Translations under genes and position numbers: made by a program
IMG/VR virus record: IMGVR_UViG_3300010371_000003
Span: 1-64,000 of that record
Length of the DNA: 64,000 bases
Direction: 5' to 3' (one strand)
Source: a virus
Part shown: positions 1-64,000 of the stretch, piece after piece
How the letters are laid out: the number at the start of each line of letters is the position of its first letter
How positions within the stretch are numbered: the first letter of the stretch is position 1
Notes under the pieces: generated by a model
Told to the model about the DNA's origin: nothing
What the model saw: the letters and a program-made list of their open reading frames with translations, nothing else
The model's database searches: none

Positions 1-292
1 ACTCTTGCTGGCCTTGCGAGCGGACCAGTGCGTGCGCGTCAGTCCCGCACGCCCCTACTGCCTTCGCGTTCTGGGAACCATGGTTCACCTCCATCTTGTC
101 GCCGGCGCCGACGGTCTCGGCCAAGTCCTCGGCGAAGCCGGACCCGCGCAGCTCGACGTAGAGCGCCTGCAGGTCCGCCGGCAGCCGGGCCACCTCGCCG
201 GCGCGGTCGCGCGCGCGGATCGCGCGCAGCTGCTCGGCCGCGGCCAGGCAGACCCAGCACGTTCCGCAGCTGCGCGCGAAGCAGTAACCCAT
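1..292 (-). CDS. Cys-rich hypothetical protein, 3' end outside window
   Basis: An open frame starts at ATG 292 and runs off the left edge, giving at least 97 residues. The ATG overlaps the TGA of the ParB-like gene (TGATG), so translation is probably coupled to it. The N-terminus has cysteines at 4, 9, 12 and 15 (CxxCxxC), suggesting metal binding. An Ala/Arg/Glu-rich helical stretch follows. No family was recognised. The frame would continue without a stop into the open frame at the right edge if the molecule were circular at exactly this length, which cannot be tested here. Confidence 0.6.
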   Translation of the reverse strand, partial: MGYCFARSCGTCWVCLAAAEQLRAIRARDRAGEVARLPADLQALYVELRGSGFAEDLAETVGAGDKMEVNHGSQNAKAVGACGTDAHALVRSQGQQE

Positions 293-1845
293 CAGGCCGC
301 CCGTTTGACGGTCGTCTTGGTCTTCGTCTTCGCCTTCTTCTTGGCCTTGGCCTCGTCGGCGATCTTCTTCTCGATGGCGGCGAAGTCGATCCCGAGCGCC
401 TTCAGCGTGTCGGCCCAGATCGGTTCCGGCGGGCTGAACCTACGCGGCGCCACCGAGCGCAGCGCGAGCTCCACGCCCAGCCCGGCGACGCCGTCCGCGT
501 TGAGCGTCTTCAGGTGGGCCAGCAGCTGCTGCTCGACGCCCGACCGCGTGTAGCCCTTCGTCTTGATCTTGTCCAGGCCGCGACGCCGGACGATCGCCTG
601 CTGTGCATCGTTCCACGTCCGCTGGGCGAGCGAGTGCGTCAGCAGCCGTATCAGATCGTCGTGGGTCATCCTCCCGGATTTCTCGACTTTCTCGACGGCA
701 CTGATCAGCGCCAGATTGACGGCCGCCGCCCGCCGCCGATCCTTCTCCTCTTGGCGCCGTTCCGAGTCGCTGCGCGTGTAGACGTGATCGCGCGGCGACC
801 TCTTCAAGGCCTTGTCGACGTCCGCGCTCTTCACCAGCTCCACCACCGCGCCCGTCCGCTCGTTGCGCGCCAACGTGATGGGGGGCAGATCCTTGCCCAG
901 GAGCGTCCTGACCTTCTTGGCCTTGTCGCCCACGTATTCCTGGTCGTCGAGACTCCTGTACCCACCTCCGTAGGCGATCGCCCGCTCCGCTGCTTTGCCC
1001 TCGAGGACCTGCTGGCCGCTCGCCTTGGCCTCCTTGGACCGGATCTGCCAGAGCGCGTCCAGCTTGCCGCGGAAGCAGACGCGGTCCGTGCACATGTCGG
1101 CGCGCGCGGCGTCGGGGAACAGCTCGCGCTGCTGGCCCGTCCGCTTGGGGCAGGCCGTGCAAGCGCCGGCCTTGGGCACCAGCGTCGCGCTCGCGATGTC
1201 GAACGGCGCCTGATCGAGCCGCAGCAGGTAGCTTTCCTCGAGGCGCCGCTTCGCCTCCTGCGCGGACATCCCCTCCCACAGGCTGTCGAGGGCCTCCGCC
1301 TGCAGGCTGGGCGGTACGCGGGCAATCAGGACCGCGACGCCCAACGAGATTTCCTCCTCGTCGAGGGCGGCGCGTGCCTCTTTGCCGAGCTCGCAGAGCT
1401 TGAGGCGCTGGGCGACGTAGGTCGGCGGCCGCCCCAGCTTGTCGGCGATCTGCTGGACGGTTCGGCCGCGTTCGATCATCCGCTTGAACCCGTCGGCCTC
1501 GTCGAGCGGGTGCATGTCGTTTCGGTGCACGTTCTCGATCAGCTGGGCGTCGAAGACGTCGTCGTCCGACATCTCGCGCACGATCGCGGGGATCGTCGCG
1601 CGCTTCGCCAGCACCGAGCCCGCGTGGCGGCGGTGGCCGAAGACGATCTCGAAGTCCCCAGCCTTCCCCACACTGGCGCGGACGACGATCGGCTGCAGGA
1701 CGCCCTTCTCCCTGATCGACGCGACGAAGTCGTCGTCCATCTTCTCGCCGCCGCGGCGGCGAGGCTGGGTCGGGGACTTGTGGCACTGGTCGACCGGAAG
1801 CAGGACAACTGTCTCGGTCGCGTTGTTCTCGACGGCGTGGTTCAT
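292..1845 (-). CDS. ParB/RepB/Spo0J-family DNA-binding protein
   Basis: 517 residues. The N-terminal ParB domain shows LPVDQCHKSPTQPRR (16-30), the CTP-site-like GHRRHAG (70-76, usual form GxRRxxA), QLIENVHR (101-108) and a helix-turn-helix at about 128-150 (QQIADKLGRPPTYVAQRL). A Cys cluster follows (C229, C232, C252, C257), as in long plasmid and island ParB-like proteins. The C-terminus is Lys-rich. Start ATG 1845 was chosen over upstream in-frame codons because AAAGGGA sits just before it. Known role of the family: centromere binding in partition, or transcription regulation. No ParA partner is in the window, so a regulator or a plasmid-like prophage are both possible. Confidence 0.85.
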   Translation of the reverse strand: MNHAVENNATETVVLLPVDQCHKSPTQPRRRGGEKMDDDFVASIREKGVLQPIVVRASVGKAGDFEIVFGHRRHAGSVLAKRATIPAIVREMSDDDVFDAQLIENVHRNDMHPLDEADGFKRMIERGRTVQQIADKLGRPPTYVAQRLKLCELGKEARAALDEEEISLGVAVLIARVPPSLQAEALDSLWEGMSAQEAKRRLEESYLLRLDQAPFDIASATLVPKAGACTACPKRTGQQRELFPDAARADMCTDRVCFRGKLDALWQIRSKEAKASGQQVLEGKAAERAIAYGGGYRSLDDQEYVGDKAKKVRTLLGKDLPPITLARNERTGAVVELVKSADVDKALKRSPRDHVYTRSDSERRQEEKDRRRAAAVNLALISAVEKVEKSGRMTHDDLIRLLTHSLAQRTWNDAQQAIVRRRGLDKIKTKGYTRSGVEQQLLAHLKTLNADGVAGLGVELALRSVAPRRFSPPEPIWADTLKALGIDFAAIEKKIADEAKAKKKAKTKTKTTVKRAA

Positions 1846-1886
1846 GTTGCTGATTCCCTTTCTGGTCAGGTCAGCGCGCAGGGGCT

Positions 1887-2204
1887 TCAGAAGGCGCGCC
1901 CGACCTCCCAGCCGGGCTGGTCCGGGTCCGCGACCGGCACTGCGTCGCTGCACGAACTAGGCGGGATCGAAGAGCGCCGAGCCGCCTCGTTTAGCGGCGC
2001 CCCCCTTTGGGCATTTCGCGGCGCCCACGCGCCGCCGGGTCGTCCAACAGACCCGTCTCCCTGGCCAGGGAAGAGCATCATCCACACCCCGGCGACGAGC
2101 GGCGCGAGCACCAGCCCGACGGCGACGGCAACCGCGAGCACCGCGCCGACCTCCCCTTCGGCGCGGTGCCCGCGTACATGGAGACTTGCCTGAAGGCGCG
2201 TCAC
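1887..2204 (-). CDS. Small single-pass membrane protein
   Basis: 105 residues from a GTG that overlaps the upstream TGA (GTGA). One hydrophobic segment, about residues 20-46 (VGAVLAVAVAVGLVLAPLVA), is preceded by a charged N-terminus and followed by a long polar Pro/Arg/Ser tail. It has no enzymatic motif and no recognised family. Position between a 98-residue protein and ParB points to the early or maintenance operon. The coupled start supports a real gene, but the tail composition is weak evidence. Confidence 0.5.
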   Translation of the reverse strand: MTRLQASLHVRGHRAEGEVGAVLAVAVAVGLVLAPLVAGVWMMLFPGQGDGSVGRPGGAWAPRNAQRGAPLNEAARRSSIPPSSCSDAVPVADPDQPGWEVGRAF

Positions 2205-2497
2205 GACAGCAACGCCTGCCCTTCATCGCCGCGCGCCAGCCACGCGGTGTTCGCCTCGCGCAGCGCCCGTTCGACCTTGATCAGGGCGTGCAGCGCCTCG
2301 AGGGTCGCGGGAGTACTGGCGGCCGGGCCGGCAAGGGCGACGCGGTAGATCTCGAGCTCTCGCTCACGAAGTCGCATCTCGTCGGTCAGCGCGCGGATGG
2401 CCGGGTCGTCGTTGTAGGCCCGGACGTGACACGCGCACAGGCTCTGCCCGAACGCCGCGTCGTGCTTGCAGTTGAGCTTGGCGCAGTTCACGGTCAC
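2201..2497 (-). CDS. Hypothetical protein with N-terminal Cys/His cluster
   Basis: 98 residues. It starts MTVNCAKLNCKH and continues with AFGQSLCACHVRAY: C5, C10, H12, C21, C23 and H24 could form a small zinc site. The rest is a predicted helical pair rich in Glu, Arg and Leu. It overlaps its neighbours at both ends by ATGA/GTGA, typical of this operon. Function unknown; probably a small DNA- or protein-binding accessory factor. Confidence 0.7.
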   Translation of the reverse strand: MTVNCAKLNCKHDAAFGQSLCACHVRAYNDDPAIRALTDEMRLRERELEIYRVALAGPAASTPATLEALHALIKVERALREANTAWLARGDEGQALLS

Positions 2498-2835
2498 GCC
2501 TCGTCCTCGGTCCTGCCCTCGTCGCTTCCGACGACCTCGCCGTCGGTCACCGGCGCGAGCCGCCGCGGCGTCATCTCGACGTCGTACGGATGCACGGGCC
2601 GCGGCCTACTCGCCCGGACCACGCCCTTGGCGGTCTCCTCCGTCGTGGGCGTGATCCGGTACAGCGACGCGCCCGCCACGAACGTCGTGAAGGGCTTCGC
2701 GTCGCAGTCGTCGAGGCCGGGGACGTCGAGCTGGAGCATCTTCGTCCCGAACTGCTCGACCTCGCGGACCTGGCCCGCCATGCGGACGTGGCCCATCAAC
2801 TCAACGATCGCCCAGCCCTCGAACGCCAGAGGCAT
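2494..2835 (-). CDS. Conserved phage/plasmid hypothetical protein (FEGWAIVELMGH type)
   Basis: 113 residues. The N-terminus MPLAFEGWAIVELMGHVRMAG followed by QLDVP resembles small conserved proteins common on phages and plasmids that begin with FEGWAxxELMGH. Their function is not established. The remainder is a compact beta-rich segment (FVAGASLYRITPTTEE) and an acidic tail. ATGA-type overlap with the next gene indicates co-translation with the replication operon. Confidence 0.75.
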   Translation of the reverse strand: MPLAFEGWAIVELMGHVRMAGQVREVEQFGTKMLQLDVPGLDDCDAKPFTTFVAGASLYRITPTTEETAKGVVRASRPRPVHPYDVEMTPRRLAPVTDGEVVGSDEGRTEDEA

Positions 2836-2838
2836 GGG

Positions 2839-3294
2839 TCAGCTCACCCGCGCGGTCGCCAGTTTCAGCTGCGACGGTTCGATCTCGACGGTCGCGAACC
2901 CGCCGACGTTGCGTCCGAACCACGCCCAGGCGGCGCCGTCGAACAGGAACTCGAACTCCAGCGCGACCGACGGCCGGCTGTCCTCGGTCTTCGCCTTCGT
3001 ACCCGTCGCCTTCTTGCCGAAGCTGCGCGGCACGAACACCTTGTCGGTCCGTGGGTTGTCGGCTTTCTCGCCGGCGACCACGACGTGCAGGTCGAGCGAG
3101 GCGATCACCTCGTCGATGGGCATCACCGCCTTTTCGAGACCGCCGGTCTCGAGTGCCTGCAGGACCTTCAGCCCCTCGCCACCCAGAGCCTTCGCCAGAA
3201 GCACGTCGAACTCCCGCGTTAGCTGGACGGTCATCTTCCGGACCATCTGGCTGTCGATCAGCTTGCTCTTGACGGCCACCTTCGTGATTTGCAT
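2839..3294 (-). CDS. Hypothetical early protein
   Basis: 151 residues beginning MQITKVAVKSKL. Start ATG 3294 lies one base after the stop of the upstream gene (TGAGATG); an in-frame ATG at 3312 inside that gene would add six residues. The sequence is mixed alpha/beta and ends in a beta-rich segment (SVALEFEFLFDGAAWAWFGR). No catalytic motif or family was recognised. Its place beside replication genes suggests a DNA-metabolism accessory role, which is inference only. Confidence 0.65.
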   Translation of the reverse strand: MQITKVAVKSKLIDSQMVRKMTVQLTREFDVLLAKALGGEGLKVLQALETGGLEKAVMPIDEVIASLDLHVVVAGEKADNPRTDKVFVPRSFGKKATGTKAKTEDSRPSVALEFEFLFDGAAWAWFGRNVGGFATVEIEPSQLKLATARVS

Positions 3295-3295
3295 C

Positions 3296-3511
3296 TCACA
3301 CGCCAGTTGCATCGTTCGCTCCTTGGGTCGTCGGAATCGTTGTCGGTTCGCCGAAGTGGCAGTCGACGCAGGGCAGCCCGTCGTGCGGCGGGTCCTTGTC
3401 GGCCTTCACGAGGTACTTCAGGGCCTCGCGGCGCTCCTTGTGGGGCTCGCACAGCCAGACCCACTCGGAGAAGGCGCGATCGAGCTGGTAGATGCGGACG
3501 GGTTTGCTCAT
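3296..3511 (-). CDS. Small CxxC protein
   Basis: 71 residues. The N-terminus MSKPVRIYQLDRAFSEWVW is followed by a single Cys (CEPH) and by LPCVDCHFGEP, so C21, C48 and C51 with nearby histidines may bind zinc. The start overlaps the end of the replication gene (ATGA). Too short for a family assignment; probably a nucleic-acid-associated accessory protein. Confidence 0.7.
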   Translation of the reverse strand: MSKPVRIYQLDRAFSEWVWLCEPHKERREALKYLVKADKDPPHDGLPCVDCHFGEPTTIPTTQGANDATGV

Positions 3512-4578
3512 CCGGCTGCCGCCTTCGGGGGGTGGCGCTCTCGCTGCAGCGTCTGGCGCATCTCCTCGAGCTGCTCGGGCGTCCACGTCTTCTCGCCGGC
3601 GGCCCGCAGCTCGGCGACCTTCCGCTCGGTGGCCGCCGCCAGTGCGTCGGTCAGCAGACCCGGGTCGCTCTGTCGCGTGCCGCTGGCCGCCCTTGCGTGC
3701 CGACACTCGGGGCAGCTGTCGTGCCCGCCGTCGCGCGGCAGCTTGCCGCGTGTACCGTGCGCGCGGTGGAACGCGCAGCGCTCGTCGGCGGCACCCCGCT
3801 TCGCCGGCACGCGAAGGCCTCCCCATTCCTGGACGAAGAACACGAACGGGTGGCGGCGCTGTACCGTGCGCGGCTCGGTGCTCCCCAGGAACTCGGCGAA
3901 CATTTGAGGCGCGCGCGCCTGCGCCTCGCGTCGCTCCCGGTCGGGGATCGGTTCCAGCACCAGGTCGAGCTCGCCGCAGGCCTTCGCGTCGCCGGCGGCG
4001 CCGTACGTGATGCGGCCGTACTTCGCGCACCAGGCCTCGCCAAATTTCGCGCGCCAGTCCCAGGCAGACCAGATCTTGGCCTCCGGTGTGCTACGCGCGG
4101 GCGCGGGCGGGACGGGGGGATCAAGAGCGGGAGCGGGAGCGGGAGCGGGAGGAGCGACATTTGCCTGCAAACGGCGGACATGTGCATCTCGCTCAGCCCA
4201 GGCCTTGCGCGCGGCCTCCTGTCTAATCTCGCGTAATGTAAGCCCCTTTTCCTTGCGCTGGGCCTCCCGCTGCCAGCGCTTGAGGACGTAGTCCGGGGCG
4301 TGGTCCTCCAGGTCGTGGACGCGATACACATGTCCGCCGTTTGCATCCGTTTGCACGTCAACGAACCCGGCCTGCTTCAGAGCAGCGGCGAGCTCGCCGG
4401 GCTCGCCGCGCCAATCGGCGATCACCTCCAGGGCCTCGGCGTCGCCGACCACCGGCTCCCCGGAGGCGTAGCAGGTCTCCCAGATCAGCTCGAGGACGCC
4501 ACGAGCCAGGGCGCGGCCCTTCAGCCGCGCCGACAGCTTCGCGAACTTCGGGTGCGAGCTGAGGGTCGGGCGGGCCAT
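3508..4578 (-). CDS. Phage replication protein (replisome organizer-like)
   Basis: 356 residues. The N-terminal part (ARPTLSSHPKFAKLSARLKG, then RGVLELIWETCYASGEPVVG and GFVDVQ at about 70) resembles the winged-helix start of phage replication proteins of the O/DnaT/replisome-organizer type. A Pro/Ala linker (about 138-162) separates it from a C-terminal part with HPFVFFVQEWGG and a Cys/His group (C271, H274, H277, then HDSCPECRH). The ATG directly follows the stop of the DnaA-like gene. Iteron-like repeats lie inside the gene, as in lambda O, supporting an origin-binding role. Family placement is by pattern only. Confidence 0.6.
   Translation of the reverse strand: MARPTLSSHPKFAKLSARLKGRALARGVLELIWETCYASGEPVVGDAEALEVIADWRGEPGELAAALKQAGFVDVQTDANGGHVYRVHDLEDHAPDYVLKRWQREAQRKEKGLTLREIRQEAARKAWAERDAHVRRLQANVAPPAPAPAPALDPPVPPAPARSTPEAKIWSAWDWRAKFGEAWCAKYGRITYGAAGDAKACGELDLVLEPIPDRERREAQARAPQMFAEFLGSTEPRTVQRRHPFVFFVQEWGGLRVPAKRGAADERCAFHRAHGTRGKLPRDGGHDSCPECRHARAASGTRQSDPGLLTDALAAATERKVAELRAAGEKTWTPEQLEEMRQTLQRERHPPKAAAG
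4166..4355. repeat. Iteron-like repeats inside the replication gene; candidate origin
   Basis: A perfect 19-bp inverted repeat, TGCAAACGGCGGACATGTG at 4166-4184 and its complement at 4327-4345, flanks 142 bp. The right arm contains CCGTTTGCA (4337-4345), repeated after one base at 4347-4355, giving a 10-bp period. The spacer includes one of the few A/T-richer stretches here (about 4225-4257). Repeats of this kind inside a phage initiator gene are the usual layout of theta origins of lambda type. Protein coding alone does not explain a perfect inverted repeat of this length. Confidence 0.55.
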
Positions 4579-5049
4579 CTATGACGCCGCCAGCCTTCGC
4601 AGCTTGGCGCCAAGCCGCGGGTCCGACGCGACCTCCGCATCGACCTTCCGGACGCACCACATCGCGCTCGTGTGGTCGCGGCGTCGTGTGATGGCTGCAA
4701 CCTCCGGGTACGAAAGCTTGCGCACCCGGTAGAGCGCCCAGGCCGCCCAGGCCCGAGCTCGGCTGGCGGTTCGCGATCGGTCGGACCCGATGAGCTGGCC
4801 GACCTCCACGCCGGCAACGCGGGCCACGCGCTCGATGACCACCACGTGCGTCTCGACGAGCTGACGATGGGTGCTCAGCTGCCGCCGCTGGCGTACGCGG
4901 CCATCCGCGCTGGCGCGAGCTCGCGCGCGGCCCATGCCCAGCACAACTGCGGCCTTGACGGTCTCCAGGCACGCCCGCAAATCGCGGTCAGTTTCGGTCC
5001 AGCGCGCGAGGAAAAGCTCCTCGAGCGCGTCGAGCGATGGCGACCTCAT
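4579..5049 (-). CDS. DnaA domain IV-like DNA-binding protein
   Basis: 156 residues with no AAA+ domain. Residues about 62-138 match the DnaA C-terminal helix-turn-helix: a basic helix (RSRTASRARAWAAWALYRV), then LSYPEVAAITRRRDHTSAM (112-130), corresponding to the DnaA signature for DnaA-box recognition (GRDHTTVxHA). It is followed at once by the replication gene and precedes an HD-domain gene transcriptionally. Known: stand-alone DnaA-C domains occur in phages and mobile elements. Inference: origin binding or host-DnaA mimicry. Confidence 0.8.
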   Translation of the reverse strand: MRSPSLDALEELFLARWTETDRDLRACLETVKAAVVLGMGRARARASADGRVRQRRQLSTHRQLVETHVVVIERVARVAGVEVGQLIGSDRSRTASRARAWAAWALYRVRKLSYPEVAAITRRRDHTSAMWCVRKVDAEVASDPRLGAKLRRLAAS

Positions 5050-5309
5050 GCCGCCGCCTCGTCATCGGAGACCTCGATTTCGAAGGTGATCGGGCCGGCC
5101 GTTCCCAGGCAGTCGAAGCACCTGACAAATTCCTTCGCGACCTGGGGCGCCTTGATCTCGTCGCCGCCGATGATGAACCCGTCCGGGTAAACGTCGACGA
5201 CCCGACCGGGTAGGACACGCTTCATCGCCACGGCGATCGGGCACCGGCATGGGTCGCCGGCCACGCCGTCGACGATGTCGCCCGGCGTCACCTCGACGAC
5301 GACCCTCAC
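5046..5309 (-). CDS. Hypothetical protein
   Basis: 87 residues from GTG 5309, which overlaps the TGA of the HD-domain gene (GTGA). It is beta-rich (RVVVEVTPGDIVDG, GRVVDVYPDGFIIGG) with three cysteines (CRCP and CFDCLG) that could form a small zinc site. An acidic tail ends SDDEAAA and overlaps the DnaA-like start by ATGA. No family recognised. Confidence 0.65.
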   Translation of the reverse strand: MRVVVEVTPGDIVDGVAGDPCRCPIAVAMKRVLPGRVVDVYPDGFIIGGDEIKAPQVAKEFVRCFDCLGTAGPITFEIEVSDDEAAA

Positions 5310-5911
5310 GACTGCGCCTCGGCGTACGAGTGATAGGCGAGCAGGAATTCCCGCTCCGCGCGCTCTGGCGCCCACGGATCGATCGGCGCGTGGTCGGATG
5401 GACCGGTCTTCCATGCGGCCGTCGGGTGCATCAGGTCCCGCCGCTCGGCGATCAGGACCTCCCGGTCGGCGGCGTGCACCTCGTCGGGTAGGTGCAGCAG
5501 CTTCTCGCCCAGGCCGAGATCGAGACCGATCGTTAACGACCAGAGGTTTTCGAGCGTCTTGTAGCCGGCCAGGGCGCGCTTGAGCGGCCGGATGATGTCC
5601 TGCAGGTAGGCCTCGCTCGCGTCGTGCAGCAGGCCGACCAGCTGATTGGGCGGCGTGCAGAGGCGCGAGACCAGGACGCTGTGCTGGGCGACCGAGTACA
5701 TGCCCCGGCAAGCACCGGCGAACCTGCACTGCAGCGACAGGTGGTGGGCGATGTCGCGGATGTCGACGTCGCCGACCTGCGGATCCTGGGGCCAGAACTT
5801 GCGGCCGGTGAAGGTGACGCCCCAGTCGCCGATCCGCTTGTCGTCCGGGAGGGGACAGGGGCGGCCCTCGCGCTGGTGCGCGGTGGCGAGAGCGAACTCG
5901 GGGAACGTCAC
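5306..5911 (-). CDS. HD-domain phosphohydrolase
   Basis: 201 residues from GTG 5911 (GTGA overlap). The HD-superfamily core is clear: MYSVAQHSVLVS with H77, then LVGLLHDASEAYLQDI with H96-D97 and D105. This is the metal-binding pattern of YfbR/5'-nucleotidase-like and phage HD hydrolases. Length matches phage members that act on nucleotides. Likely role: nucleotide-pool processing during phage replication, fitting its position upstream of the DnaA-like and replication genes. The substrate cannot be read from sequence. Confidence 0.85.
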   Translation of the reverse strand: MTFPEFALATAHQREGRPCPLPDDKRIGDWGVTFTGRKFWPQDPQVGDVDIRDIAHHLSLQCRFAGACRGMYSVAQHSVLVSRLCTPPNQLVGLLHDASEAYLQDIIRPLKRALAGYKTLENLWSLTIGLDLGLGEKLLHLPDEVHAADREVLIAERRDLMHPTAAWKTGPSDHAPIDPWAPERAEREFLLAYHSYAEAQS

Positions 5912-6177
5912 AGCCGCGACCCCGCTGGCGGCTCAGCGCAGACGCACGCCGCGCCGAGGTCCCGCCCGTCAGCCGCGACGCGGTGCTCGAACCACCCGTC
6001 GACCACCAGCGGCGAGCACATCGCCCGGCAGGCGGCCATCTGGGCGGCGGCCGGCGGGATGGCAGCGGGGGTGGCCGCTGGGCGCGGCTTGCAGCTCAGG
6101 ATCCCGGCGATCGCCAGGAGGCAGGCGGCGGCGATTCCGGCGCGCCCGCGGGCCTCGCCAGGACGACCATGCTGCAC
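5908..6177 (-). CDS. Small Cys-rich lipoprotein or membrane protein
   Basis: 89 residues from GTG 6177. Residues 13-29 (AGIAAACLLAIAGILSC) form a hydrophobic export segment ending in a lipobox-like ILSC (C29). An Ala/Pro linker follows, and then a domain with four cysteines (C50, C54, C78, C80). It is probably lipidated in the envelope. The gene is the first of its operon, just downstream of the attP-like region, and may be a lysogeny-expressed surface protein. Function unknown. Confidence 0.55.
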   Translation of the reverse strand: MQHGRPGEARGRAGIAAACLLAIAGILSCKPRPAATPAAIPPAAAQMAACRAMCSPLVVDGWFEHRVAADGRDLGAACVCAEPPAGSRL

Positions 6178-6265
6178 CGCCCCTTTTCGCTCACCGGATG
6201 GGGTAAGCGGGGCGCTTGTTCTCGGGTTTCGTGCCTCGGTAGCGTCGAGCCGGGCTTGCCGTTCT

Positions 6266-6340
6266 TGGTGACCCCATCGGGAATCGAACCCGAGATGATC
6301 AGGGCCAAGAGTTTGGCCAGTTTCGCCCGCTCGGCTACCG
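6266..6340 (-). other. tRNA 3'-end-like sequence, probable attP core
   Basis: Read on the - strand, a T-arm with perfect 5-bp stem TCGGG/CCCGA encloses TTCGATT (6277-6293; B-box GGTTCGATTCC). It is followed by a 7-nt acceptor strand TGGGGTC, discriminator A and encoded CCA (6266-6276). Upstream, a 6-bp hairpin GGCCAA/TTGGCC (6303-6318) sits where an anticodon arm would be. No matching 5' acceptor strand (GACCCCA-like) was found, so it is not a complete tRNA. Tyrosine integrases commonly use the 3' half of a tRNA as attachment core. Confidence 0.55.
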
Positions 6341-6364
6341 AAGGCACCCATCGGGCCTTCGGTA
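6336..6364. terminator. 10-bp perfect hairpin
   Basis: TACCGAAGGC (6336-6345) and GCCTTCGGTA (6355-6364) form a perfect 10-bp stem with a 9-nt loop, with no clear T-run on either side. It directly abuts the tRNA-like sequence. It may be a transcription terminator insulating the integrase from the early operon, or part of the attachment site architecture. Confidence 0.5.
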
Positions 6365-6423
6365 TCTCGCATCGCCGTTCAGCCTCCTAGTGGACCGTTG
6401 CCGCTTGCATTGAAGGGAACGCA

Positions 6424-6514
6424 CTTGTCGAGGATGCGAGCCACACCAACGGCAAACGGCCCACCACGAGACTGAATGGCTCGATTGTGTGCCGGTAAAT
6501 ACATCCTCGACGAG
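6424..6514. repeat. 13-bp inverted repeat near attP
   Basis: CTTGTCGAGGATG (6424-6436) and CATCCTCGACGAG (6502-6514) are complementary with one mismatch and 65 bp between them. They lie between the tRNA-like core and the integrase stop. Long-spaced inverted copies beside a core are compatible with integrase arm-type or Xis binding sites. No direct evidence of binding. Confidence 0.5.
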
Positions 6515-6606
6515 CGCAACGATAAAGCGCGGGTTCGTGGCGCGTCAATGAAAATTCACACAACGGCGTATTGACTGTCGCCGCGACCCTTGATAGTGCC
6601 GCGCGC

Positions 6607-7821
6607 CTATTGGTGTTTTAGCCGCCTGCGATCGGCGATATTTTTTTCGGGCGCTCGCTGCGGACCGCGCCGCTGCTCCTCGAGGGCGAGGCGTTCTTTC
6701 TCGCGCGCATCTTCCATCCGGTCGCGCACGACGATCGTGTCGATGTTGCTGTAGATGTCGTATCGCTCAAACGCGGTCGCTGTCGCGTGCCCGCTCATCT
6801 GCATGATGTTGCGGGTGTCCTCGCCGCGCCTGCGCGGCAGCGTGATGAACGATCGGCGGCAGTCGTGGAGCCAGAGCGCGCCGCTGGGACCGACCATGCC
6901 CCGGCGCTCGGCCAGCGCGCGGAACCGCACGGTGAGGTGGCCGGGCTCGTAGTGGGTCCAGGTCTTCGGCGAGACGAAGACGTATGGGTTCCGGTACCGA
7001 TGCGGGAATGGCAGCGTCTGCCAGTAGTCGTCGATCGCCTGCAGAGCCTCTTCGCTGAGGATCGTGGAGCGGCCCTTGCGCTCGCCCTTCTTCCCCTTCG
7101 AGATGCCGGGCGGGATCCGGACGATCCTCAGCGGCTGCCCGTCGGGCCCCGGTCGTCGGTCGATCCACGCCCGTTGCATCAGCGCCAGTTCGCGCCGGCG
7201 CATGCCGGAGCTATGCGCGACCAGCACCAGCGCGCGCTCGAATAGATCGGCGTCAGCCAGCAGGTCCTCCAGCGTCAGCGACCCTTCCCGGTTGTCCTCG
7301 ATCACGTTGAGCCGGACGTTCTCGATCGCCTCGAAGAGGTCGCCGCGCTCGTACCCGGCGAACGGATTGGCCTGCAACAGCGGCGGCTTCTGGCGGGAGG
7401 CCCACCGCGACATCCGCAAAATCAACTCGATCTCGCGGTTGCGGGTGGTGGGGGTCGTCAGCTTCTTCCGGATGGTCGTCTCGGTCTTGCGGACCTCGCG
7501 GTAGTGGCGGACCGTGTGCATCGTCGATTCGGCCACGCGCAGGTGGCCGATGATCCGCAGGACGTGCTTCGCCCTGCCCTGCACGGTCGTCCAGGACCCC
7601 AGCTTGCCGGCCTCGAACTCGGAGTAATGGGTCCAGAGCTCGGCCCAGGTCAGCGACGCGTGCGGGACCGGCGGTGCCGGCGGTGCCGGTGGCGCCGCCG
7701 CTTCACCTGGCGGGCGCGCTGCGAGCAGCGCCATCAGCTGCTTGTTCTGCTCGGCCTGCGCCCGCGCCGTCTCCACCAAGGCGGCGATCAGCGCAGCCTG
7801 CTTGTCCTCATCCTGACCCAT
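6607..7821 (-). CDS. int: Tyrosine recombinase / phage integrase
   Basis: 404 residues. Catalytic residues visible: R208 in AHSSGMRRRELAL, H319 and R322 in LWLHDCRRSF, H345 in MSGHATATAF and nucleophile Y354 in FERYDIY, with the canonical nine-residue spacing from H345. A basic segment KGKKGERKGR (about 242-251) precedes. The N-terminus has a helical stretch, a Pro/Ala linker, then a core-binding domain beginning SLTWAELWTHYSEF. Start ATG 7821 was chosen because upstream in-frame sequence is low-quality and crosses two operator-like palindromes. It lies beside the attP-like region, as expected for site-specific integration and excision. Confidence 0.93.
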   Translation of the reverse strand: MGQDEDKQAALIAALVETARAQAEQNKQLMALLAARPPGEAAAPPAPPAPPVPHASLTWAELWTHYSEFEAGKLGSWTTVQGRAKHVLRIIGHLRVAESTMHTVRHYREVRKTETTIRKKLTTPTTRNREIELILRMSRWASRQKPPLLQANPFAGYERGDLFEAIENVRLNVIEDNREGSLTLEDLLADADLFERALVLVAHSSGMRRRELALMQRAWIDRRPGPDGQPLRIVRIPPGISKGKKGERKGRSTILSEEALQAIDDYWQTLPFPHRYRNPYVFVSPKTWTHYEPGHLTVRFRALAERRGMVGPSGALWLHDCRRSFITLPRRRGEDTRNIMQMSGHATATAFERYDIYSNIDTIVVRDRMEDAREKERLALEEQRRGPQRAPEKNIADRRRLKHQ

Positions 7822-7911
7822 CACCCGAAGCAAACGACGCAACACGGGGCTGCCAGAGTATTGACCCCGTGCGCGGCCTGGAAGGTGGTTTTTGCGGCTC
7901 CATTGGACGTA

Positions 7912-7927
7912 GAGGTTTCGAAACCTC
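7912..7927. promoter_or_regulatory. 16-bp perfect palindrome upstream of integrase
   Basis: GAGGTTTCGAAACCTC is fully palindromic. It lies 91 bp upstream of the integrase ATG and shares the half-site GGTTTC/GAAACC with the inverted repeat at 7937-7958. The position fits a repressor or autoregulatory operator controlling int. Confidence 0.5.
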
Positions 7928-7936
7928 GGTCCGATC

Positions 7937-7958
7937 GCGGTTTCGTAACTGAAACCGC
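7937..7958. promoter_or_regulatory. 8-bp inverted repeat, operator or terminator
   Basis: GCGGTTTC, six bases, GAAACCGC. It starts two bases after the stop of the small gene at 7961-8185 (reading on the - strand) and precedes the int promoter region. Without a T-run it is a weak terminator candidate. The half-site shared with 7912-7927 favours an operator pair. Confidence 0.45.
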
Positions 7959-7960
7959 CC

Positions 7961-8185
7961 TCAGCGTTTGCGCGCCCTCTTTTTGCTGACGGGGTCCGGC
8001 TCGTCAGGCGGCTCGATCTGTCCCCACTGGCCATGCGGCATGTCGCTGAACCGCTCCCACGCCCGCCCGCGCGAGTCGACGCCGACGATGCGAGTCCTCA
8101 CCGCCACGCCGGGCGCGCCCGCCACTGCATTCGGCGGTACGACGTGGGTTGCGAGATGGATGAACTGGACCTTCTTTCTGAGCAT
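7961..8185 (-). CDS. Small basic hypothetical protein
   Basis: 74 residues. A good Shine-Dalgarno (AGGACA) precedes ATG 8185. The sequence (MLRKKVQFIHLATHVVPP, then VAVRTRIVGVDSRGRAWERF) looks like a small beta-barrel fold, with a very basic tail KKRARKR. It is divergently transcribed from the RHH gene across the direct-repeat operator. It may be an excisionase or other switch protein by position, but no helix-turn-helix was recognised. Confidence 0.7.
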   Translation of the reverse strand: MLRKKVQFIHLATHVVPPNAVAGAPGVAVRTRIVGVDSRGRAWERFSDMPHGQWGQIEPPDEPDPVSKKRARKR

Positions 8186-8212
8186 GGCGTGTATGTCCTG
8201 TGTTCAACAAAC

Positions 8213-8232
8213 GTACACCGGTAGTACACCGG
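8213..8232. promoter_or_regulatory. Direct repeat GTACACCGG x2 in divergent promoter
   Basis: GTACACCGG occurs at 8213-8221 and 8224-8232, an 11-bp period (about one helical turn). It lies between the divergent genes at 7961-8185 and 8282-8464. RHH repressors bind tandem short sites on one helical face, so the neighbouring RHH protein is the natural candidate ligand. Confidence 0.5.
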
Positions 8233-8281
8233 CGGATAACCAAATTTTGCCGACCCGTGACCGGATGGTAAGCGTCGCGGC

Positions 8282-8464
8282 ATGGCCACAAAGGCGAAGC
8301 CCACGAAGAGCAGGGGCCAGCGGAAGCACCGCGGCGTCAGGTTCTCGGATGCCGAGTGGGCGGAGCTCGAGGCCGCCGCAGAACGGCACGTTATGCCGTC
8401 GGCGTCAGCGTTCATCCGGCAGTCGTCGCTGCGCGCGGCGCGGGGTGAGACGGAGAAGCGCTGA
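8282..8464 (+). CDS. Ribbon-helix-helix DNA-binding protein
   Basis: 60 residues. A basic N-terminus (ATKAKPTKSRGQRKHR) precedes GVRFSDAEWAELEAAAERHV and SASAFIRQSSL, the strand-helix-helix pattern seen in MobC/Arc/CopG-type proteins. It is the only + strand gene in this region and faces the small gene at 7961-8185 across a direct-repeat operator. Likely role: repressor of the integration/excision switch or its own autoregulator. No strong Shine-Dalgarno is seen. Confidence 0.7.
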   Translation: MATKAKPTKSRGQRKHRGVRFSDAEWAELEAAAERHVMPSASAFIRQSSLRAARGETEKR

Positions 8465-8485
8465 AGTCTTCGAGCTAGGATCCAC

Positions 8486-8557
8486 AGGAGGGGCCGGCGA
8501 GGTTCCAATGCGGTTGTCGGCGGACACCGCCCAGAAGTTGCTGACGGGGCCCCTCCT
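8486..8557. terminator. 10-bp inverted repeat between convergent genes
   Basis: AGGAGGGGCC (8486-8495) and GGCCCCTCCT (8548-8557) are perfectly complementary with a 52-nt loop. They sit in the 228-bp gap between the ends of the + strand RHH gene and the - strand sigma-like gene. No T-run was seen; it may be a bidirectional terminator. Nothing else convincing lies in this gap. Confidence 0.4.
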
Positions 8558-8692
8558 TCCCCGTCGTGGCTGTCCGGCCGCCCCTGGTAGGTGTCGCTGC
8601 AATGCGGATGGTCACTCACCGTTTTTCGCCAGCTTTGCAGGCGGAAACCTGCTCGCATCCGTTGTGTTGCTGAGGTGGCATCCCCTCGCGGG

Positions 8693-10492
8693 TCAGTCCC
8701 CGATGGCCTGCGACAGCGGCGATCCCATGCGGTCGGGCGCGTTCTCGAAATGGCCATCCCGCATCGCGTCCAGTCCGCGAACTTCCAGCTGACGGACGCG
8801 CTCGCGCGTGATGTTCAGGATCGCGCCGGTTTCTTCGAGCGTGATCCCGCCGCGATCGGCCACGTCCAGCGAGCAGGTCTCGGCCAGCTGGTCGACCTCG
8901 AGGTGCGGGAAGTTCAGCTTGAGCGCACCGCTCTCTGGGTTGACCTCCAGATACAGGTGGTGCGAGCACGAGACAAAAGGACACGGCCGCGGCATGTCGG
9001 CGCAGTCGCCGCGCGTGCGCGGTCGTTGGACGTCGGCGGGATAGTCCAGCTCGGCGCCCGCGACGCGCTCGGAGCGCGACAGGCGCGCGGCGCTGATGGT
9101 CTTCGAGCGGATGCGGCCGTCGATGACCGTCAGCTTCGCGCGTACGCGCTCCACTGCGGGCGTGGCGGGCGTTTCGTCGGGCAGCTGCGGCTCCGGGGCC
9201 TCTGGCTGCCGCAAGATGGCCAGCAGCGGGTCCGGCGCGTTCCGGTAGGCCGGCGGCGGCTCCCGGTCCTGGTCCGTGATCGGATTGCCCTCGGCCGCCC
9301 GTTCCGCCTCCCACCGCAACAGGCGCTTGACCTTCTGGCGCGCGCCATTCACGCGCCCGCTGATGACGTTCGGCGTGACGTCCTCGGTCCAGGCCATCGT
9401 CTGAAAGCTGAGGCCCTCGAGCGCGACGCCCTCGTATGCACGACGGATTTCCGGCGCCAGCCAGCCCAGGACCCAGTCCGGCGGCCGCTGGTCGGCGCCA
9501 GGCGACTGCGGTGCGTCCGCGATCGCGAAGCATGCCTGGCAGGTCACATCGGCCCGGCCGGTGACCAGCTGCAGCCCGGCCTGGAAGCGCAGCGTGCACG
9601 CCGGCGTGCCGCCGCTCTCTGGCGACCAGAGGTGCACCAACGCCGCGTCGGCTTCAGGCGGCGGCGGGACGTCGGTGAAATCCGCGTCCGGATCCGAACG
9701 GTCCCATCCCGTGGGGTCGTTCACCGGAACCTCGTCGCCATTCCGCGCCGGCGACGGCTCGATCACCGCCGTAGTGGGCCCGTCGTTCGCGGGCGCGACG
9801 TAGCCGACCCCATCCGCGCCGAGCAGCTCCCAGTCGACCCTGGGCCCCTTGACCTCCTTCGGCGGGCGGCGATTGAGCAGATCCCTCGCGATGCGAGGTG
9901 CCGCCGGGTGCAGGTCGGCGAATGCCGCGGCGACCGCCGCCGGCTCACCCTCGTCGTCGGACGCCGGCGTCTCGCCCGGCTTGCCCTTCGCGCGCGCCTC
10001 GCGCAGCGCGCTGCGCCCCCGCATGACGTCGTTCATGACGTCTTTGTTCGTGATCCCCAGCTTGTCGCCGATGACCTGCGGGGACATCCCGGAGGCGCGC
10101 ATCTCTACGCTCTTTCGCTTTCGGCCGTCGATCGCGCCGATCCACGGCAGCAGGGCCGTCAGCTCGGCGGCCACCGGGTCGCCACGACGCACGCCCTTCG
10201 ACTCCGGCGGCTTCGCTTCCGCTGCAGCAGCAGGTCGACCGGCGATCGCGCGCGCCCGCGGCGTCTCGGCTGTCGTGACCGGCTCGGTCGGCGCCAGGGC
10301 GGCCACCGCCAGCTCGCCCACCGACCCGAGTTCCGCCAGCGCCTGGTCGCACGCGGCGACTTCGGCGAGCGCGCGCTCACGCCGCGCCCGAAGCTCGGCC
10401 TTGATCGCCTCGGTGCGTTCGCGCATGGCCCGCAGCTCGGCGAACACGTCCAGGGCGCGAGAGGTTGTCGCGGTCGATCGTCCTCGTGGCAT
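8693..10492 (-). CDS. Large sigma-region-4-like / HTH protein
   Basis: 599 residues. ATG 10492 has AAGGGAG before it; an in-frame ATG at 10513 would overlap a small upstream frame by TGATG. The N-terminus is a coiled helix ([20 protein letters not shown]). A middle segment ([20 protein letters not shown], about 130) reads as a helix-turn-helix. The C-terminal 100 residues have [28 protein letters not shown] and [19 protein letters not shown], the last matching sigma-70 region 4. The gene at 62957-63763 shares this C-terminal module. No region 2 was seen, so it is probably a regulator rather than a full sigma factor. Confidence 0.7.
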
Positions 10493-10512
10493 CGTCGCTC
10501 CCTTCGTTCTCA

Positions 10513-10641
10513 TCACGCTGTTGGGGGCAGATCTGTGTCGGAGGTCTTGGACGGCGCGCACGGCAGCACCTTGTGCGGCGGCGCCGGCGCTCGCCGCGCG
10601 GGTTTGCGCCGCGCTCGGACGGGTCCGCGTCGTTTCGCCAT
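10513..10641 (-). CDS. Possible small basic peptide
   Basis: 42 residues, [20 protein letters not shown] onward, extremely Arg/Pro-rich. It fills the gap between two clear genes, and its TGA overlaps an in-frame ATG of the sigma-like gene. No Shine-Dalgarno is visible. It could equally be non-coding leader sequence. Confidence 0.3.
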
Positions 10642-10689
10642 GACGACGATGGTGCGGACCGCCGGAGCGACGCCCAAGTTTCGGGGGCC

Positions 10690-11220
10690 TCATCCACCGC
10701 CGCCGATCTCTTTCAGGGTCGCCTCGAACGCCCGCCAGGCCTTCCAGGCCTGCTCGACCTCGGCGGGCGTTCCCACCCAGCCCGCGCCACACGCGGCGCA
10801 GAACAGGGTCGCGTTTTCGGGTCCACTCCAGCGTCCGGGCTCGACACCGCAGTCCGCCACCGCGGGCGTGGCGATCGGCGTCTTGCATTCGGGGCAGGCC
10901 GGGCAGTCCAGCGGCGTGGGAACCTGAGCCGCCTTGCGCGGGATGCGGCGCCGGCCCCGCTCGTAGTCCATCAGCGGGTCGTGTACAAACCGGCCGTCGC
11001 CGTCCTTCAGACGCACCCAGTAGCGGCCATTCGACGGCCTCCAGTCCATCGTGTTGTCCAGCTCGATCAGGCACGCGACGAACCGCCGCTGCCACTCGGG
11101 CGGCATCGACTGCAGCACGCTGCGCGGGATAGTGAGGTACTGCGCATAAGACAACTCGAACCAGCCGTGGATCGGCTCGGGGTCGAGGTTCTCGGGCTTG
11201 ATGTCGCGATCCTTGCTCAT
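10690..11220 (-). CDS. Zinc-ribbon-containing hypothetical protein
   Basis: 176 residues. ATG 11220 overlaps the upstream stop (ATGA). The N-terminal half has [19 protein letters not shown] and [18 protein letters not shown], a pattern found in small conserved phage proteins. The C-terminal half has two CxxC pairs, [10 protein letters not shown] and [10 protein letters not shown], that would form a zinc ribbon. It is in the operon feeding the sigma-like gene. Function unknown. Confidence 0.7.
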
Positions 11221-11429
11221 ACCGGCCTGACCTCCAGCAGCGGGCACGCAGGGCCGCAAGGTCGCAGGTCGCCGGGGCTGAAGATGACGCCCCAGCCGTC
11301 GCACACGTCGCAGGTCTCGCTGTCCCAGTCGCATGCCGGGCACTCGCGCGTCGTCAAGCCGTGCGCCTCCTGGGCATGCGCCAGCCGGGCGAGCTGCTGG
11401 GTCTCGGTGCCGATGCCTTCGTCGCTCAT
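11217..11429 (-). CDS. Small zinc-binding protein (CxxC motifs)
   Basis: 70 residues. After a helical N-terminus it has [18 protein letters not shown] and a later CGPAC, giving several CxxC knuckles of the DnaJ-like or zinc-ribbon kind. It overlaps both neighbours by four bases. Likely a structural zinc protein; function unknown. Confidence 0.7.
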
Positions 11430-11626
11430 CGAGGCGTCCCACCTTCCTTGGGTTTCTTCAGGTTCCTCAGCGCCAGAGCGGCGCCCAGCTCCGTTGCGAC
11501 ACGCTCGATGATCGGGTGGGCAAGCTCCGGCTTGTCGACCTCGAGCAGCCTGGCAGCCAGGCGCAGCTTGTCGGGCGCCGGCAGCGCGTCGATCTTCGCC
11601 TTGAGGGCGAGCAGCTCTGCGTTCAC
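11426..11626 (-). CDS. Small helical hypothetical protein
   Basis: 66 residues from GTG 11626, overlapping the upstream TGA (GTGA); longer upstream starts would run deep into the previous gene. The sequence (NAELLALKAKIDALPAPDKL, LRLAARLLEVDKPELAHPI) is two amphipathic helices. No family was recognised. Confidence 0.6.
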   Translation of the reverse strand: MNAELLALKAKIDALPAPDKLRLAARLLEVDKPELAHPIIERVATELGAALALRNLKKPKEGGTPR

Positions 11627-11859
11627 GGTCGCCACTCGGGTTGGGGAACCAGCCTCTCGCCCGTATTCACGTCGATCGCGACCATGGGCGAGCCGCACGA
11701 GCGGCACTCGATTTCCTGTTCGACCACCGCGCCGACGAGCGGGCCGTCGCAGACTCGTTCACCGATGCAGCAGCATTCGTCACCGCTCGTCGAGCACGCG
11801 CACGTATAGTTGCCCTCGGTGTCGCAGATCCAATTCGCCACTGCGGCGGCGCTCATCAT
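11623..11859 (-). CDS. Small Cys-rich protein
   Basis: 78 residues with nine cysteines, including CDTEGNYTCACSTSGDECCC and IECRSCGSPM. A trailing CxxC with beta strands (MVAIDVNTGERLVP) suggests a zinc or disulfide-rich fold. No signal peptide. Four-base overlaps tie it to the same operon. Confidence 0.65.
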   Translation of the reverse strand: MMSAAAVANWICDTEGNYTCACSTSGDECCCIGERVCDGPLVGAVVEQEIECRSCGSPMVAIDVNTGERLVPQPEWRP

Positions 11860-12203
11860 GTTGACCTCGGCGGTTCAGCGCTGGCCCCCGTGAACGGCTT
11901 CCCGTCGAAGTCGAAGACGGGCGTCTTGCTGCCGCTGTCGCGCTGAACAAACACCGGCCCCGCGAATAGCCCGTACGCCGCCCAGTCGCACCCGACGCCT
12001 CGGATGTGCCGGCCGATGCATTCGGATTCCACGGAGTACTTGCCCGCCCGGAGCTGCTCGAGCGACTCGGCGTGCTCGGTCCGGGCCTTCTCCATCGACT
12101 CGACGTTGCCGCAGCGCGGGCACACGAACCGCCAGTTGGTTTGCTCGCGCGCGAACAGCTCGGCGCCCTTGGCCCACCAGTCCGCCTCGGAGATCGCCGC
12201 CAT
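11856..12203 (-). CDS. VVA0879-like conserved phage protein
   Basis: 115 residues. The pattern NWRFVCPRCGNVESMEKA, then ECIGRHIRG, GCDWAAYGLFAGP and PVFDFDGKPF matches, from memory, a small family of conserved phage proteins called VVA0879. CPRC, ECIG and GC residues may coordinate zinc. Its biochemical role is unknown. The start overlaps the HerA-like gene stop (TAATG). Confidence 0.7.
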   Translation of the reverse strand: MAAISEADWWAKGAELFAREQTNWRFVCPRCGNVESMEKARTEHAESLEQLRAGKYSVESECIGRHIRGVGCDWAAYGLFAGPVFVQRDSGSKTPVFDFDGKPFTGASAEPPRST

Positions 12204-13867
12204 TACGCCACCAGCCTCAAGCTCTCGACCGCCCGGAACCCGCCGGTCGTCTTCTCGATCAGCCCGCAGCCGGACAGCTGACCCCAGTAGGTGCGCGCGG
12301 TCCCGCCGGCGGGGTCGAGCCCGATCTGCTTCAGCGCGTCCGCCTTCGGGATCGGTCGCGACCCGTTCGCGGCGAGGAACTCCAGCAGGTCCTTCGCCTT
12401 GCCCTGGAAGCGATCGCGCCAGACGGCCAGCAGCTCGGCCGGCGACTTGGGCCGCTCGACCGGCCCGGCCGCGCGCAGCCCCTCGGCCGTGATGCGCAGG
12501 AAGTCGCCGTCCTTGACCACCAGGCCGGCGCCGGTCAGCTTGCCCCGGTAGGTGCGATAGGTGCCCCCCTTCCGGGACATGCCGGCCAGCACCGCGACCT
12601 GCTGCTCGGTCAGCGGCGTTGGGTGGCGGGCGGCCAGGGCGCGCAGCATGCGCATGGCGCCGTCGCCCGTGTCGTTGGCGGCGGGCTGGTGGTGCACGCC
12701 GTTGGTCGGCTGCGCGACCGGGTGCGCGGGCCAGCGGCCGGCCTGGGCCGCCTCGACGAGCTGGCCGTGGTGGCCGTCCGACATCAGGACGCCCATCTGC
12801 ACCAGGTCGCGCAGGTGCGCGGTCAGGTCGCCGGCCTCCTTTTCGACGACGCGCAGCTTTTCGACCACCTCGCGGGGGAAGACCTGGACCCGCTCGGGCG
12901 GGCGCGCCCGGAGCTCGGCCAGCTCCCGCTCGAGCGCGGCGTGCTTGGCGTCAGGCTTGCCGGCGTGGCGCGCCGCCTTGCCGGCCTCGTCCTCGGCTTC
13001 CACCACCTCGGCCATCGCGGCGCGGATCGCCGCCAGGTCGATCTTCGGGAGCGTGGCGGCCGCCGTCGGGTCGCCCGCCTCGGGGGTCTTGCTGCTGTCG
13101 AAGGTCCGCTTGGGGTTGGCCCGGATCCTGACGGCGCCGTGGTCGCCCCATGCCAGCATAGTGCCCCGCGGCAGGGTCGGCAGCTCCGCCAGAACGCGGT
13201 CGTCGGCGTCCTGGTCGCGCGCCCAGCCCTCGATCGCCTTCCGGTCCTGCGGGCCTTTGAGCTTGCCCGCGAACATGTACGTGCTCAGGTTGAGCGCGGA
13301 TTTGCTCATCTCGGCGATCCGCTGCGAGATCAGCATCCCCCCGATGCCGAAGTTCCGGCCGATCTTCCAGAGCCGCTTGACGACGCCGACCATCTCGGCG
13401 GCGCCGGCGTCCACCTGCTGGGGCAGGAACTCGTGAGCCTCTTCGAGGACGAGGTGAATCGGCGAACGGTTGCGCTTCTTCGCCTCGAAAAGCTCGCGCG
13501 CGAACGCCACGACGAACCGGCGCTGCTGGCTCATCGTGAACTCGGAGATGTCGAGCACGGCCGACATGCGCCGCTCCGCCGCCAGCCGGGCGACGAGCTC
13601 GCCCGCCCCCGGCTCCAGCGGGATGTCCCCGTGGATGCCGCCGAAGACCGGGATGTCGAGCCCCTTGCCCTTGCCGTCCGCCGCGAGCCGTAGCCCCCAC
13701 CAGGTCGACACGGGGTCGATGACGACGACCTGGGCGCCGCCGTCGACGAACGTCTCGACGATCTTGCCGGCCAGGTAGGTCTTGCCGCTGCCCCGCGTCC
13801 CGACCGCGGCGATGGTGTCGGCGACGGCGCCGGCGGGTAGCGTGAAGTTGTCGGCGATCTTGAACAT
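12203..13867 (-). CDS. HerA/FtsK-like ATPase with C-terminal winged-helix repeats
   Basis: 554 residues. Walker A GTRGSGKT (23-30), Walker B IHLVLEEAHEF (137-147) and LISQRIAEMSK (179-189) give a HerA/DUF87-type hexameric ATPase. After residue 260 come helices, then two similar winged-helix-like units (KGGTYRTYRGKLTGAGLV and AGGTARTYWGQLSGCGLI) near the C-terminus. HerA ATPases partner NurA-type nucleases in end resection or act as DNA translocases. Here the partners would be the adjoining SMC-like, Sak4-like and RecE-like proteins. It overlaps the SMC-like stop by one base (TGATG). Confidence 0.85.
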   Translation of the reverse strand: MFKIADNFTLPAGAVADTIAAVGTRGSGKTYLAGKIVETFVDGGAQVVVIDPVSTWWGLRLAADGKGKGLDIPVFGGIHGDIPLEPGAGELVARLAAERRMSAVLDISEFTMSQQRRFVVAFARELFEAKKRNRSPIHLVLEEAHEFLPQQVDAGAAEMVGVVKRLWKIGRNFGIGGMLISQRIAEMSKSALNLSTYMFAGKLKGPQDRKAIEGWARDQDADDRVLAELPTLPRGTMLAWGDHGAVRIRANPKRTFDSSKTPEAGDPTAAATLPKIDLAAIRAAMAEVVEAEDEAGKAARHAGKPDAKHAALERELAELRARPPERVQVFPREVVEKLRVVEKEAGDLTAHLRDLVQMGVLMSDGHHGQLVEAAQAGRWPAHPVAQPTNGVHHQPAANDTGDGAMRMLRALAARHPTPLTEQQVAVLAGMSRKGGTYRTYRGKLTGAGLVVKDGDFLRITAEGLRAAGPVERPKSPAELLAVWRDRFQGKAKDLLEFLAANGSRPIPKADALKQIGLDPAGGTARTYWGQLSGCGLIEKTTGGFRAVESLRLVA

Positions 13868-15399
13868 CAGGCCGCCGCCTTCCCGGCCGGCGCCAGCGCC
13901 TCGACCACCAGCTCGCCGCGCGACACCCGGGTGCCGATCAGCTGGAACCCGTCCGCCGTGGCGACCTCGACGAACTGCTCGAGCGCGTCAGCGTCGAGCC
14001 GTTCGAGACCGTCAACGATCAGGATGCCCGCCCCGGCGTTCAGCCTCTTGCAGAGGTCGACGCTGAACCGCATCTGCTCGGCCCCCGACAACGAGTCGAG
14101 CGAGACGCCGTCGAGCGTGATGATGTCGCCCGTGACGGCGAGCCCCGGGATCAGCGCCGACCGCTTGGCGAGATCCTGGGGCGCCTCGGTGGCGAGCCGG
14201 CGCACGATCGCGTCGATCTCGGCGGCGTCCGCCTCGCGCTTGGTGGCCACGGATTCGAGGCGCGCGTGCTCGGCGGCGGCTTCCGTAGCGGCCTGGGCGG
14301 CCTTGGCGTCCTCCAGGGCGGCGACACTGGCGTCCAGCGCCTGGTGAGCGGCGGCGAACTCCTCAGGCGGGACGCCCATCGCGTCGACGTCGGCGAGGCT
14401 GGCGCGCAACTCGGCGGCGCGGGCGTCCTCCTGCTCGGCGCACTGGCGCGCGTGCTCGGCAGACGCCTTGCCGGCTTCCAGGGTAGTCAGCGTCGCCTGC
14501 GCCTTGCTCTCCACCGCGCGGGCGCCCGCGAGGGCGATCTCAAGACGCCGGACCTCTTCGGTGGCGTCCTGGTAGACCCCTCGGGCGACCGCCAGCGCAT
14601 CGTCGGACGGCCCATATCCAGCCTGCCGATGGAGGGCCTTCGCGCGCTGCTCGACCTGCTCGATCAGGGCCCGCGTCCGCTCGGCCCCCTTCTTCGCCTC
14701 GGCCGCGGCCATCTCCCGCGCCCTGAGTTCCATCAGGCGCCGGCCGGCCTCGGTGTTGGCCTTGGCCGCGTCCTCGATGCTGGGCGCGCCCTCGGGCCCG
14801 GGCGGGTAGTTCCCGGCCGCGTTGGCCTCGGCGCGCGCGTCCTTCGCCGCCTTGTTGACGTCCTTCCGCACGTCGTAGAACAGCTGGTGCAGCCGCTCCA
14901 GCACCTCCAAGCCGTGCCCCTCCAGGGACACGCGTTGCAGCAGCTTCGTCGCTCCCGGGCACCAGCGGGCGACGTCCTCGGCGGTCACCACCACCGGCAG
15001 CGCCTCCAGCACCATCCGGCGCCGCTCCTTGGGGTCGGCCAGGAAGAACGACAGGGCGTCGAGCGCGGCCGTCCCGAACAGCTCGTTCAGGCGGGTCTGC
15101 GGCTTCGACCAGTTGTCGCCCTCCTGGTTCTTGACCGTCAGGCTGCCCCCCTTGGCGGTGATCGAGCGGCGCACCTTGATCGCGTCGAGGTCGACCAGGA
15201 TCTCGGCCTGGTCGGCGCCCAGCCGGATCGCGTCGGGCCCGATGCCCTGGCCCGCCAGCGCGGCCGAGATGGCCTTGAGGACGGACGACTTGCCCCGCGC
15301 GTTGCCGCCGCTGATGACGGCCCCCTCACGCGGCACGTCGATCGCCAGCTCCCGGATACCCCGGAACGACTTGATTTCGAGTCTCGTGATCTTCGGCAT
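13867..15399 (-). CDS. SMC/RecF-like AAA ATPase
   Basis: 510 residues. It starts ITRLEIKSFRGIRELAIDVP with Walker A GGNARGKSS (31-39). A long Ala/Glu/Arg coiled coil runs from about 190 to 420, interrupted near the middle. The ABC signature LSGAEQMRFSV is at 437-447 and Walker B GILIVDGLERL at 458-468. The residue after the Walker B Asp is Gly, so the catalytic Glu is displaced to 466. The overall plan matches phage RecF/SMC/Rad50-like nuclease partners. It may tether DNA ends in recombination with the adjoining genes. Confidence 0.85.
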   Translation of the reverse strand: MPKITRLEIKSFRGIRELAIDVPREGAVISGGNARGKSSVLKAISAALAGQGIGPDAIRLGADQAEILVDLDAIKVRRSITAKGGSLTVKNQEGDNWSKPQTRLNELFGTAALDALSFFLADPKERRRMVLEALPVVVTAEDVARWCPGATKLLQRVSLEGHGLEVLERLHQLFYDVRKDVNKAAKDARAEANAAGNYPPGPEGAPSIEDAAKANTEAGRRLMELRAREMAAAEAKKGAERTRALIEQVEQRAKALHRQAGYGPSDDALAVARGVYQDATEEVRRLEIALAGARAVESKAQATLTTLEAGKASAEHARQCAEQEDARAAELRASLADVDAMGVPPEEFAAAHQALDASVAALEDAKAAQAATEAAAEHARLESVATKREADAAEIDAIVRRLATEAPQDLAKRSALIPGLAVTGDIITLDGVSLDSLSGAEQMRFSVDLCKRLNAGAGILIVDGLERLDADALEQFVEVATADGFQLIGTRVSRGELVVEALAPAGKAAA

Positions 15400-15402
15400 C
15401 GG

Positions 15403-16572
15403 TCAGCCCTCCCCGCGCGGCGCGGCCGCGCTCCCGTTGGTCTTGGCTTTGGCGGCCTCGGCCGCCGCGATCTCCTCCGGCGTCGGCTCGTCGCCGCGGT
15501 CGTCGGCCGGCGGCTCGTCGTCGTCGGTGGGCGGCGTGCTCACGGCAAACGCGGCAGCGACCGAAAGCTCCTTTGCCTTCACGCGATTCACTAGCTGCGA
15601 AAGCGTCTCGTGGTCGCGCGTGTCGATGTGGTCGACGCTGGCCTTGCCGAGCTTCGCCAGAACCTGCTCGACCGGCACGCCGCGCTTCGTCGTCCAGTCC
15701 AGCCAGGCCTTCGTGATCTGCGCGATCTTCTCGTTGACGGCGATAGTCGGTGCGTCGCCGCCGACCGCCCACCGGGCCATCTTCTCGCCCATCTCCTCGT
15801 CGAGCTGCGCTCGGGCGCCGAACATGTCCTTGAACTGGCGCGGCAGCTTGATCACGTCCATTTCACCCCGAAGGTTCGAGGTCCATGTCGGAACGCCCTC
15901 CGCCCCGTTGTAGAGCAGGATGTTCGTCGTCATCTCGAACCGCAGTTCGGGGTCGGCGATCGGCTGCAAGCCGAGCTTTTCCGCCTCCTTTGCGCCGCGC
16001 TCGATCTTCAGCTTGTCCTTCGCGCGGAAGCACACGATCAGGTTCAGGGCGAGGTCAGGCCGGCCGAGGCCCGTGGTCACCGCGTTGATAAACTGTCGCA
16101 GTTGCGCCTTCGGCTTCGCCCACGCGGCGAAGTTGTTCTTGAGGTCGCCACCCATCCGCTGCAGCTCTGCCTCGTGCATCTCCAAGATGCCGCCGGGGCC
16201 GTCGTGCATGTGGCTGCCGCTGTCGAGCACGATCGTCCGCGCGCCCTTGGCCACCACGTGCTCGAGCACGTCGAGATAGTCGAGCGGCGAGAACGGCGGC
16301 CCGAACGGGATATGACGGAAGTCGAACGTCCCGCGCGCTGGGTCCGCCTTCTGGCCCGGATTCGGCGCGTAGTGCTTCATCCGGTTCGCTTCGGTGTCGA
16401 CCCCCGCGATGTCGCCTCCGACGACGCGCTGGATGCCGGTCGCGAGCCGGAGCGCCGAGTAGGTCTTGCCGCCACCGGACGGGCTGTTGATGCCGATGAG
16501 CAGCGGCACGGCGGTTCGCGTCGCCGGGTTATAGTCGAACTTGCGCGGCTGCCTAGAAGGGGTGCTTCCCAT
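15403..16572 (-). CDS. RecA-like ATPase, Sak4-type recombinase
   Basis: 389 residues. Walker A NSPSGGGKT (29-37) and Walker B ARTIVLDSGSHM (111-122), with a lone RecA-like core and VICFRAKDKL further on, resemble phage Sak4/AAA_24 single-strand-annealing ATPases. The C-terminal 80 residues are Ala/Glu/Asp/Pro-rich and probably disordered, perhaps for SSB or partner contact. It overlaps the exonuclease gene by 20 bp. Together they would make a recombinase-exonuclease pair like Redbeta/Exo. Confidence 0.8.
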   Translation of the reverse strand: MGSTPSRQPRKFDYNPATRTAVPLLIGINSPSGGGKTYSALRLATGIQRVVGGDIAGVDTEANRMKHYAPNPGQKADPARGTFDFRHIPFGPPFSPLDYLDVLEHVVAKGARTIVLDSGSHMHDGPGGILEMHEAELQRMGGDLKNNFAAWAKPKAQLRQFINAVTTGLGRPDLALNLIVCFRAKDKLKIERGAKEAEKLGLQPIADPELRFEMTTNILLYNGAEGVPTWTSNLRGEMDVIKLPRQFKDMFGARAQLDEEMGEKMARWAVGGDAPTIAVNEKIAQITKAWLDWTTKRGVPVEQVLAKLGKASVDHIDTRDHETLSQLVNRVKAKELSVAAAFAVSTPPTDDDEPPADDRGDEPTPEEIAAAEAAKAKTNGSAAAPRGEG

Positions 16573-17653
16573 TGTCGTTCTCCATTCGGTTGGCTTCTGT
16601 TTCGCTGTCTTTGGTCACGGCCCACGCGGGTGCGCCCACGCGCAGCACGCCCGCCGAGTAGTCGGGCCAGTGGTTCGTTTCCGTTGAGCGGCGCCAGATC
16701 TCCTTGGCCCGCTTCCACTTCTTCCGGCCGAGCTCGCGCAGGGTGCCGTCGGGCTCGATGACGGTCACCGCGTGCGGCGGGTCGGCTTCGACGAACACGA
16801 ACTGCATCCGCGCGCGGCCCGCGGCGTCCGAGATGAGCGTCTCGAACCCCTCGACGTACGCGGCGCCCTGGATGTCGTACCCGAAGGCGATCATCTTGCG
16901 CGTGATCTCCTCGGGCGACGCCGTCGCGCAGAATTTCAGGTCTTGGATCAGGAAGTCGGTCGCCAGCAGCTTGTCGAACCGCCCCCTGCAGAGCACGCCG
17001 TCGCGCTCCCAGATCGCCGTGACCTCGCTCTCGCCGGCGAGCGTGACGCCTTTGTCCGCCAGGCGCCGGCGCAGCAGCTCGCCGAGATCGAGCAGCTCCT
17101 CGTATTCGCCGGCCAGAATCGGCACCTTGCCCGCCGCGATCGCCGCGTCCCTCGCTTGCTGGGCGGCCTTGGTCCGGAAGTTCTCCGCCTCGATCGGCTC
17201 GATCTCCTGGCCGGTGCCCAGCAGCAGCGCGTGCAGGATCGAGCCGCGCTCCTTGGCGGCCGACTCGTCATCCGACCTGCCGCCGCCCAGGCGCGGGTGC
17301 AGGTAGTGCGCGTGCAGGGGGGACCGCTCCGTGATGATCTGCGCGATCGACGAGCTGAGGGACGGCCGCTCGGCGGGATCGCGGACGTAGTCCTCATGCG
17401 AAACGTCGAGGTGCAGCCCGACCGGCAGCCGCAGCTCCTGGCGCGCGGGCGGCGGCGGCACCGGCTCCGGAGCGAGCGCCTCTGCCAGCTTCGCGGACAG
17501 CTCCAGCGCCTCGGGACGCTTCGCGAGCGGGACCAGCGCAGTGGGCGCCACGGGCTGCGCCGGCTGCACCGGAACGGCGCGCGCGGGCCGGCGCGGCGCC
17601 TTGGCCGGTTTCTCGGGCGGGAAGAACTCATCTAGAACGTCGTCGAGTGCCAT
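16553..17653 (-). CDS. RecE-like exonuclease (PD-(D/E)XK)
   Basis: 366 residues. The Pro-rich N-terminus (10-75) is probably disordered. The nuclease core shows LSSSIAQIITERSPLHAHYL (99-118), ERGSILHALLLG with H141, CRGRFDKLL with D227, then FLIQDLKF with D238 and K240, and DIQGAAYVEGF with Q262 and Y266. These are the motifs of RecE/DUF3799 exonucleases. It would resect double-strand ends to give 3' tails for the Sak4-like protein. ATG 17653 was preferred; the upstream frame has no good start. Confidence 0.85.
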   Translation of the reverse strand: MALDDVLDEFFPPEKPAKAPRRPARAVPVQPAQPVAPTALVPLAKRPEALELSAKLAEALAPEPVPPPPARQELRLPVGLHLDVSHEDYVRDPAERPSLSSSIAQIITERSPLHAHYLHPRLGGGRSDDESAAKERGSILHALLLGTGQEIEPIEAENFRTKAAQQARDAAIAAGKVPILAGEYEELLDLGELLRRRLADKGVTLAGESEVTAIWERDGVLCRGRFDKLLATDFLIQDLKFCATASPEEITRKMIAFGYDIQGAAYVEGFETLISDAAGRARMQFVFVEADPPHAVTVIEPDGTLRELGRKKWKRAKEIWRRSTETNHWPDYSAGVLRVGAPAWAVTKDSETEANRMENDNGKHPF

Positions 17654-17683
17654 TGGTCGTGTCCGTCCTCGTTGCGCAATGAA

Positions 17684-17705
17684 GGCAGCCACGTCTGCGG
17701 CTGCC
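17684..17705. promoter_or_regulatory. 7-bp hairpin upstream of exonuclease gene
   Basis: GGCAGCC (17684-17690) and GGCTGCC (17699-17705) pair with an 8-nt loop in the 148-bp gap before the exonuclease start. It lies in the transcript leader and may affect initiation or attenuate read-through. No T-run follows. Confidence 0.35.
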
Positions 17706-17801
17706 AACGTCGGCGTTATTCGCGCGGCATTCCGCGCACTTCTGCCTGGTAGTAATCTGTGAGTAGTGCCCGCAACGATCCGCGGGCGATGTCGCCGCCC
17801 G

Positions 17802-18071
17802 CTACGGCGAAGCGACGTCGAGCGTCGAGGCGAGGTGCTCCGCGATGCGCGCCGCGGGGATGCCGATCTGGCGCGAGAGGTGGTCGGACGCCGCTTCGAT
17901 CGCCGCCTCGATCGAGGGCTTGAGTGCGAACGACCAGCCCGGGCGGTCGCGGCGTTCGTGCGGGCGGGCCAGCGCGACGTCGAACGCGGGCGGGTGAACG
18001 TCATCGCGCCGCCAGAGCGCGAACCACCACCCACCATGGACCTCGACGCCGACGACCAGGACGCGGTTCAT
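17802..18071 (-). CDS. Hypothetical protein
   Basis: 89 residues, MNRVLVVGVEVHGGWWFALW onward, a short beta-rich start followed by helices (IEAAIEAASDHLSRQIG). It overlaps the upstream gene by ATGA. It ends at TAG 17802, after which the same frame remains open for a stretch encoding CxxC pairs without a standard start codon. No family recognised. Confidence 0.65.
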   Translation of the reverse strand: MNRVLVVGVEVHGGWWFALWRRDDVHPPAFDVALARPHERRDRPGWSFALKPSIEAAIEAASDHLSRQIGIPAARIAEHLASTLDVASP

Positions 18072-18286
18072 GACGTCGGCCCGTCTTCGATCGCCGCTAC
18101 GCCCAAGCGCCGTTCCTGCGAGACACCGGGGTCGTGTCGCGCCACCTCGATCCAGCCCGCGCGGACGCGCAGCTCGGCGGCCAGCTGGCGCTCCGCCAGC
18201 GTCGGCCCGAGGTGCGAGGCCGCAAGGCGAATCAGCTCAGACGTCCGCATGTCGGCGTACGACGGACGCTTCGGGTGCGCGGCCAT
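18068..18286 (-). CDS. Small hypothetical protein
   Basis: 72 residues (AAHPKRPSYADMRTSELIRL). It is helical and Arg-rich with no cysteines or transmembrane segment. One-base (TGATG) and four-base overlaps with neighbours support expression. Function unknown. Confidence 0.6.
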   Translation of the reverse strand: MAAHPKRPSYADMRTSELIRLAASHLGPTLAERQLAAELRVRAGWIEVARHDPGVSQERRLGVAAIEDGPTS

Positions 18287-18702
18287 CAGTGCACCGTCCG
18301 CGGCTGCCGGGTGAAGTCGCGCCGATAGAGCTCGCCAGCCTCACGCCCGGCGGCGTAGAGGGCGCGGTGGATCGACTCGCCCCAGCTCTCGGACGCGTGC
18401 TCGTCGTCGAGCGCCTCCTGCAGGCCATGGATCCACGCGGCCGGCGCCGACAGCGCCTCGGCCGCGGCGGCGTAGCGCTCGGTGGCCATCGGCTGCCGTT
18501 CGAGGATCGCGGCGCCGATCGGGTCGACCGCCCGGGCCGCCGGCTCCATCTCCCAGCGGGAGCCGTCGTGGCTGGACACGCAGTGGACGCCCCACGCGAC
18601 CCCGAGGCGGACGGGGACCTGGCGGGCGCGCGCCCATTCGACGGCGGCGCGCAGGACGAGGATCGGGTGTGGCTTGGACGGACGGATCGCGGGCGTGGGC
18701 AT
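18286..18702 (-). CDS. Hypothetical protein
   Basis: 138 residues. ATG 18702 follows a strong Shine-Dalgarno (GGAGGAG). Sequence features are WGVHCVSSHDGSRWEMEPAA and LEALDDEHASESW-like helices with conserved-looking Trp and His residues. The pattern of a Cys/His near the N-terminus and an acidic helical region resembles small phage proteins of unknown function. Confidence 0.65.
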   Translation of the reverse strand: MPTPAIRPSKPHPILVLRAAVEWARARQVPVRLGVAWGVHCVSSHDGSRWEMEPAARAVDPIGAAILERQPMATERYAAAAEALSAPAAWIHGLQEALDDEHASESWGESIHRALYAAGREAGELYRRDFTRQPRTVH

Positions 18703-18795
18703 GTGCTCCTCCAGTTGCGTTTGGAAGCGAGCCACCCCAAGATCCGAGGTCTTCGGGGCTCGGGCGGGGCGACTCGCTCGTGTTCCAGGCTCCGT

Positions 18796-18815
18796 CCCGG
18801 CGTTAGCGCGCCGGG
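18796..18815. terminator. 7-bp GC hairpin in intergenic gap
   Basis: CCCGGCG (18796-18802) and CGCCGGG (18809-18815) pair with a 6-nt loop in the 122-bp gap after the gene at 18825-19070. It is a plausible terminator or pause site splitting two sub-operons, though it lacks a T-run. Confidence 0.4.
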
Positions 18816-18824
18816 CGGGGCCAC

Positions 18825-19070
18825 CTACTTCGTGCTCGGCGTCGCCTCCTCTGGCCACATCGCGCGAAACATCTCGGCGGCGATGCGCGGATTTACGGAC
18901 GGCCGAGACTTGATCGTCCCGCACCTGGGGAAGTGCACGAAGGGGTGGTCGTTGCTCTGCGGGCAGCCGCAGATCCGGCAGCAGCGGTCCCCCGTGCGGA
19001 CCTTCCACGCCGGGTCGCCGGGCCCGATCGCCTGCCGTGCCGTTCGATACGGAGCGGGCTTAGCTGCCAC
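18825..19070 (-). CDS. Small zinc-finger-like protein
   Basis: 81 residues with CCRICGCPQSNDHPFVHFPRC: four or five cysteines and two histidines in a knuckle. Basic residues flank it. It overlaps the upstream gene by 11 bp. Likely nucleic-acid or metal binding; function unknown. Confidence 0.65.
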   Translation of the reverse strand: MAAKPAPYRTARQAIGPGDPAWKVRTGDRCCRICGCPQSNDHPFVHFPRCGTIKSRPSVNPRIAAEMFRAMWPEEATPSTK

Positions 19071-19320
19071 GAACGACCTCGGCCTCGGGCGCGCGGCCCT
19101 GCAGTAGAATCCGAACGATGACCTCCGAGCCGATCGGCGGCTCCGACAGGCAGGGGGTGCAGACGCAGGGCAATCCCTTGACCCGGCCGTAGAGCTCCCA
19201 GGCGGCGTGCAGCGCGCAGACGCCGGCCTGGACCATGTACCGGGCGATCTCGGTCTGCTTGGCCTGGGGCGCGTACCAGAAGAGTTGGGCGACCATGGCG
19301 CGGGCGTCCGCGAGCGTCAC
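19060..19320 (-). CDS. Hypothetical protein with CxCxxC motif
   Basis: 86 residues from GTG 19320 (GTGA overlap). The N-terminal helix TLADARAMVAQLFWYAPQAK is followed by a middle helix and LPCVCTPCLSEPP. The Cys group may bind metal. The upstream in-frame extension to 19497 overlaps another gene and was rejected. Confidence 0.6.
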   Translation of the reverse strand: MTLADARAMVAQLFWYAPQAKQTEIARYMVQAGVCALHAAWELYGRVKGLPCVCTPCLSEPPIGSEVIVRILLQGRAPEAEVVRGS

Positions 19321-19541
19321 GGCGACACCGCCAGCAGCGCTCGCAGCGCCGACAACCCTTCCGGCGGCAGAAACACCCCGCACTCGGGGTCGGGATGCCA
19401 CTCGCTCAGTCCGGCCTCGTCGTATCGGTCGTAGACGAGGATCAGAAGACGCCCGTCGACGACGGCCGCGCGAATCTCCCGGTCGTGCCTGCCCCACAGC
19501 AGGGTCATTTCCTCGCGTGCCGGGTGGGCGCTAGAAGCCAT
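19317..19541 (-). CDS. Hypothetical protein
   Basis: 74 residues from ATG 19541, which overlaps the end of the upstream gene by 11 bp. Contains DREIRAAVVDGRLLILVYDR and a Pro-rich C-terminal turn. Alpha/beta; no known family. Confidence 0.55.
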   Translation of the reverse strand: MASSAHPAREEMTLLWGRHDREIRAAVVDGRLLILVYDRYDEAGLSEWHPDPECGVFLPPEGLSALRALLAVSP

Positions 19542-20154
19542 GGGCCACCTTCTCCTCGACGGCCGGTGCCGTGTCCGGCTCCCCCGCGTCCACCGCGACA
19601 CCAGCCCGGACAACCGTGGTGGCCACCTCGCCAACGCTGTCGTCGTCCGAGCCGGCCACGAACCCGAGGGACGGGGGCGCGTCGTGCTTGAGGGGCGCCG
19701 TGTAGACGCTCGGGCCGGCCGCGAGCTGGCCGACCTGCTCGACCTCGGGCGCCGCGACGTGGGCCGCGCAGCCCTGGCCGGTGACGGCGGCCAGCACCAG
19801 CGCGGCGACGGCGGCCAGGCGCGCCAGCCAGCCGGCCGACACCGCCGCGGTGGTCTGGTACGGCTCGACGACCGTCTTGCAGGTCGGGTCCGCGTCGACC
19901 GCCGCGGGGGCGGCCGGGCAGTGGCAGGTCGTGCCGTCGCAGCGGTTCTCGATGTGGCGGTCCCAGGCCGCGACGCAGCGGGCGTGCATCAGCTCGCCGT
20001 CGTGCGTGACCAGCGCCTCGGTCTCGCAGAAGCTGCTCGGGCAGTCCTCGCGCAGGCAGCCGGGCTGCTCGCACTCGAGGCAGCAGGGGTGCGCGTCGCG
20101 GTGCATCTCCTCGGCCGCCGCAGCGGACACCGTCCAACCGTGCTGGTAGCTCAC
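19531..20154 (-). CDS. Cys-rich membrane-anchored protein
   Basis: 207 residues from GTG 20154 (GTGA overlap with the gene at 20151). The N-terminal 85 residues hold many cysteines (HPCCLECEQPGCLREDCPSS, later TTCHCP). A hydrophobic segment at about 117-138 (LARLAAVAALVLAAVTGQGC) looks like a transmembrane helix or lipobox, leaving a 70-residue Ala/Val/Asp-rich tail. Topology could be cytoplasmic zinc domain plus membrane anchor. An extension upstream of the GTG conflicts with the gene at 20151-20339. Confidence 0.6.
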   Translation of the reverse strand: MSYQHGWTVSAAAAEEMHRDAHPCCLECEQPGCLREDCPSSFCETEALVTHDGELMHARCVAAWDRHIENRCDGTTCHCPAAPAAVDADPTCKTVVEPYQTTAAVSAGWLARLAAVAALVLAAVTGQGCAAHVAAPEVEQVGQLAAGPSVYTAPLKHDAPPSLGFVAGSDDDSVGEVATTVVRAGVAVDAGEPDTAPAVEEKVAHGF

Positions 20155-20339
20155 GAGCGCACCACCTGCAGCGAGCCGTCCTTGTCGGTCAGCCAGGCGC
20201 CCTCGAATCCGGCGGCGATCCCGAAGCCGCGCAGCGTGATGACGAACATCATGTGCGGCTGGTTCCGGTTGCGCATGGTGCCGTACACCGCGCCGCGCTT
20301 GCCGGTCAGGATGTAGCGGCGGCCTTCCTTGGCCTCCAT
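20151..20339 (-). CDS. Small DNA-associated-like protein, N-terminus possibly frameshifted
   Basis: 62 residues from ATG 20339 (MEAKEGRRYILTGKRGAVYG). It is beta-rich with FVITLRGFGIAAGFEGAWL. Translating upstream in this frame gives natural-looking AGDFAVSS before the Met. A second frame starting at 20418 (MTNATTTETKPEGTIRLR) would join it if one G were removed from a GGGG run (20363-20366). The gene may therefore be 20151-20418 with a +1 frameshift, an error or a mutation. Confidence 0.55.
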   Translation of the reverse strand: MEAKEGRRYILTGKRGAVYGTMRNRNQPHMMFVITLRGFGIAAGFEGAWLTDKDGSLQVVRS

Positions 20340-20417
20340 CGAGGAGACCGCGAAGTCGCCGGCCCCGGAGGCGGATCGTCCCTTCCGGCTTCGTCTCGGT
20401 CGTTGTCGCGTTCGTCA

Positions 20418-20474
20418 TGGTTACAAAGTACCACCGTGGTTATACGCCGCAACCAATTTCTAACCACCATTGGT
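20418..20474. promoter_or_regulatory. Operator cluster in divergent promoter (TGGTTA half-sites)
   Basis: TGGTTA occurs at 20418-20423 and 20437-20442 and as TAACCA at 20461-20466. ACCACcGTGGT (20430-20440) is a near-perfect palindrome. ACCAAT/ATTGGT (20452-20457, 20469-20474) forms a wider inverted repeat. It lies between - and + gene starts, so it probably controls both. The Arc-like protein at 20551 is the likely ligand. Confidence 0.55.
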
Positions 20475-20550
20475 CGATTTGGACGCGACGCGGCGGCTAC
20501 GAATCGGCTTGACGGCGTAACCGGCGCGGTATCACAGTGAAGTCAGCCTT

Positions 20551-20745
20551 ATGGCCCCCAAAAGAGACGATGAGATCGCCGTAACCATCCGGTTCCCGAA
20601 GGACCTGCACGAGGACGCCACGAAGGCGGCGGCGGTCGACGAGCGATCGTTCAACCTTTATGTCGTCCGAGCTGTCAGGGCCCAGGTCGAACGCGATTCT
20701 GGCCTTGCCCCTGCCGATACGGTGCCCAGGAAGAAGCCGAGGTGA
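20551..20745 (+). CDS. Arc-like ribbon-helix-helix repressor
   Basis: 64 residues. DEIAVTIRFPKDLHEDATKA (6-25) and SFNLYVVRAVRAQVE form the strand-helix-helix of Arc/MetJ-type regulators. It opens the + strand run of small genes and faces the operator cluster at 20418-20474. A TTGACG-like -35 at 20509 and TATCAC at 20530 are weakly spaced (15 bp). Likely autoregulator and switch between the divergent operons. Confidence 0.75.
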   Translation: MAPKRDDEIAVTIRFPKDLHEDATKAAAVDERSFNLYVVRAVRAQVERDSGLAPADTVPRKKPR

Positions 20746-20942
20746 ACGCCATGCCGAACTGCCGTGAGCGAATCGTGGTGATCGAAGACTTCGACGAGCG
20801 CGAGATCGTCGTCCGCGAGCCGGCCGCCGAGCTGGAGTTCCGCGGGTGCGGACCCGCGCGCGGCGCCTACGAGGACCAGGTCCGGGCGGCGAACGACGTG
20901 CGCGTCGAGTACGAGCCGCCACGGCGCGGGCGGGCGGCGTGA
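20742..20942 (+). CDS. Small acidic hypothetical protein
   Basis: 66 residues from GTG 20742, overlapping the Arc-like stop (GTGA). Sequence RERIVVIEDFDEREIVVREP, acidic and beta-rich, ends in a basic tail. No family recognised. Confidence 0.55.
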   Translation: MNAMPNCRERIVVIEDFDEREIVVREPAAELEFRGCGPARGAYEDQVRAANDVRVEYEPPRRGRAA

Positions 20943-21136
20943 TGGCGACCCGGCGCGAGCTGGCCGAGCGCATCGTCAACGCGCTGGGCGACCACCTGCG
21001 GGCCACGGAGCAGATCGACAAGGTCTACGCCCTGCAGGACAAGAACAACGCCGTGAAAGCCGCCGCCGCGGCGCGCGACCGGTTGATCGACTCGATAGAG
21101 GCGGCACTGGAAGACGCGGCCAAGGCCAGCCAGTGA
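20942..21136 (+). CDS. Small helical protein
   Basis: 64 residues, ATG overlapping the previous stop (TGATG). ATRRELAERIVNALGDHLRA and KNNAVKAAAAARDRLIDSI are two or three helices, coiled-coil-like. Function unknown. Confidence 0.6.
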   Translation: MATRRELAERIVNALGDHLRATEQIDKVYALQDKNNAVKAAAAARDRLIDSIEAALEDAAKASQ

Positions 21137-21465
21137 GCGCGCCCGACCATCCCCCGCCGTGGCGGTGGGAAGGAATCGAGGACTTCGTCGTCAGGACGGG
21201 GCCGTTCGCGGGCACGACGGCCCACACGGCAACGGCGCTGGTCGACGTGCAGGGCCGGGAGATTGCCGCCCTGAAGGTTCCCGACTCGTTGGAATTCAGC
21301 TCCTACTACGGGCGCGAAGTACTCGGCGCCGCCGGCGAGATGGAAGTGCTCCTGCGCCGCTTCGTCGAAGGCCCTGACCGCGAGACGATCGCCCGGGCGC
21401 GCAGCGTGCTCAGCTGCATCGACGCGGCGCGGGCTGCCGACGAGGCCAGGAAGGCGGGCGGCTGA
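21133..21465 (+). CDS. Hypothetical protein
   Basis: 110 residues from GTG 21133 (GTGA). The N-terminal half is beta-rich (WRWEGIEDFVVRTGPFAG, ATALVDVQGREIAALK). The C-terminal half is helical with EMEVLLRRFVEGPDRETIAR. No catalytic motif recognised. Confidence 0.6.
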   Translation: MSAPDHPPPWRWEGIEDFVVRTGPFAGTTAHTATALVDVQGREIAALKVPDSLEFSSYYGREVLGAAGEMEVLLRRFVEGPDRETIARARSVLSCIDAARAADEARKAGG

Positions 21466-21665
21466 TGGCCGGCCGCGTGATCACCTGCAAGCTGCACAAC
21501 GGGTCGCGCAAGATCGTGTTCAGCGCGCCGAACATGGTCCTACCTGGAAGCGACGCCGCCCGCGCGAAGGGCTGCACCTGCCCGTCCGAGCAGCCGGACG
21601 ACCCGAACCAGGTGAGCTTCTCGACGGACTGCCCGGTTCACGAGTTGGGGATGGCGGGAGACTGA
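21465..21665 (+). CDS. Small protein with CxC and Cys-His residues
   Basis: 66 residues, MAGRVITCKLHNGSRKIVFS, then KGCTCPSEQP and DCPVHELG. Four cysteines and a His could bind zinc. Starts at TGATG overlap and ends the same way with the next gene. Confidence 0.6.
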   Translation: MAGRVITCKLHNGSRKIVFSAPNMVLPGSDAARAKGCTCPSEQPDDPNQVSFSTDCPVHELGMAGD

Positions 21666-21778
21666 TGGCGCCTGGGGCCCTGCAGTCGCTCGAAGAACTC
21701 GCCGGCGCGCCCGACTTCGCCGTCTGCGTGATGGTGTGGCCGTGGCCTGATGGCGGATGGAACGCAGGAACGCGCTGA
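21665..21778 (+). CDS. 37-residue peptide
   Basis: MAPGALQSLEELAGAPDFAV followed by a Trp/Pro-rich end (VWPWPDGGW). ATG overlaps the previous stop (TGATG). It overlaps the next start by 22 bp. Coupling is the only support for expression. Confidence 0.4.
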   Translation: MAPGALQSLEELAGAPDFAVCVMVWPWPDGGWNAGTR

Positions 21779-21975
21779 CGAACCGGGCGTGGGCCGAGGA
21801 ACAGGGCATGCCTGCCGCGGTGCTGGCGCTGACGGAAGATCTCGACCCGCCATGGAACGCGTTCGACGGGTTCAAGAATGGCATCAACGTGCACGCGCCG
21901 AATCCGGAGGAGGCGATTGCGCGCCTGGTGGCCAAGACGCAACCGCCGGCCGGCGCCGGACGAGAACAGGGCTGA
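21757..21975 (+). CDS. Small hypothetical protein
   Basis: 72 residues (MERRNALTNRAWAEEQGMPA, then FDGFKNGINVHAPNPEEAIA). Alpha-helical with acidic patches. Ends with TGATG overlap into the next gene. No family recognised. Confidence 0.55.
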   Translation: MERRNALTNRAWAEEQGMPAAVLALTEDLDPPWNAFDGFKNGINVHAPNPEEAIARLVAKTQPPAGAGREQG

Positions 21976-22193
21976 TGAGCACGGACATCGAGGTGACCGC
22001 AGCATCAATCGTCGACGACCTTCTCGTCGCGGCCAAACGCCAGGTGACGCCCGCCGACCCGAGCCCGCTGAACCTGGCGGGCCTCGAAAAGGGCGACCTG
22101 CGTTCGGCAGAAGCGTTCATCAGCCGCAACTGGTCGGCCGCGATGGCCAAGGCGATCATGGCCGAGTTGCGGCATCGCCTGGGCGAGACGTGA
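21975..22193 (+). CDS. Small hypothetical protein
   Basis: 72 residues (STDIEVTAASIVDDLLVAAK). Three helices; ISRNWSAAMAKAIMAELRHR may be a basic amphipathic end. Overlapping starts on both sides keep it in the + strand operon. Confidence 0.55.
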   Translation: MSTDIEVTAASIVDDLLVAAKRQVTPADPSPLNLAGLEKGDLRSAEAFISRNWSAAMAKAIMAELRHRLGET

Positions 22194-22390
22194 GCGACGC
22201 CGCCCACGTCACCCAGCAGCCCCGCGCGAACGAGCCGACGATCCACGCCCGCCGCGGGTCCGACTACCGGGCGCTCTGCGGCGCGAACCCGGGCAGCCCC
22301 TGGACGCGCCAGCGGGCGTTCGTGACGTGCGAGCGGTGCCGGGCGGAGATTGCGCGGCGGGACGCTGAACGACTGAACGCCAGGCGGTAA
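22190..22390 (+). CDS. Small zinc-finger-like protein
   Basis: 66 residues from GTG 22190. RALCGANPGSP and AFVTCERCRAEI give three or four Cys positions, and His residues are near the N-terminus (HVTQQPR, TIHARR). Resembles small phage proteins with one zinc site. Function unknown. Confidence 0.55.
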   Translation: MSDAAHVTQQPRANEPTIHARRGSDYRALCGANPGSPWTRQRAFVTCERCRAEIARRDAERLNARR

Positions 22391-22450
22391 GTCGGGGGTC
22401 CGAATCCCGCGAAGTTGGGGTCGGCCGGTGCGCAGCGCGACCATGGAGGC

Positions 22451-23002
22451 ATGCCGCGCGACACGGACCGATCCCATCTTCACCCCGTCTTCCGCGCCAA
22501 GCTGGCGGGCCTCGAGACGGCGCTGGCCGCGGCCGGGCTGCCGCTGCTGCTGTTCGAGGCCGGCCGCTCCCCGCAGCGTCAGCAAGAGCTGTTCGCCCAA
22601 GGCCGCGCGCCGGGCTGCGGGACCTTCGGGAAACACGTCACCAACGCGAAGCCGTGGCAGTCGTTCCACCAGTTCGGCTTGGCCGCCGATTACGTCTTCT
22701 TCGTCAACGGGAGATGGACCTGGGACGAGCCGACGTCGGGCGCCTGGGCGCGCTACACCCAGATCGCGGCGCAGGTCGGCCTGCGCAGCCTGTCGTTCGA
22801 GCGGCCGCACGTCGAATTGCCCGTGGCGCTGGCTGTCCTGCAGGCCGGCCACTACCCGGATGGGGGCGATCAGACCTGGATCGACTGGCTCGACTCGATG
22901 ATCGAGGGCTGGCCGCACAGCGCGACCACCATCGACGGCATCACCTACCCGGGCGCGCCGCCCATGCCGACTGCGATCCTGCGCCCTCCCCTGGTCGCCT
23001 GA
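22451..23002 (+). CDS. Endolysin, M15-family peptidase
   Basis: 183 residues. The M15 (VanY/L-alanyl-D-glutamate peptidase) zinc site is clear: SFHQFGLAADYVF with H73 and D80, then ERPHVEL with H120. The upstream GRSPQRQQELF (38-48) is the usual substrate loop with R39. No signal peptide, so release depends on a holin. GGAGG lies almost adjacent to ATG 22451; another in-frame start at 22415 (TTG) is possible. It is the cell-wall cutting enzyme of the lysis system, yet lies on the opposite strand from the holin-like gene. Confidence 0.88.
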   Translation: MPRDTDRSHLHPVFRAKLAGLETALAAAGLPLLLFEAGRSPQRQQELFAQGRAPGCGTFGKHVTNAKPWQSFHQFGLAADYVFFVNGRWTWDEPTSGAWARYTQIAAQVGLRSLSFERPHVELPVALAVLQAGHYPDGGDQTWIDWLDSMIEGWPHSATTIDGITYPGAPPMPTAILRPPLVA

Positions 23003-23226
23003 TGACGGTCTCGGACGAGGCCCGCGAGCTGCACGAGGACGAGCGCCGCGCCGCCGACGACCTGACGGCGGTCCGGCGCGAGATCGAGGAGACCGTCGCG
23101 GCGGGCGGGGGTCATATCGGCCCGGAGGCGGCCGCCGAGTTCGGGCGCCGGCTCGAGGCGGCGCAGGAGCGCGTCCGGCGGGCGCGGATCGCGCGGCGGG
23201 AGCTGGGCGGCGCTACCCAAGCTTGA
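23002..23226 (+). CDS. Small coiled-coil protein after endolysin
   Basis: 74 residues, TVSDEARELHEDERRAADDL onward, almost all charged helix. ATG overlaps the endolysin stop (TGATG). No membrane segment, so not a standard spanin. Its 3' end overlaps the convergent gene at 23213 by 14 bp. Confidence 0.6.
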   Translation: MTVSDEARELHEDERRAADDLTAVRREIEETVAAGGGHIGPEAAAEFGRRLEAAQERVRRARIARRELGGATQA

Positions 23227-23578
23227 CGCCCGCCCGCTCCGCCAGCTTCTTTACGATCGCGTCCGCCCAGGACGGCCGAGCCCCATCGGCCAGCAGGTGC
23301 TCGCGGACGGCGTGCAGCACCTTGGCCGCGCCGCGGTGCTCCTGGCCGGCGAGCAGGTAGTCCCACTTCGCGAAAAACTCCCGCTCCGCGTCGCGCCAGC
23401 CGAGCCGGTACCCAGGCAGCTTGTCGGCGGCGCGCGTGGGCGTCAGTTCGTCCGCGTCCAACTCGACAAGGACGGTCGGGTCGAGCTCTACGGGGTGCTC
23501 GACCGCCGTATCGCGCTTCTCCCCCCATTCGGCTGTCGGATCCGCCTCGTCGTCCGGCGGCGGCCCGCCGGGGGGCAT
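23213..23578 (-). CDS. Hypothetical protein
   Basis: 121 residues. An acidic, Pro-rich N-terminus is followed by helices with YRLGWRDAEREFFAKWDYLL and HAVREHLLADGARPSW. Immediately downstream of the RuvC-like gene (one-base TGATG overlap). Perhaps a DNA-repair accessory; no family recognised. Confidence 0.6.
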   Translation of the reverse strand: MPPGGPPPDDEADPTAEWGEKRDTAVEHPVELDPTVLVELDADELTPTRAADKLPGYRLGWRDAEREFFAKWDYLLAGQEHRGAAKVLHAVREHLLADGARPSWADAIVKKLAERAGVKLG

Positions 23579-24087
23579 CAGGCGGCCGCCCGCTCGCCCC
23601 GGCCGTCCAGCGGGTGGAGGAGCGCGTGCGTCAACGCAACCGCCAGGGCATCGGCCGCGTCAGGCGCCGGCGTCTTGTTCAGGCCGAGCAGCTGCTTGAC
23701 CATCCGACCGACGCGCGGCTTGTCGGCGCGCCCGCTGCCGGCGGCCGTCGCCTTCACGGTGGCCGGCGCGTACTCGACGACCCGCAGGCCGACGCGCGCC
23801 GCCAGGTAGCCGCCCATGCCGCGCGCGGCCGCGCTGACGAGCGCCCCCTGCTGATGCTTACCGCGCACCTTGTTCACGAACCCGTGCTCGAGCGCGACGA
23901 CGTCTGGCCGCAGCTCCATCAGGACGGCCTCGAGGTCCGCTCCGATCTCGGCGAGGCGCTGGTAGACCGGCCTGCTCGCCGGCGCCGTCAGCACGCCGGC
24001 GTCGACGAACGTCAGGTGCGGTCCGTCGACCAGCACCAGGCCGTAGCCGAACCGGACCGATCCGGGGTCGAGACCGAGCACCCGCAT
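23578..24087 (-). CDS. ruvC: RuvC-like Holliday junction resolvase
   Basis: 169 residues. RNase H-like RuvC fold motifs: MRVLGLDPGSVRFGYG with D7, VVALEHGF with E67, and PDAADALAVALTH with D143 and D146, the four acidic residues of bacterial RuvC at nearly the same spacing. A basic stretch around 107-124 (TVKATAAGSGRADKPR) is the DNA-contact region. Known role: resolves junctions before packaging or in recombination. Coupled by TGATG to the small membrane protein upstream. Confidence 0.92.
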   Translation of the reverse strand: MRVLGLDPGSVRFGYGLVLVDGPHLTFVDAGVLTAPASRPVYQRLAEIGADLEAVLMELRPDVVALEHGFVNKVRGKHQQGALVSAAARGMGGYLAARVGLRVVEYAPATVKATAAGSGRADKPRVGRMVKQLLGLNKTPAPDAADALAVALTHALLHPLDGRGERAAA

Positions 24088-24233
24088 CAGGGCCGCCCGC
24101 GAAAGCAGCGCGTGCCGACCAGGTACGCTGCCGCATACGCGGCGATAACCACCACCACCGCCAGCAGCCCGACGGCCACGCGGCGCCAGCAGTAGCCGCA
24201 CCGCCAGCCGCGGCAATGGACCGGAGCGTCCAT
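24087..24233 (-). CDS. 48-residue single-pass membrane protein
   Basis: MDAPVHCRGWRCGYCWRR then VAVGLLAVVVVIAAYAAAYL (about 19-38) and a short basic end. The N-terminal Cys/Trp/Arg patch would be cytoplasmic. ATG overlaps the upstream TGA, and its TGA overlaps the ruvC ATG. A lysis accessory or small holin-like factor is possible. Confidence 0.6.
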   Translation of the reverse strand: MDAPVHCRGWRCGYCWRRVAVGLLAVVVVIAAYAAAYLVGTRCFRGRP

Positions 24234-24502
24234 CAGCTGGGCTTGCGGGCGGCCGCCCCGCGCATTCGCTCCTCGAGGCGGCCGCCGACGGTCAGATCCT
24301 CGAGGATCGGACGTTGCAATGAGACGCCAGCGAACGCCGCCGACGCGATGACGATGCCGCGGTTCAGGCCATCAGCGAAGCCGCGCCTGCGCCCGAGCTC
24401 CATCCCGTCCGCCACGCCGGTGAGCCTCCCGCGCTGGTAGGCGCGGCGGACGGCGACCGCGACGCCGGCGGCGCCCGCCAGGAGCAGGCCGGCCAGCTTC
24501 AC
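24233..24502 (-). CDS. Small membrane protein
   Basis: 89 residues from GTG 24502 (GTGA). KLAGLLLAGAAGVAVAVRRA at the N-terminus is a membrane segment. A second weaker hydrophobic stretch IVIASAAFAGVSL lies at about 52-64. Located directly after the holin-like gene, so a lysis role is plausible. Confidence 0.6.
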   Translation of the reverse strand: MKLAGLLLAGAAGVAVAVRRAYQRGRLTGVADGMELGRRRGFADGLNRGIVIASAAFAGVSLQRPILEDLTVGGRLEERMRGAAARKPS

Positions 24503-24876
24503 GGCGTCCCCGTGGGGGGCGGCTGGGGCACGGGCGGCGCATGGGGGATCAGGCTCTTGCCCATCACGCCGATGACGGCCGCCATCACGCCGACGGAAGT
24601 CCAGAGCCAGGGGTGCGGGTTCGCGCCGGGATGGACGTTGCCGGCGTGCACCAGGACGCCGGCGGACATGACGCCGCCGACAAACGTGCACAGGCGCTTG
24701 TAGAGCTCGGGCAGGTCGATCGGCGAGATCCCCAGGATGCCCGCGCCGCCCGCGATGCTCTGCACCAGGAACAGCGTCTGGGGCGAGATCTGGACCGGTT
24801 CTCCGGACGCCAACACGGCCGCGGCCGCGCTGACGACCAGCGCGGCCACGGACAGGATGATCTTCAGGATGCGCAT
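24499..24876 (-). CDS. Holin-like multi-span membrane protein
   Basis: 125 residues. Hydrophobic segments at 3-23 (ILKIILSVAALVVSAAAAVL), about 33-50 (TLFLVQSIAGGAGILGIS), about 63-78 and about 91-107 (WTSVGVMAAVIGVMG) fit three or four spans. The Pro-rich tail is cytoplasmic. Size, topology and the run of small membrane proteins around it match a phage holin that would release the M15 endolysin. No sequence signature proves the family. Confidence 0.65.
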   Translation of the reverse strand: MRILKIILSVAALVVSAAAAVLASGEPVQISPQTLFLVQSIAGGAGILGISPIDLPELYKRLCTFVGGVMSAGVLVHAGNVHPGANPHPWLWTSVGVMAAVIGVMGKSLIPHAPPVPQPPPTGTP

Positions 24877-24889
24877 GTGGTCGTTCCTT

Positions 24890-25225
24890 TCAGCCTTGCG
24901 AGAGGCGTTCGAACGCGCGGCCGAGGTTTTCGAAAATGACGGAGATCTCGTCGCGCATGTGGTCAGACAGCCCGTGGCAGTGGGCCGCCAGCTTCACGTA
25001 GATGGCGCGGACCTGAGCGTCGCTTCCACCTCGCTGCACCAGGCGTTCCACGTCGTCGAGGAGGTGCTCAGTGCGTTCGTGGGCGCCTCGAGAATCTCGG
25101 AGCCGAAGCCGGACGCGAGCGATGCGCTTGAGGATGTCCTCGATCCCGGCGGGGACGATGATCGGGGTGCGTTCCTCGTCTTCGTCAAAACCCGTAGGGC
25201 CAGGCGTCTTTGGCTCATTCGACAT
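24890..25225 (-). CDS. Helical hypothetical protein
   Basis: 111 residues. After an acidic N-terminus (SNEPKTPGPTGFDEDEERTP) it is a long amphipathic helix set with basic and acidic pairs. No transmembrane segment. It sits inside the membrane-protein block; role unknown. Confidence 0.6.
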   Translation of the reverse strand: MSNEPKTPGPTGFDEDEERTPIIVPAGIEDILKRIARVRLRLRDSRGAHERTEHLLDDVERLVQRGGSDAQVRAIYVKLAAHCHGLSDHMRDEISVIFENLGRAFERLSQG

Positions 25226-25231
25226 CCCATC

Positions 25232-25621
25232 TCACTTGGTTGAGCCGCCATTCGGCGGGTGTTTCGTGACGAAATCGAGGGCGGTGGTGGCCAAGCCGGT
25301 CGGGGGCGGCTGGTCGGGCGGCGGCACCCCCCGGTCGGCGTAGAACGTCCATGCCCGTCGCATGGCGTGCGCGGCGCTGGCCGCGTACTTGTAGAGCGCT
25401 ATTCCGCCGCTGATCACGGCCACGGTGCTCCCCACCACCACCGCCGCGGTCTTGAGGTGCCGCGCCGCCTCTTCCCAGAACGCCACCCAGCGCGGCCAGC
25501 GCTCCCGCCGTCGCTCCCGGCGCTCGACCCGCTGCAGCTCCCGCCGCTCGCGGCTCTCCTCGCGCGCCCGCCGGCGCAGGTCCGCCTGCTCCAGCTGCTT
25601 GAGGTCCTTCGGTCGCTTCAC
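25232..25621 (-). CDS. Membrane protein with charged coiled coil, spanin-like layout
   Basis: 129 residues. The N-terminal 45 residues are an Arg/Glu coiled coil (LEQADLRRRAREESRERREL). A transmembrane helix (about 57-76: LKTAAVVVGSTVAVISGGIA) and a Pro-rich tail follow. The cytoplasmic coiled coil differs from standard inner-membrane spanins. Could be a tail or lysis accessory. Confidence 0.55.
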   Translation of the reverse strand: MKRPKDLKQLEQADLRRRAREESRERRELQRVERRERRRERWPRWVAFWEEAARHLKTAAVVVGSTVAVISGGIALYKYAASAAHAMRRAWTFYADRGVPPPDQPPPTGLATTALDFVTKHPPNGGSTK

Positions 25622-26079
25622 CGGTCACGCTGCCCCCCATTCTCGACGGGATGGGTCAGCGCCCCTACTTTCGCGGGGCGCAACATGTGGCGGATGTGGG
25701 CGATCAGCCCCCCGCCGGGTTCCACGTCCCGGGCGGGGTCGTTCAGGCGGGCGGCCACCATCAAGACGAGCTCCTCTTCCTGCCAGTGGTACTCGGAGCT
25801 CGCCGGCCGGCGCCGGTCCCGCTGGTCAGCCGGGGCGGCGCCGAGCAGGTCAGCCACCGCCCGCAACACCGGCGAGATCGTCCCGAAGACGGCCGCGAGC
25901 GCGGCGTGTAGGGCGTCGTGCTCGCGGTTCATGGCCGCGCCGTCCGGGTACCCCAGGCGCGCGGCGTCCGCGGCGTAGCTGGCCGTGGCGTGTGGCCTGG
26001 CGGGGATGACCCGGCCGTCGGCCAGCTCCACCTCGCTGTAGCCGTCCCCCGGCCGCCAGTCGACCGCGCCGATCTTCAC
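25618..26079 (-). CDS. Hypothetical protein
   Basis: 153 residues from GTG 26079 (GTGA). The N-terminus KIGAVDWRPGDGYSEVELAD reads as a small beta domain; the middle is helical (LHAALAAVFGTISPVLRAVA). No signal peptide. Immediately downstream of the Skp-like gene. Confidence 0.6.
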   Translation of the reverse strand: MKIGAVDWRPGDGYSEVELADGRVIPARPHATASYAADAARLGYPDGAAMNREHDALHAALAAVFGTISPVLRAVADLLGAAPADQRDRRRPASSEYHWQEEELVLMVAARLNDPARDVEPGGGLIAHIRHMLRPAKVGALTHPVENGGQRDR

Positions 26080-26579
26080 GGCTTGCCGGCCGCCGGTGCT
26101 ACTGGCGGGCGGTAGGTCTCGGCGTCCAGACGTCGGATCACCTCGTCGGTCAGGTCCTCGGCCGACCACAGGCGGCCGTCCGGCTGGACGTCGGCGGTCG
26201 AGAGGTGGCGCTCGGCGGCGATCCGCGCGACGACGGGGCGGACGGCGTCCCGGAGCTTCTGAACGACCTGCGCCTCGTGCCGGGTTACCTCGGCCTGGAA
26301 CGTGGCCTGCTTCTGGGCGGCCACGGCCCGCATCGTCTCGAGCTGCTTGTCCTTCGCCTTCTCGGCGGCGGCAAGTTGCTGGGACATCTTATCCAGCTCG
26401 TCCTGGCGAGACTTGAACACCGTCGCGTGCTCGTCAGCCAGGCGCTTGCCCAGTGCAGACTCCGAGGCCACCCGGGCGAGGTCGACCCAGCCGGCCGTCG
26501 GGGCAGCGGGCGGTGGCAGACGGCCGGCGCAGCCGGCCAGCATGGCGACAATGACGAAGGTCTTCGGGATCAGTTCCAT
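26076..26579 (-). CDS. Skp/OmpH-like periplasmic lipoprotein
   Basis: 167 residues. MELIPKTFVIVAMLAGCAGR gives a lipoprotein signal with Cys17. Next, GWVDLARVASESALGKRLAD (about 30-49) and a long Lys/Gln/Glu coiled coil (about 60-110). Then VRPVVARIAAERHLSTADVQ and DLTDEVIRRLDAE (about 146-158). This is the layout of Skp/OmpH outer-membrane-protein chaperones, where DLTDEVIKRLN-like C-termini are typical. ATG 26579 overlaps the SGNH stop by 10 bp. A phage Skp homologue is unusual; it might chaperone the exported proteins encoded next to it. Confidence 0.75.
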   Translation of the reverse strand: MELIPKTFVIVAMLAGCAGRLPPPAAPTAGWVDLARVASESALGKRLADEHATVFKSRQDELDKMSQQLAAAEKAKDKQLETMRAVAAQKQATFQAEVTRHEAQVVQKLRDAVRPVVARIAAERHLSTADVQPDGRLWSAEDLTDEVIRRLDAETYRPPVAPAAGKP

Positions 26580-27316
26580 GTGTTCGCGTACGCGGCGACC
26601 GCGCTCCAAAGTGTGTGGCCCATCGTGGTGTAGCCGGAATCAGTCGGGTGGACGCCGCCGACCTGGACCTGGGCGCCCGTGACGATCGAGTGCATGCCGA
26701 CGAACAGGCACGGCGGCAGCGACGAGCAGATGGACGGGATCAACCCGTTGTAGGTGACCGACACAGACTCAAGCGCGTCGTTGCGCGGCACCATGTCCGT
26801 GACGACGAACAGCGCGCCGGGCGCCGCGCCTCGCGCTGCAGTCAACATCGTGGTCAGCTTGCTCGCCGTCGTCGCCGCCGAGTCGCCGTTGGTGATGTTG
26901 TTCGTGCCGTTGTTGGCGAAGATGACGATGTCGGGGTGGCCGTACTGCCAGAACAGCGGGCTGGCCGACGAGATCAGCCCATCGATCTGCGCGCCCGGGA
27001 ACCCAAAGCAGGCTTGCTGATTGAACCCGGCGTCGCCATCGAGCTGATTGCCGACCATGCGGGGCTTCTTCCCCGCGGCGACGGCGTCCTGGACGAAGAC
27101 GTACCGCCATCCAGCCTCGAACAGCGCCGCAGTCGAATTGACCCCCGCGGTAATCGAATCGCCCACCGTCGCGATGGTCGTCGCTCCCAGGGTCGGGACC
27201 TTCGTCGCGACGGCGTGCCACTGATATTGCTTCTGGACGACCTGGGCGCTGGCGGGCGCGGCCATCGCGACAGCGGCCACGACGGTGATCGCAACCCCGA
27301 CGAGCACCCGCCTCAC
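26570..27316 (-). CDS. Secreted SGNH/GDSL hydrolase
   Basis: 248 residues. Signal peptide RRVLVGVAITVVAAVAMAAP with cleavage after ASA (24). Block I ATVGDSITAG with S54, block III FANNGTNN (134-140), block V GGVHPTDSGY with H223. The Asp of the usual DxxH (position 220) is Gly, so activity may rely on a dyad. Such enzymes remove acetyl or acyl groups from sugars and lipids in the periplasm or outside. Located in the exported-protein block. Confidence 0.82.
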   Translation of the reverse strand: MRRVLVGVAITVVAAVAMAAPASAQVVQKQYQWHAVATKVPTLGATTIATVGDSITAGVNSTAALFEAGWRYVFVQDAVAAGKKPRMVGNQLDGDAGFNQQACFGFPGAQIDGLISSASPLFWQYGHPDIVIFANNGTNNITNGDSAATTASKLTTMLTAARGAAPGALFVVTDMVPRNDALESVSVTYNGLIPSICSSLPPCLFVGMHSIVTGAQVQVGGVHPTDSGYTTMGHTLWSAVAAYANTWN

Positions 27317-28260
27317 GGTGTCACCGCCGCGTCGATCATGACGTTGTAGACGTACGCGCTCGGCTGCGTGGCCGCCACGGCCGTAACCCCTTGGACGATG
27401 GCGTACCAGTTGCCGCCGGCCGAGGTGTGTGGGAACGCCGTCGCGGCCGGGCCAATCGTCACGTCGCCGGTGTCGGTCGTTCCGTCGTAGCCCTCAAATT
27501 TCAGCGTCGTCCCGTCCGACCAGATCATCACCGAGTAGAGCGAGCCGGCGTTGTACGGCAGCGTCGCGGTCGTCGTCGGCGTCGTCGTGTTCGGCAGCCC
27601 CCCGGCGACGTGGCCCGTGAGCGCGCCGAATTGCGTCCCGAAAAACCCGACCGCGGCGAACCCGTCGGTGCCTTGGTAAGGACCGATGATGAAGGTCGCG
27701 TTCGCGTCGGTGGTGATGAGCCTGAACTGTCCACCGAAACACCAGCGCTGGCTTCCGAGTGCCCCGATCGTCTTCTTCGAGTTGACGTTGTTGACCAGCG
27801 CGTACCCGGTGCTTCCCACGGACGGCCCGGTCAGCTTGTAAACCGCCGTCGCGTCGAAGGCGTCGCCACCGAACGCCGTGCCCGTTCCCGAGGCGCCGGG
27901 CGTCACGCCCGAGTTGCTGCCGTTCTCGAATCCCCAGGGTTCGACCTTTTCAGTCCGGGGGTCGGCGATCCCGGCGCTCGATCGGCACTTCTGGGCTACG
28001 TAGTCGCGCCAGCCGCCCGACCCTGACGACGTCACGGTGGAGCTTCCGCCGCCGCCGATGGCAGGGTTGCCGCCGTAGGTTGCCGCGAGGACGACGACAG
28101 AGGCGCCGGTACCCGAGTACTCCGCGGACACGTCGGACCGCCTCTTGGCGTGCTTGTAGGCATGGCTGTGAGCGCTGGCCGGAATGGCCAGCCCGGCGAC
28201 GACGACCAGGACCGCCGATGCGACGGCCGTCCGTAGCTTTCTCGCGATGATGGTGCGCAT
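27313..28260 (-). CDS. Exported beta-rich protein
   Basis: 315 residues. Signal peptide at 1-30 (RTAVASAVLVVVAGLAIPAS, cleavage ASA-H). A His-rich start (HSHAYKHAKRR) and Gly/Ser-rich strands follow. The C-terminal 150 residues (WCFGGQFRLITTDANATFII, NAGSLYSVMIWSDGTTLKFE) look like a jelly-roll or concanavalin-like carbohydrate-binding fold. Probably a surface or fibre-associated protein. Coupled by ATGA to the SGNH gene. Confidence 0.65.
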   Translation of the reverse strand: MRTIIARKLRTAVASAVLVVVAGLAIPASAHSHAYKHAKRRSDVSAEYSGTGASVVVLAATYGGNPAIGGGGSSTVTSSGSGGWRDYVAQKCRSSAGIADPRTEKVEPWGFENGSNSGVTPGASGTGTAFGGDAFDATAVYKLTGPSVGSTGYALVNNVNSKKTIGALGSQRWCFGGQFRLITTDANATFIIGPYQGTDGFAAVGFFGTQFGALTGHVAGGLPNTTTPTTTATLPYNAGSLYSVMIWSDGTTLKFEGYDGTTDTGDVTIGPAATAFPHTSAGGNWYAIVQGVTAVAATQPSAYVYNVMIDAAVTP

Positions 28261-28263
28261 TCT

Positions 28264-28740
28264 TCAGCCCCCCTTTCGCATGTCGCTGATCGTCACGTTG
28301 CCGGATCCAGTGCAACCGGACAGGCCGAAGCGGACGTATCCCCACGGCCACATTGGGTACTGGACGGGGATGAGGTTGACCCCAGACGCAAGGGCCGGCG
28401 GCGACGTCGTCAGCGTGATCGAGAACCACTTCGTCAGGTCCGAGAACGAGTCGACCGTCGACTGATAGGAGTTGCTCCCGTACATCGTGATCGTCGTGCA
28501 GGCGGCCGTGCTGGACCCGTCCGTTCTGATCTCGTACCCGAGCAGATCGATTGCCCCCGTGTATCTGGGCGAGCTGAGCGCGGAGCTGGTCGACACCGCG
28601 ACCGTTTCACTGCTCGATGCGTTGATCGCCCCCGATCCCAGCTTCCCCGGCGTGTTCGGCGGCGGCGCGTTGTGGATGTTGTCTCCGCAGCCGGCGAGCG
28701 CCGCGGCCACGGTGAAGGCGAGAACGATTCGACGACGCAT
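28264..28740 (-). CDS. Lipoprotein
   Basis: 158 residues. MRRRIVLAFTVAAALAGCGD has a lipobox LAGC with Cys18. The mature part is Ser/Thr-rich beta (SSETVAVSTSSALSS, TITMYGSNSYQSTVDSF), ending VRFGLSGCTGSGNVTISD. AAAGGG precedes ATG 28740. Reads like a small outer-membrane-anchored adhesin-like protein. No family recognised. Confidence 0.65.
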   Translation of the reverse strand: MRRRIVLAFTVAAALAGCGDNIHNAPPPNTPGKLGSGAINASSSETVAVSTSSALSSPRYTGAIDLLGYEIRTDGSSTAACTTITMYGSNSYQSTVDSFSDLTKWFSITLTTSPPALASGVNLIPVQYPMWPWGYVRFGLSGCTGSGNVTISDMRKGG

Positions 28741-28769
28741 GGTACTGGCCCTTTCTTTGTTGGAGGTGT

Positions 28770-29318
28770 TCATCGCGACGCCAGCTCGAGGACGACGGGA
28801 ACGGCCAGCCATTGCGGCAGGACGTCCGACTCGACGATGAAGGTCGACTTGGAGTAGACGTCCAGGACGCCCGACCGTCTGACGACGACGCCGGGCGGCT
28901 TCGTGGGATGTGCTGAGACGGATTCCCATTCTCCCATCGGTCGACACTCGTCGTCCTTGCAGACGTACTGCGTACTGGCCCGGGACAGACGGAGGCTCGT
29001 CTCCGGCGGCCCGGCCGGCCTGTCCGCGCCCGGCGTGCGCGGCGCCGCCTCCAGCTTCTTCGCGGGAGCCTTGGCCCTTTTCGCGCCAGCCTTCTTCGGC
29101 GCAACCTTCGCCTGATACGCCTGGCACTCGACCTGCGTCGCGAACCAGACACCGCCGCCGGTCTTGTCGACGTACAGCCAGCCGGAGCAGTCCCGACCCG
29201 TAGTCGCGTCGCACATGTCGTGATTGTCGACGCACCCGACGGCGCCCTGGGCGTAGGCGCCCCGCTCGACGCCGACGCCGACCGCGACGGTCGCGAGAAT
29301 GAGGATGATTCTACGCAT
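28770..29318 (-). CDS. Exported Cys-containing protein
   Basis: 182 residues. Signal peptide RRIILILATVAVGVGVERGA with cleavage AYA-Q near 24. The mature N-terminal part has four cysteines (GCVDNHDMCDATTGRDCSGW, later VECQ), then a Lys/Ala/Pro linker (about 72-95) and a second part with CKDDEC. Probably periplasmic or surface located. Function unknown. Confidence 0.65.
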   Translation of the reverse strand: MRRIILILATVAVGVGVERGAYAQGAVGCVDNHDMCDATTGRDCSGWLYVDKTGGGVWFATQVECQAYQAKVAPKKAGAKRAKAPAKKLEAAPRTPGADRPAGPPETSLRLSRASTQYVCKDDECRPMGEWESVSAHPTKPPGVVVRRSGVLDVYSKSTFIVESDVLPQWLAVPVVLELASR

Positions 29319-29320
29319 GA

Positions 29321-30013
29321 TCAGCTATCCTTTCCGGTTGGGTTGGCGGCCGAGTAGAGGCCGATGTGCTCGACGAGGTGGTGCGTCTGCTCGAAGGTCC
29401 AGCCGTGGAAGCCGCCCACGACTCCGATTGCGCGGTCCACCCACACGGCGCCGCCGACCAGGAAGCGATAGCGCGTCTCGGCGTCCGCCAGCGCGCAGAG
29501 CGAGCGATGGGGGATCTTCACGGCCTGGGACTGGCGGAAGGTCACCGCCGGGTGAACGCCTACGGCACGCCCGAAGCTGAAAAACGACGTCCACGCCGCT
29601 CCCTCTGGGACCTCATGCCGCAGCATCTCCGCGAACGCGCCGCGGTGAACAGCCCTTACATCGTCTTCAAGAAACAGCAGGTCTGCGCCCATCGCCCAAG
29701 CAGTCCGGAGCGCCACCCACCCTGGGGTGATGTTCTCGTTGAATGCCCCCCGCGCGCGGTTGCGCGGCGGCAGGACTGCGCTCGTCCAGCCGTCGGCCAC
29801 TACTTCTGGGCCGTCGCACACCAGCAGGCGCGGAACGTCCGGCGTCACCTCGGCGTCGACGGACGCCAGCGTGCCCGACAGGTAGCCCGCCCCGTGCGGT
29901 CGCGGGCAGGTCAGAACCGAGATCATCAAGCTGGTGGAGGCCCGCGCCGGGCGTGACCCCAGCGCCGCAACCGCTGCGGCGGCGCAACCGATAAAGTGTC
30001 GTCTCGTGTGCAT
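29321..30013 (-). CDS. Glycosyltransferase-like protein with twin-arginine signal
   Basis: 230 residues. The N-terminus MHTRRHFIGCAAAAVAALGS carries a Tat-like motif TRRHFIG. Then ISVLTCPRP, RLLVCDGPEVVADGW, and AWAMGADLLFLEDDVRAVHR with an E-D-D triad (116-118) in a GT-A DxD-like position. Length fits a small GT-A fold. Export by Tat implies folding in the cytoplasm and action in the periplasm, which is odd for nucleotide-sugar enzymes. It may be a binding-only relative. Confidence 0.6.
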   Translation of the reverse strand: MHTRRHFIGCAAAAVAALGSRPARASTSLMISVLTCPRPHGAGYLSGTLASVDAEVTPDVPRLLVCDGPEVVADGWTSAVLPPRNRARGAFNENITPGWVALRTAWAMGADLLFLEDDVRAVHRGAFAEMLRHEVPEGAAWTSFFSFGRAVGVHPAVTFRQSQAVKIPHRSLCALADAETRYRFLVGGAVWVDRAIGVVGGFHGWTFEQTHHLVEHIGLYSAANPTGKDS

Positions 30014-30026
30014 GCATGCCCCCAGG

Positions 30027-33000
30027 TCAGTAAAGGACCGCCTGACAATCGATGTTCATCTCGGTCACGCTCTTGCCCGTCGCCGAGTCCGTCCGATAAA
30101 CGGCGACGAACAGCATCGCCCCGGATGGGATGCTTCCCGAGAACGTTGCCCGTCCGAGCGGACCCAGCGTCGTCCCCCAGTTGCTCGTCGTGAGCGACGC
30201 GGCCAAGTTGTAGGCCGACAGGTCGGTGGAGTAGTAGAGGCCGAAGACCTCGGTGTCAGTTCCGCTGCCGCTCGTCGCTCCGCTGTAGTAGTTGGAGCAG
30301 GTGAACACGCCGCCGGTAAACGTCCGCGTCGTGGTGTACCCAATTGGGAATGTGGCATCAACGCCTCGGTGAGCATTGAGTGTCAGGCCCACCGAACCGC
30401 TGACTGTTGTGTACACGTCTGTATTGGACGTCTGACTTCCGAGGGACCCGTTTGGGAAGAAGATGACCGCCATGTTCGCGGTCAACCCGACACCGCTGGC
30501 TGACAGGGCCTGGGACCATGTCATGGTCTGAGACGCGGGAGACGTAATGGGGGCCTGGTAATCGACGCCAGCGACGGCCGCCTGCAACACATGGCCAGTG
30601 CTCGTTTTGACCATGCTTGTGCCGGCGACGCTGTCCACCTCCAGGTTGTTCTTGACGACCGTGTCGCCGGCGTTCGTGAGCCGCATCCCCTCGGCCCACG
30701 ACGTCCCGTTGAACACCGACAACACCAGGTCGCTCGTTATCGCGGTCCCGGGGACGCTGTTGCCGACCGCGACAGCCTTGGTCGGTGAAGCATCTTTCCA
30801 GAACTGCGTGGTCACGCCCGTAGAAGAGGTTGGGATTTCCTGAAGTCCATTCGCGTTGTTGGTCGAGAGTGTCCCGCTCGAATCGAGCAAAAGGTGACTG
30901 TTGCCGCCGGACATCAACGTAAACAGACTGGAATTGCCGACGCCGGTCCCGATGTCAAAGCGTCCGTTCAGCTTGGAGATCTCCTGCGTGGCGCTCTGGT
31001 TCAGCGCCAGCGCAACAGTGCTCGCGTCGGACCCGTCGATTTCCACGGGACCGCCCTGAACCCAGATCGCGGGCCGCGTCGTGCATGACGCCGATCCCGT
31101 GCAGGTCCACGGCCCGGCGACGGTCAGGGTCGCGAGCTCGTCGACGGTGACCGCGGAGCTCGACGTGAGCGTGTTGGCGCCCAGGTAGAGGCCGCCCTGG
31201 TGCGAGGTGACGTGCGTCGTCCCGGTCAGCGTCTCGGTCACGCCGTCGAAACGATAGAGGCCCTGCAAGCTGGCCGCGCTCGCAGTCGACTGCGGGGTCA
31301 TGGACCACTCGACCGTCGTGGGCGACGTCGGCGCGAGCGGCGTGCCGCTGTTCGTCCACGTCGCGCCGACCAGGTTAACGCCCTCGATGACGCCGCTCGC
31401 GGTGATCGACTGACGAGTCGTCCCGCCCGTGTACGAGTTGAATGCGTTGGCGCTCGACGTCCCGGCGTAGAGATTGCCGCCGGTCTTGTTGATTTGCTGG
31501 TCGGCGGCCTGGTTCAGCACGAGCGCGTAGCCGCTGCCGTTCGACGACCCGATCGTCACCGCGCCGGTCGTCAGGGTGAAGGTGCTCGCACCGGTCAGGC
31601 CGGTGCCGGTCCCGATCGCGATCTGGGGCGACGCCGGGTAGGTCGTCGTGGCAGCCGAAAGCGTGCCACCGGATAAGGTCAGACCGGACAGCGCGACGCG
31701 CGTAAGCTGGCCGCTGGCCGCGTTGGCGTAGACGAGCGCGTCGGACCCGCCGGCCAGGTTCGGGATCTGAACCTCGCCGGTCGACAGCGCGATGACCCGC
31801 GAGATGTTGCTCGACATCAGCGTGGCCATGTCTGGGCCCGTCGTCCCGAAGTCCACGCGGCCGCCCGACTTGGCGATCTGCTGGGTGCCGGCCTTGTTCA
31901 ACAGGATGGACACGCCGCTCGCGTCCGAGTTGTTCAGGGTCGCCCGCTGGTTCGCGCTGTCCCAGACGAAGCCGGCGTCACCGGTCAGGATCGTCCCGTT
32001 GCTGTAGGCGACGCGCCCGGACCCAGGCACGGCTCCCGAGGTAAGCGCGCCGGCGGCGCCGTAGAGGACGCCCGTCGGGTAGGTAATCGGCGCCTGGTAG
32101 TCGAACCCGGGCGAGGCGATCCCGACGTTGCCGCTGGCATCGGTCTTCAGCATGCCGGCGCTGTAGGCCGTCAGCTGGAGCAGCCCGCCCGCGCCGACGA
32201 CAACGCGGCTGATGTTGCCGGTCATGAGGGTCACCTGAAAAGCCCCGGCCGTTCCGACGTCGAGACGACCGTTGAACTTGGCGAGCTGCTGGGTCGCGGA
32301 CTCGGTCAGCGCGAGCGCGACGGACGACCCATCGTCGCCCGTGAGCGTCAGGTGGTGCGCGGTCACCAGGTGGGTCACGGTGCTCTCGGTGAACGTCGAA
32401 TCGCCGACCGGGCCCGTCGCCGCCGCGACCAGCACGTCGGGCGCCGCCGGCCAGCCCGTGCTGAGGTTCGAGATCGAGTCACCGGTCGCGAGGTAGTCGA
32501 GGGGGTGCGTCGCGAGCGCGAGCTGCCCGCCGGTCGACGGGAGGATCTTGGCCATGCCGCCAGCCGCGTACTGGGGCAGGAACACCGCAGCCGAGGTCAG
32601 GGTCAGCGCAAGCACCCCGCTCGGCGCGAAGTGGATGTAGTTGCCGGTGCCGCTGCTGGTCTCGATGGTGAGCCGGTTCGGACCGCCATCGCTGCCGGCG
32701 TAGGTCGAGCTGCCGAGGAAGATGTCGGCGATGGTGCCGACGTTGTTGATCAGCCGCAGCTCCGAGTAGGCGCTGTTTCCGGCGTTGTTGTTCTGGACGT
32801 ACGCGCCGACGCCCCCCGTCGAGTTCCCGACGATGTGCAGCGGCGCGGATGGCGACACCGTGCCGAGACCGAACCTATGAGCTGCTGGATCGTAAAAGAA
32901 GTTCGAGTGGTCCTCGGCGAGCCCGCCGTTCCAGAAAATGACTGACCCGTTCGAGAAGCTGCCGAGGCCGGTGGCGGGGACCGTTCCCGTCAGCGTCGAG

Positions 33001-34622
33001 TAGGCCAGCGACTGGCAGACGACACCCGCACCAGTCGTCTGGAAGATCTGGCCGGTGCCGGTGCAGGTGACGTCCTGCACGTTGGCCGTCCCGACGCCAG
33101 GGTTGCCCACCAGCGACAGGCCGGCGCTCTGGCGAAGCTTCGCGTTGCTGACGACGTTGGGCTGGATCGTGGCCGGGACCGTGCCGGGGCCGGTGAACGC
33201 GACGTCGCCCGTCCCGCCAGTCACGTAGGCGCCAGGCCCCTGGATGTCGGCTCCCCCGGTGGTGGCACCGCTGGCCTGGATGGTGGCGGCGGCCAGCGCC
33301 GACCCGGTCCACTTCAGGACGCCCGTCGGCGGCGCGATCGTGCTCAGCAGCTGCGCGCCGGTGGCGATGGACGGGAGGCAGTCGCCGGCCGAGACCGCGC
33401 ACCACAAGGGGCCAGTCGTCAGGCTGCCCAGGTTGAAGGCATTCACGGGCGCGCTCGTGGCCCGCCGGACCAGGTAGTAGCCGTTCGCGTTGGCGCCCGT
33501 GGTGGCTGAATTGGACGGCCGCCACGCCGATCCGTTCCAGGTCAGGACCTGGCCGCTGGTGGCGCCGTATTGGGACAGGGTCAGCGTGATCGGTCCGACG
33601 GCGGGGCCGACCCCCTGAACGTCGCCATCAAATCCGATGTTCGTGGTGGGCGTGACGAACGTCTGCGCGGTCGCGCCGGTGATTCGCCCGTAGACGTCGC
33701 GCTGGATGGCCGCGATCCCGCTTCCGCCGTAGTTCGTCTCGGGGCCCAGGACGGGGAGGTCGAACGTCGGGTTGCCGCCCGATCCGTTGCCGTTGCCGAT
33801 TGAGATGGTGCCCAGCGGCGATGTCAGCGTGCGTGTGGCCGCCCAGGCGCCGGCCGAGGCGACCCCGAACCCGGTGCCCCCAGGCGCCGAACTGGCCGGG
33901 TTGGCCGGCGCCCAGGCGCTGCCGTTCCAGCCCAGGATCTGGCCCGACGTGGCGCCGCCCTGGGCGATGCTGGCCGGGGGCACGAGCGCCCACGTCAGCG
34001 CGCCGGCCGCCCGCTGGAAGACCTGCCCGTCAGCCGTGGCCGGGACGTCCTGGGGCGCCGCGGTGGCGTTCGTGGCGTTGGCCTTGGCCGTCAGGGCCGG
34101 CATCGTGGCGGCCTGGGCGTTGCCCACGGCGCCGCTGGCGATGCCCGCGCTTCCGACCTGACCCCAGCTGGCCGCCGGGCCGGCGCCGGTTACCAGCACC
34201 TGGCCCAGCGTGCCCGGCGTCAGGTTCCCCAGCGGCAGCAGCCCGGTCACGTAAATGCCGGCGTCGAGGTGGAGCGTCAGCGCCGCTGACCCGGGGCCGG
34301 CCGCCGTCCCGCCGCCGGTGAGCGCGTTCAGGTAGGCGCCGGGCCCCTGAAAGTCAGATCCGCCCGTCGTCGCGCCGGCCGCCTGGGCGACGCCGCAGCG
34401 GAACAGCGGCGAGCCACCCGTGAACACGACCACGCACGGAAGCCCGCTCCCCGGCATGTCGCCGCGACGCACCGGCTCGCCGCCGGTCACCGGGGTCAGT
34501 AGGTTTCGGATCCGGAACTGGTTCTGAAAATCCTGGTTCGTGTAGACCGGTGCATCGGCGCGCGCGGCACGGACGGCCGTCAGCACCAGCAGTAGCGCGA
34601 GGATGACCCGGCGGCCGAACAT
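30027..34622 (-). CDS. Very large repeat-containing fibre-like protein with signal peptide
   Basis: 1531 residues, Gly/Ala/Ser/Thr-rich. The N-terminus FGRRVILALLLVLTAVRAAR is a signal peptide. The body has tail-fibre phrases such as SGQILGWNGSAWAPAN and GVDYQAPIT, several times. Four units of roughly 60-100 residues share ALxLNQSATQQIxKxxGRxD then a Gly/Ser strand region (near 30970-32340). The C-terminal 130 residues (after SGPASQT-like sequence) look like a receptor-binding tip. Phage tail fibres normally lack signal peptides, so this may be a host-surface adhesin or decoy made in the lysogen. Confidence 0.75.
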   Translation of the reverse strand: MFGRRVILALLLVLTAVRAARADAPVYTNQDFQNQFRIRNLLTPVTGGEPVRRGDMPGSGLPCVVVFTGGSPLFRCGVAQAAGATTGGSDFQGPGAYLNALTGGGTAAGPGSAALTLHLDAGIYVTGLLPLGNLTPGTLGQVLVTGAGPAASWGQVGSAGIASGAVGNAQAATMPALTAKANATNATAAPQDVPATADGQVFQRAAGALTWALVPPASIAQGGATSGQILGWNGSAWAPANPASSAPGGTGFGVASAGAWAATRTLTSPLGTISIGNGNGSGGNPTFDLPVLGPETNYGGSGIAAIQRDVYGRITGATAQTFVTPTTNIGFDGDVQGVGPAVGPITLTLSQYGATSGQVLTWNGSAWRPSNSATTGANANGYYLVRRATSAPVNAFNLGSLTTGPLWCAVSAGDCLPSIATGAQLLSTIAPPTGVLKWTGSALAAATIQASGATTGGADIQGPGAYVTGGTGDVAFTGPGTVPATIQPNVVSNAKLRQSAGLSLVGNPGVGTANVQDVTCTGTGQIFQTTGAGVVCQSLAYSTLTGTVPATGLGSFSNGSVIFWNGGLAEDHSNFFYDPAAHRFGLGTVSPSAPLHIVGNSTGGVGAYVQNNNAGNSAYSELRLINNVGTIADIFLGSSTYAGSDGGPNRLTIETSSGTGNYIHFAPSGVLALTLTSAAVFLPQYAAGGMAKILPSTGGQLALATHPLDYLATGDSISNLSTGWPAAPDVLVAAATGPVGDSTFTESTVTHLVTAHHLTLTGDDGSSVALALTESATQQLAKFNGRLDVGTAGAFQVTLMTGNISRVVVGAGGLLQLTAYSAGMLKTDASGNVGIASPGFDYQAPITYPTGVLYGAAGALTSGAVPGSGRVAYSNGTILTGDAGFVWDSANQRATLNNSDASGVSILLNKAGTQQIAKSGGRVDFGTTGPDMATLMSSNISRVIALSTGEVQIPNLAGGSDALVYANAASGQLTRVALSGLTLSGGTLSAATTTYPASPQIAIGTGTGLTGASTFTLTTGAVTIGSSNGSGYALVLNQAADQQINKTGGNLYAGTSSANAFNSYTGGTTRQSITASGVIEGVNLVGATWTNSGTPLAPTSPTTVEWSMTPQSTASAASLQGLYRFDGVTETLTGTTHVTSHQGGLYLGANTLTSSSAVTVDELATLTVAGPWTCTGSASCTTRPAIWVQGGPVEIDGSDASTVALALNQSATQEISKLNGRFDIGTGVGNSSLFTLMSGGNSHLLLDSSGTLSTNNANGLQEIPTSSTGVTTQFWKDASPTKAVAVGNSVPGTAITSDLVLSVFNGTSWAEGMRLTNAGDTVVKNNLEVDSVAGTSMVKTSTGHVLQAAVAGVDYQAPITSPASQTMTWSQALSASGVGLTANMAVIFFPNGSLGSQTSNTDVYTTVSGSVGLTLNAHRGVDATFPIGYTTTRTFTGGVFTCSNYYSGATSGSGTDTEVFGLYYSTDLSAYNLAASLTTSNWGTTLGPLGRATFSGSIPSGAMLFVAVYRTDSATGKSVTEMNIDCQAVLY
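30970..32340 (-). repeat. Four degenerate tandem units in the fibre-like gene
   Basis: Units centred near 32305, 31900, 31520 and 31000 encode variants of LALNQSATQQIAKxxGRxD-G. They are separated by about 380-520 bp and differ in sequence, so they are diverged internal duplications rather than recent repeats. They define modular shaft repeats. Confidence 0.6.
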
Positions 34623-35026
34623 CAGAGCGTCGCCATCGCCTGCCCTGCCGCGGCCGCCTCGAGGCGCGCCTGCATGTCGGCCCGCGCCTCGCGCGCGGCG
34701 ACCTGGCGGGCATCGGGGTCGATCCGCGTCCAGATCTGAAGGCGTCCCATTCGGAGCGCCGCCGTGATCATGACGCCGTCGCAGTTGAGGCCGCGGCTCT
34801 CGAGGATCTGCCGCGCCAGCTGCACAACGGCCGCGTCGCTCCTGATCTGCCCCGGCGTTCCTTCGAGCAGCTCCGCCTGGGCGTCGAGCGACTGAGCGAA
34901 GTCCGCCTTGCGCAGCTCGACGTCGACGAGGTCCTTGCGTCGGCCGATGCGACGCATCGCCTTCTCGAAAGCGTTCTCTTCGGGCGTGCGCCGGCGCTCA
35001 CGCCGGATTCGCGCTTGCTTTCCCAT
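34622..35026 (-). CDS. Basic helical protein
   Basis: 134 residues. A very basic start (GKQARIRRERRRTPEENAFE) is followed by helices (SDAAVVQLARQILESRGLNC, VMITAALRMGRLQIW). ATG of the fibre-like gene overlaps its stop. No signal peptide, unlike the genes downstream. Perhaps a chaperone or regulator for the fibre-like gene; inference only. Confidence 0.6.
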   Translation of the reverse strand: MGKQARIRRERRRTPEENAFEKAMRRIGRRKDLVDVELRKADFAQSLDAQAELLEGTPGQIRSDAAVVQLARQILESRGLNCDGVMITAALRMGRLQIWTRIDPDARQVAAREARADMQARLEAAAAGQAMATL

Positions 35027-35249
35027 CGGTCTCCTTTGGGTGGGCTGCCTGCCACCGGTTGATGGCGCAGCTGCACACGTCCGTCCGCGGCACCGCGACC
35101 CCGCCCTTTCGGAACGGGACGGCTCGCGTCAAGAGCCCCAGGTCGCAGCCGAGGGGGCAGCGCGGGTCATAGGAATCAGCCACTTCCGCCCCGTCGACCT
35201 TTCGGCCGTCGAAGGTCCGGATGACCTGGGTGTAGGGGGCGTCCGCCAC
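34998..35249 (-). CDS. Small Cys-containing protein
   Basis: 83 residues. TQVIRTFDGRKVDGAEVADS, then CPLGCDLGLLTRAVPF and TDVCSCAINRW: five cysteines. It overlaps the next gene by 29 bp. First gene of the - strand run below the divergent gap at 35250-35458. Function unknown. Confidence 0.6.
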   Translation of the reverse strand: MADAPYTQVIRTFDGRKVDGAEVADSYDPRCPLGCDLGLLTRAVPFRKGGVAVPRTDVCSCAINRWQAAHPKETDGKASANPA

Positions 35250-35272
35250 AGGCCGATGGTCCGCCGCCCCGG

Positions 35273-35298
35273 GCGCCGCCCCAACTTCGGGGCGGCGC
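35273..35298. terminator. Perfect 10-bp GC hairpin
   Basis: GCGCCGCCCC (35273-35282) and GGGGCGGCGC (35289-35298) with a 6-nt loop. It lies 24 bp upstream of the - strand start at 35249. The short T-poor flank makes it a structural terminator or a leader hairpin. It would block tail-operon read-through into the exported-protein operon. Confidence 0.5.
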
Positions 35299-35402
35299 GG
35301 CTTCCTGAACGCGCGCCCAGCTTGCGCCCACCCCCACCTCGACCGGAGACTGCTCGAGCTGGCCCGGCCGGCCGACTGATCATCGGCTGGTGGGCGGAGG
35401 GC

Positions 35403-35439
35403 GCTCCCCGACGCCCGGGGCCAGCGTTGACCGGGGAGC
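35403..35439 (+). promoter_or_regulatory. 8-bp inverted repeat in leader of + strand gene
   Basis: GCTCCCCG (35403-35410) and CGGGGAGC (35432-35439) lie just upstream of the Shine-Dalgarno (AGGAG, 35447-35451) of the gene starting at 35459. It could be an operator or a leader structure. The rest of the 209-bp gap shows no gene. Confidence 0.35.
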
Positions 35440-35458
35440 AGAGGTCAGGAGCGGACCC

Positions 35459-36163
35459 ATGGGACTTGATCTGAAACCCTGTCTTGGTTGCCGGCAACTC
35501 GTAGATGTCTCGACGCCGGCGTGCTTCGCGTGTGGGCGAAAGAGACCGACGGCGCGCGGCCCGCGCAAGGCCATCATCTGGTTCATCGTGGCGGTCGGCG
35601 TCCTGCTGATCGTCGGCCTGGCGAGCTCCTGCGGAAGCGTCAGCAACACCCCGGCCGGCGCCGGCGGCGCCGCCGGATCACCGACCCCAGCAACCGGCGG
35701 CGCCGCCGGCCGCCTCGGCGTGACCCCCAGCGGAACCGGTGGCGGCGCCGCGGGTGGCAGCGCGGCTGGGGCCTCCGGCGACGCTGGCGCCGCCGGAGGC
35801 GGGGCCGGCACGGTCGGCTGTGGCGACACCTTGTCCGATCCGAACAACTGCGGCGCATGCGGCCACGTCTGCCCCGCGAACCCGTACCAGACGTTCCCCG
35901 CTGCGCCGGAGGTCTGCTACCAGGGCAGCTGCTTGCTGCCCGGCGGATCGCTCTGCCAGGCCGACTCGGAGTGCCTCACCACGAGGTGCGCCAGTAACAA
36001 CGGCCAGGCGAAGGAATGCCAGCTCAGGTCGTGCGCCCGGGATAGCGACTGCCCGGCCCAGATGTCGAAGTGCACGGAGACCGCCCCCGACAACGGTCTT
36101 CCGTGCGCTTCTGCGCCGCACCCGGATGGCGGCTGGTCCTGCGTCTGCTTCGCGGTTCAGTAG
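35459..36163 (+). CDS. Membrane-anchored Cys-rich protein, lysogenic-conversion type
   Basis: 234 residues, with AGGAG seven bases before ATG. An N-terminal zinc ribbon (C8, C11, C22, C25) and a hydrophobic segment at 38-57 (AIIWFIVAVGVLLIVGLA) ending SSC come first. A Gly/Ala-rich linker (62-125) leads to a Cys-rich domain containing PNNCGACGHVC, typical of myxobacterial surface proteins, and repeated Cys pairs. It stands alone on the + strand inside the - strand virion region, the layout of a moron. Likely displayed outside the cell. Its end overlaps the convergent gene by 7 bp. Confidence 0.75.
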   Translation: MGLDLKPCLGCRQLVDVSTPACFACGRKRPTARGPRKAIIWFIVAVGVLLIVGLASSCGSVSNTPAGAGGAAGSPTPATGGAAGRLGVTPSGTGGGAAGGSAAGASGDAGAAGGGAGTVGCGDTLSDPNNCGACGHVCPANPYQTFPAAPEVCYQGSCLLPGGSLCQADSECLTTRCASNNGQAKECQLRSCARDSDCPAQMSKCTETAPDNGLPCASAPHPDGGWSCVCFAVQ

Positions 36164-36933
36164 GCGAGGTCGCCGGCGCCGCGCGCGGCGGCGAAGTCCA
36201 CCACCCCGTAACGCCCGCGGCCCGTGTTGCCGGTGCTGAGCTGCCAAAAGAAGGGGTAGTAGAGCATCCGGTCGACCGGGTTCGGGGGCGTCAAATCGAC
36301 GCCGAAGTTCTTCACGGGCGCCCCGTCGACGTAGACGATGACGCGCGGCGACCCGTCGTCGGAGGCGTTCGCGCCCTGGTACTCGAGCCGGACTCGGGAG
36401 CCGGTGGTGATCCCGAGATCCGTGTACGTCGGTGACCCAGCGGACAGGCAGGTGTAGAGCTGCCAGTGCGTGTCGGTCAGGCGGGCGACGATCGCGATTC
36501 CGATCGGCGCCGTCGCCGCGAAGGTGGTGCTGGTCCCGATCAACACCGGGTCACCGGCCGAGGCGAGCAGCCCGAACGCCCCCTCGCAGGACGACCCGAA
36601 TAGGCCGCTCAGGCTGAGCACGTCGACAGAGAGCGCCATGTCGGTGTCTTCGGTGATCCATGTGCCGCACAGCGGGTTCGCCTCGACCACCGCGATCGCC
36701 TGGCCGCTGGTCGAGACGTTGCCCGTGTCGAGGACGAGCGAACCGCCGGCGTACGGCGGCGGTGTTCCCGGGCCAGCCGGTAGCCCGAAGAACGCGGGGT
36801 AGATCTGGGGCGCGCCGGGCCCGACGTGAATGCCGTACTTCCAGCGTCCCGCCCATACGCCGCTGCCGCCCGTGTTCTTCGTGACCAGGCCGACGTCGTC
36901 CCAGCGTTCCTGCCACCTCGTGACCTTGGCCAT
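36157..36933 (-). CDS. Tail-associated protein with beta-sandwich (LamG-like) fold
   Basis: 258 residues from ATG 36933 with GAGG upstream. The sequence (KVTRWQERWDDVGLVTKNTG, AGRWKYGIHVGPGAP, VRLEYQGANASDDGSPRVIV) is beta-rich with a lectin-like C-terminal sheet (YVDGAPVKNF). Position after baseplate and tail genes suggests a fibre or tip protein. No exact family match was made. Confidence 0.6.
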   Translation of the reverse strand: MAKVTRWQERWDDVGLVTKNTGGSGVWAGRWKYGIHVGPGAPQIYPAFFGLPAGPGTPPPYAGGSLVLDTGNVSTSGQAIAVVEANPLCGTWITEDTDMALSVDVLSLSGLFGSSCEGAFGLLASAGDPVLIGTSTTFAATAPIGIAIVARLTDTHWQLYTCLSAGSPTYTDLGITTGSRVRLEYQGANASDDGSPRVIVYVDGAPVKNFGVDLTPPNPVDRMLYYPFFWQLSTGNTGRGRYGVVDFAAARGAGDLAY

Positions 36934-37235
36934 GTTGCGAAGCCTCGGTGGTCGACGAAGTCTCGGCGTTGGCCTCTCGGACTGCGCCACGCCTTGATCG
37001 GCTGGACGTACGCGGCATCGAGCCCCGCCGGAGACGTGGGCGCTGTGCCCGTCGGTTGCTTTTCCCAGGCGATCTCGTTCGCCAGCGCCTGGAAGCCCTG
37101 GTTCACGGTCGCGGCATCGACCGGATCGGTCAGGTCTGTCGGCACGCCGAGGACCGGGACGGTGTCGGGGCCCGGCAGCGCAGAAGGCGTCGCAACGCCC
37201 GTCGGGTTCCCCGTGATGGTCGTAGATCCAGGCAT
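36609..37235 (-). pseudogene. Tail-fibre-related ORF, 3' end unresolved
   Basis: The first 85 residues are convincing: PGSTTITGNPTGVATPSALP, then TVNQGFQALANEIAWEKQ and GLDAAYVQPIKAW. The same frame continues to 36609, but after about 36990 it lies antiregister inside the gene at 36157-36933 and turns Arg-rich. A truncation or frameshift near 36950-37000 is likely. The intact part resembles fibre start sequences. Probably a shortened or broken tail gene. Confidence 0.45.
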
Positions 37236-37253
37236 CGACTCAGCTCCTTGTCG

Positions 37254-37952
37254 TCATGGTGAAACGAATCGCACGCTGCCCCCGCCCCACTTGATTCCGG
37301 ACGGGTCCCACATCCTCGTCGGCGGCCAGCCCCACACCGGCGCGGAGAGGATCACCGCGCAGCCCTTGTAGACCCACTTCGACGGCTTCCAGCCGTAGAT
37401 GATCGAGTTGAAAAGGTCGGCGCTCGGGTCGCCATCCTCGAACGTGAAGCCGATCGGGGGCGTGAAGTCCGCGCCGATCACCACCATGAACTGGTTCCAC
37501 AGGGCGGGCGAGCTCCCGTCGAACGACATCGGTGCATGCGTCCCGTAGGTCACAACGCCGGCGTCCAAGTAGCTGTAGGTCTTGGCGCGCTTGACGATGT
37601 TCACCCCGCTGGCCGTGCCCATCGGGAAGCCCGCGCGTGCGAGCTCGAACAAGATGCTTCCGTCCGAGCCGCAGAAGGACGGCCCCGCTGGATCGTCGAA
37701 GCAGGTGCGCAACCGCTCGGCGTATGCGTCGTCGGTCTCACCGACCGCACGTCGGAGCTTCCGTTCCGCGCCGATGTAGGGCAACGCGTCGGGCGGCCCG
37801 TAGCCGGGCAGGCTCGCCATCACACCTTGGCGAGCTCGGTCCATGCTGACGTCCTTCTCGGCGCCGTAGGCCGTCTCCAGGACGGTGCCGTTCGCGCGCT
37901 GGAGGCACCCCGGCGCGCGCCTGCTCTGGTAGATCGCGTAGAGGCTGCCCAT
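37254..37952 (-). CDS. Tail protein I-like baseplate protein (Mu gp48 position)
   Basis: 232 residues. DRARQGVMASLPGYGPPDAL, AERKLRRAVGETDDAYAERL and FGSDGSILFELARAGF are consistent with gpI/gp48-type baseplate proteins that follow baseplate J. C-terminal half is Trp/Gly-rich beta. Downstream of the J gene by ATG/stop overlap, and precedes fibre genes, as in Mu and P2. Confidence 0.65.
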   Translation of the reverse strand: MGSLYAIYQSRRAPGCLQRANGTVLETAYGAEKDVSMDRARQGVMASLPGYGPPDALPYIGAERKLRRAVGETDDAYAERLRTCFDDPAGPSFCGSDGSILFELARAGFPMGTASGVNIVKRAKTYSYLDAGVVTYGTHAPMSFDGSSPALWNQFMVVIGADFTPPIGFTFEDGDPSADLFNSIIYGWKPSKWVYKGCAVILSAPVWGWPPTRMWDPSGIKWGGGSVRFVSP

Positions 37953-39082
37953 CAGAAAGGACTCCAGAGAAGTTGCGACGCCAGGCTGCCGCCGGCGACT
38001 GGCACGTGTCCTGAGGCCAGGGTGAGATCAGCGGGCGTGCCGTTCAGGGTCTTGCCTGTGAAATCGACGGCGCCCTGGTCCATGACGGCCTGGTTCAGGG
38101 CAGAGAGCGCCAGCAGGCCACCGATCTGATTTCCTGCCAGCGCGCGCGCCCACGCAGCATCGGCTGCGGCCTGGGCGCCCGACAGCTGGTCCGGGGCCCA
38201 CGAGGCCGGATAGAGCACCGTCCCGGCCGCGTTGACCGTCGTCGTCACTGCAGCCACAGCGGTCACGTCGTCGAAGGTCCTGGCGTTCACGTAGTTTTGG
38301 ACCGTGGTCACCTCGCCCGAGGGTATGCCGCCGGTGTTGTTCGCCAGGACGAGAATGGCCCCGCCGGGGGTCGCCGGGTCGGCGTAGATGCGGACCCGCG
38401 TTGTCGACGTGCCTGCAGCGAGTGACCACTTTTGCAGGCGATCTTGGGTCCCCGGGGCGGCGTCGAGATCTTCGAAACGCCCGTCCATGCGAGCCTTGTA
38501 GGCGGTATCGGACTCGGCGTCCGAACCGAACTGGCCGGCGCCGCCGACGACCTTGATCGCTGCGGACTGGACGGTGACCCCAGGAAGCGGCGACACCAGC
38601 GTCGCGACAAGTCCACGGGCCGCGCCCAGGCTGGTCGCGCCGACGTCGATCGTCAACGTCGATCCACTGGGCAGCGTCCCGCCGGCCAGGCCCTGATAAA
38701 TCGATCCGTCGGTTGCCTTGTAGAGGCGTCCGGCGGCTATCGGATACGGCCCCTCGTCCGCCGTGCACGCGAGAGTGATGGTCTGGGTCGCGGCGGTCGG
38801 TGCGCCACGATCGAGCCCGAATTGTCCTCGCCCGACGACCGACAGCGACGGGCCGGACGTGTCCGGGTAGCCGTTCCCGATGATCCCGGGGATCACGTTG
38901 GCGACGAGGTCCTGCATGATGTACGCCTCCAGCTCGTACATCGTCCGCAGGACCGCGCCCGAGTGCCAATCCGTGACGGGGTTCTCGTCGACGGCGATGA
39001 ACGGCAGCAGGAGGCGGCGGACGTCGTCGATGCTCGGCGGCGTCCAGATCTCCGAGATGTCGATCGCCGGCAGCGTGGTCAT
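37952..39082 (-). CDS. Baseplate J-like protein
   Basis: 376 residues. DISEIWTPPSIDDVRRLLLP, DWHSGAVLRTMYELEAY, then ESDTAYKARMDGRFED and VVGGAGQFG-type strands, and VLVLANN-like repeats match the Baseplate_J/gp47 plan. It forms the wedge arms that hold the fibres. A second, longer J-like gene precedes it with an ATGA overlap. Confidence 0.82.
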   Translation of the reverse strand: MTTLPAIDISEIWTPPSIDDVRRLLLPFIAVDENPVTDWHSGAVLRTMYELEAYIMQDLVANVIPGIIGNGYPDTSGPSLSVVGRGQFGLDRGAPTAATQTITLACTADEGPYPIAAGRLYKATDGSIYQGLAGGTLPSGSTLTIDVGATSLGAARGLVATLVSPLPGVTVQSAAIKVVGGAGQFGSDAESDTAYKARMDGRFEDLDAAPGTQDRLQKWSLAAGTSTTRVRIYADPATPGGAILVLANNTGGIPSGEVTTVQNYVNARTFDDVTAVAAVTTTVNAAGTVLYPASWAPDQLSGAQAAADAAWARALAGNQIGGLLALSALNQAVMDQGAVDFTGKTLNGTPADLTLASGHVPVAGGSLASQLLWSPF

Positions 39083-40605
39083 GTCGGGATCCAGCCGATC
39101 GTGTTCGCGATGGTCTGCCCGGCCGCCATCACCGCGACCTCGTTCTTGGCGAGCACGAGGTCAGAGGTCAACGACGGCGCGCGATCGGCGATTTGGATGC
39201 TGACGGCGTCTTCGACGCCGTTGTCGCTGAGGATGTCCTCGAGGACGGCGGCGCGCACCACGGCGCCCTTCTGGCCCCCGATCGGGATGCTCCGCAGATA
39301 GGCGTCCCAGCCCTTTGCCGAACCGGCCTGGGCGGCGGCGATCTTCGCGCGAGGAACGTACGCCAGACCGAGCGGAAACACCTCGTGTCGTATTGCGCTC
39401 GACACCTGCACAGTCTCCTGCAGCGAGGTGAAGCCCGGTGCGGCGGCGACACCTTGATAGCCCAGCAGGCGGGCTGAGATGAAATCCTCGACGGCCACCA
39501 GCGCCTGGGGCGAGGCGGGGCCGCTCGAGCTCGCGATGGTCACCAGGATGCCACCCGGGATATTGGGGTCCGCCTCGCTCCAGACCCGCTCCACCTCCTG
39601 CGACGCCTGATGCGTCCAGAGCGCGATCTTGTCCTCCGTCGGAACGTCCGAGAGCGCCCGCCAGCGGTAAGAGCAGCGTGTGCCGAACGCGACAGGGGTC
39701 TCCGCGTCCGCCCCCCTCTGCAGGAGCGCGTCGCCCAGGAAGGTCGTGAAGATGTCGCCGGTCAGAAAGCTCGGAGCCGCGCCGGCAGTGAACCTCAGCG
39801 TCACGCCGCCGGGCACGACGATCGTCGGCTGGATTGTCCCACCATTCACCCACGTCGCGCCGCCGTCGGTCGAGAGCTGGTAATACGCGAACCCGATCTG
39901 GCCGCCGCGCGTGATTCGCACCCGCACAGACGCGAAGGTTGGCCGGACGCCGGGCGTCGTAAAGCTGGCGGCCATGCCGCCCGAGCTCCCGAGCGCGGAG
40001 CGGGCTGCCGTGAAGTCCGCGGGCGCGACGTTCGTGCACACCACGCCGGCGCGCGCCGTGACCATCGTGGTCACGGTCCCGGCCGGATCGTCGTAGGAGG
40101 ACCCGGGCTTCTCGGCCTGGCACGGGAGATCGAGCGTCCCTCCGGGCTGGAGCTGGCCGCCCTCGACGTTCGTGTAGAGGTTGCCCGTCGCGTCCGCGCG
40201 GACGGTCAGCTCTCCGGGCGCAAACGTGTAGCTCGACGGCGTGCCGATCGTCGAGAACCGCATGTTCTGGATGGTGTAGGTGGCGTCCCGCATCGGGAGC
40301 TTGTAGAAGTCGCGCCCCAGCTTCTTGAGCAGGAGCGTCGCGACGGCAGGGGTCGTCTCGGCGGCGGCGGCCGCCACCGCGGTGGGCAGAAGCCTGCCCG
40401 TCACCGCCTGAGCGATGCGCTGTGCCGCCAGCGCGGCCATGCCGTTCGCCACCATGTCCAGGCGGAGGTTCTCGACGCCGCCTGTCGACGACGGCGCCCA
40501 ACTGCTTACCGGAACGCCGGCCGCGGTCAGTCGGTCCACCAGCCGCTGGCGAATGGTTGCGACCGTCTCGGCCGTGCGCAGGTCGGCAAAGGTGTAGGTG
40601 GGCAT
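39079..40605 (-). CDS. Second baseplate J-like protein with inserted beta domain
   Basis: 508 residues. TYTFADLRTAETVATIRQRL at the N-terminus, LTVRADATGNLYTNVEGG and a typical J middle (SYDDPAGTVTT), and C-terminal VVRAAVLEDILSDNGVEDAV. Residues about 222-290 form an extra domain (ITRGGQIGFAYYQLSTDGGA) that resembles repeated domains in the sheath. Two J genes in a row suggest a duplicated wedge or double-layered baseplate. Confidence 0.78.
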   Translation of the reverse strand: MPTYTFADLRTAETVATIRQRLVDRLTAAGVPVSSWAPSSTGGVENLRLDMVANGMAALAAQRIAQAVTGRLLPTAVAAAAAETTPAVATLLLKKLGRDFYKLPMRDATYTIQNMRFSTIGTPSSYTFAPGELTVRADATGNLYTNVEGGQLQPGGTLDLPCQAEKPGSSYDDPAGTVTTMVTARAGVVCTNVAPADFTAARSALGSSGGMAASFTTPGVRPTFASVRVRITRGGQIGFAYYQLSTDGGATWVNGGTIQPTIVVPGGVTLRFTAGAAPSFLTGDIFTTFLGDALLQRGADAETPVAFGTRCSYRWRALSDVPTEDKIALWTHQASQEVERVWSEADPNIPGGILVTIASSSGPASPQALVAVEDFISARLLGYQGVAAAPGFTSLQETVQVSSAIRHEVFPLGLAYVPRAKIAAAQAGSAKGWDAYLRSIPIGGQKGAVVRAAVLEDILSDNGVEDAVSIQIADRAPSLTSDLVLAKNEVAVMAAGQTIANTIGWIPT

Positions 40606-41513
40606 CAGTTGCTCTGGATCGTGAGGGTGATGTCACGCATCCGGGCGGCGACGCCGGCACCAGGGGAAGTGACCGTCATGATCGCGCGGCTGTACCCGCC
40701 GGGGTTGGTGATGATCGCGCTGTCGTGGATGTCGGTGTACGACGAGGACGCCGCGGTCAGGGTGCAGACGGCTGTTCCGTCGATCCCCCCGTCGCCGCCT
40801 CCCACGCGCAGGATGAATTGAGCGCTTCCCGAGTCGCACATACCGGCTCCCGCGACTTCGACCGTCAACGAACTTCCCAGCGCGCCCCAGTTGATCACCA
40901 GCTGGGTCTGGAGCTGTGGTGTCTCTGTACCGCTCGAGTCCTCCACCGGCTGCAGGCCAAAGCTTCTGGACGGGTTCGATGTGCCTGGCGGTCCGGGCGG
41001 CCCAGGCGTGCTGCCGCCAGAGCCGGTGACGATGATGATCCCACCCGTCCCGACGACCGGCGCCCCGGTGACGGACACCGGCTCCGGTAGGGTCGTGCCG
41101 TTGACCGATAGGATGTCGACCGTGATGCTCGACGCGCGCAGGACCAGGGCAAACGGACCGGTCGCCGTGTCGTTATCGACGGCGATCAAGAGGCTCTCCG
41201 TCACGCTGTCGAAGGTGACCGTCGCGCGGGACCGCAAGGTCCGCGGATCGCTGACCTGCGTGGCCGCGATCTTTCCCTGGAGCGCAGAGACCTTAGCCTT
41301 GTCCATTCTCGAGCTGAGATAGCCGCGGATGTCGAAGCACCGGTACGTCGGGTCGTAGAAGTCCATCGAGCCCTCGCGCTGCGTGAGATGGCGCGCGCTG
41401 GCCATGGCGTAGTTCAGGTCGTCACTGGCGAGACCCCAGACGGGCTGCAGGTCGTCCAGCAGCGCGACATCGGTGCCGAAGTCGGTGGCGTTCGGGTCGA
41501 AGGGGGTCGTCAT
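40605..41513 (-). CDS. gp25/gp46-like baseplate wedge protein with collagen-like tail
   Basis: 302 residues. The N-terminal half (SDDLNYAMASARHLTQREGS, DPTYRCFDIRGYLSSRMDKA, DPRTLRSRATVTFD) matches the W/gp25/gp46 wedge plan. Then a GPPGPPG linker (about 173-180) and a beta-rich C-terminal 110 residues that are not expected in gp46. TGATG overlap with neighbours. The fusion may add a fibre-like extension. Confidence 0.65.
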   Translation of the reverse strand: MTTPFDPNATDFGTDVALLDDLQPVWGLASDDLNYAMASARHLTQREGSMDFYDPTYRCFDIRGYLSSRMDKAKVSALQGKIAATQVSDPRTLRSRATVTFDSVTESLLIAVDNDTATGPFALVLRASSITVDILSVNGTTLPEPVSVTGAPVVGTGGIIIVTGSGGSTPGPPGPPGTSNPSRSFGLQPVEDSSGTETPQLQTQLVINWGALGSSLTVEVAGAGMCDSGSAQFILRVGGGDGGIDGTAVCTLTAASSSYTDIHDSAIITNPGGYSRAIMTVTSPGAGVAARMRDITLTIQSN

Positions 41514-42700
41514 CAGCTGGTCACCGTGACGCTGCCGGACAGCAACGTGGTCGGTTCAGGCGGAGCCGCCGACCCGCCCAGGCTGTTGATCGCGGCGGCG
41601 AGCGACGCGAGATAGGTCACCAAGCCAGTGCCGAGGGGCACCGGCTGCGGCAGCGCGCCGCCCCCGAGATGCAGGGCGGCTGGCGCCAGCTTGAGCGAAG
41701 CCACCGAGACATCCGCATCGAAGCAGACCGCGTAGGCCTTGGCCCGGTCGCCGCCGCGCCAGCCGACCAGGACGTTCCCTCCGGCCAATCCGTCCGTCGT
41801 CGCCCCAGGCAGCCCCAGCATCAGCGGGATCGCGCCCATGTCCGGCATCGACGTCAGCTCCGGCTCGACGTGGACCCTGGTCCCGATCTGCGCCACCACC
41901 CGCGCGAGGTACATCGCCCGGTAGTCCACCGGCGGGGGGCCCGCGCTGCGCACCGCACGCTCGAACGCCCCGGCCAGACGGTCCTCCATGGAGGCCTCGC
42001 CGGCGTCCGAGAACCACACGCGCATGCGAGGGCCGAGTCCGCCCTCGTCGCCGTCGATCGTGTGCACGACCAGGGACACGCGCTGGCCGTTGAACGTGGT
42101 GCCCGGCCGCAACGCTCCCGCCGCCTCTTCGTTGACGGTCGCCAGCCATGACCCGTCCTCGAAGCGCTGCTCCATCACCTGATACGAGTCGTCTTCGATT
42201 CCCGCGTCCGGCCACGTCTCGCGCCCGATCCAGACCGTTCCGTCCGGCAGCACGCGCCAGACAGCGCCGCCGCCCACGCTCTCGACCAGCGCCGATAGGA
42301 TGGTCCCGATCGGCTCGGCCGAGGTGGTCCACGCCGGCAACACGGTCTGCAGGACGTCCTGGTCTGACGAGGGGGAGAGCGTCTCGCCGGCGGTGGCCAG
42401 CAAGCTGCTGACGACCAGCTGAAGGCTAACGCCGCTGTATTGGCGCTTCTCGGCGGCCTTGCCCATCCCTCCCGCGCCCAGCACGACGCGCGTGCGGTCG
42501 GTGTCCTCGAACTCGCCACCACGGTCGATCGCCCCGCGGAACTCGCGGTCGCCCACCTGGATGACGACCCGACCAGATCGTGGGGTGATGTCGTCGAACA
42601 GCACGTCGGCGGTTCCGACGCCAACGCGCGGCAGCCACAGCCGCAGGCTGATGATGTCGTCGCCGTCAGCCGTCGCGAGAGCCACGTCAGGAGACTCCAC
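41513..42700 (-). CDS. Baseplate hub / spike protein (gpP/gp45-like)
   Basis: 395 residues from GTG 42700. DDIISLRLWLPRVGVGTADV and RVVIQVGDREFRGAIDRGGE fit hub proteins such as Mu gpP. LQLVVSSLLATAGETL resembles the second hub domain. The C-terminal 130 residues (GGNVLVGWRGGDRAKAYAVC) look like the OB-fold/spike part of gp45. Hub and spike seem joined in one protein. Overlaps the upstream gene by 14 bp. Confidence 0.65.
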   Translation of the reverse strand: MESPDVALATADGDDIISLRLWLPRVGVGTADVLFDDITPRSGRVVIQVGDREFRGAIDRGGEFEDTDRTRVVLGAGGMGKAAEKRQYSGVSLQLVVSSLLATAGETLSPSSDQDVLQTVLPAWTTSAEPIGTILSALVESVGGGAVWRVLPDGTVWIGRETWPDAGIEDDSYQVMEQRFEDGSWLATVNEEAAGALRPGTTFNGQRVSLVVHTIDGDEGGLGPRMRVWFSDAGEASMEDRLAGAFERAVRSAGPPPVDYRAMYLARVVAQIGTRVHVEPELTSMPDMGAIPLMLGLPGATTDGLAGGNVLVGWRGGDRAKAYAVCFDADVSVASLKLAPAALHLGGGALPQPVPLGTGLVTYLASLAAAINSLGGSAAPPEPTTLLSGSVTVTS

Positions 42701-43415
42701 CGGCCGGCGTGAAGAGCTGCGGCGCCAGGCTCATGTTGTCGGGGTTGTAGGACGGCGGCGGAAGCTGCGAGCTGTTCTGCGGGCGCGGGCCGTCGAAGTT
42801 CGGGTGGCGCTTGACGGGAGCCGGCTTCGGCGTGGCGGTCACGTTCTTGCTGCCGGGGTCTCGGTTCTCCAGGCACTTGATGTCGAACACCATCTCGCCC
42901 GGCTCTTTCCCGTCGTGCGGAAGACCCCACTGGGTGATCACCGCGTACCGGATGTTGAAGGCCTGCAGCTTCGGGTGGTCGACGGCGTGGGTGAACTGCG
43001 CGGGGTCGATGTTCTTGGTGCGCCCGATGTAGCGCGGATTCGAAAGCGGCTGGTTCCAGAGCGCGTCGATCATCTCCTGCATCAGGTCCCACTGCGACGG
43101 CGTCCAGATCGTGCAGGTGATGTCGAACTCGATCGGCTCGTAGCCCAGCAGCGTGGGCCTGTTGCCCTTCGAGCCGGGCGCCTTCTTGCTCTTGACCTTG
43201 CACTTCGGCAGGCCCTTCACGTCGCTGACCCCGGGCAGGCGGATGTCGTCGAACGAGAACACGTTCCACGGGTTGCCGTCGTAGTCGCGGCCGGTGAACC
43301 CGACCACCGTGCGGTCATCGTTGATGAGCGCGGTGGAGTCGGCGCCGACCCGCTTCTGCGCCAGGTCCGCGTCAGCGTTCGCGAGCACCCCGTCCCAAAA
43401 GATCACGCCCGCCAT
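42687..43415 (-). CDS. Tail/baseplate protein next to tape measure
   Basis: 242 residues. VIFWDGVLANADADLAQKRV, DDIRLPGVSDVKGLPKCKV, LGYEPIEFDITCTIWTPSQW and a beta-rich middle; C-terminal 40 residues are Pro/Asn-rich and unstructured. By synteny it occupies the position of baseplate-tail connectors following the tape measure. Family not identified. Confidence 0.6.
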   Translation of the reverse strand: MAGVIFWDGVLANADADLAQKRVGADSTALINDDRTVVGFTGRDYDGNPWNVFSFDDIRLPGVSDVKGLPKCKVKSKKAPGSKGNRPTLLGYEPIEFDITCTIWTPSQWDLMQEMIDALWNQPLSNPRYIGRTKNIDPAQFTHAVDHPKLQAFNIRYAVITQWGLPHDGKEPGEMVFDIKCLENRDPGSKNVTATPKPAPVKRHPNFDGPRPQNSSQLPPPSYNPDNMSLAPQLFTPAGGVS

Positions 43416-43417
43416 CT

Positions 43418-45292
43418 TCAGCCGCCCTTCCGCTTGGCGATGCGTTCCATGATGCGCAGGAACATCAGCTCGACCTCGTCCTCCATGCCGCGCGCGATCA
43501 GGCGCCCATGCTCGTAGCTATCGCCGCCGGCGGCGCCCTCCACCGTCACGTAGATGCCCTCGACCACGATCGACGGCGTCCCCCCGCCCCCACCGCCGCG
43601 CGCGGCCGCGCTGGCGAGGTCGAACGACTCGGCGACGTCCTCGAGGTCGCCTTGCCGGCCGGTGATGCCCTGGACGTAGCCGGCCATGTCCAGCTCGCCG
43701 ATCTCCCGGAACAGCGCGGACGGCGAATGCTGCTCGTGCGCCGTTTTGAGGGCGTCGACCGTGGCGTCCGCGACCGTCGACATCGCGCGCACCGCGCCGG
43801 GAGCGCCCGCGAGAACGCCCTCGGAGTAGCCGGCCATGTCGTTCTGACCGGCCTGCTGGGTTTCCTTCCCGAACCGGAGCGCCCAGAAGTGCGGGTTGAA
43901 GACCCGATCCTCCAAGAACTGGTAGCCCGGAACGTGCGATGCCAGGAAGGCGCCCGTGCCCGACTGCGAGGGGAGCGCCCCGTCGCGCGCCATGATGTCC
44001 AAAGCCTTCTGGCTGCGGTCCTGGGAGCTGTGTAGGGGGTCGCCGAGGATCCCCAGCGGCGTGTACTTCATCGCCAGGTCCTTGGCCTCGCCGAGCCCCG
44101 TCTTCACCGTCGAGATGAAGTCGACGATGTCCTTGAACAGCTGCCAGGCCTCCTTTACGGCGGGCACGAAGTCGTCGCGGACGAAGGCGCTGGCGCTCCG
44201 GACGTCCTCCGGCAGCTCCTTGATGAAGCCAGCGACGTCGCCGACCACCTCCTGCAGGTTGATCGTCGACAGCGTGTCGCCCAGGCCGGCGAAAGCTTCC
44301 TCGAGGGTGCCGGATAGGATCTGCCCGAGCGCGCTCTTCGGGTCGAGCGCCTCGCTGACCTGGGCGACGAAATCGCTCAGCTCGTGGTAGCCCGCGGTGT
44401 CCTTCATGTTCTCGAAGAACAGGTCGGGCCTCTCCTTCAAGTGGGCCCACCGCGCCAGCAGCGTGTCGGTCATGCCGGTGCCGACACCGCCCAGGTCGTC
44501 GCCGGTCTTGTTCGTGATCGTGTGATAGAGGCTGTTCAGCGTCGTCTCGATGGGGATCTTTCCGGCCTCCATCTCCTTCCGCATCGCCTTGAGACCCAGC
44601 CCCGTCTCGGCCGACAGCTCCTTCTCGAACTCGCCCTTTTGAATGCCAAATGGCATCAGCGCGCGCCCTTCGATGCGCCCGGTCGTCATGATCCGGCGCA
44701 GCGCTTCGACCGCCTCCATCCCGCCGGCGACCGGGTTCTCGGTCATCGACGCGAGGTCGGCCGCGGCCGCGATCGCGTTCTTCAGGTTCTCGCCCTGGAA
44801 CCCCGACTTGGCCAGCTCAAGCCCCATGCCCTTGATCTGGTCGTGGGTGAACTCGGTCTTGTCTGCGATGGCCTCGAAGTACTCGGATGCCTCCTTGCCG
44901 ACCTCGGGCCCGAGAGCGTTCTGGAAGGCGCGCCCGAGACGTTCCTCCTTTGCCGCGGCGTCGAGGATCTCCTCCGTGAGCTCCTTGACCTTGTCGGCCA
45001 GCTGCTCCGGGAACTCGAGCAGCTTCTCGGTCCCCTCGCGGATGAACTCGAACTCAGCGATCTCCTTCGCCTTGTGCAGGAAGGGCTCTAGCCCCTTGTG
45101 CAGCGCCTTGTCGAACGCGTCGCCGGCCTCCTCGGCCCCTTTGCCCGCGCGCCGCGCGCCCTCGTCCAGCCCCTTGAGTCCCTGGTGGCCTTTGCCCAAC
45201 GAGACGTTCGCCTTGTCGAGCTTGCCGAGCAGATCGTCCAGGCCGGGCGTGTTCGCGTCGATCTGGAAGATGAACTGCATGCCGTCGGCCAC
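43418..45292 (-). CDS. Tail tape measure protein
   Basis: 624 residues. Long helical/coiled stretches with alternating Glu/Lys from 35 to 210, then hydrophobic helices (AGYSEGVLAGAPGAVRAM), ending in Gly-rich SAAARGGGGGG and a beta domain with VEGIYVTVEGA. Placed immediately after the tail assembly chaperone and before hub genes, the usual position. From its length the expected tail would be of the order of 90-100 nm, using the usual 1.5 angstrom per residue. Confidence 0.85.
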   Translation of the reverse strand: MADGMQFIFQIDANTPGLDDLLGKLDKANVSLGKGHQGLKGLDEGARRAGKGAEEAGDAFDKALHKGLEPFLHKAKEIAEFEFIREGTEKLLEFPEQLADKVKELTEEILDAAAKEERLGRAFQNALGPEVGKEASEYFEAIADKTEFTHDQIKGMGLELAKSGFQGENLKNAIAAAADLASMTENPVAGGMEAVEALRRIMTTGRIEGRALMPFGIQKGEFEKELSAETGLGLKAMRKEMEAGKIPIETTLNSLYHTITNKTGDDLGGVGTGMTDTLLARWAHLKERPDLFFENMKDTAGYHELSDFVAQVSEALDPKSALGQILSGTLEEAFAGLGDTLSTINLQEVVGDVAGFIKELPEDVRSASAFVRDDFVPAVKEAWQLFKDIVDFISTVKTGLGEAKDLAMKYTPLGILGDPLHSSQDRSQKALDIMARDGALPSQSGTGAFLASHVPGYQFLEDRVFNPHFWALRFGKETQQAGQNDMAGYSEGVLAGAPGAVRAMSTVADATVDALKTAHEQHSPSALFREIGELDMAGYVQGITGRQGDLEDVAESFDLASAAARGGGGGGTPSIVVEGIYVTVEGAAGGDSYEHGRLIARGMEDEVELMFLRIMERIAKRKGG

Positions 45293-45304
45293 GCTGGTCT
45301 CTCC

Positions 45305-45894
45305 TCAGCGACGTGGCTTCAGGTAGGCCTTCGCGAGGCCGCGAACGTGTTGGAAATGCTGGGCTTCGAGCATTGCACCGATCATCGCTACCTCGCCGTT
45401 GTCGCCGCGGCGGTAGGCCATGAGAGCCTCCGCCGCGACCACGATGTCCGTCTCCGCGTGCGAGTCGCGGAGGCGGTTCAGACTTTTTCCCGAACCGTCC
45501 CCTTGATGGCGCCGGCCATCTCGGCGATCTCGCCGGCCCACACGTCGACGATGGCCGGGTACCGCTTCAAGGTCGCCGTCAGCTCCGGCCCCTTGGGGTA
45601 GATGACGCAGGTGTTCACGATGAGCCGGTTCGCGCTGGCGCGGTTGTTGGCGTCGACGTCCATCTGCTTGGCCTTGACCATCAGCCATTCGGCCGTGGTG
45701 GGCAGACGCGCCACGGCCACCACGAAGTCGCCTTCAGTGTTCACGGGGGTCCGTAAGCGCTCGAGGTGGGCATCCTGGTGCTCCGTCCGATAGGCGTCGA
45801 TCGCCGCTTGGGCGGCTTTGAGGGCGGGATCGTCGGCGTCGGACTTCTGGGCGTCCGACGCCTCGGTCTGGGCGGGTGTGTTCATGCCGACCAT
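45305..45894 (-). CDS. Tail assembly chaperone, frameshift fusion product (G-T type)
   Basis: Two frames overlap at 45478-45488. The first ends GTVREKV-stop; the second continues SLNRLRDSHAETDIVVAAEA and ends FQHVRGLAKAYLKPRR at 45305. Joining them by a -1 shift at the A-run GAAAAAG (45484-45488 read on the - strand) gives one long product. CGGTTC/GAACCG (45474-45479, 45492-45497) flanks the slippery site as a 6-bp stem. This is the layout of the gpG/gpGT tail chaperone pair just upstream of the tape measure. Confidence 0.75.
45478..45894 (-). CDS. Tail assembly chaperone, short form (G type)
   Basis: 138 residues. ATG 45894 (MVGMNTPAQ) was kept; the second Met three residues later is equally possible. 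KAAQAAIDAYRTEHQDAHLE and EGDFVVAVARLPTTAEWLM, then RASANRLIVNTCVIYPKG form a small alpha/beta fold typical of gp41/E-type chaperones. The short product ends two codons after the slippery site. Confidence 0.75.
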   Translation of the reverse strand: MVGMNTPAQTEASDAQKSDADDPALKAAQAAIDAYRTEHQDAHLERLRTPVNTEGDFVVAVARLPTTAEWLMVKAKQMDVDANNRASANRLIVNTCVIYPKGPELTATLKRYPAIVDVWAGEIAEMAGAIKGTVREKV

Positions 45895-45927
45895 GATCTA
45901 GTGCCGGCTAGCCGGCCCCAACTCTGG

Positions 45928-46383
45928 TTACAGCGGGACGACGCCCGGATTCCCGTTCCAGAGGATCGGCACGATGATCGCGAGGTCGTGCTTCACCGTG
46001 ATCCCGTCGGTGCTGTCGCTGCTGCCGCCGGTGCTGTTTTTCTTGAGCTTCGCCACCACGGTGTCCGTCTTCGCCGCCCCGAATGCAGGCTCCCAGTAGC
46101 TCACCAGCAGCGGGAAGACGACAGTCATGAAGCCCGGTCCCCCGAGCAGCTCGACGAACTCGTCGAACTGGTCCCGGTACAGCTCGATGTCACCGTCCGC
46201 CTGGTAGTTCCCGAGGGTGTAGCCGCGGGCCAGCGGCCCCTTGCCGCGCGGCATGCCCGGGTCGAGGTTGTCGCTGTAGTTGATGGCCTTGATCCCATCG
46301 AACGGCATGCCGGCGCCGGCGCCGATGCCGACCTCGATGGAGCTCCAGCTGTAGAGTCGCCCGTTGATGAACTGGTTCGCCAT
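45928..46383 (-). CDS. Tail tube protein
   Basis: 151 residues. NQFINGRLYSWSSIEVGIGA, GIKAINYSDNLDPGMPRGKG, GYTLGNYQADGDIELYRDQF match the tube protein pattern (beta sandwich with GxKxIxYSD near the N-terminus). Directly downstream of the sheath gene by 15 bp, the classic sheath-tube pair. Confidence 0.85.
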   Translation of the reverse strand: MANQFINGRLYSWSSIEVGIGAGAGMPFDGIKAINYSDNLDPGMPRGKGPLARGYTLGNYQADGDIELYRDQFDEFVELLGGPGFMTVVFPLLVSYWEPAFGAAKTDTVVAKLKKNSTGGSSDSTDGITVKHDLAIIVPILWNGNPGVVPL

Positions 46384-46398
46384 GACCGCGTGTCTCCT

Positions 46399-48099
46399 TT
46401 AGGCCCCGGGGCTGACGAGCCCGACGGTGGCGACGATGTCCTTCGGGTACCCGAACGGAGTGACGCCCACCGAGACCGGGAACCGCCCGGTCTGGATGAT
46501 TTTCTCCGTCGGGCTGACCTGCGAGCTGACCGCCTGCGCGTCGTCCGTGTTGACGACCGCCAGGCCGTTGTAGTGGTCGAGGTCCTTCTCGACCCTGTCG
46601 CGGTCCAGCGGATGGATGGTGCCGAGGGCCGGGCCCGGAGTCGGATCCGTCCGGATCTTGCTGGACAGGATCCGCACCAGGCGCTGGTAGGTCACCGAGC
46701 ACACCCGGTCGACGATGCGGCGGTACTGGATCAGGTTGAAGTCCGAGCCCGCCGGCGCCATCAGGTTGCCGTTCGTGATGAAGTAGCCGTCGACCCCCTT
46801 GAAGGTGGTCAGCGTCGTGAAGCGCTGCGCGTCGAGGCTGAACGTCGCAGACGCCTCGTCGCGGTACAGCGAGTGCACGTTCGGCAGCATCTCCGGCGGG
46901 TCGCCCACCTCGGCCGGGTCGGTCCCCGGGCCGATGGAGGCGAGTCGCGTCGCCACGGCCGTCGCGCAGTTGCGCCGGATCATGGTCGCGTCGAGCGCCG
47001 ACTCGTGCTCGATGTCGCCGGCGCAGACCATCACACGCTCGGAGAAGAACGACGTGAAGGTGCTGGCCACCGTCTGATCGCTTTCGGTGCTGCCGCCCGG
47101 CGACCCGTTGGTCGGGCACTCGATGATCGCGAACACGTATCGGTACTCGAGCTCGCACGCGGTCATCTGCGTGTCGACCACCGAGGCCAGGCTGGCGGCC
47201 GCGGCGCTGTTGGCGCCCATCCCGTGGACGACCAGGAAGCCCCACTCGACCGGCTGCGCGCGCAGCGCGACGATCGCGTTGGTCACGTCGCTGGTCGAGA
47301 AGCCGGCGGTGACCGTCGACAGGGCGTAGACGTCATCCGCCGTGAAGGTGCCCGCGAAGGTCAGCACCACGCCGGTGCTCGGGATCGCGAACGCCCCCCC
47401 GCTGGGGATCAGGATGGAGGCCGACCAGTGCTCGCCGCCATCGACGGAGTACTTGAACTGGCCCGCGCCGAGGGCGCCGGCCGTGGTGATCAGCACCTCG
47501 ACCTTGTAGTCGTCAAGCGGGCTGGACACCTGGGTCACCCAGCCGACGGTTCCCGTGCCGGTCAGGGTGATCACCCCCGCGGTCGAGATCGACCACACCG
47601 CGGCCGCGGTGTACGTCTGGGCGGCGAAGGTCACCGTCGTCAGCGTCCCCGGAATCAGCACGGAGTACGGGCCGCCGGCCACGGTGGTCTTCGCCGTCGA
47701 CCAGGGCCCGCCGTTGACGCGGTAGGCGTAGGTCATCGTGCCCAGCGCGCCGGGCGTGACGATCTTCAGGTCGACCTGGTACTCGGGAGCCGAGGAGCCG
47801 GCCAGAGTGCCGGTACCGGTCACCTCGGAGATGTCGGTCGCCGAGACGCTGCCCGCCACGGACGGCAGGATCGGAACGCCGTACTGGCCCTGCCCCGCGT
47901 TCGTGATCCGGTCAGCCAGGTTCTCGACGAGCGAGCCCTGCCCGAAGTCCTGCTGCAGGCTGTCCGTCGTTCCGAACGAGGACGCGACATTCGGCGTGCC
48001 GTTGCTGCAGACCCCGAGCGAGACGCAGACCTGCGCCGGCGACGGCGGCACCCGCTTCAGGCCGTTCCGGTTGATCTTGATGGTGACCGTCGGACGCAT
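46399..48099 (-). CDS. Tail sheath protein with two inserted domains
   Basis: 566 residues. RPTVTIKINRNGLKRVPPSP at the N-terminus, DRVCSVTYQRLVRILSSKIR and HPLDRDRVEKDLDHYNGLAV at the C-terminus, and IIQTGRFPVSVGVTPFGYPK, mark a contractile sheath. Residues about 95-270 contain two similar beta units (GALGTMTYAYRVNGGPWSTA and GALGAGQFKYSVDGGEHWSA), presumably decorating the outside of the sheath. Shows the virion is contractile. A similar unit occurs in the second J gene. Confidence 0.88.
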   Translation of the reverse strand: MRPTVTIKINRNGLKRVPPSPAQVCVSLGVCSNGTPNVASSFGTTDSLQQDFGQGSLVENLADRITNAGQGQYGVPILPSVAGSVSATDISEVTGTGTLAGSSAPEYQVDLKIVTPGALGTMTYAYRVNGGPWSTAKTTVAGGPYSVLIPGTLTTVTFAAQTYTAAAVWSISTAGVITLTGTGTVGWVTQVSSPLDDYKVEVLITTAGALGAGQFKYSVDGGEHWSASILIPSGGAFAIPSTGVVLTFAGTFTADDVYALSTVTAGFSTSDVTNAIVALRAQPVEWGFLVVHGMGANSAAAASLASVVDTQMTACELEYRYVFAIIECPTNGSPGGSTESDQTVASTFTSFFSERVMVCAGDIEHESALDATMIRRNCATAVATRLASIGPGTDPAEVGDPPEMLPNVHSLYRDEASATFSLDAQRFTTLTTFKGVDGYFITNGNLMAPAGSDFNLIQYRRIVDRVCSVTYQRLVRILSSKIRTDPTPGPALGTIHPLDRDRVEKDLDHYNGLAVVNTDDAQAVSSQVSPTEKIIQTGRFPVSVGVTPFGYPKDIVATVGLVSPGA

Positions 48100-48108
48100 G
48101 GAGATCTC

Positions 48109-48591
48109 CTATCGAAAGACGTGGGCGTTCGGCGCCTCGAGGGCGGCCAGGAATTCCTCTTCGGTCACCTCGTGACCGACGGGCCAGCCGTGGTGGTGCT
48201 TGGCCTGGCCGAAGGCGTCGTACTTCGGGTTGATCCGACCCGGGATCATCCGGAACTGCATCTCCGGCGCGTTCCCCTTGGCCTTCCCGGCGATCCGGGG
48301 CTGGTCGAGGATCTTGGGCAGCATCCCGTGCTTCTTCGCCCAGTGCTCGACGGTGGCCTTCGGGCCCGCCGGCTTGCTTTCGGGCGCCGGCGTCGGGATG
48401 GGGTCAGCGGGGATCGGCTGCTCCAGCCTTTCGCCCGGGTGGCCCGCGGGCCCCGGCGTCGGTTTCGCATCGGCCGGGATGGGCTGGTCGAGCTGCTCGC
48501 CCGGATGACCGGTCGGCGCCGGCGTCGGTTCAGCGGCAGCAGCTTCCTGCGCCCCGGCCGGTTCGATGATGATCTTCTCGTCGCTGTTCAT
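48109..48591 (-). CDS. Small tail/head protein with Pro-rich repeat linker
   Basis: 160 residues. An acidic start, then near-identical repeats PTPAPTGHPGEQLDQPIPAD and PTPGPAGHPGERLEQPIPAD followed by a third partial copy. The C-terminal domain WAKKHGMLPKILDQPRIAG and EVTEEEFLAALEAPNAHVF is a compact fold. Position between neck and sheath genes suggests a structural accessory. No family recognised. Confidence 0.6.
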   Translation of the reverse strand: MNSDEKIIIEPAGAQEAAAAEPTPAPTGHPGEQLDQPIPADAKPTPGPAGHPGERLEQPIPADPIPTPAPESKPAGPKATVEHWAKKHGMLPKILDQPRIAGKAKGNAPEMQFRMIPGRINPKYDAFGQAKHHHGWPVGHEVTEEEFLAALEAPNAHVFR

Positions 48592-48602
48592 GCGGGTCTC
48601 CC

Positions 48603-49145
48603 TCACGATGACGGCTGGTCGATCTGGCCGTCGATCGACATCGACGTCGCCTGCACGGCCGGGATGAACTCCCGAGACCAGATGGTGTAAAAGCGCACGC
48701 CGAGCACGAGCTCGTTGCCGAACGCGGTGTCCTCGCTCGGCAGCCACTGTTCCCCGACCGGCTCGTAGAGGCCGGCGCACTGGTCGTGAATGGCGGCGAC
48801 CAGGTGGTTCGCCAACACCTCGGTCTCGGTGTCATCCTTGTCCCAGACGTGGAACTGCAACACGACGTTGCGGCCCCAGAGCGCCCAGGCCGACGTGACG
48901 CCGTTGCCGTGCCGGTTCAACGTCCCGCCGTTCGAGCCCCTGTCCGGCACGCACACGATGCGCGGCGGCGAGCTGTACCGCTTCAGGTGCTTGGCGCCGT
49001 AGCCCGTCTTCGGCAAGGCCAGACCCATCTGGCGCATGTTGCCGATCAGCTTCGTCTCGATCTCATCGAAGATCGCCCGCAAGCTGCGCGGCGGCTTCTT
49101 CGACTGGTCGTCGGTGCCGACGTCCTCGCTGTCGGGCGCGCTCAT
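48603..49145 (-). CDS. Tail terminator/completion protein (Mu gp37-like)
   Basis: 180 residues. LRAIFDEIETKLIGNMRQMG, VSAWALWGRNVVLQFHVWDK, ETEVLANHLVAAIHDQCAGL and NELVLGVRFYTIWSREFIP match the beta-strand and helix order of gp37/U-type tail terminators. Lies after the head-completion gene and before the sheath, as expected. Confidence 0.65.
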   Translation of the reverse strand: MSAPDSEDVGTDDQSKKPPRSLRAIFDEIETKLIGNMRQMGLALPKTGYGAKHLKRYSSPPRIVCVPDRGSNGGTLNRHGNGVTSAWALWGRNVVLQFHVWDKDDTETEVLANHLVAAIHDQCAGLYEPVGEQWLPSEDTAFGNELVLGVRFYTIWSREFIPAVQATSMSIDGQIDQPSS

Positions 49146-49711
49146 CGGCCCATGGTCCTTTCGACCAGCGCCCGGGATTCCTGGCGGAACTTCCGCTGCC
49201 ACAGGTACGGCAGCCCGCCCTGGTCGGGCGTGGGAACCATCGGGCGGGCCGGGATGCCCCCCGACATTCCGGCCGGCAGGAACCGAACGTCCACGCTGCC
49301 GCGCTTCTTCTTCCCGGCGCGCGCGCGCGACTGGAAGCGGCCGCGCTTGTCGACCGGCTGGAACCGGGCCCGGCGGCGCGCCGGCCTGGCGCCGTACTGG
49401 TGGTACGGCGCGTACGAGGCGGTGGCGTCCATGCGGAATCCGCCGTCGACCACCTGGACGGCGAAGCTCGCCCGGAGGCGGCCGGTGTCGAGCAGCGGCT
49501 TCTTCCCGCCGCGGCGCCGGTGGCGCACGATGGGCTCCCAGGGCGTCCCGTACGGGTCGACGCCGCGGCGGAACTCGTCGGCGACCAGCTTCAGCGCGGC
49601 AGCTCCGCAGACCTCGGCCAGGTCATGGCGGAAACCAGACCCGTCGACGCGGGCCAGCTGCTCGCGCAGCCCCGGGATCGTCAGGCGACCCTTGCTGATC
49701 ACGCCGCTCAC
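49142..49711 (-). CDS. Virion morphogenesis protein (gpG-like)
   Basis: 189 residues from GTG 49711. FRRGVDPYGTPWEPIVRHR with the DPYGxPW motif of Phage_tail_S/virion morphogenesis proteins, KPLLDTGRLRASFAV, SYAPYHQYGARP and a basic C-terminus. Connects head and tail or completes the tail. Overlaps the next gene by four bases. Confidence 0.82.
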   Translation of the reverse strand: MSGVISKGRLTIPGLREQLARVDGSGFRHDLAEVCGAAALKLVADEFRRGVDPYGTPWEPIVRHRRRGGKKPLLDTGRLRASFAVQVVDGGFRMDATASYAPYHQYGARPARRRARFQPVDKRGRFQSRARAGKKKRGSVDVRFLPAGMSGGIPARPMVPTPDQGGLPYLWQRKFRQESRALVERTMGR

Positions 49712-49713
49712 GG

Positions 49714-50163
49714 TCAGTCCCCCTGGAACGGCAGCCGGCAGCGGCCGGTGCCCCGCGCCGTCAGCCCGCGCGAGCTCGCGCTGATGACCTTGCCGCCACG
49801 GAATCCGCTGCGTGCGTCGGCTGGCGGGCTGGCGCTGTCGGTGACCAGCGGGCGCGGGCCGCCCGCCTGAATCTTCTCCAGCCAGCGCGTCCAGTAGGTG
49901 ACGCGCTGGCGGAGGGTCTCGGCGTCCTCCTGCCCCGTCCCCCGTGACTCCACCAGCGCGGCGAACGTCAACACCGCGCAGCACTTCCTGACCGAGAGGT
50001 CCCAGTCGGTAAGCGGCAGGGTGAACCGGCCGTCGAAGTACGAGTTCATGAAGTCGGACTGGACGTTGATCTCTTGCGAGATCTGATCCGGCTCGAGGGT
50101 CTCGAGAGCCTCGGCGTTTCCGCCGAGGGTCCCGACCTCGCCAACTTCGCAGTACGACGCCAT
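49714..50163 (-). CDS. Mu gp36-like head-tail joining protein (DUF1320)
   Basis: 149 residues. QISQEINVQSDFMNSYFDGR, FTLPLTDWDLSVRKCCAVLT and TYWTRWLEKIQAGG are close to the gp36/DUF1320 pattern in which a four-helix bundle follows a substituted DPxxI start. C-terminal tail is basic. Synteny with Mu supports it. Confidence 0.78.
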   Translation of the reverse strand: MASYCEVGEVGTLGGNAEALETLEPDQISQEINVQSDFMNSYFDGRFTLPLTDWDLSVRKCCAVLTFAALVESRGTGQEDAETLRQRVTYWTRWLEKIQAGGPRPLVTDSASPPADARSGFRGGKVISASSRGLTARGTGRCRLPFQGD

Positions 50164-50178
50164 CGACGACCGGGGGCC

Positions 50179-50598
50179 TTACTTCCCCTTGCTGCCCTTG
50201 TCCTCGCCCTTGCCCTTGCCCGCGTCGGCGCCGCCGGTGACCTTCCCCGGGTCGGTGGCCTGGGCGAGCAGCGCCTCGAGCTCCGCGATGCGGGTCTCGT
50301 GGGCCGTGACCTTGGCCTGCAGGGCCGCCTTCTCCGCGTCCGCGTCGGCGCCGCCGGTGACCGACACGATGTCGGTGAAGATCTCCGGGTCCTCCTTCAG
50401 GACCTGGAACGTCTTCTGGCCGATGGCGAACTCGCCCTCGTGCAGGCGCCCGGGCGGGTCCTCGTCCTGGTCGAGCACGAGGACCTCGCGGAAGCGGCCC
50501 ATGCCGCGCGGCCACGCCTCGCCGGCGCGGCGCCGGTCGACGAAGCCGTCGCGGGCGGCCGCGTTCACGCGGTACTTCTTGCCCGTGACCGAGGCCAT
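50179..50598 (-). CDS. Mu gp35-like minor head protein
   Basis: 139 residues. VTGKKYRVNAAARDGFVDRR, FREVLVLDQDEDPPGRLHEG, ITIDFQVLK-like region, then SVTGGADADAEKAALQAKVT and a Lys/Gly/Asp-rich tail. TAATG overlap with the capsid gene. Position is that of Mu gp35 after gpT. A 22-bp direct repeat lies within it. Confidence 0.55.
   Translation of the reverse strand: MASVTGKKYRVNAAARDGFVDRRRAGEAWPRGMGRFREVLVLDQDEDPPGRLHEGEFAIGQKTFQVLKEDPEIFTDIVSVTGGADADAEKAALQAKVTAHETRIAELEALLAQATDPGKVTGGADAGKGKGEDKGSKGK
50221..50362. repeat. 22-bp exact direct repeat, 120 bp apart
   Basis: CGCGTCGGCGCCGCCGGTGA plus two more bases occurs at 50221-50242 and 50341-50362. It encodes the VTGGADA motif twice in the gp35-like protein. 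May be a duplication within a flexible linker. Confidence 0.7.
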
Positions 50599-51548
50599 TA
50601 CGAGGCCCCCGAGCAGATCGCGAACTGCGGCAGGCCGTAGCCGAAGGCCGCGCGCACGAAGTGCCCCCACTTGAGCTTCCGCTCGCGGCGGTAGCTCTCG
50701 GCCTGGGGATCGAGGACCCCCACCAGCCCCTCGTCCTCGCGCAGCTGGTAGAGCAGCGGCTTGAGGCCGCGCGTGGTGCAGAGCGCGTGCACGCGGGTCG
50801 AGCTCTGGATCCACGGCGTGACGATGCCGATCGCCTTGCCGATGAAGACGTTCGTCACGCCGGCGGCGGCGACGGGGGTGCCGGCGTTCTTGACGATGTC
50901 CGTCACGAACGTCGCCTCGACCGCCTTCGCGATCGAGTACTCCATGTCGGGGCCGCCGATCAGGATGTTCGGCACCAGGCCGATGCGGGTGCCATCGTCA
51001 CGCTGCAGCTTCATGAAGGCCGCGCGCACCTGGCGGAACGTCCCGGACGGGTCGGCGACCCAGTCGTAGCTGGCGCCGATCAGCAGGTTGCTGAACTGCC
51101 CCTTGGCGGCGTTGTCGATGTCGACGGGGTGGTCGGTGTCGTAGAAGAACTGCCCGTCCCAGCAGGTCTGCGACGTCCCGGCCTCGAGTGTCGCGAAGAC
51201 GTTCTGGTCGGGGAACTCCGCCCGCGAGCGACCGGCGTCGGCGACCACATCGCCGAACAGGCCGATGGTATCGTCCTTCACGTCGTCGACCGAGAGGTCG
51301 AAGCCCATGCGGAACGTCTTGTTGACCAGGGTGTAGTCCCGGCTCTTGACGTTCGCGTCCTCGTTGTCCCCGTTCCACTCCTTGAAGGCCGGGAGCTTGG
51401 ACATCCAGGGATAGACGTTCTTGGCCGTCTTGCTCGGGACCTGCGTGGCGACGTAGTCCCAGTGGGTCGGTGTCTGCAACTGCGCCGCCGCGTAGCGCAT
51501 GTCGACCTGCTGATTGAGCTCGGCGATTTTGTCTCGTAACGCGTCCAT
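50598..51548 (-). CDS. Major capsid protein (Mu gpT family)
   Basis: 316 residues. HWDYVATQVPSKTAKNVYPW, SKLPAFKEWNGDNEDANVK, LVNKTFRMGFDLSVDDVKDD, then FFYDTDHPV and ILIGGPDMEYSIAKAVEATF match gpT major head proteins. It is preceded by the decoration and protease genes, as in Mu. HK97-like fold inferred. Length is about the family norm. Confidence 0.9.
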   Translation of the reverse strand: MDALRDKIAELNQQVDMRYAAAQLQTPTHWDYVATQVPSKTAKNVYPWMSKLPAFKEWNGDNEDANVKSRDYTLVNKTFRMGFDLSVDDVKDDTIGLFGDVVADAGRSRAEFPDQNVFATLEAGTSQTCWDGQFFYDTDHPVDIDNAAKGQFSNLLIGASYDWVADPSGTFRQVRAAFMKLQRDDGTRIGLVPNILIGGPDMEYSIAKAVEATFVTDIVKNAGTPVAAAGVTNVFIGKAIGIVTPWIQSSTRVHALCTTRGLKPLLYQLREDEGLVGVLDPQAESYRRERKLKWGHFVRAAFGYGLPQFAICSGAS

Positions 51549-51584
51549 GGCTGCTGTTTCTCCTTGTCCCTGGCTCGCGCCCGG

Positions 51585-52016
51585 TTAGCTGTTGATCCCC
51601 AGACCCGACTGCACCCAGACGCCGTCGCTGTCGACAGCCTGGATGATCCCCGCGACGGACCGCGTCCCGGTCCCGTCGGTCTTCGCCACCGTGTGGTCGT
51701 CGACGATGTAGCAGGCCTTGCCGACGTCGGCCTGGGTGATCAGGTCGCCGGCCGAGCTGTTGTCCCACTTGAAGGTGCCGGACTCGGCCTGCGCGTAGAT
51801 CGCGCCGTCCGCACCGCTGGTGTTGTCCGAGGTCTTCCGGCAGCGGCCGACGCAGACGAGGCCGGTTGCCGTCGAGCCCGGCGCGAGGTAGCCGGCCTGC
51901 AAGACGGACAAGGCGCCGAACCAGAGCTTCGTCGCCCCCTTTTGCTTGAAGCCGTGCAGCGTCGAGAGCGAGCTGTCCAGCTTCGTGGTGTCTCGGATCG
52001 CGCTCAGAGCAGCCAT
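51585..52016 (-). CDS. Head decoration protein
   Basis: 143 residues. STLHGFKQKGATKLWFGALS, AGYLAPGSTATGLVCVGRC, ADVGKACYIVDDHTVAKTD and VQSGLG at the end form a beta-barrel of the phage decoration/head-stabilization type. Lies between protease/scaffold and capsid genes. Confidence 0.7.
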   Translation of the reverse strand: MAALSAIRDTTKLDSSLSTLHGFKQKGATKLWFGALSVLQAGYLAPGSTATGLVCVGRCRKTSDNTSGADGAIYAQAESGTFKWDNSSAGDLITQADVGKACYIVDDHTVAKTDGTGTRSVAGIIQAVDSDGVWVQSGLGINS

Positions 52017-52040
52017 GTCGAATCTCCCTTCGGTTGCCGG

Positions 52041-52691
52041 TTAGCGGGCGGCCGCCGGCCGACCGTGGTTCTTCATCTTTTCCGCCCAGGCCACCGGGTC
52101 CGTGCGGAAGAGCTCGATGTCTTCGACCTTGATCCCCATCTGCACGGCCACGACGCGGGTCGCGTCCGTGATCTCGGGGGAGCCGGGCTTCTTCTGCCCG
52201 ACCTCGTCGGTGCTGACCTGCTTGCCGCGCGCCTCGATGCGCCCGCGCAGGTACGAGATCCCCTCCTTGGAGGGCTTGCCGGCGCCCTTGGCGAGCGCGG
52301 CCGCCTCGAAGATCTCCCGGTCGCCGGGGGCGATCTTCGCGGCCTTGATCCCGTCGTCGAGGACGGTGTTCAGCTCGGTCGCCAGCGCGGCGGCCTCGAT
52401 CGAGGCCTGCTTGGCCACCAGTACGTCGGCCTGGCCGGCCTTCTCCTTCCAGGTCTCGACGACGCCGATGGCGCCGGCGTCCGACTCCTGCCCGGTCAGC
52501 TTGCGCAGGTCCGCGCGCAGCAGCAGCATCCCGTGCACGGCCTGTGCACGCTCGGCGGCGCCGGCGCTCGAGCCGAGCTGCAGCGTCCCGGTGAGCACGG
52601 TGACCTCGTGCTGCGCCTGGCGCAGCGTTGCGATCTCCGTCTCGAGCTGGCGGTTGCGGTCCTGGAGCGCTTTGATCTCGGCCTCGTTCAT
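52041..52691 (-). CDS. Nested scaffold protein (gpZ-like) inside protease gene
   Basis: ATG 52691 (MNEAEIKALQDRNRQL) is in frame with the protease gene and preceded by GGAG six bases upstream. The product would be 216 residues of mostly helical scaffold. In Mu the Z protein is a C-terminal in-frame product of the I gene, as in lambda C/Nu3. The internal Shine-Dalgarno is better than the one at the full-length start. Confidence 0.65.
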   Translation of the reverse strand: MNEAEIKALQDRNRQLETEIATLRQAQHEVTVLTGTLQLGSSAGAAERAQAVHGMLLLRADLRKLTGQESDAGAIGVVETWKEKAGQADVLVAKQASIEAAALATELNTVLDDGIKAAKIAPGDREIFEAAALAKGAGKPSKEGISYLRGRIEARGKQVSTDEVGQKKPGSPEITDATRVVAVQMGIKVEDIELFRTDPVAWAEKMKNHGRPAAAR

Positions 52692-53219
52692 GACGGTCTC
52701 CTGCGTGGTGGTGGCGGCGGCGCCGGCGGCGATCTGCTGGACTCCATCCAGGCCGGCCAGGTTGAGAATCGCGACGTTGTGGAGGGCGAACGGACGGCGG
52801 ATGCCGTCTTCGGTGTCGATGTAGTCGAACCACGGCGAAAAGAGGCTGTACTCACCGCCCTTGATGCGGCCGTACGCCTCCTGGGTCCACATGCAGCCGA
52901 CCGCCAGCAAGGCGCCGTCGCGCACCTCGATGTCGAAGTCGCCGGCGGACTTGCCCTGCTCCGCGGTGGCGTACCGCAGAGCCATGCCGTGGTTGTAGTC
53001 GAACTTCAGCGGGTTCGCCTTCTGCGCCCGGTTCTGCATGATGAACGCGGCGGCGATCTCGTCGAAGGTCACCGGCCCGTAGTCGCTCTCGTTGACGCCG
53101 GGCTTGAAGATCACGAACTCGGTGACGGGCGTCTTGTCGGCCAGCACCGGCAGCGGGGACGCGGTGCGCCCCGTGAATTCGCCGGTGCCGATCCTGCCCT
53201 TCGGAAGTGTCACGTCCAC
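52041..53219 (-). CDS. Prohead protease / scaffold (Mu gpI-like)
   Basis: 392 residues. VTEFVIFKPGVNESDYGPVT, FDYNHGMALRYATAEQGKSA with the H in NHG and the S of KSAGD, and YGRIKGGEYSLFSPWFDYID match the Mu I protease. The last 210 residues are a helical scaffold beginning QDRNRQLETEIATLRQ. Preceding capsid and decoration genes agree. Catalytic residues inferred, not shown by alignment. Confidence 0.85.
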   Translation of the reverse strand: MDVTLPKGRIGTGEFTGRTASPLPVLADKTPVTEFVIFKPGVNESDYGPVTFDEIAAAFIMQNRAQKANPLKFDYNHGMALRYATAEQGKSAGDFDIEVRDGALLAVGCMWTQEAYGRIKGGEYSLFSPWFDYIDTEDGIRRPFALHNVAILNLAGLDGVQQIAAGAAATTTQETVMNEAEIKALQDRNRQLETEIATLRQAQHEVTVLTGTLQLGSSAGAAERAQAVHGMLLLRADLRKLTGQESDAGAIGVVETWKEKAGQADVLVAKQASIEAAALATELNTVLDDGIKAAKIAPGDREIFEAAALAKGAGKPSKEGISYLRGRIEARGKQVSTDEVGQKKPGSPEITDATRVVAVQMGIKVEDIELFRTDPVAWAEKMKNHGRPAAAR

Positions 53220-53290
53220 CCCAGGATCGGGGCGGTGAAATCAAGGCCCAACTTCGCCGATGTCGATTTCCGGCTAGCCGGACCAGGCGG

Positions 53291-53995
53291 TCAGGCGGCC
53301 AGGCGCTCGTCGAGCTCGTTGCCGATTCCGTCCGGGTAATCGGACGTGTCTGGGTCCCAGTCGCCGCCGCCGGCGCCGGCGGGCGGCGACCCGAAGCCAG
53401 CCGACACCTCGACGTCGGGCGGGTCGGTCGTGATCCCCTCGGCCTCGGCCTCGACTTGCGACACCGCGGTCGCGATGCACCTGCAGTTCGGGTGGAGGAT
53501 CGGATAGTGGCGCTGCCACCATGGGTGATCCTGGGGCAGCATGACGCCGCCGCAGCGCTCGCAGATGTCGCACGTGCGCGGACCGTCGCCGATGGCGTCG
53601 AAGCGCCAGTACGGGCGCGCCTTGGCCACCGCCGGCGACGTCATCACGTCGTAACGCCCGGCGCTGTAGGCGTCCATCACGTTGGTCCGGAAGATGGTCT
53701 CGAGGCGCGCGGGGTCGTCGCCGCCCCACTCGTCCGCCAGCTGTGGGCCGACGTCGGCTTGGAAGTCCTCGAAGGGGGTTCCGTCCTCGATCGCTCTCTG
53801 CAGCGCCTCGTACACCTGGGCGACCAGGTCGGCCTGGGCGACGTTCGCCACCGTGAACGCGAAGTCCTGCTCTGCCTCCTCGAGGGCGTCGTATTGCTCC
53901 TCGGTCATCGGCACCAGCGCGCGGAACCGGTCGATCGCCTCTTGGAACCGGACCGGGTCGTCGCCGACGTCGTCGCCGTGGTCGTGCGCGTCCAC
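53291..53995 (-). CDS. Head morphogenesis protein (Mu gpF / SPP1 gp7-like)
   Basis: 234 residues. DPARLETIFRTNVMDAYSAG, ARPYWRFDAIGDGPRTCDIC and YPILHPNCRCIATAV: the TCxIC... HPNCRC arrangement is the zinc-binding part typical of this family. N-terminal Asp/His-rich start and helix. Known role: minor head protein associated with the portal. In Mu it directly follows the portal; here the lipoprotein/papain block lies between them. Confidence 0.85.
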   Translation of the reverse strand: MDAHDHGDDVGDDPVRFQEAIDRFRALVPMTEEQYDALEEAEQDFAFTVANVAQADLVAQVYEALQRAIEDGTPFEDFQADVGPQLADEWGGDDPARLETIFRTNVMDAYSAGRYDVMTSPAVAKARPYWRFDAIGDGPRTCDICERCGGVMLPQDHPWWQRHYPILHPNCRCIATAVSQVEAEAEGITTDPPDVEVSAGFGSPPAGAGGGDWDPDTSDYPDGIGNELDERLAA

Positions 53996-54004
53996 CAGCG
54001 TGAC

Positions 54005-54349
54005 CTACGGCTTTGCGACGACCTCGAACACCTGGTGCTTGCGCCCTGCGATAGCTGGCCACGTCACCACCTCGCTGCTGGCGAGCGTGACGATCCAGAC
54101 GATCCGGTAGACGCCCGGCGCCGGCGCCGGCGCGAACGTAAAGGCAATGGTCGCCGGCTGCCCCGTCACCGGGACGACATCGCCCGGCGCTTCGACGGCC
54201 GCCGCGCTCGCATCGTAGATCCGATAGTGGACGGTGACCGAGCCGCCGGTCGGGTCGATCGCTGTGCCATCCTCGTCGTGGATCGACTGCGACCAGGTGA
54301 CGCCCGTGTCGCCCTCGCCGAGGGTGAAGTCGATACCGGCTGCCGTCAC
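54005..54349 (-). CDS. Beta-rich hypothetical protein
   Basis: 114 residues from GTG 54349. TAAGIDFTLGEGDTGVTWSQ, GGSVTVHYRIYDASAAA, PATIAFTFAPAPAPGVYRIV: an immunoglobulin-like beta sandwich, as found in phage head or surface proteins. Follows the Cys-rich lipoprotein by GTGA and lies just upstream of gpF. Unknown function. Confidence 0.6.
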   Translation of the reverse strand: MTAAGIDFTLGEGDTGVTWSQSIHDEDGTAIDPTGGSVTVHYRIYDASAAAVEAPGDVVPVTGQPATIAFTFAPAPAPGVYRIVWIVTLASSEVVTWPAIAGRKHQVFEVVAKP

Positions 54350-54657
54350 TTGCACTTGGTGTCGACGGCCGCGCACGACGACTGCCGGACGCGGCAGTCG
54401 AGGTCCCACGGCGCGATGCCGACGGTTTGGTTGTTCGAGCACACCGTCGAGCACGGCACGCCCAGGTCGGTGTCGGCCGCCCAGGTGCAGCCCAGTTGCT
54501 GGCCGCGACGGCAGTAGTCCAGGCAGGTGGCCGGTCCGCCGTCCAACGGCGCCGGCGAGCTGGCGTCCTTGGATGGGCGGACCACCGGCGCCGGGCCCGG
54601 GCACCCCTGGCAGCCGGCGCCCAGGGCCAGCAGCAGGACAAGCCCGAGGCGCCTCAC
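54346..54657 (-). CDS. Cys-rich lipoprotein
   Basis: 103 residues from GTG 54657 (GTGA). RRLGLVLLLALGAGCQGCPG: lipobox LGAGC with Cys16, so the mature protein is lipid-anchored. Cysteines recur in TCLDYCRRGQQLGCTW and CSTVCSNNQ. The N-terminus is short and basic. Directly after the papain gene; a surface or periplasmic partner of the protease is plausible. Confidence 0.7.
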   Translation of the reverse strand: MRRLGLVLLLALGAGCQGCPGPAPVVRPSKDASSPAPLDGGPATCLDYCRRGQQLGCTWAADTDLGVPCSTVCSNNQTVGIAPWDLDCRVRQSSCAAVDTKCK

Positions 54658-55484
54658 GCGCGCCTCCCCGTGAAGTCGACGACCCAGATGTCCTCGGTCA
54701 AGACCCACTCCATATAGGCGTAGGTGAACCAGCAGCGGCCGTTGTCGCCCCAGTTCGGGCCCCAGGAATTCGGGACGCGGACCCGCGCGTTCGCCGGGTC
54801 GTCACCGGAGCCCATCAGGGCATGGCCGCCGGCGAGGGGCTGGTCCTGGGGCACGTCGACGGTGAAGTCGGGCCCGAGCTTGTTCTCGCAGAAGTCCTCG
54901 GTCACCTGCGTCCCGAAGACGATCGGCAGGCGCGCCGCCAGCGCCTTTCGGATGTCGTCGATGCGGCGGCCGCCCTCCGTCAGGATGCGCGTCGCGTGGA
55001 ACGGCGCGATCGCGTCGAACGCCTCGCGGTACGCCTCGGCCGAGGGCTTGGTCTTGTACGGCCCGTTGGGGTCGTCGCTGTACGGCCAGATATGCTCTGG
55101 CGGCAGGCCCAGCTTCTGGATCGCCTCGAACGCGTCCGAGATGATCCCGCCGTCGAACGACTCGACGTCGTGCTCGAGCGCGTGGGCGAAGTAGACCACC
55201 CAGAGGCGCGAACCGAGCTCCGGGACCGGCGACGCGCCGTTCAACACCTGCAGCGCGCGGATCGCCTGCAGGGGGGCGTTCGCAAAACAGAACGGCGCGC
55301 CGCCCTGGTTCACGACCTCGCCCACCGCCGCGTCGATGTCCATCGTGCCGAGGCTGCCAGCGGCCGGCAGCGCCGCTAGCTTCGGCGCCGCGTCCGGGTA
55401 CGGGAGCCCGAGCTTGTGGCGCCCGTCGGGCTTGTAGCCCAGGCCGCGGCCGGCGTGGGCCAGCTTGGTGCCGCGCGCGGGCAT
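54654..55484 (-). CDS. Papain-family (C1) cysteine peptidase
   Basis: 276 residues from ATG 55484 (TGATG overlap). Catalytic set visible: Q60 and C66 in NQGGAPFCFANAPLQA, H221 in LAGGHALMG, N239 in VPNSWGPNWGDNGRCWF. This is the C1A order Q-C-H-N with the SWG signature. The Trp after the catalytic Cys is Phe. No signal peptide or recognisable inhibitory pro-region. Typical bacterial C1A members are rare in phages. It sits between lipoprotein-like genes in the head region, so it may be a virion-processing protease or a host-interaction factor. Confidence 0.88.
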   Translation of the reverse strand: MPARGTKLAHAGRGLGYKPDGRHKLGLPYPDAAPKLAALPAAGSLGTMDIDAAVGEVVNQGGAPFCFANAPLQAIRALQVLNGASPVPELGSRLWVVYFAHALEHDVESFDGGIISDAFEAIQKLGLPPEHIWPYSDDPNGPYKTKPSAEAYREAFDAIAPFHATRILTEGGRRIDDIRKALAARLPIVFGTQVTEDFCENKLGPDFTVDVPQDQPLAGGHALMGSGDDPANARVRVPNSWGPNWGDNGRCWFTYAYMEWVLTEDIWVVDFTGRRA

Positions 55485-55648
55485 CACCAGCACCATCCGT
55501 GGTATCCAAGTTTCTCGGGCGCGCCCTCCGGGTCGGCCTTCGCCAGTCTGCGCAGCTTCCGGTGAACGCGATTTTTCTCGAACGCGCGCGACTTGCGCGC
55601 ACCGGAATGAAGGTGCTGCGCGAGCTTCTCGGGACGGCCCAGGCTCAT
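55484..55648 (-). CDS. Small basic protein
   Basis: 54 residues, SLGRPEKLAQHLHSGARKSR onward, with RVHRKLRRLAKA. ATG 55648 overlaps the lipoprotein stop and its TGA overlaps the papain ATG. Very basic, maybe DNA binding. Function unknown. Confidence 0.6.
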   Translation of the reverse strand: MSLGRPEKLAQHLHSGARKSRAFEKNRVHRKLRRLAKADPEGAPEKLGYHGWCW

Positions 55649-56247
55649 CGCGCCACGTCGCCCCGCCAGCACTCGCACCCGCCGCCGGGCACCGGCGTGC
55701 CGTGGCGTGCACCGCAGTAGGTGTCGCAGGTGGCCAGCGCCTGCGCGTCGCCTGCACCGATGCGGCGCATGCGCTGAACGTCCCTCGCCGCCCCCATGAT
55801 CCATTCGTGCTCGTCAGGACTGAGCTGGTTCCACGACAGGAACACGCCGCGCTCGCTGAGCAGCTTTGCCCGCTGGTCGCGTACAACCTCCTCCGGCGTC
55901 AACCCAGTCTTCCCGACGCGCGCGGCGGCGTCCTTGGCGATCTTGTCGATGACGCACTGGACGTCGGCCTTCCCGCTCGGCCCGATCTCTTCGGCGACCG
56001 TCTGGAGGCCTTCGATCACACAGGCGGGCAGCGCCTGGCCGCCGGAGCTCAACTCGCACACCAGCGCCGTTTCGATCCCGTTCACGAGGTCGCCGATCGC
56101 GCCCTTCACGTCGGGGCCGAAGCACTGGCGGATGTCGTCGGGGACGTCCTTCACCTTCTTGGGCAGGAAGCAACCGGACGCGCCGGCGCCGAAGGCGGCC
56201 ACGAAAGCGATGCCCATCCTCAGGGCGATGACTCTGTTTGGTCTCAT
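55645..56247 (-). CDS. Lipoprotein
   Basis: 200 residues with GGAG upstream of ATG 56247. RVIALRMGIAFVAAFGAGAS then GCFLPKK: lipobox-like ASGC at Cys26. The mature part is alpha-helical with six cysteines (CFGPDVK, ALVCELS, PACVIEG, VQCVIDK, ATCDTYCG, GCECWRGD). No known family. Belongs to the lipoprotein/papain block. Confidence 0.65.
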   Translation of the reverse strand: MRPNRVIALRMGIAFVAAFGAGASGCFLPKKVKDVPDDIRQCFGPDVKGAIGDLVNGIETALVCELSSGGQALPACVIEGLQTVAEEIGPSGKADVQCVIDKIAKDAAARVGKTGLTPEEVVRDQRAKLLSERGVFLSWNQLSPDEHEWIMGAARDVQRMRRIGAGDAQALATCDTYCGARHGTPVPGGGCECWRGDVAR

Positions 56248-56516
56248 CGGGTCTGCTCCTTCTTTTCCTTGCGCTTGGCGTCGGTCGGGAACGGCGCGCA
56301 GGCCGGGTCCGTGTTCCACGGGTTCGTGCACGGCAGGCACGACCGATCGTTCGGCGCGCACGGCTTCGGCGGCGGGTTGTTGCCGCAGCCGGAGACCGCC
56401 CCCGCGAAAAGGCTGATGGCCACGACCAGCAGCACGTCCGCGCTGACTACCTGCAGCACGTTCCAGATCGTCTTCACGGGATCGATGGTCAGGGCGTTTT
56501 TGGACGACCCCAACAA
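56244..56516 (-). CDS. Lipoprotein or anchored Cys-rich protein
   Basis: 90 residues. A hydrophobic stretch VLQVVSADVLLVVAISLFAG (about 20-39) ends SGCGNN, so a late lipobox near Cys44 is possible. Then PKPCAPNDRSCLPCTNP with four cysteines, and a basic end KRKEKKEQTR. First gene of the lipoprotein/papain block. Confidence 0.6.
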   Translation of the reverse strand: MLGSSKNALTIDPVKTIWNVLQVVSADVLLVVAISLFAGAVSGCGNNPPPKPCAPNDRSCLPCTNPWNTDPACAPFPTDAKRKEKKEQTR

Positions 56517-56538
56517 TGGGAGCCGCTACGATGCGCGG

Positions 56539-56736
56539 ATGCCGCGCCCGCCGCGCTCCGCGAACGACCCGCGGGTGCGCCCTTCGACCTGGCGGAAGAC
56601 GCTGCGCGCCGAGGACCTGGTCGACGAGCTTGCGGCCAAGCGGGCAGAGGACAGGATCGTCGGCGAGGTGCCGGGGCGCGCCCAGGGCGCGGTGCGTTCA
56701 ATGCTCCGCGGGCTTCGCCGGCGCCTGTTCGGGTAG
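56539..56736 (+). CDS. Small + strand hypothetical protein
   Basis: 65 residues, MPRPPRSANDPRVRPSTWRK, then AEDLVDELAAKRAEDRIVGE and RSMLRGLRRRLFG. Natural-looking helical end. The 3' end overlaps the convergent RHH gene by 39 bp. No Shine-Dalgarno fits well; an alternative frame starts at 56531. Moderate support only. Confidence 0.45.
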   Translation: MPRPPRSANDPRVRPSTWRKTLRAEDLVDELAAKRAEDRIVGEVPGRAQGAVRSMLRGLRRRLFG

Positions 56737-56916
56737 GGCCACCTTTTCCCGTTCGCGCTGGGCGAAGTAGGCGCCCAGGGCGTCCTCGAGGATATCCCGC
56801 TGCGCGCGGCCCTCGAGGCGCGCTGCCTGAATCAGGCGGTTCTTGACGCTGGTGGGGATCCAGACGGCGAGCTGCGAAAAGCCGGGCTGGTTCCGGCGGA
56901 CGTTCGGCGCTGTCAC
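56698..56916 (-). CDS. Ribbon-helix-helix-like protein
   Basis: 72 residues. GFSQLAVWIPTSVKNRLIQA and QRDILEDALGAYFAQREREK: strand followed by two helices as in Arc/CopG proteins. ATG overlaps the portal stop (four bases). May regulate the late operon or the + strand neighbour. Confidence 0.6.
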   Translation of the reverse strand: MTAPNVRRNQPGFSQLAVWIPTSVKNRLIQAARLEGRAQRDILEDALGAYFAQREREKVALPEQAPAKPAEH

Positions 56917-59105
56917 TTCGACGTCACGTCCCCGACCTGTTTGTGCGCCGACAGGCGCCCGCCCAGGTTCGCCATGATCCGCGTCTTCGCGACGGCCGCG
57001 GCGAGGGACTTCGGGTCCATCGTCTTGTAGAGCCGCAGCAGGCGCTGCTCGAGGTCCTGGGGCCCGCGCGCCGCCTCGATCTCGTGCTTCACCGCGACCA
57101 GGTCGACGGCCATCGCGCGCGCGCCGAGGGTGGTGGCCGCGCGCTCGAGGCCCTCGGCATACTTCAGCGCCTTGGGGCTGGGCGTCCGCTGGGCGGCCTG
57201 GCGCGCCTCGATGGTGCGGCGGAACAGCGTGGTCAGCGCGGTGATGGTGGCGGCGCTGCTGGCGCGAATCTTACCGGTGCCGGTCCGCCGCTGCAGCTTC
57301 GCCTTGAACGCCGCCAGGGGCACGACCGACATGCCGCCGAAGGCGCGGTCACCGTCGTTCCGGTGCGCGAGGTAGGCCGCCTGGGCGGCGTCCGGCGACG
57401 CGAAGCCAAGCATCACCTTGTCCTCGTCGAACTTCTTGAAGTCCGGCCCCTGCAGCTGGTGCACGACGTGGACGTTCGCGGCGTCCTCGACGGGCCCGAG
57501 GTAGCAGTCGAGCTCCTCATCGTCGGCGCCGACGTGGCCCTCGATGTAGCCGTAATCGCACTGCATCTCGGTCGATCCGCTCACGCGGCCGTCGGGACCG
57601 TCGTCGCGCCAGTAGCGCGTCGATCCCTTGGGGTTCTCGATCGCGATGGGAAGCCCCGCGAAGGTCGTCCGCCTGACCACGGCGGCCGCCATCTGGGCGG
57701 AGCGCTTGCGGCCGCCCTGCTTCGCGCCGGGCGCCTCGACGTCGTCCTCGGGGCCTCCGCTGGCGGCTCGCGCGCGGGCGGCGTCTTCTTCCGCCTGGAC
57801 GGCCTGCCGGGCCGCCTGCTCCTCTGGGGTGATGGTCGGCAGGCCCGCGGCCTCGAGGACGGCGCGGTCGTCGATCGGCGCGCCCGCCGTCTTCATCTGC
57901 ACCAGGCCGGTGCCCATCTTGTTCAGGGTGTCCGCCTTCGACTGCTGGTCCTCGGGCGGGTCGACCTGCCACATCGGCCGCGGCGCGACCGTCATGTCGC
58001 GGTAGTTGTGCTCGGCGTCCCAGGTCAGGCACTGCTGGTGCAGGCAGGTGCCGATCCCGGCGTCCTTCCGCAGGTAGTTCAGGGACACGGCGGTCGCGCC
58101 GTCCATCCCCAGGCTGCCCTTGCCCTCCTTGACCTCCGTCGAGAGGTTGTGGCCGAGCAGCGCGATCGCGAGGTCGTTGTTGACGTCTTCCTTCGAGGCC
58201 TTGAACCCTTGCCAGGTCTGGGCCTTGGCCTCGACGAGATCGAGGTCGAACTTGCCGACTTTTGGGTCAATGCTCTGCTCGCACATCACGGCGCTCTCGC
58301 CGTTTCGGTTGGCGACCTTCTCGAAGTACTCGTTCTTGACGTCCTCGGGTGCCTCGGCCGGAACGATGGCCTTGTCGATGGCCAGGCCGTTCTTTTCGTT
58401 CTGTCGGCTCCAGTCGCGGTCCGTCCACTGCCGCTTGGTGATCAGGCGGGCGAGGCTGCGCACCGCGCCCTTCTTGAAGGCATCGGTGTAGCCGTATGGG
58501 CACCACAGGATCCACTTGCCGTCGCTGCGCGGGTTTTCGGTGATGTCGGGCAGCGTGATCTCCCCCTGCGCCGTCATGAGGCGGTAGCGGAAGATCGACC
58601 AGTCCCAGCGCAGCCACTGCGGGTTCCAGACCTTGAGGCGCGACGTCCAGCGCAGGCGCTTCCCGTTTCGGTACTGGGTGCCCGGCGCGACGTCGACCCA
58701 GTCTTCCTCGTCGTCCGTCCGCCAGATCAGCTCCCCGATCCCGATTCCCATCAGGATGCCCCAGCCGATGAGGTCCTCGAGGACTGGCGCCGGGAACTGG
58801 GCGTCCCAGCGGCCGGGCAGATCGTCGACGCCGCCCAGGTTGGCGGCGACGCGCTTCGAGATCGCCCGGTCATCGGCCGGCTGGACGATGCGCGGCACGG
58901 ATTCGAGGGCGTCCAGCCGCTTGCGCATCACGCCGTAGAAGCGGTCGTCCCGCCACAGCTGGTCGGCCATGATGGCCGCGTCGCGGAACTGGCCGTTCTC
59001 CAGCCGGGCGACCGTCGCGGCGATCTGGCCGAAGTCGTCCCACCCCGGGTAGGTCAGGGTGGGGAGCTGGCTGACCGCCTTGGTTAGGATGATCTCGACC
59101 GGCAC
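56913..59105 (-). CDS. Portal protein (Mu gp29-like) fused to InPase-like domain
   Basis: 730 residues. The N-terminal 390 residues match gp29/DUF935 portals: DFGQIAATVARLENGQF, DDRFYGVMRKRLDALESVP, RWDWSIFRYRLMTAQGEITL, LAIALLGHNLSTEVKEGKG. Then an Ala/Glu-rich linker (about 440-480) and a domain with LPIAIENPKGSTRYWRDDGP, MQCDYGYIEGHVGADDEELD, DKVMLGFASPDAAQAAYLAH and FGGMSVVPLAAFKAKL, the pattern of the InPase-like domain described in phage polyvalent proteins. A helical C-terminus follows. The fused domain is about residues 495-620; its role is unknown. Confidence 0.82.
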   Translation of the reverse strand: MPVEIILTKAVSQLPTLTYPGWDDFGQIAATVARLENGQFRDAAIMADQLWRDDRFYGVMRKRLDALESVPRIVQPADDRAISKRVAANLGGVDDLPGRWDAQFPAPVLEDLIGWGILMGIGIGELIWRTDDEEDWVDVAPGTQYRNGKRLRWTSRLKVWNPQWLRWDWSIFRYRLMTAQGEITLPDITENPRSDGKWILWCPYGYTDAFKKGAVRSLARLITKRQWTDRDWSRQNEKNGLAIDKAIVPAEAPEDVKNEYFEKVANRNGESAVMCEQSIDPKVGKFDLDLVEAKAQTWQGFKASKEDVNNDLAIALLGHNLSTEVKEGKGSLGMDGATAVSLNYLRKDAGIGTCLHQQCLTWDAEHNYRDMTVAPRPMWQVDPPEDQQSKADTLNKMGTGLVQMKTAGAPIDDRAVLEAAGLPTITPEEQAARQAVQAEEDAARARAASGGPEDDVEAPGAKQGGRKRSAQMAAAVVRRTTFAGLPIAIENPKGSTRYWRDDGPDGRVSGSTEMQCDYGYIEGHVGADDEELDCYLGPVEDAANVHVVHQLQGPDFKKFDEDKVMLGFASPDAAQAAYLAHRNDGDRAFGGMSVVPLAAFKAKLQRRTGTGKIRASSAATITALTTLFRRTIEARQAAQRTPSPKALKYAEGLERAATTLGARAMAVDLVAVKHEIEAARGPQDLEQRLLRLYKTMDPKSLAAAVAKTRIMANLGGRLSAHKQVGDVTSK

Positions 59106-59140
59106 GGGTCTAGCCTCTGTCGGCCGGCGCGCCGCCTCAA

Positions 59141-60577
59141 CTACTGGCGGCGGCGCCCCCCTACCCGGCCGCCGGTCCAGCGCGGCTGGACGCCCTCGAG
59201 CAAGAGCTCCGTCAGCGCCCAGACGAGCCAGTCGACCCGGTTCGGGCTACGGCTATCGGTGAGGGGGTTCCACTGGGTCATCTCGTCCTCGAGCTTCGCG
59301 AAGGCTCCCACGTGGTGCACCTTCCGCTGCTCGTAGAGCGCTGACACGGGCTCGGCTCGGATGGCCTTTCCGCGGCTGGCCGTGACCGCCTTGTAGCTGA
59401 TGTTCGTGTCGTCCAGCGTCTTGATGGTCGACTCGACCATCTCGCCGCCGAAGTTGGTCTCGGCGACGACTCGGTCGGCGCGGCGCTTGTGATAGAGCTT
59501 TCTGACCCGCTCAGCCCAGTCGGCCGGCTTGAGGATGTCCGACTCGTCGTCGAGCACGAAGGCGTGCAGCTCGGGCTCGTCCCACGCGTTCTCGCATTTG
59601 CACCGGCACATCGCGACGCCGGCGGCGCCGATCCCAACCTCATCGCTTTCGCGCGTCGCATCCGACGCGCCGGGCACCTTCTTTTTCGAGCCGCCGGACG
59701 GGTCAACGGCCACCACCACCCGGATCAGCTCGGCCGGCACGTTTAGGACGCGGAGGTCCTCGATCTGCTTCAGCTTCCAGAGCGCGCCGGGGTTGTCGTC
59801 GATGACGTCGCCATCGAGCTCCTGCTTGCCGAGGCGCGTCCCCTTGTACTTCCGATAGACGCGCTCCATGAACTTCGCCGACAGGTGGCGCAGGTTCTCG
59901 TTCGTCGTGCCCCGGATGACGACCGTGTCGCGCTCGGCCAGGATTTCGCGAAAGACCTTCGTCGGCCTGGGCGTCGTCGTGTAGAGCACGCGCGGGTCGC
60001 CGAGCCGGATCATCATGTCGAGCTGATCGCGGACCTCGCCCGCGTATCGCATCGCGCAGAGCTCGTCGACCCAGGCTTTCGAGCCCTGGGGGCCGCGCAG
60101 TCGGTCCGGCTTGTCGCCCGACCGCGTGTAGGCGATCACGCCGTTCGGCCAGACCAGCCGGCGCTTCGACGGCTCGTACCGCGGGCGGAAGTCCGGCGCC
60201 GACATCGCGAGGATTCCCGACTCGGCGCCTTCGACCATGACCGAGCGGACGTCGTCGCTGGTCGGCCCGATGATGTAGATCGGGTTCGGCTCCTGGTTCT
60301 CCGCCCAGTGGCGGACTGCCTCTGCCCCGAAACGGGTCTTGCCCCAGCCGCGGCCGGCCTGGACCACGCACGACATCCAGTCGCCGGGCGGCAGCGACTG
60401 CCCCTCGCGCCGGTTCCATTCCCAGTCGTAGAGGATCCGGCCCCAATCGGCCTCGCTGAACTCTTGGGTAAGCGCCTCTCGGGCAGCCGTCGGGTCCTTC
60501 TGGTGCTCCTCGAGGAAGAGACCAAACAGCTGCTCGAGCCGGCTCTCAGTCCTCGTCGGTTGAAGCGTCGCCAGCAT
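59141..60577 (-). CDS. terL: Terminase large subunit
   Basis: 478 residues. Walker A QAGRGWGKTRFG with GRGWGKT at 75-81, Walker B KAWVDELCA with D171-E172, and a nuclease domain with VAVDPSGG (D292), VVAETNFGG (E373) and NRVDWLVWAL (D449). TTPRPTKVF motor motif between. This is the ATPase-nuclease that cuts and packages phage DNA into the prohead. The stop lies 36 bp from the portal start and the start overlaps the small subunit. Confidence 0.93.
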   Translation of the reverse strand: MLATLQPTRTESRLEQLFGLFLEEHQKDPTAAREALTQEFSEADWGRILYDWEWNRREGQSLPPGDWMSCVVQAGRGWGKTRFGAEAVRHWAENQEPNPIYIIGPTSDDVRSVMVEGAESGILAMSAPDFRPRYEPSKRRLVWPNGVIAYTRSGDKPDRLRGPQGSKAWVDELCAMRYAGEVRDQLDMMIRLGDPRVLYTTTPRPTKVFREILAERDTVVIRGTTNENLRHLSAKFMERVYRKYKGTRLGKQELDGDVIDDNPGALWKLKQIEDLRVLNVPAELIRVVVAVDPSGGSKKKVPGASDATRESDEVGIGAAGVAMCRCKCENAWDEPELHAFVLDDESDILKPADWAERVRKLYHKRRADRVVAETNFGGEMVESTIKTLDDTNISYKAVTASRGKAIRAEPVSALYEQRKVHHVGAFAKLEDEMTQWNPLTDSRSPNRVDWLVWALTELLLEGVQPRWTGGRVGGRRRQ

Positions 60578-61031
60578 CGTCGGGCTCGGGCTCTGTCGCC
60601 TTGACCGCCACGCCCATCACACGCCGGGCCACATCGTCCAGCCTGGTGCGCACGTCGTCGTACGTGATCCGGACCGGGCCGTCGTTCTCGCCCGTGACCT
60701 GGACATGTTGGCGCGCGCGGCCCTGATACTGCTCGAGGAACAGCTTCTGCGCCTGGTCGCCGCCCTTCTTCGCCTTCTGGAAGATCGCCTCCCGCACGGC
60801 CGCGACCCGCGTCTCGCCCTTCTTTCCGTCGGGGTCGGCCTCGTCGGCCCAGGCGACGAACGCCTCACGCTGGGCGCGCCCGTTAATTCCCTTCGGATTC
60901 CGCACCTCTCCGGGCTTGATGGGCCGGAGATTCTCGATCCTGCCGCGCCGCGGCGACTCCATTTCCTCGCCATTTCCTGGCGACGGCGGCTCGGCGGGCC
61001 GCTCGTCCTGCTCATCGGACATCCCGACCAT
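60546..61031 (-). CDS. Terminase small subunit-like protein (DUF5681)
   Basis: 161 residues. RPIKPGEVRNPKGINGRAQR at about 50, matching the DUF5681 signature found in small terminase-like proteins, then REAFVAWADEADPDGKKGET and helices. Acidic C-terminus PEPDDAGDASTDED. ATG 61031 (MVGMSDEQ) and ATG 61022 are both possible. Directly upstream of terL with 32 bp overlap. Confidence 0.7.
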   Translation of the reverse strand: MVGMSDEQDERPAEPPSPGNGEEMESPRRGRIENLRPIKPGEVRNPKGINGRAQREAFVAWADEADPDGKKGETRVAAVREAIFQKAKKGGDQAQKLFLEQYQGRARQHVQVTGENDGPVRITYDDVRTRLDDVARRVMGVAVKATEPEPDDAGDASTDED

Positions 61032-61365
61032 GGTCGCGCCGGGCGGCGCCGGCCCCAACATCCGGGCCCGGCGCGCACGGGGGGCATACCCTTCATCGAG
61101 TACCGGATCCGGATCTGGCCCACCGTGGTTTCGCGGCGGCTCGCGCTTCGATCACTGCCGGGTCCCGGTTGGGCAGCTGGCCCCTGTCAGCTGCCCGCGG
61201 TCTCGCCCAGCGCACAGCTCACGGGGCTGGGTCGTCGTCGCGCGGGCGGCCGGACCTGCCGGCGGTATGGGTCTGCACGGCCGACGAGGATCGATCCGCC
61301 GCGTCCCGGCCCCAACATCGCCGGCTCAGCTTGCGGCCGCGTTTCGTGGCGACAACAGTGTCAGC
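61032..61365. other. Region without a convincing gene upstream of terminase
   Basis: GC-rich sequence between the small terminase and a possible + strand peptide. Contains no clear Shine-Dalgarno or codon pattern and no long inverted repeat. The terminase position makes it a candidate for packaging-site (pac/cos) sequence, without direct evidence. Confidence 0.4.
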
Positions 61366-61512
61366 ATGAAAAACAACTTCGCTTCGCGTCTCCGAAACGG
61401 CATCCGCGCCACCCACCGCCACCGGGCCCAGCAATGGGCGGCGCCGGCCGTCGAGCGCATCGAGCGGCTGCTGCGCCAGCTGGGCAAGCGGCTCGACCCG
61501 CTCGGACGCTGA
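61366..61512 (+). CDS. Possible small basic peptide
   Basis: 48 residues, MKNNFASRLRNGIRATHRHR, then VERIERLLRQLGKRLDPLGR, amphipathic and basic. No clear Shine-Dalgarno. Support is limited to composition and a reasonable helix pattern. Confidence 0.35.
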   Translation: MKNNFASRLRNGIRATHRHRAQQWAAPAVERIERLLRQLGKRLDPLGR

Positions 61513-61695
61513 TCGCCACCCGCCCCAAAATGCGCCCACGCTGGCCGACGCGGCCGGCGGGGGAAGCGTCAGCGCGCGCTCGACGAACGACGCATCGCAT
61601 TGCGGAATGTGCCGTTTTGGCCGCAGCTTGCGCCCATTCCAAGGGTTGGCGTTGGCTGGCGCGCGCTCCAAGACCGGGTCGGACTTGAGCGCGAT

Positions 61696-61764
61696 ATCGC
61701 GCGCGCGCCGGTACAATCGCGCGCGCGCAGTGGACACAAGACAGACTCACAGCGCGCGCGCCTT
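61696..61764. repeat. CG-tract repeats, two exact copies 20 bp apart
   Basis: ATCGCGCGCGCGC occurs at 61696-61708 and again at 61716-61728, exactly 20 bp apart (two helical turns). A third GCGCGCGCGCC tract is at 61754-61764. Alternating CG favours Z-DNA and phased protein binding. Adjacent to the small terminase gene. Confidence 0.6.
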
Positions 61765-61789
61765 ACATAACTACTTGATTTGACCCTGG

Positions 61790-61807
61790 TTAATTTCACT
61801 TAACCCC
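61790..61807. promoter_or_regulatory. Inverted repeat GGTTAA / TTAACC
   Basis: GGTTAA (61790-61795), six bases, TTAACC (61802-61807). It lies 123 bp before the start of the DUF5343-like gene. Shares the GGTTA core with the operator cluster at 20418-20474, so the same Arc-like regulator could act at both. Confidence 0.45.
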
Positions 61808-61929
61808 GACGACTGACGGTGAACGAAAACGTCCGACGAAAAATTCCGCCGTGCTCAAAAATTGTTTCCTCCGCATCTACCGGCCGTGCTACGTTCCTGG
61901 ACAGGCAAACCGAGCATAGGAGACTGGAC

Positions 61930-62673
61930 ATGGCCGACGAACTCAAGACCCCACCATACGTCTCCTGGAAGACGCTCAATTCCGTGTTCGACACGCTCGC
62001 GGAGGGGATGCCGAGCCGCATCGACCGGAGCGTCTTCAGCAACCAGTCTGGCGGCGTCCAGGCGCAGCTGATGACTGCCTTCAAGTTCCTGGAGCTTATC
62101 GAGGAAGACGGCACGCCAACGGCCCTTCTGCGAGCCGTGGCGGTGCCCGGCGAACAGCAGCGCAAAAACGCCCTGACGACCATCCTGTCCTCGGCCTACC
62201 CCGAGCTCTTCGAGGCTGACCTCAAGTCGATGACGGCCGGCCAGCTCTACGAGCTCATGGGGAAGTGCTACAGCTGCACCGGCGAAACCCGGGAGAAAGC
62301 GATCCGATTCCTTCTCGCTGCCCTGCAGTACGCGGAGATTCCGGTCAGCCGGTTGTTGTCGCAGGCACGCGCGGCGACGGGTGGGATGCCCCGGAAGGCG
62401 CGTCGTACAGGCGCGCGCTCTCGAAGCGGTGGCGATGATACGGACGACGACGAGGATGCCGACGAGATCGAGGCCGATCAGTCCCGCTCGGCCCCCGGCC
62501 AGACGAAGACGGTGCAGCTGAAGAGCGGAGGGAGCCTCACCGTCTCAGCAACGTTCGACCCATTCGTGATGACGGCCGACGACCGGACGTTCCTGTTCGA
62601 CCTGATCGACAAGCTGAATGCCTACGAACGAGCCGGCTCCAGCAAGCAGACCACCGGCGGCTCAGACGCTTGA
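61930..62673 (+). CDS. DUF5343-like protein
   Basis: 247 residues. AGGAG seven bases before ATG 61930. PPYVSWKTLNSVFDTLAEGM, PSRIDRSVFSNQSGGVQAQL, ALLRAVAVPGEQQRKNALTT and QLYELMGKCYSCTGETREKA match the N-terminal DUF5343 domain. A Gly/Arg/Asp-rich linker (about 155-180) and a small beta C-terminus follow. DUF5343 is a helical domain of unknown role found in chromosomal and mobile-element genes. It stands alone on the + strand with its own terminator, suggesting accessory cargo. Confidence 0.7.
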   Translation: MADELKTPPYVSWKTLNSVFDTLAEGMPSRIDRSVFSNQSGGVQAQLMTAFKFLELIEEDGTPTALLRAVAVPGEQQRKNALTTILSSAYPELFEADLKSMTAGQLYELMGKCYSCTGETREKAIRFLLAALQYAEIPVSRLLSQARAATGGMPRKARRTGARSRSGGDDTDDDEDADEIEADQSRSAPGQTKTVQLKSGGSLTVSATFDPFVMTADDRTFLFDLIDKLNAYERAGSSKQTTGGSDA

Positions 62674-62693
62674 CCCATCGCAAGGAGATGACC

Positions 62694-62729
62694 ATGCGAA
62701 TCAGGAGGACGCTAGCCTCCGCCGTCTAG
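62694..62729 (+). CDS. 11-residue leader-like peptide
   Basis: ATG 62694 preceded by AAGGAG encodes MRIRRTLASAV and stops at TAG 62729 inside the terminator stem. The spacing between the ribosome site and start is right. Translation through the stem could prevent or allow termination. May simply be a chance frame. Confidence 0.35.
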   Translation: MRIRRTLASAV

Positions 62730-62748
62730 TCCACCGACGACGGAGGCT
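62714..62748 (+). terminator. Intrinsic terminator hairpin
   Basis: AGCCTCCGCCGTC (62714-62726) and GACGACGGAGGCT (62736-62748) form a 13-bp stem with one G-U pair and a 9-nt loop, followed by TTTG. It lies 41 bp after the DUF5343-like stop. This is the most standard terminator in the window. Confidence 0.7.
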
Positions 62749-62956
62749 TTGACCACAAAAGGCGCGTAATCCCGGGGCTCTTGGCGGAACTCGGGTTGCA
62801 GCCGTGGTGGACCCACATACTGTAACACTGTCACGCGGCCGGTCTACCGGTTCGCGAGGACCTGCGACTCGTTGCACCGTCCGGGCGACGCGCTGGTTCT
62901 TGGCTACCCGGGTTCGCGCGGATGCAGCTTGAGCCGATGGCGAACCTGGGCGCCTT

Positions 62957-63763
62957 TTAACCGCCGGTGGGCAACGACCGCGCCCCGTTCGCCCAGCGCC
63001 GCATCTTCCGCATCGCCGCGCCTTCGATCTGGCGCACCCACTCCTCGGTGACGTTGGTCAGCTTGCCGACTTCCTCGAGGGACAGGGCGCCGCGCTTCGC
63101 CACCACGCGGTGGGCGCAGGTCTCGGCCAGCTCCCAGACCTGCTTGTCAGGGAAGTTGAGCTTGATGACGCCCGTGACGTCATCGACGTCGAGGTACAGG
63201 TGGGCCGTGCACGACACCCACGGGCACGGCCCCGGCTCTGCGGCGCAGTCGCCCAGTTCGACGGGCCGGTACTGCAGCACCTCGTGGGCCCGCAGCCAGG
63301 CCTCGTCACGTCTCAGCTGGCGCTTTTCCAGCTTGGTCAGCGGCTTGAGGCCCAGCGACCGCGGGCGCGCGCCTGGGCGCTGCTTTCGCTGCGGGACGAC
63401 GCGCAGGGCGGCGGGCCGGATTGGCGCCAGCTTGGCCGGCTTGGGCGCCTGCCGAAGGGGCACACGCTTCGGTCGCGCCGGGGGTGCCCGCCGGGGGGCG
63501 CGCCGGACCGGCGCCCGGTAGGCCAGCAGGTCCCCGCCGCCTTCCACGGGCGTCCGGACGCGCAAGGGGTGCCGCCAGGGGCGCGCCGGGGGCGCGGCGC
63601 CCTGCTGGTCGACCTGTTTCGCGCCCGGCGGCAACCGGCGCGCCGCGCGGGCCTCCGGCGGCTCCCGCACCACCAGCCGGTTGAACAGCACCGGCCGCAG
63701 CAGCAGCTGCTCGGGCTCGCGTCTTCGGGCCACATGCGCGAGGGCCACGGCGGGGGCGGACAT
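62957..63763 (-). CDS. Sigma-region-4-like HTH protein
   Basis: 268 residues. GGAGG precedes ATG 63763. The N-terminal 145 residues are Arg/Pro-rich and low in complexity. The C-terminus has GPCPWVSCTAHLYLDVDDVT, KLNFPDKQVWELAETCAHRV and LEEVGKLTNVTEEWVRQIE, the sigma-70 region 4 pattern. The same module ends the protein at 8693-10492, so they are paralogues in part. Probably a regulator of late or lysogenic genes. Confidence 0.75.
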   Translation of the reverse strand: MSAPAVALAHVARRREPEQLLLRPVLFNRLVVREPPEARAARRLPPGAKQVDQQGAAPPARPWRHPLRVRTPVEGGGDLLAYRAPVRRAPRRAPPARPKRVPLRQAPKPAKLAPIRPAALRVVPQRKQRPGARPRSLGLKPLTKLEKRQLRRDEAWLRAHEVLQYRPVELGDCAAEPGPCPWVSCTAHLYLDVDDVTGVIKLNFPDKQVWELAETCAHRVVAKRGALSLEEVGKLTNVTEEWVRQIEGAAMRKMRRWANGARSLPTGG

Positions 63764-64000
63764 TCGGTTCCCTCCAGGTCTCGATCAGCCGGTCAACCGA
63801 CCGTTTCGCCGCGGATTTTACCAGTCCACGCGGGACGATGTCTCTAGCAAGTGTAAGCGTGGCTGCATAAATCGGCTCGTCGCAAATGGACCGGAGTTGC
63901 CCGGGGTACGCCGTCCAGCGCACCACCATGAACTTCGCCGGCGACCTGGTGGGCGCGTGATAGATCGCCCAGAACACGCGCGCGACGGGCGCCTCGGGCG
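63764..64000 (-). CDS. Hypothetical protein, N-terminus outside window
   Basis: The frame is open from the right edge (PEAPVARVFWAIYHAPTR onward) and reads convincingly through YPGQLRSICDEPIYAATLTL to RLIETWREPNV. It then continues without a stop into the frame of the gene at 62957-63763, where it becomes Ala/Arg-rich, so its true end is unresolved. A frameshift or early stop near 63750-63770 is likely. It was marked as ending at 63764 because the sigma-like gene has a strong Shine-Dalgarno there. No family recognised. Confidence 0.5.

Follow-up and report, generated by a model that had tools for sequence, protein, structure and literature searches.

A papain-family protease paired with a cysteine-rich lipoprotein in the head operon of a Mu-type phage: a recurrent gene pair with a putative accessory role in lysis

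The window, that is, the whole stretch of DNA that we analysed, spans positions 1 to 64,000 of the viral record IMGVR_UViG_3300010371_000003 (64,945 bp in full; GC 69%; virus unclassified). Its head genes are Mu-type—portal, gpF, maturation protease, and major capsid protein—and its tail sheath is contractile. The locus of interest is flanked upstream by a Mu-type portal gene (56913-59105, minus strand; PF06074, 8.9e-25) and downstream by a gene for a gpF-like minor head protein (53291-53995, minus strand; PF04233, 5.4e-17; phrog_220, 4e-50), with a head-maturation protease (phrog_328) at 52041-53219. The C-terminus of the portal protein carries an InPase domain (PF18823, 1.3e-31). The gpF of the window matched that of Myxococcus phage Mx4 at 46%, and a Meiothermus phage gpF was equally near. 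The portal gene is followed directly by gpF or another head-morphogenesis gene in relatives (L002, MW202777, Mae-JY09, DPMD02, and MMP7), while in Mx4 one ORF on the scale of 44 aa separates the portal gene from the gpF/head-morphogenesis gene. Since portal and gpF adjoin in the relatives, the block that lies between them in the window is an insertion.

The inserted block covers ~2.9 kb of the minus strand (~54005-56916) and holds seven ORFs, which encode, from 5′ to 3′, a 72-aa ribbon-helix-helix (RHH)-like protein, P0005, P0003, P0002, P0001, P0004, and a 114-aa beta-rich protein. The original prediction had described the five ORFs from P0005 to P0004 (54346-56516); all five are present between portal and gpF, but the real insert is longer and takes in the 72-aa and 114-aa ORFs as well. 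Consecutive genes from P0005 through the 114-aa gene overlap by 1 to 4 bp. GC content at third codon positions (GC3) was 0.89 to 0.95 in four of the five originally noted ORFs, similar to the flanking portal (0.95) and gpF (0.92) genes, the exception being P0002 (0.76 over 54 aa).

The 72-aa RHH/CopG-like ORF (56698-56916, minus strand; GC3 0.85) forms the 5′ end of the block, overlaps the portal stop codon, and had weak matches to an Arc-like PHROG (0.25) and in NCBIfam (0.01 to 0.04). P0005 (56244-56516, minus strand; 90 aa) is a putative lipoprotein by sequence and hydropathy, with a long N-terminus followed by a single hydrophobic segment that ends in the lipobox AVSGC and by a short, Pro- and Cys-rich tail that is Rz1-like in composition only. 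It has no family match in Pfam or PHROGs and, with a TTG start that lacks a clear Shine-Dalgarno sequence, appears to be the least certain gene of the block. P0003 (55645-56247, minus strand) would encode a 200-aa lipoprotein with the lipobox ASGC and nine cysteines, and P0002 (55484-55648, minus strand) a 54-aa basic protein (13 K/R versus 5 D/E) whose gene overlaps both neighbors. At the 3′ end, the 114-aa beta-rich ORF (54005-54349, minus strand) overlaps the P0004 stop codon and looks BppU-like by eye; it had nothing above threshold in Pfam or PHROGs.

P0001 (54654-55484, minus strand; 276 aa) was assigned to the xylellain-type C1A papain proteases by Pfam, phmmer, and AlphaFold2 (AF2)/Foldseek. 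It matched Pfam Peptidase_C1 (PF00112, E = 4.3e-7) and PHROG 16701 ("peptidase"), and the closest solved chain by sequence was xylellain (3OIS; phmmer, 1.1e-26). The AF2 model (pLDDT 89.3) had the same chain as its best PDB match in Foldseek (1.6e-22), with cathepsins next. The predicted catalytic set—Q60, C66, H221, and N239—stands in papain order and was invariant in the first five-member alignment; among 144 dereplicated homologues the catalytic Q and C were present in all 144, and the H wherever it was aligned. The predicted fold and catalytic set thus confirm P0001 as a complete C1A papain-family protease, as first proposed. By inspection, the protein is without a signal peptide, lipobox, or N-terminal hydrophobic segment. 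When compared with prohead protease families in Pfam and PHROGs, it matched only C1/peptidase families.

P0004 (54346-54657, minus strand; 103 aa, GTG start) is a Cys-rich lipoprotein whose start overlaps the protease stop by 4 bp. It has a signal peptide and lipobox, followed by a twin CX3C domain; six of the cysteines form the core of this domain, and a further two covary. A family alignment of 20 sequences (A5) shows the lipobox Cys, a variable linker, the pattern C-x3-C-x7-C-x11-C-x3-C, and then one to three more cysteines; by inspection, C87 and C102 of P0004 are mostly either both present or both absent in it. AF2 modeled residues ~41-103 as four short helices at pLDDT 88 to 95, and no PDB fold matched the model. 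Neither this family nor the other lipoproteins of the block had a match in Pfam, NCBIfam, PHROGs, or PADLOC, and a paired lipoprotein from another contig (L099) had none among cultured phages at E 1. The block does not have the make-up of a two-component spanin (Rz/Rz1), in which an i-spanin with an N-terminal transmembrane segment and a coiled coil is matched by a short, Pro-rich o-spanin lipoprotein: no i-spanin was found in it, and P0004 is a Cys-rich helical domain.

As had been noted, the papain-family gene is an insert in a head operon and is genetically coupled with lipoprotein genes. The accompanying premise that papain-like enzymes are rare in phages is wrong, since at least 518 viral stretches with C1A enzymes were confirmed in one scan; acquisition of xylellain-type C1A enzymes by tailed phages (Caudoviricetes; Myo- and Siphoviridae) has also been published (PMC10380794). 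As a single query, P0001 had no match in viral contigs or genome contigs. A tblastn search of the block proteins against C1A loci placed a homologue of P0004 immediately behind the protease gene in three of them. When the lipoprotein family was used as the only query, eight loci came up, five of which were new relative to the earlier scan; in all eight the lipoprotein gene adjoins a C1A gene. In total, the pair of C1A and P0004-type genes was found in the window and 19 further phage contigs, i.e., in 20 dissimilar contigs; the lipoprotein scan of genome contigs, in contrast, found none. In 18 of the 19 other contigs the protease gene comes first, with the lipoprotein gene on its 3′ side; the 4-bp overlap seen in the window is often kept there, and a few copies have a gap of up to ~0.5 kb. 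The remaining contig (L014) has the lipoprotein gene 5′ of the C1A gene with a homing-endonuclease-like gene between them; its assignment is weak (E = 0.03). After dereplication, the 20 paired proteases all group in one clade (SH-aLRT 96 in a quick tree; 100/97 in a careful tree of 73 rows).

Recurrence in 19 other phage contigs indicates that the conserved C1A-P0004 pair is a real two-protein module, undescribed in the sources that we searched; the literature held nothing relevant on phage C1A enzymes with a lipoprotein and lysis. Of the five-protein system first envisaged, the conserved pair stands, whereas P0002, P0003, and P0005 had no homologue detected in the loci searched. Because only the pair is conserved, five proteins are too broad a definition, and the system should be redefined as C1A plus P0004, accompanied by upstream lipoproteins that vary. 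P0003 occupies the position of such an upstream lipoprotein, with positional counterparts in L011, L012, L097, L099, L100, L103, L106, L108, and L115, and by eye a lipoprotein gene lies just upstream of the protease in 10 of the 20 module copies. An automatic detector found one at 5 of 19 paired versus 4 of 82 unpaired C1A genes (Fisher P = 0.011). These upstream lipoproteins are of several types without detectable kinship, and P0003 had no significant similarity to those of other copies by BLASTP or HMM; one type does form a family (L097, L099, L100, L106, and, farther upstream, L109). In L012 a domain of the tyrosine/dual-specificity phosphatase type (PF13350, 1e-5) is part of the lipoprotein upstream of the pair (4556-5326), which is unusual among phage lipoproteins.

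In seven records (L033, L094, L096, L100, L103, L105, and L106) the pair lies 0.4 to 2.2 kb from holin or amidase genes. A holin-family gene is found 0.4 to 1.3 kb upstream on the same strand in five records, three of which are closely related and one of which has a weak match (E = 0.0026), and four records contain Amidase_2, which in three of them lies within 0.7 to 2.2 kb of the pair, one of these matches being below the curated cut-off; since both families were picked for the search after they had been sighted near some pairs, chance estimates of this closeness are too favorable. In L106 the order is transmembrane (TM) protein, amidase, TM/coiled protein, lipoprotein, C1A, and Cys lipoprotein, which reads as a nearly complete lysis order. 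Unpaired phage C1A genes often adjoin endolysins, in one case followed by an Rz-like spanin. Lysis genes are not the neighbors everywhere: in L101, L109, and L014 the pair adjoins genes of RadC, DnaB type, or homing-endonuclease type. An association with SLT transglycosylases proved not to be general (near the pair in two of the nine records with an SLT gene).

In the window itself, the candidate endolysin is an M15-type enzyme (22415-23002, plus strand; phrog_2649, 2.6e-13; PF13539, 4.6e-6, which is under the curated cut-off) encoded on the opposite strand at a distance of ~31 kb from the module, and its presence led us to drop P0001 as the phage's endolysin. Because of this distance, the function of the module is one that we infer. 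Near the M15 gene, 24499-26609 encodes TM proteins and a lipoprotein (26076-26609) with a charged, coiled-coil-like stretch, and is possibly a separate holin/spanin region of the phage. Further along, a run of proteins with signal peptides is encoded at 27313-34622, one of them Tat-like (29321-30013) and one of 1531 aa; those that were scanned had no PHROG match.

Our preferred reading, which is tentative and which we hold to be possible rather than probable, is that the pair is a late two-protein envelope-attack module in which a holin-released protease works with a membrane-anchored partner in a putative accessory role in lysis. A signal-less enzyme with an exported, lipid-anchored partner has the topology of an enzyme that is gated by a holin and has its partner in the envelope. 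This topology, the recurrence of the two genes together within one protease clade, the holin and amidase neighbors, the endolysins beside unpaired C1A genes, and a C1A domain in one annotated endolysin together favor such a role. P0001 would build up in the cytoplasm and, like an endolysin, reach the periplasm once the holin opens the inner membrane; there, membrane-anchored P0004 could dock or activate it. The protease would then cleave envelope proteins that join the outer membrane and the wall, adding to or replacing the job of the spanins, possibly with P0003 and P0005 as additional partners in the envelope. Since separate endolysins exist, P0001 would be at most accessory. The location of the window pair among head genes and far from the endolysin counts against a lysis role, as do the copies with other neighbors (L101, L109, and L014) and the small share of records with an SLT gene near the pair; the cassette may have moved into the head operon, presumably with late expression retained. 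A bolder form of the proposal, in which the pair represents an undescribed class of lysis effector—a holin-released Cys protease under the control of a dedicated disulphide-rich outer-membrane lipoprotein, opening the outer membrane by proteolysis instead of with spanins—is unlikely.

Several known systems share part of this design. The module resembles holin/endolysin/Rz-Rz1 cassettes in combining a signal-less enzyme with membrane-anchored lipoproteins among late genes, with a holin or amidase adjoining in several relatives, but its enzyme is a protease rather than a peptidoglycan hydrolase, its lipoprotein is a disulphide-rich domain, and in the window it lies apart from the endolysin, unlike in classic lysis cassettes. 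That a lysis enzyme can depend on a membrane partner of its own has a Mu-type precedent in the SAR endolysin gp22 of phage Mu with its dedicated releasin gp25 (PMC9239132), although gp25 is a membrane-tethered cytoplasmic protein and P0004 an exported lipoprotein. The annotated endolysin of Alicyclobacillus phage MMB025 (L006:3890-6154) fuses an N-terminal C1A domain to an Rv2525c-type glycosidase-like domain and PG_binding_1, and thus places a C1A domain within a lysis protein; unlike the C1A-P0004 pair, it is a single fusion from a phage of a Gram-positive host, and no lipoprotein partner was seen. Xylellain of Xylella fastidiosa (3OIS; MEROPS C1A) and the phage enzymes of its type share length class, catalytic residues, and, as predicted here, fold with P0001, but coupling to a Cys-rich lipoprotein is confined to the paired clade, most members of which also have a cysteine at position 199, in the S1′ region. 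This Cys is present in 17 of the 20 paired proteases and in none of the aligned unpaired C1A enzymes; as the 20 form one clade, it may reflect one evolutionary event rather than independent evidence. From an alignment with cathepsin H, we take position 199 to be Gln142 of papain, in the S1′ subsite. We also considered, and dropped, a pairing of Cys199 with an unpaired Cys in the lipoprotein, whose cysteines seem to occur in pairs.

The main rival to an accessory lysis role is that the two proteins are a protease and its guard, with P0004 as a membrane-anchored inhibitor of early or misplaced envelope damage by the C1A enzyme. Staphopain/staphostatin operons have a comparable layout, and protease inhibitors are commonly small domains rich in disulphides. 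Strict pairing, translational coupling, and co-inheritance in one clade all fit this explanation, as does the clade-specific Cys199, which suggests an altered cleft that could face the partner. We nonetheless consider it unlikely, given that the P0004 model resembles no solved inhibitor and that the inner membrane would keep protease and inhibitor apart up to the moment of lysis.

The original prediction had instead suggested superinfection exclusion, a predation-related function, or a virion-carried effector, and no finding here points to any of these. Carriage of the protease inside the head, or its ejection together with the DNA, would explain the site of the insertion, which falls precisely at the portal/gpF boundary, and an unrelated, unpaired C1A gene lies directly after the portal gene, before the next head-region gene, in two other contigs (L030:68-2260, with an SPP1-type portal, and L022:506-3233). 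There it takes the usual place of the head-maturation protease and may act as one. The window, however, has a separate head-maturation protease, and the other paired copies are not beside homologues of its portal or gpF. The C1 peptidase of jumbo phage XacN1 is, moreover, listed as a potential lytic enzyme and is not among the enzymes reported as packed (PMC5852040). A virion-carried role is therefore quite improbable.

We give a similarly low likelihood to remodeling of the host surface late in infection, in which displayed lipoproteins would block receptors and the protease would trim surface proteins, thereby excluding superinfecting phages. Phages are known to use small lipoproteins as exclusion factors, and up to three lipoprotein genes occur in one block. 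Placement in a late head operon, however, would predict silence in a lysogen and argues against a lysogen phenotype; a PADLOC search (threshold 0.01) returned no known defense family; and exclusion leaves unexplained the obligate pairing with a protease that lacks an export signal. A further reading, that the pair is a general moron which is mobile or benefits the host and has no set task in the phage cycle, is doubtful to much the same degree: its genomic contexts vary and the window insertion interrupts a portal-gpF junction conserved elsewhere, but its proximity to lysis genes in the seven records speaks against it.

Some phages that infect Gram-negative hosts have no recognizable spanins. 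The conserved C1A-P0004 pair, which travels as a unit, is a candidate for another way of breaking the envelope or, alternatively, for a phage-encoded protease with its inhibitor. Either reading, if true, would provide a function for an unannotated lipoprotein family and for one clade of the many C1A genes of phages, whose usual annotation is "peptidase" or hypothetical.
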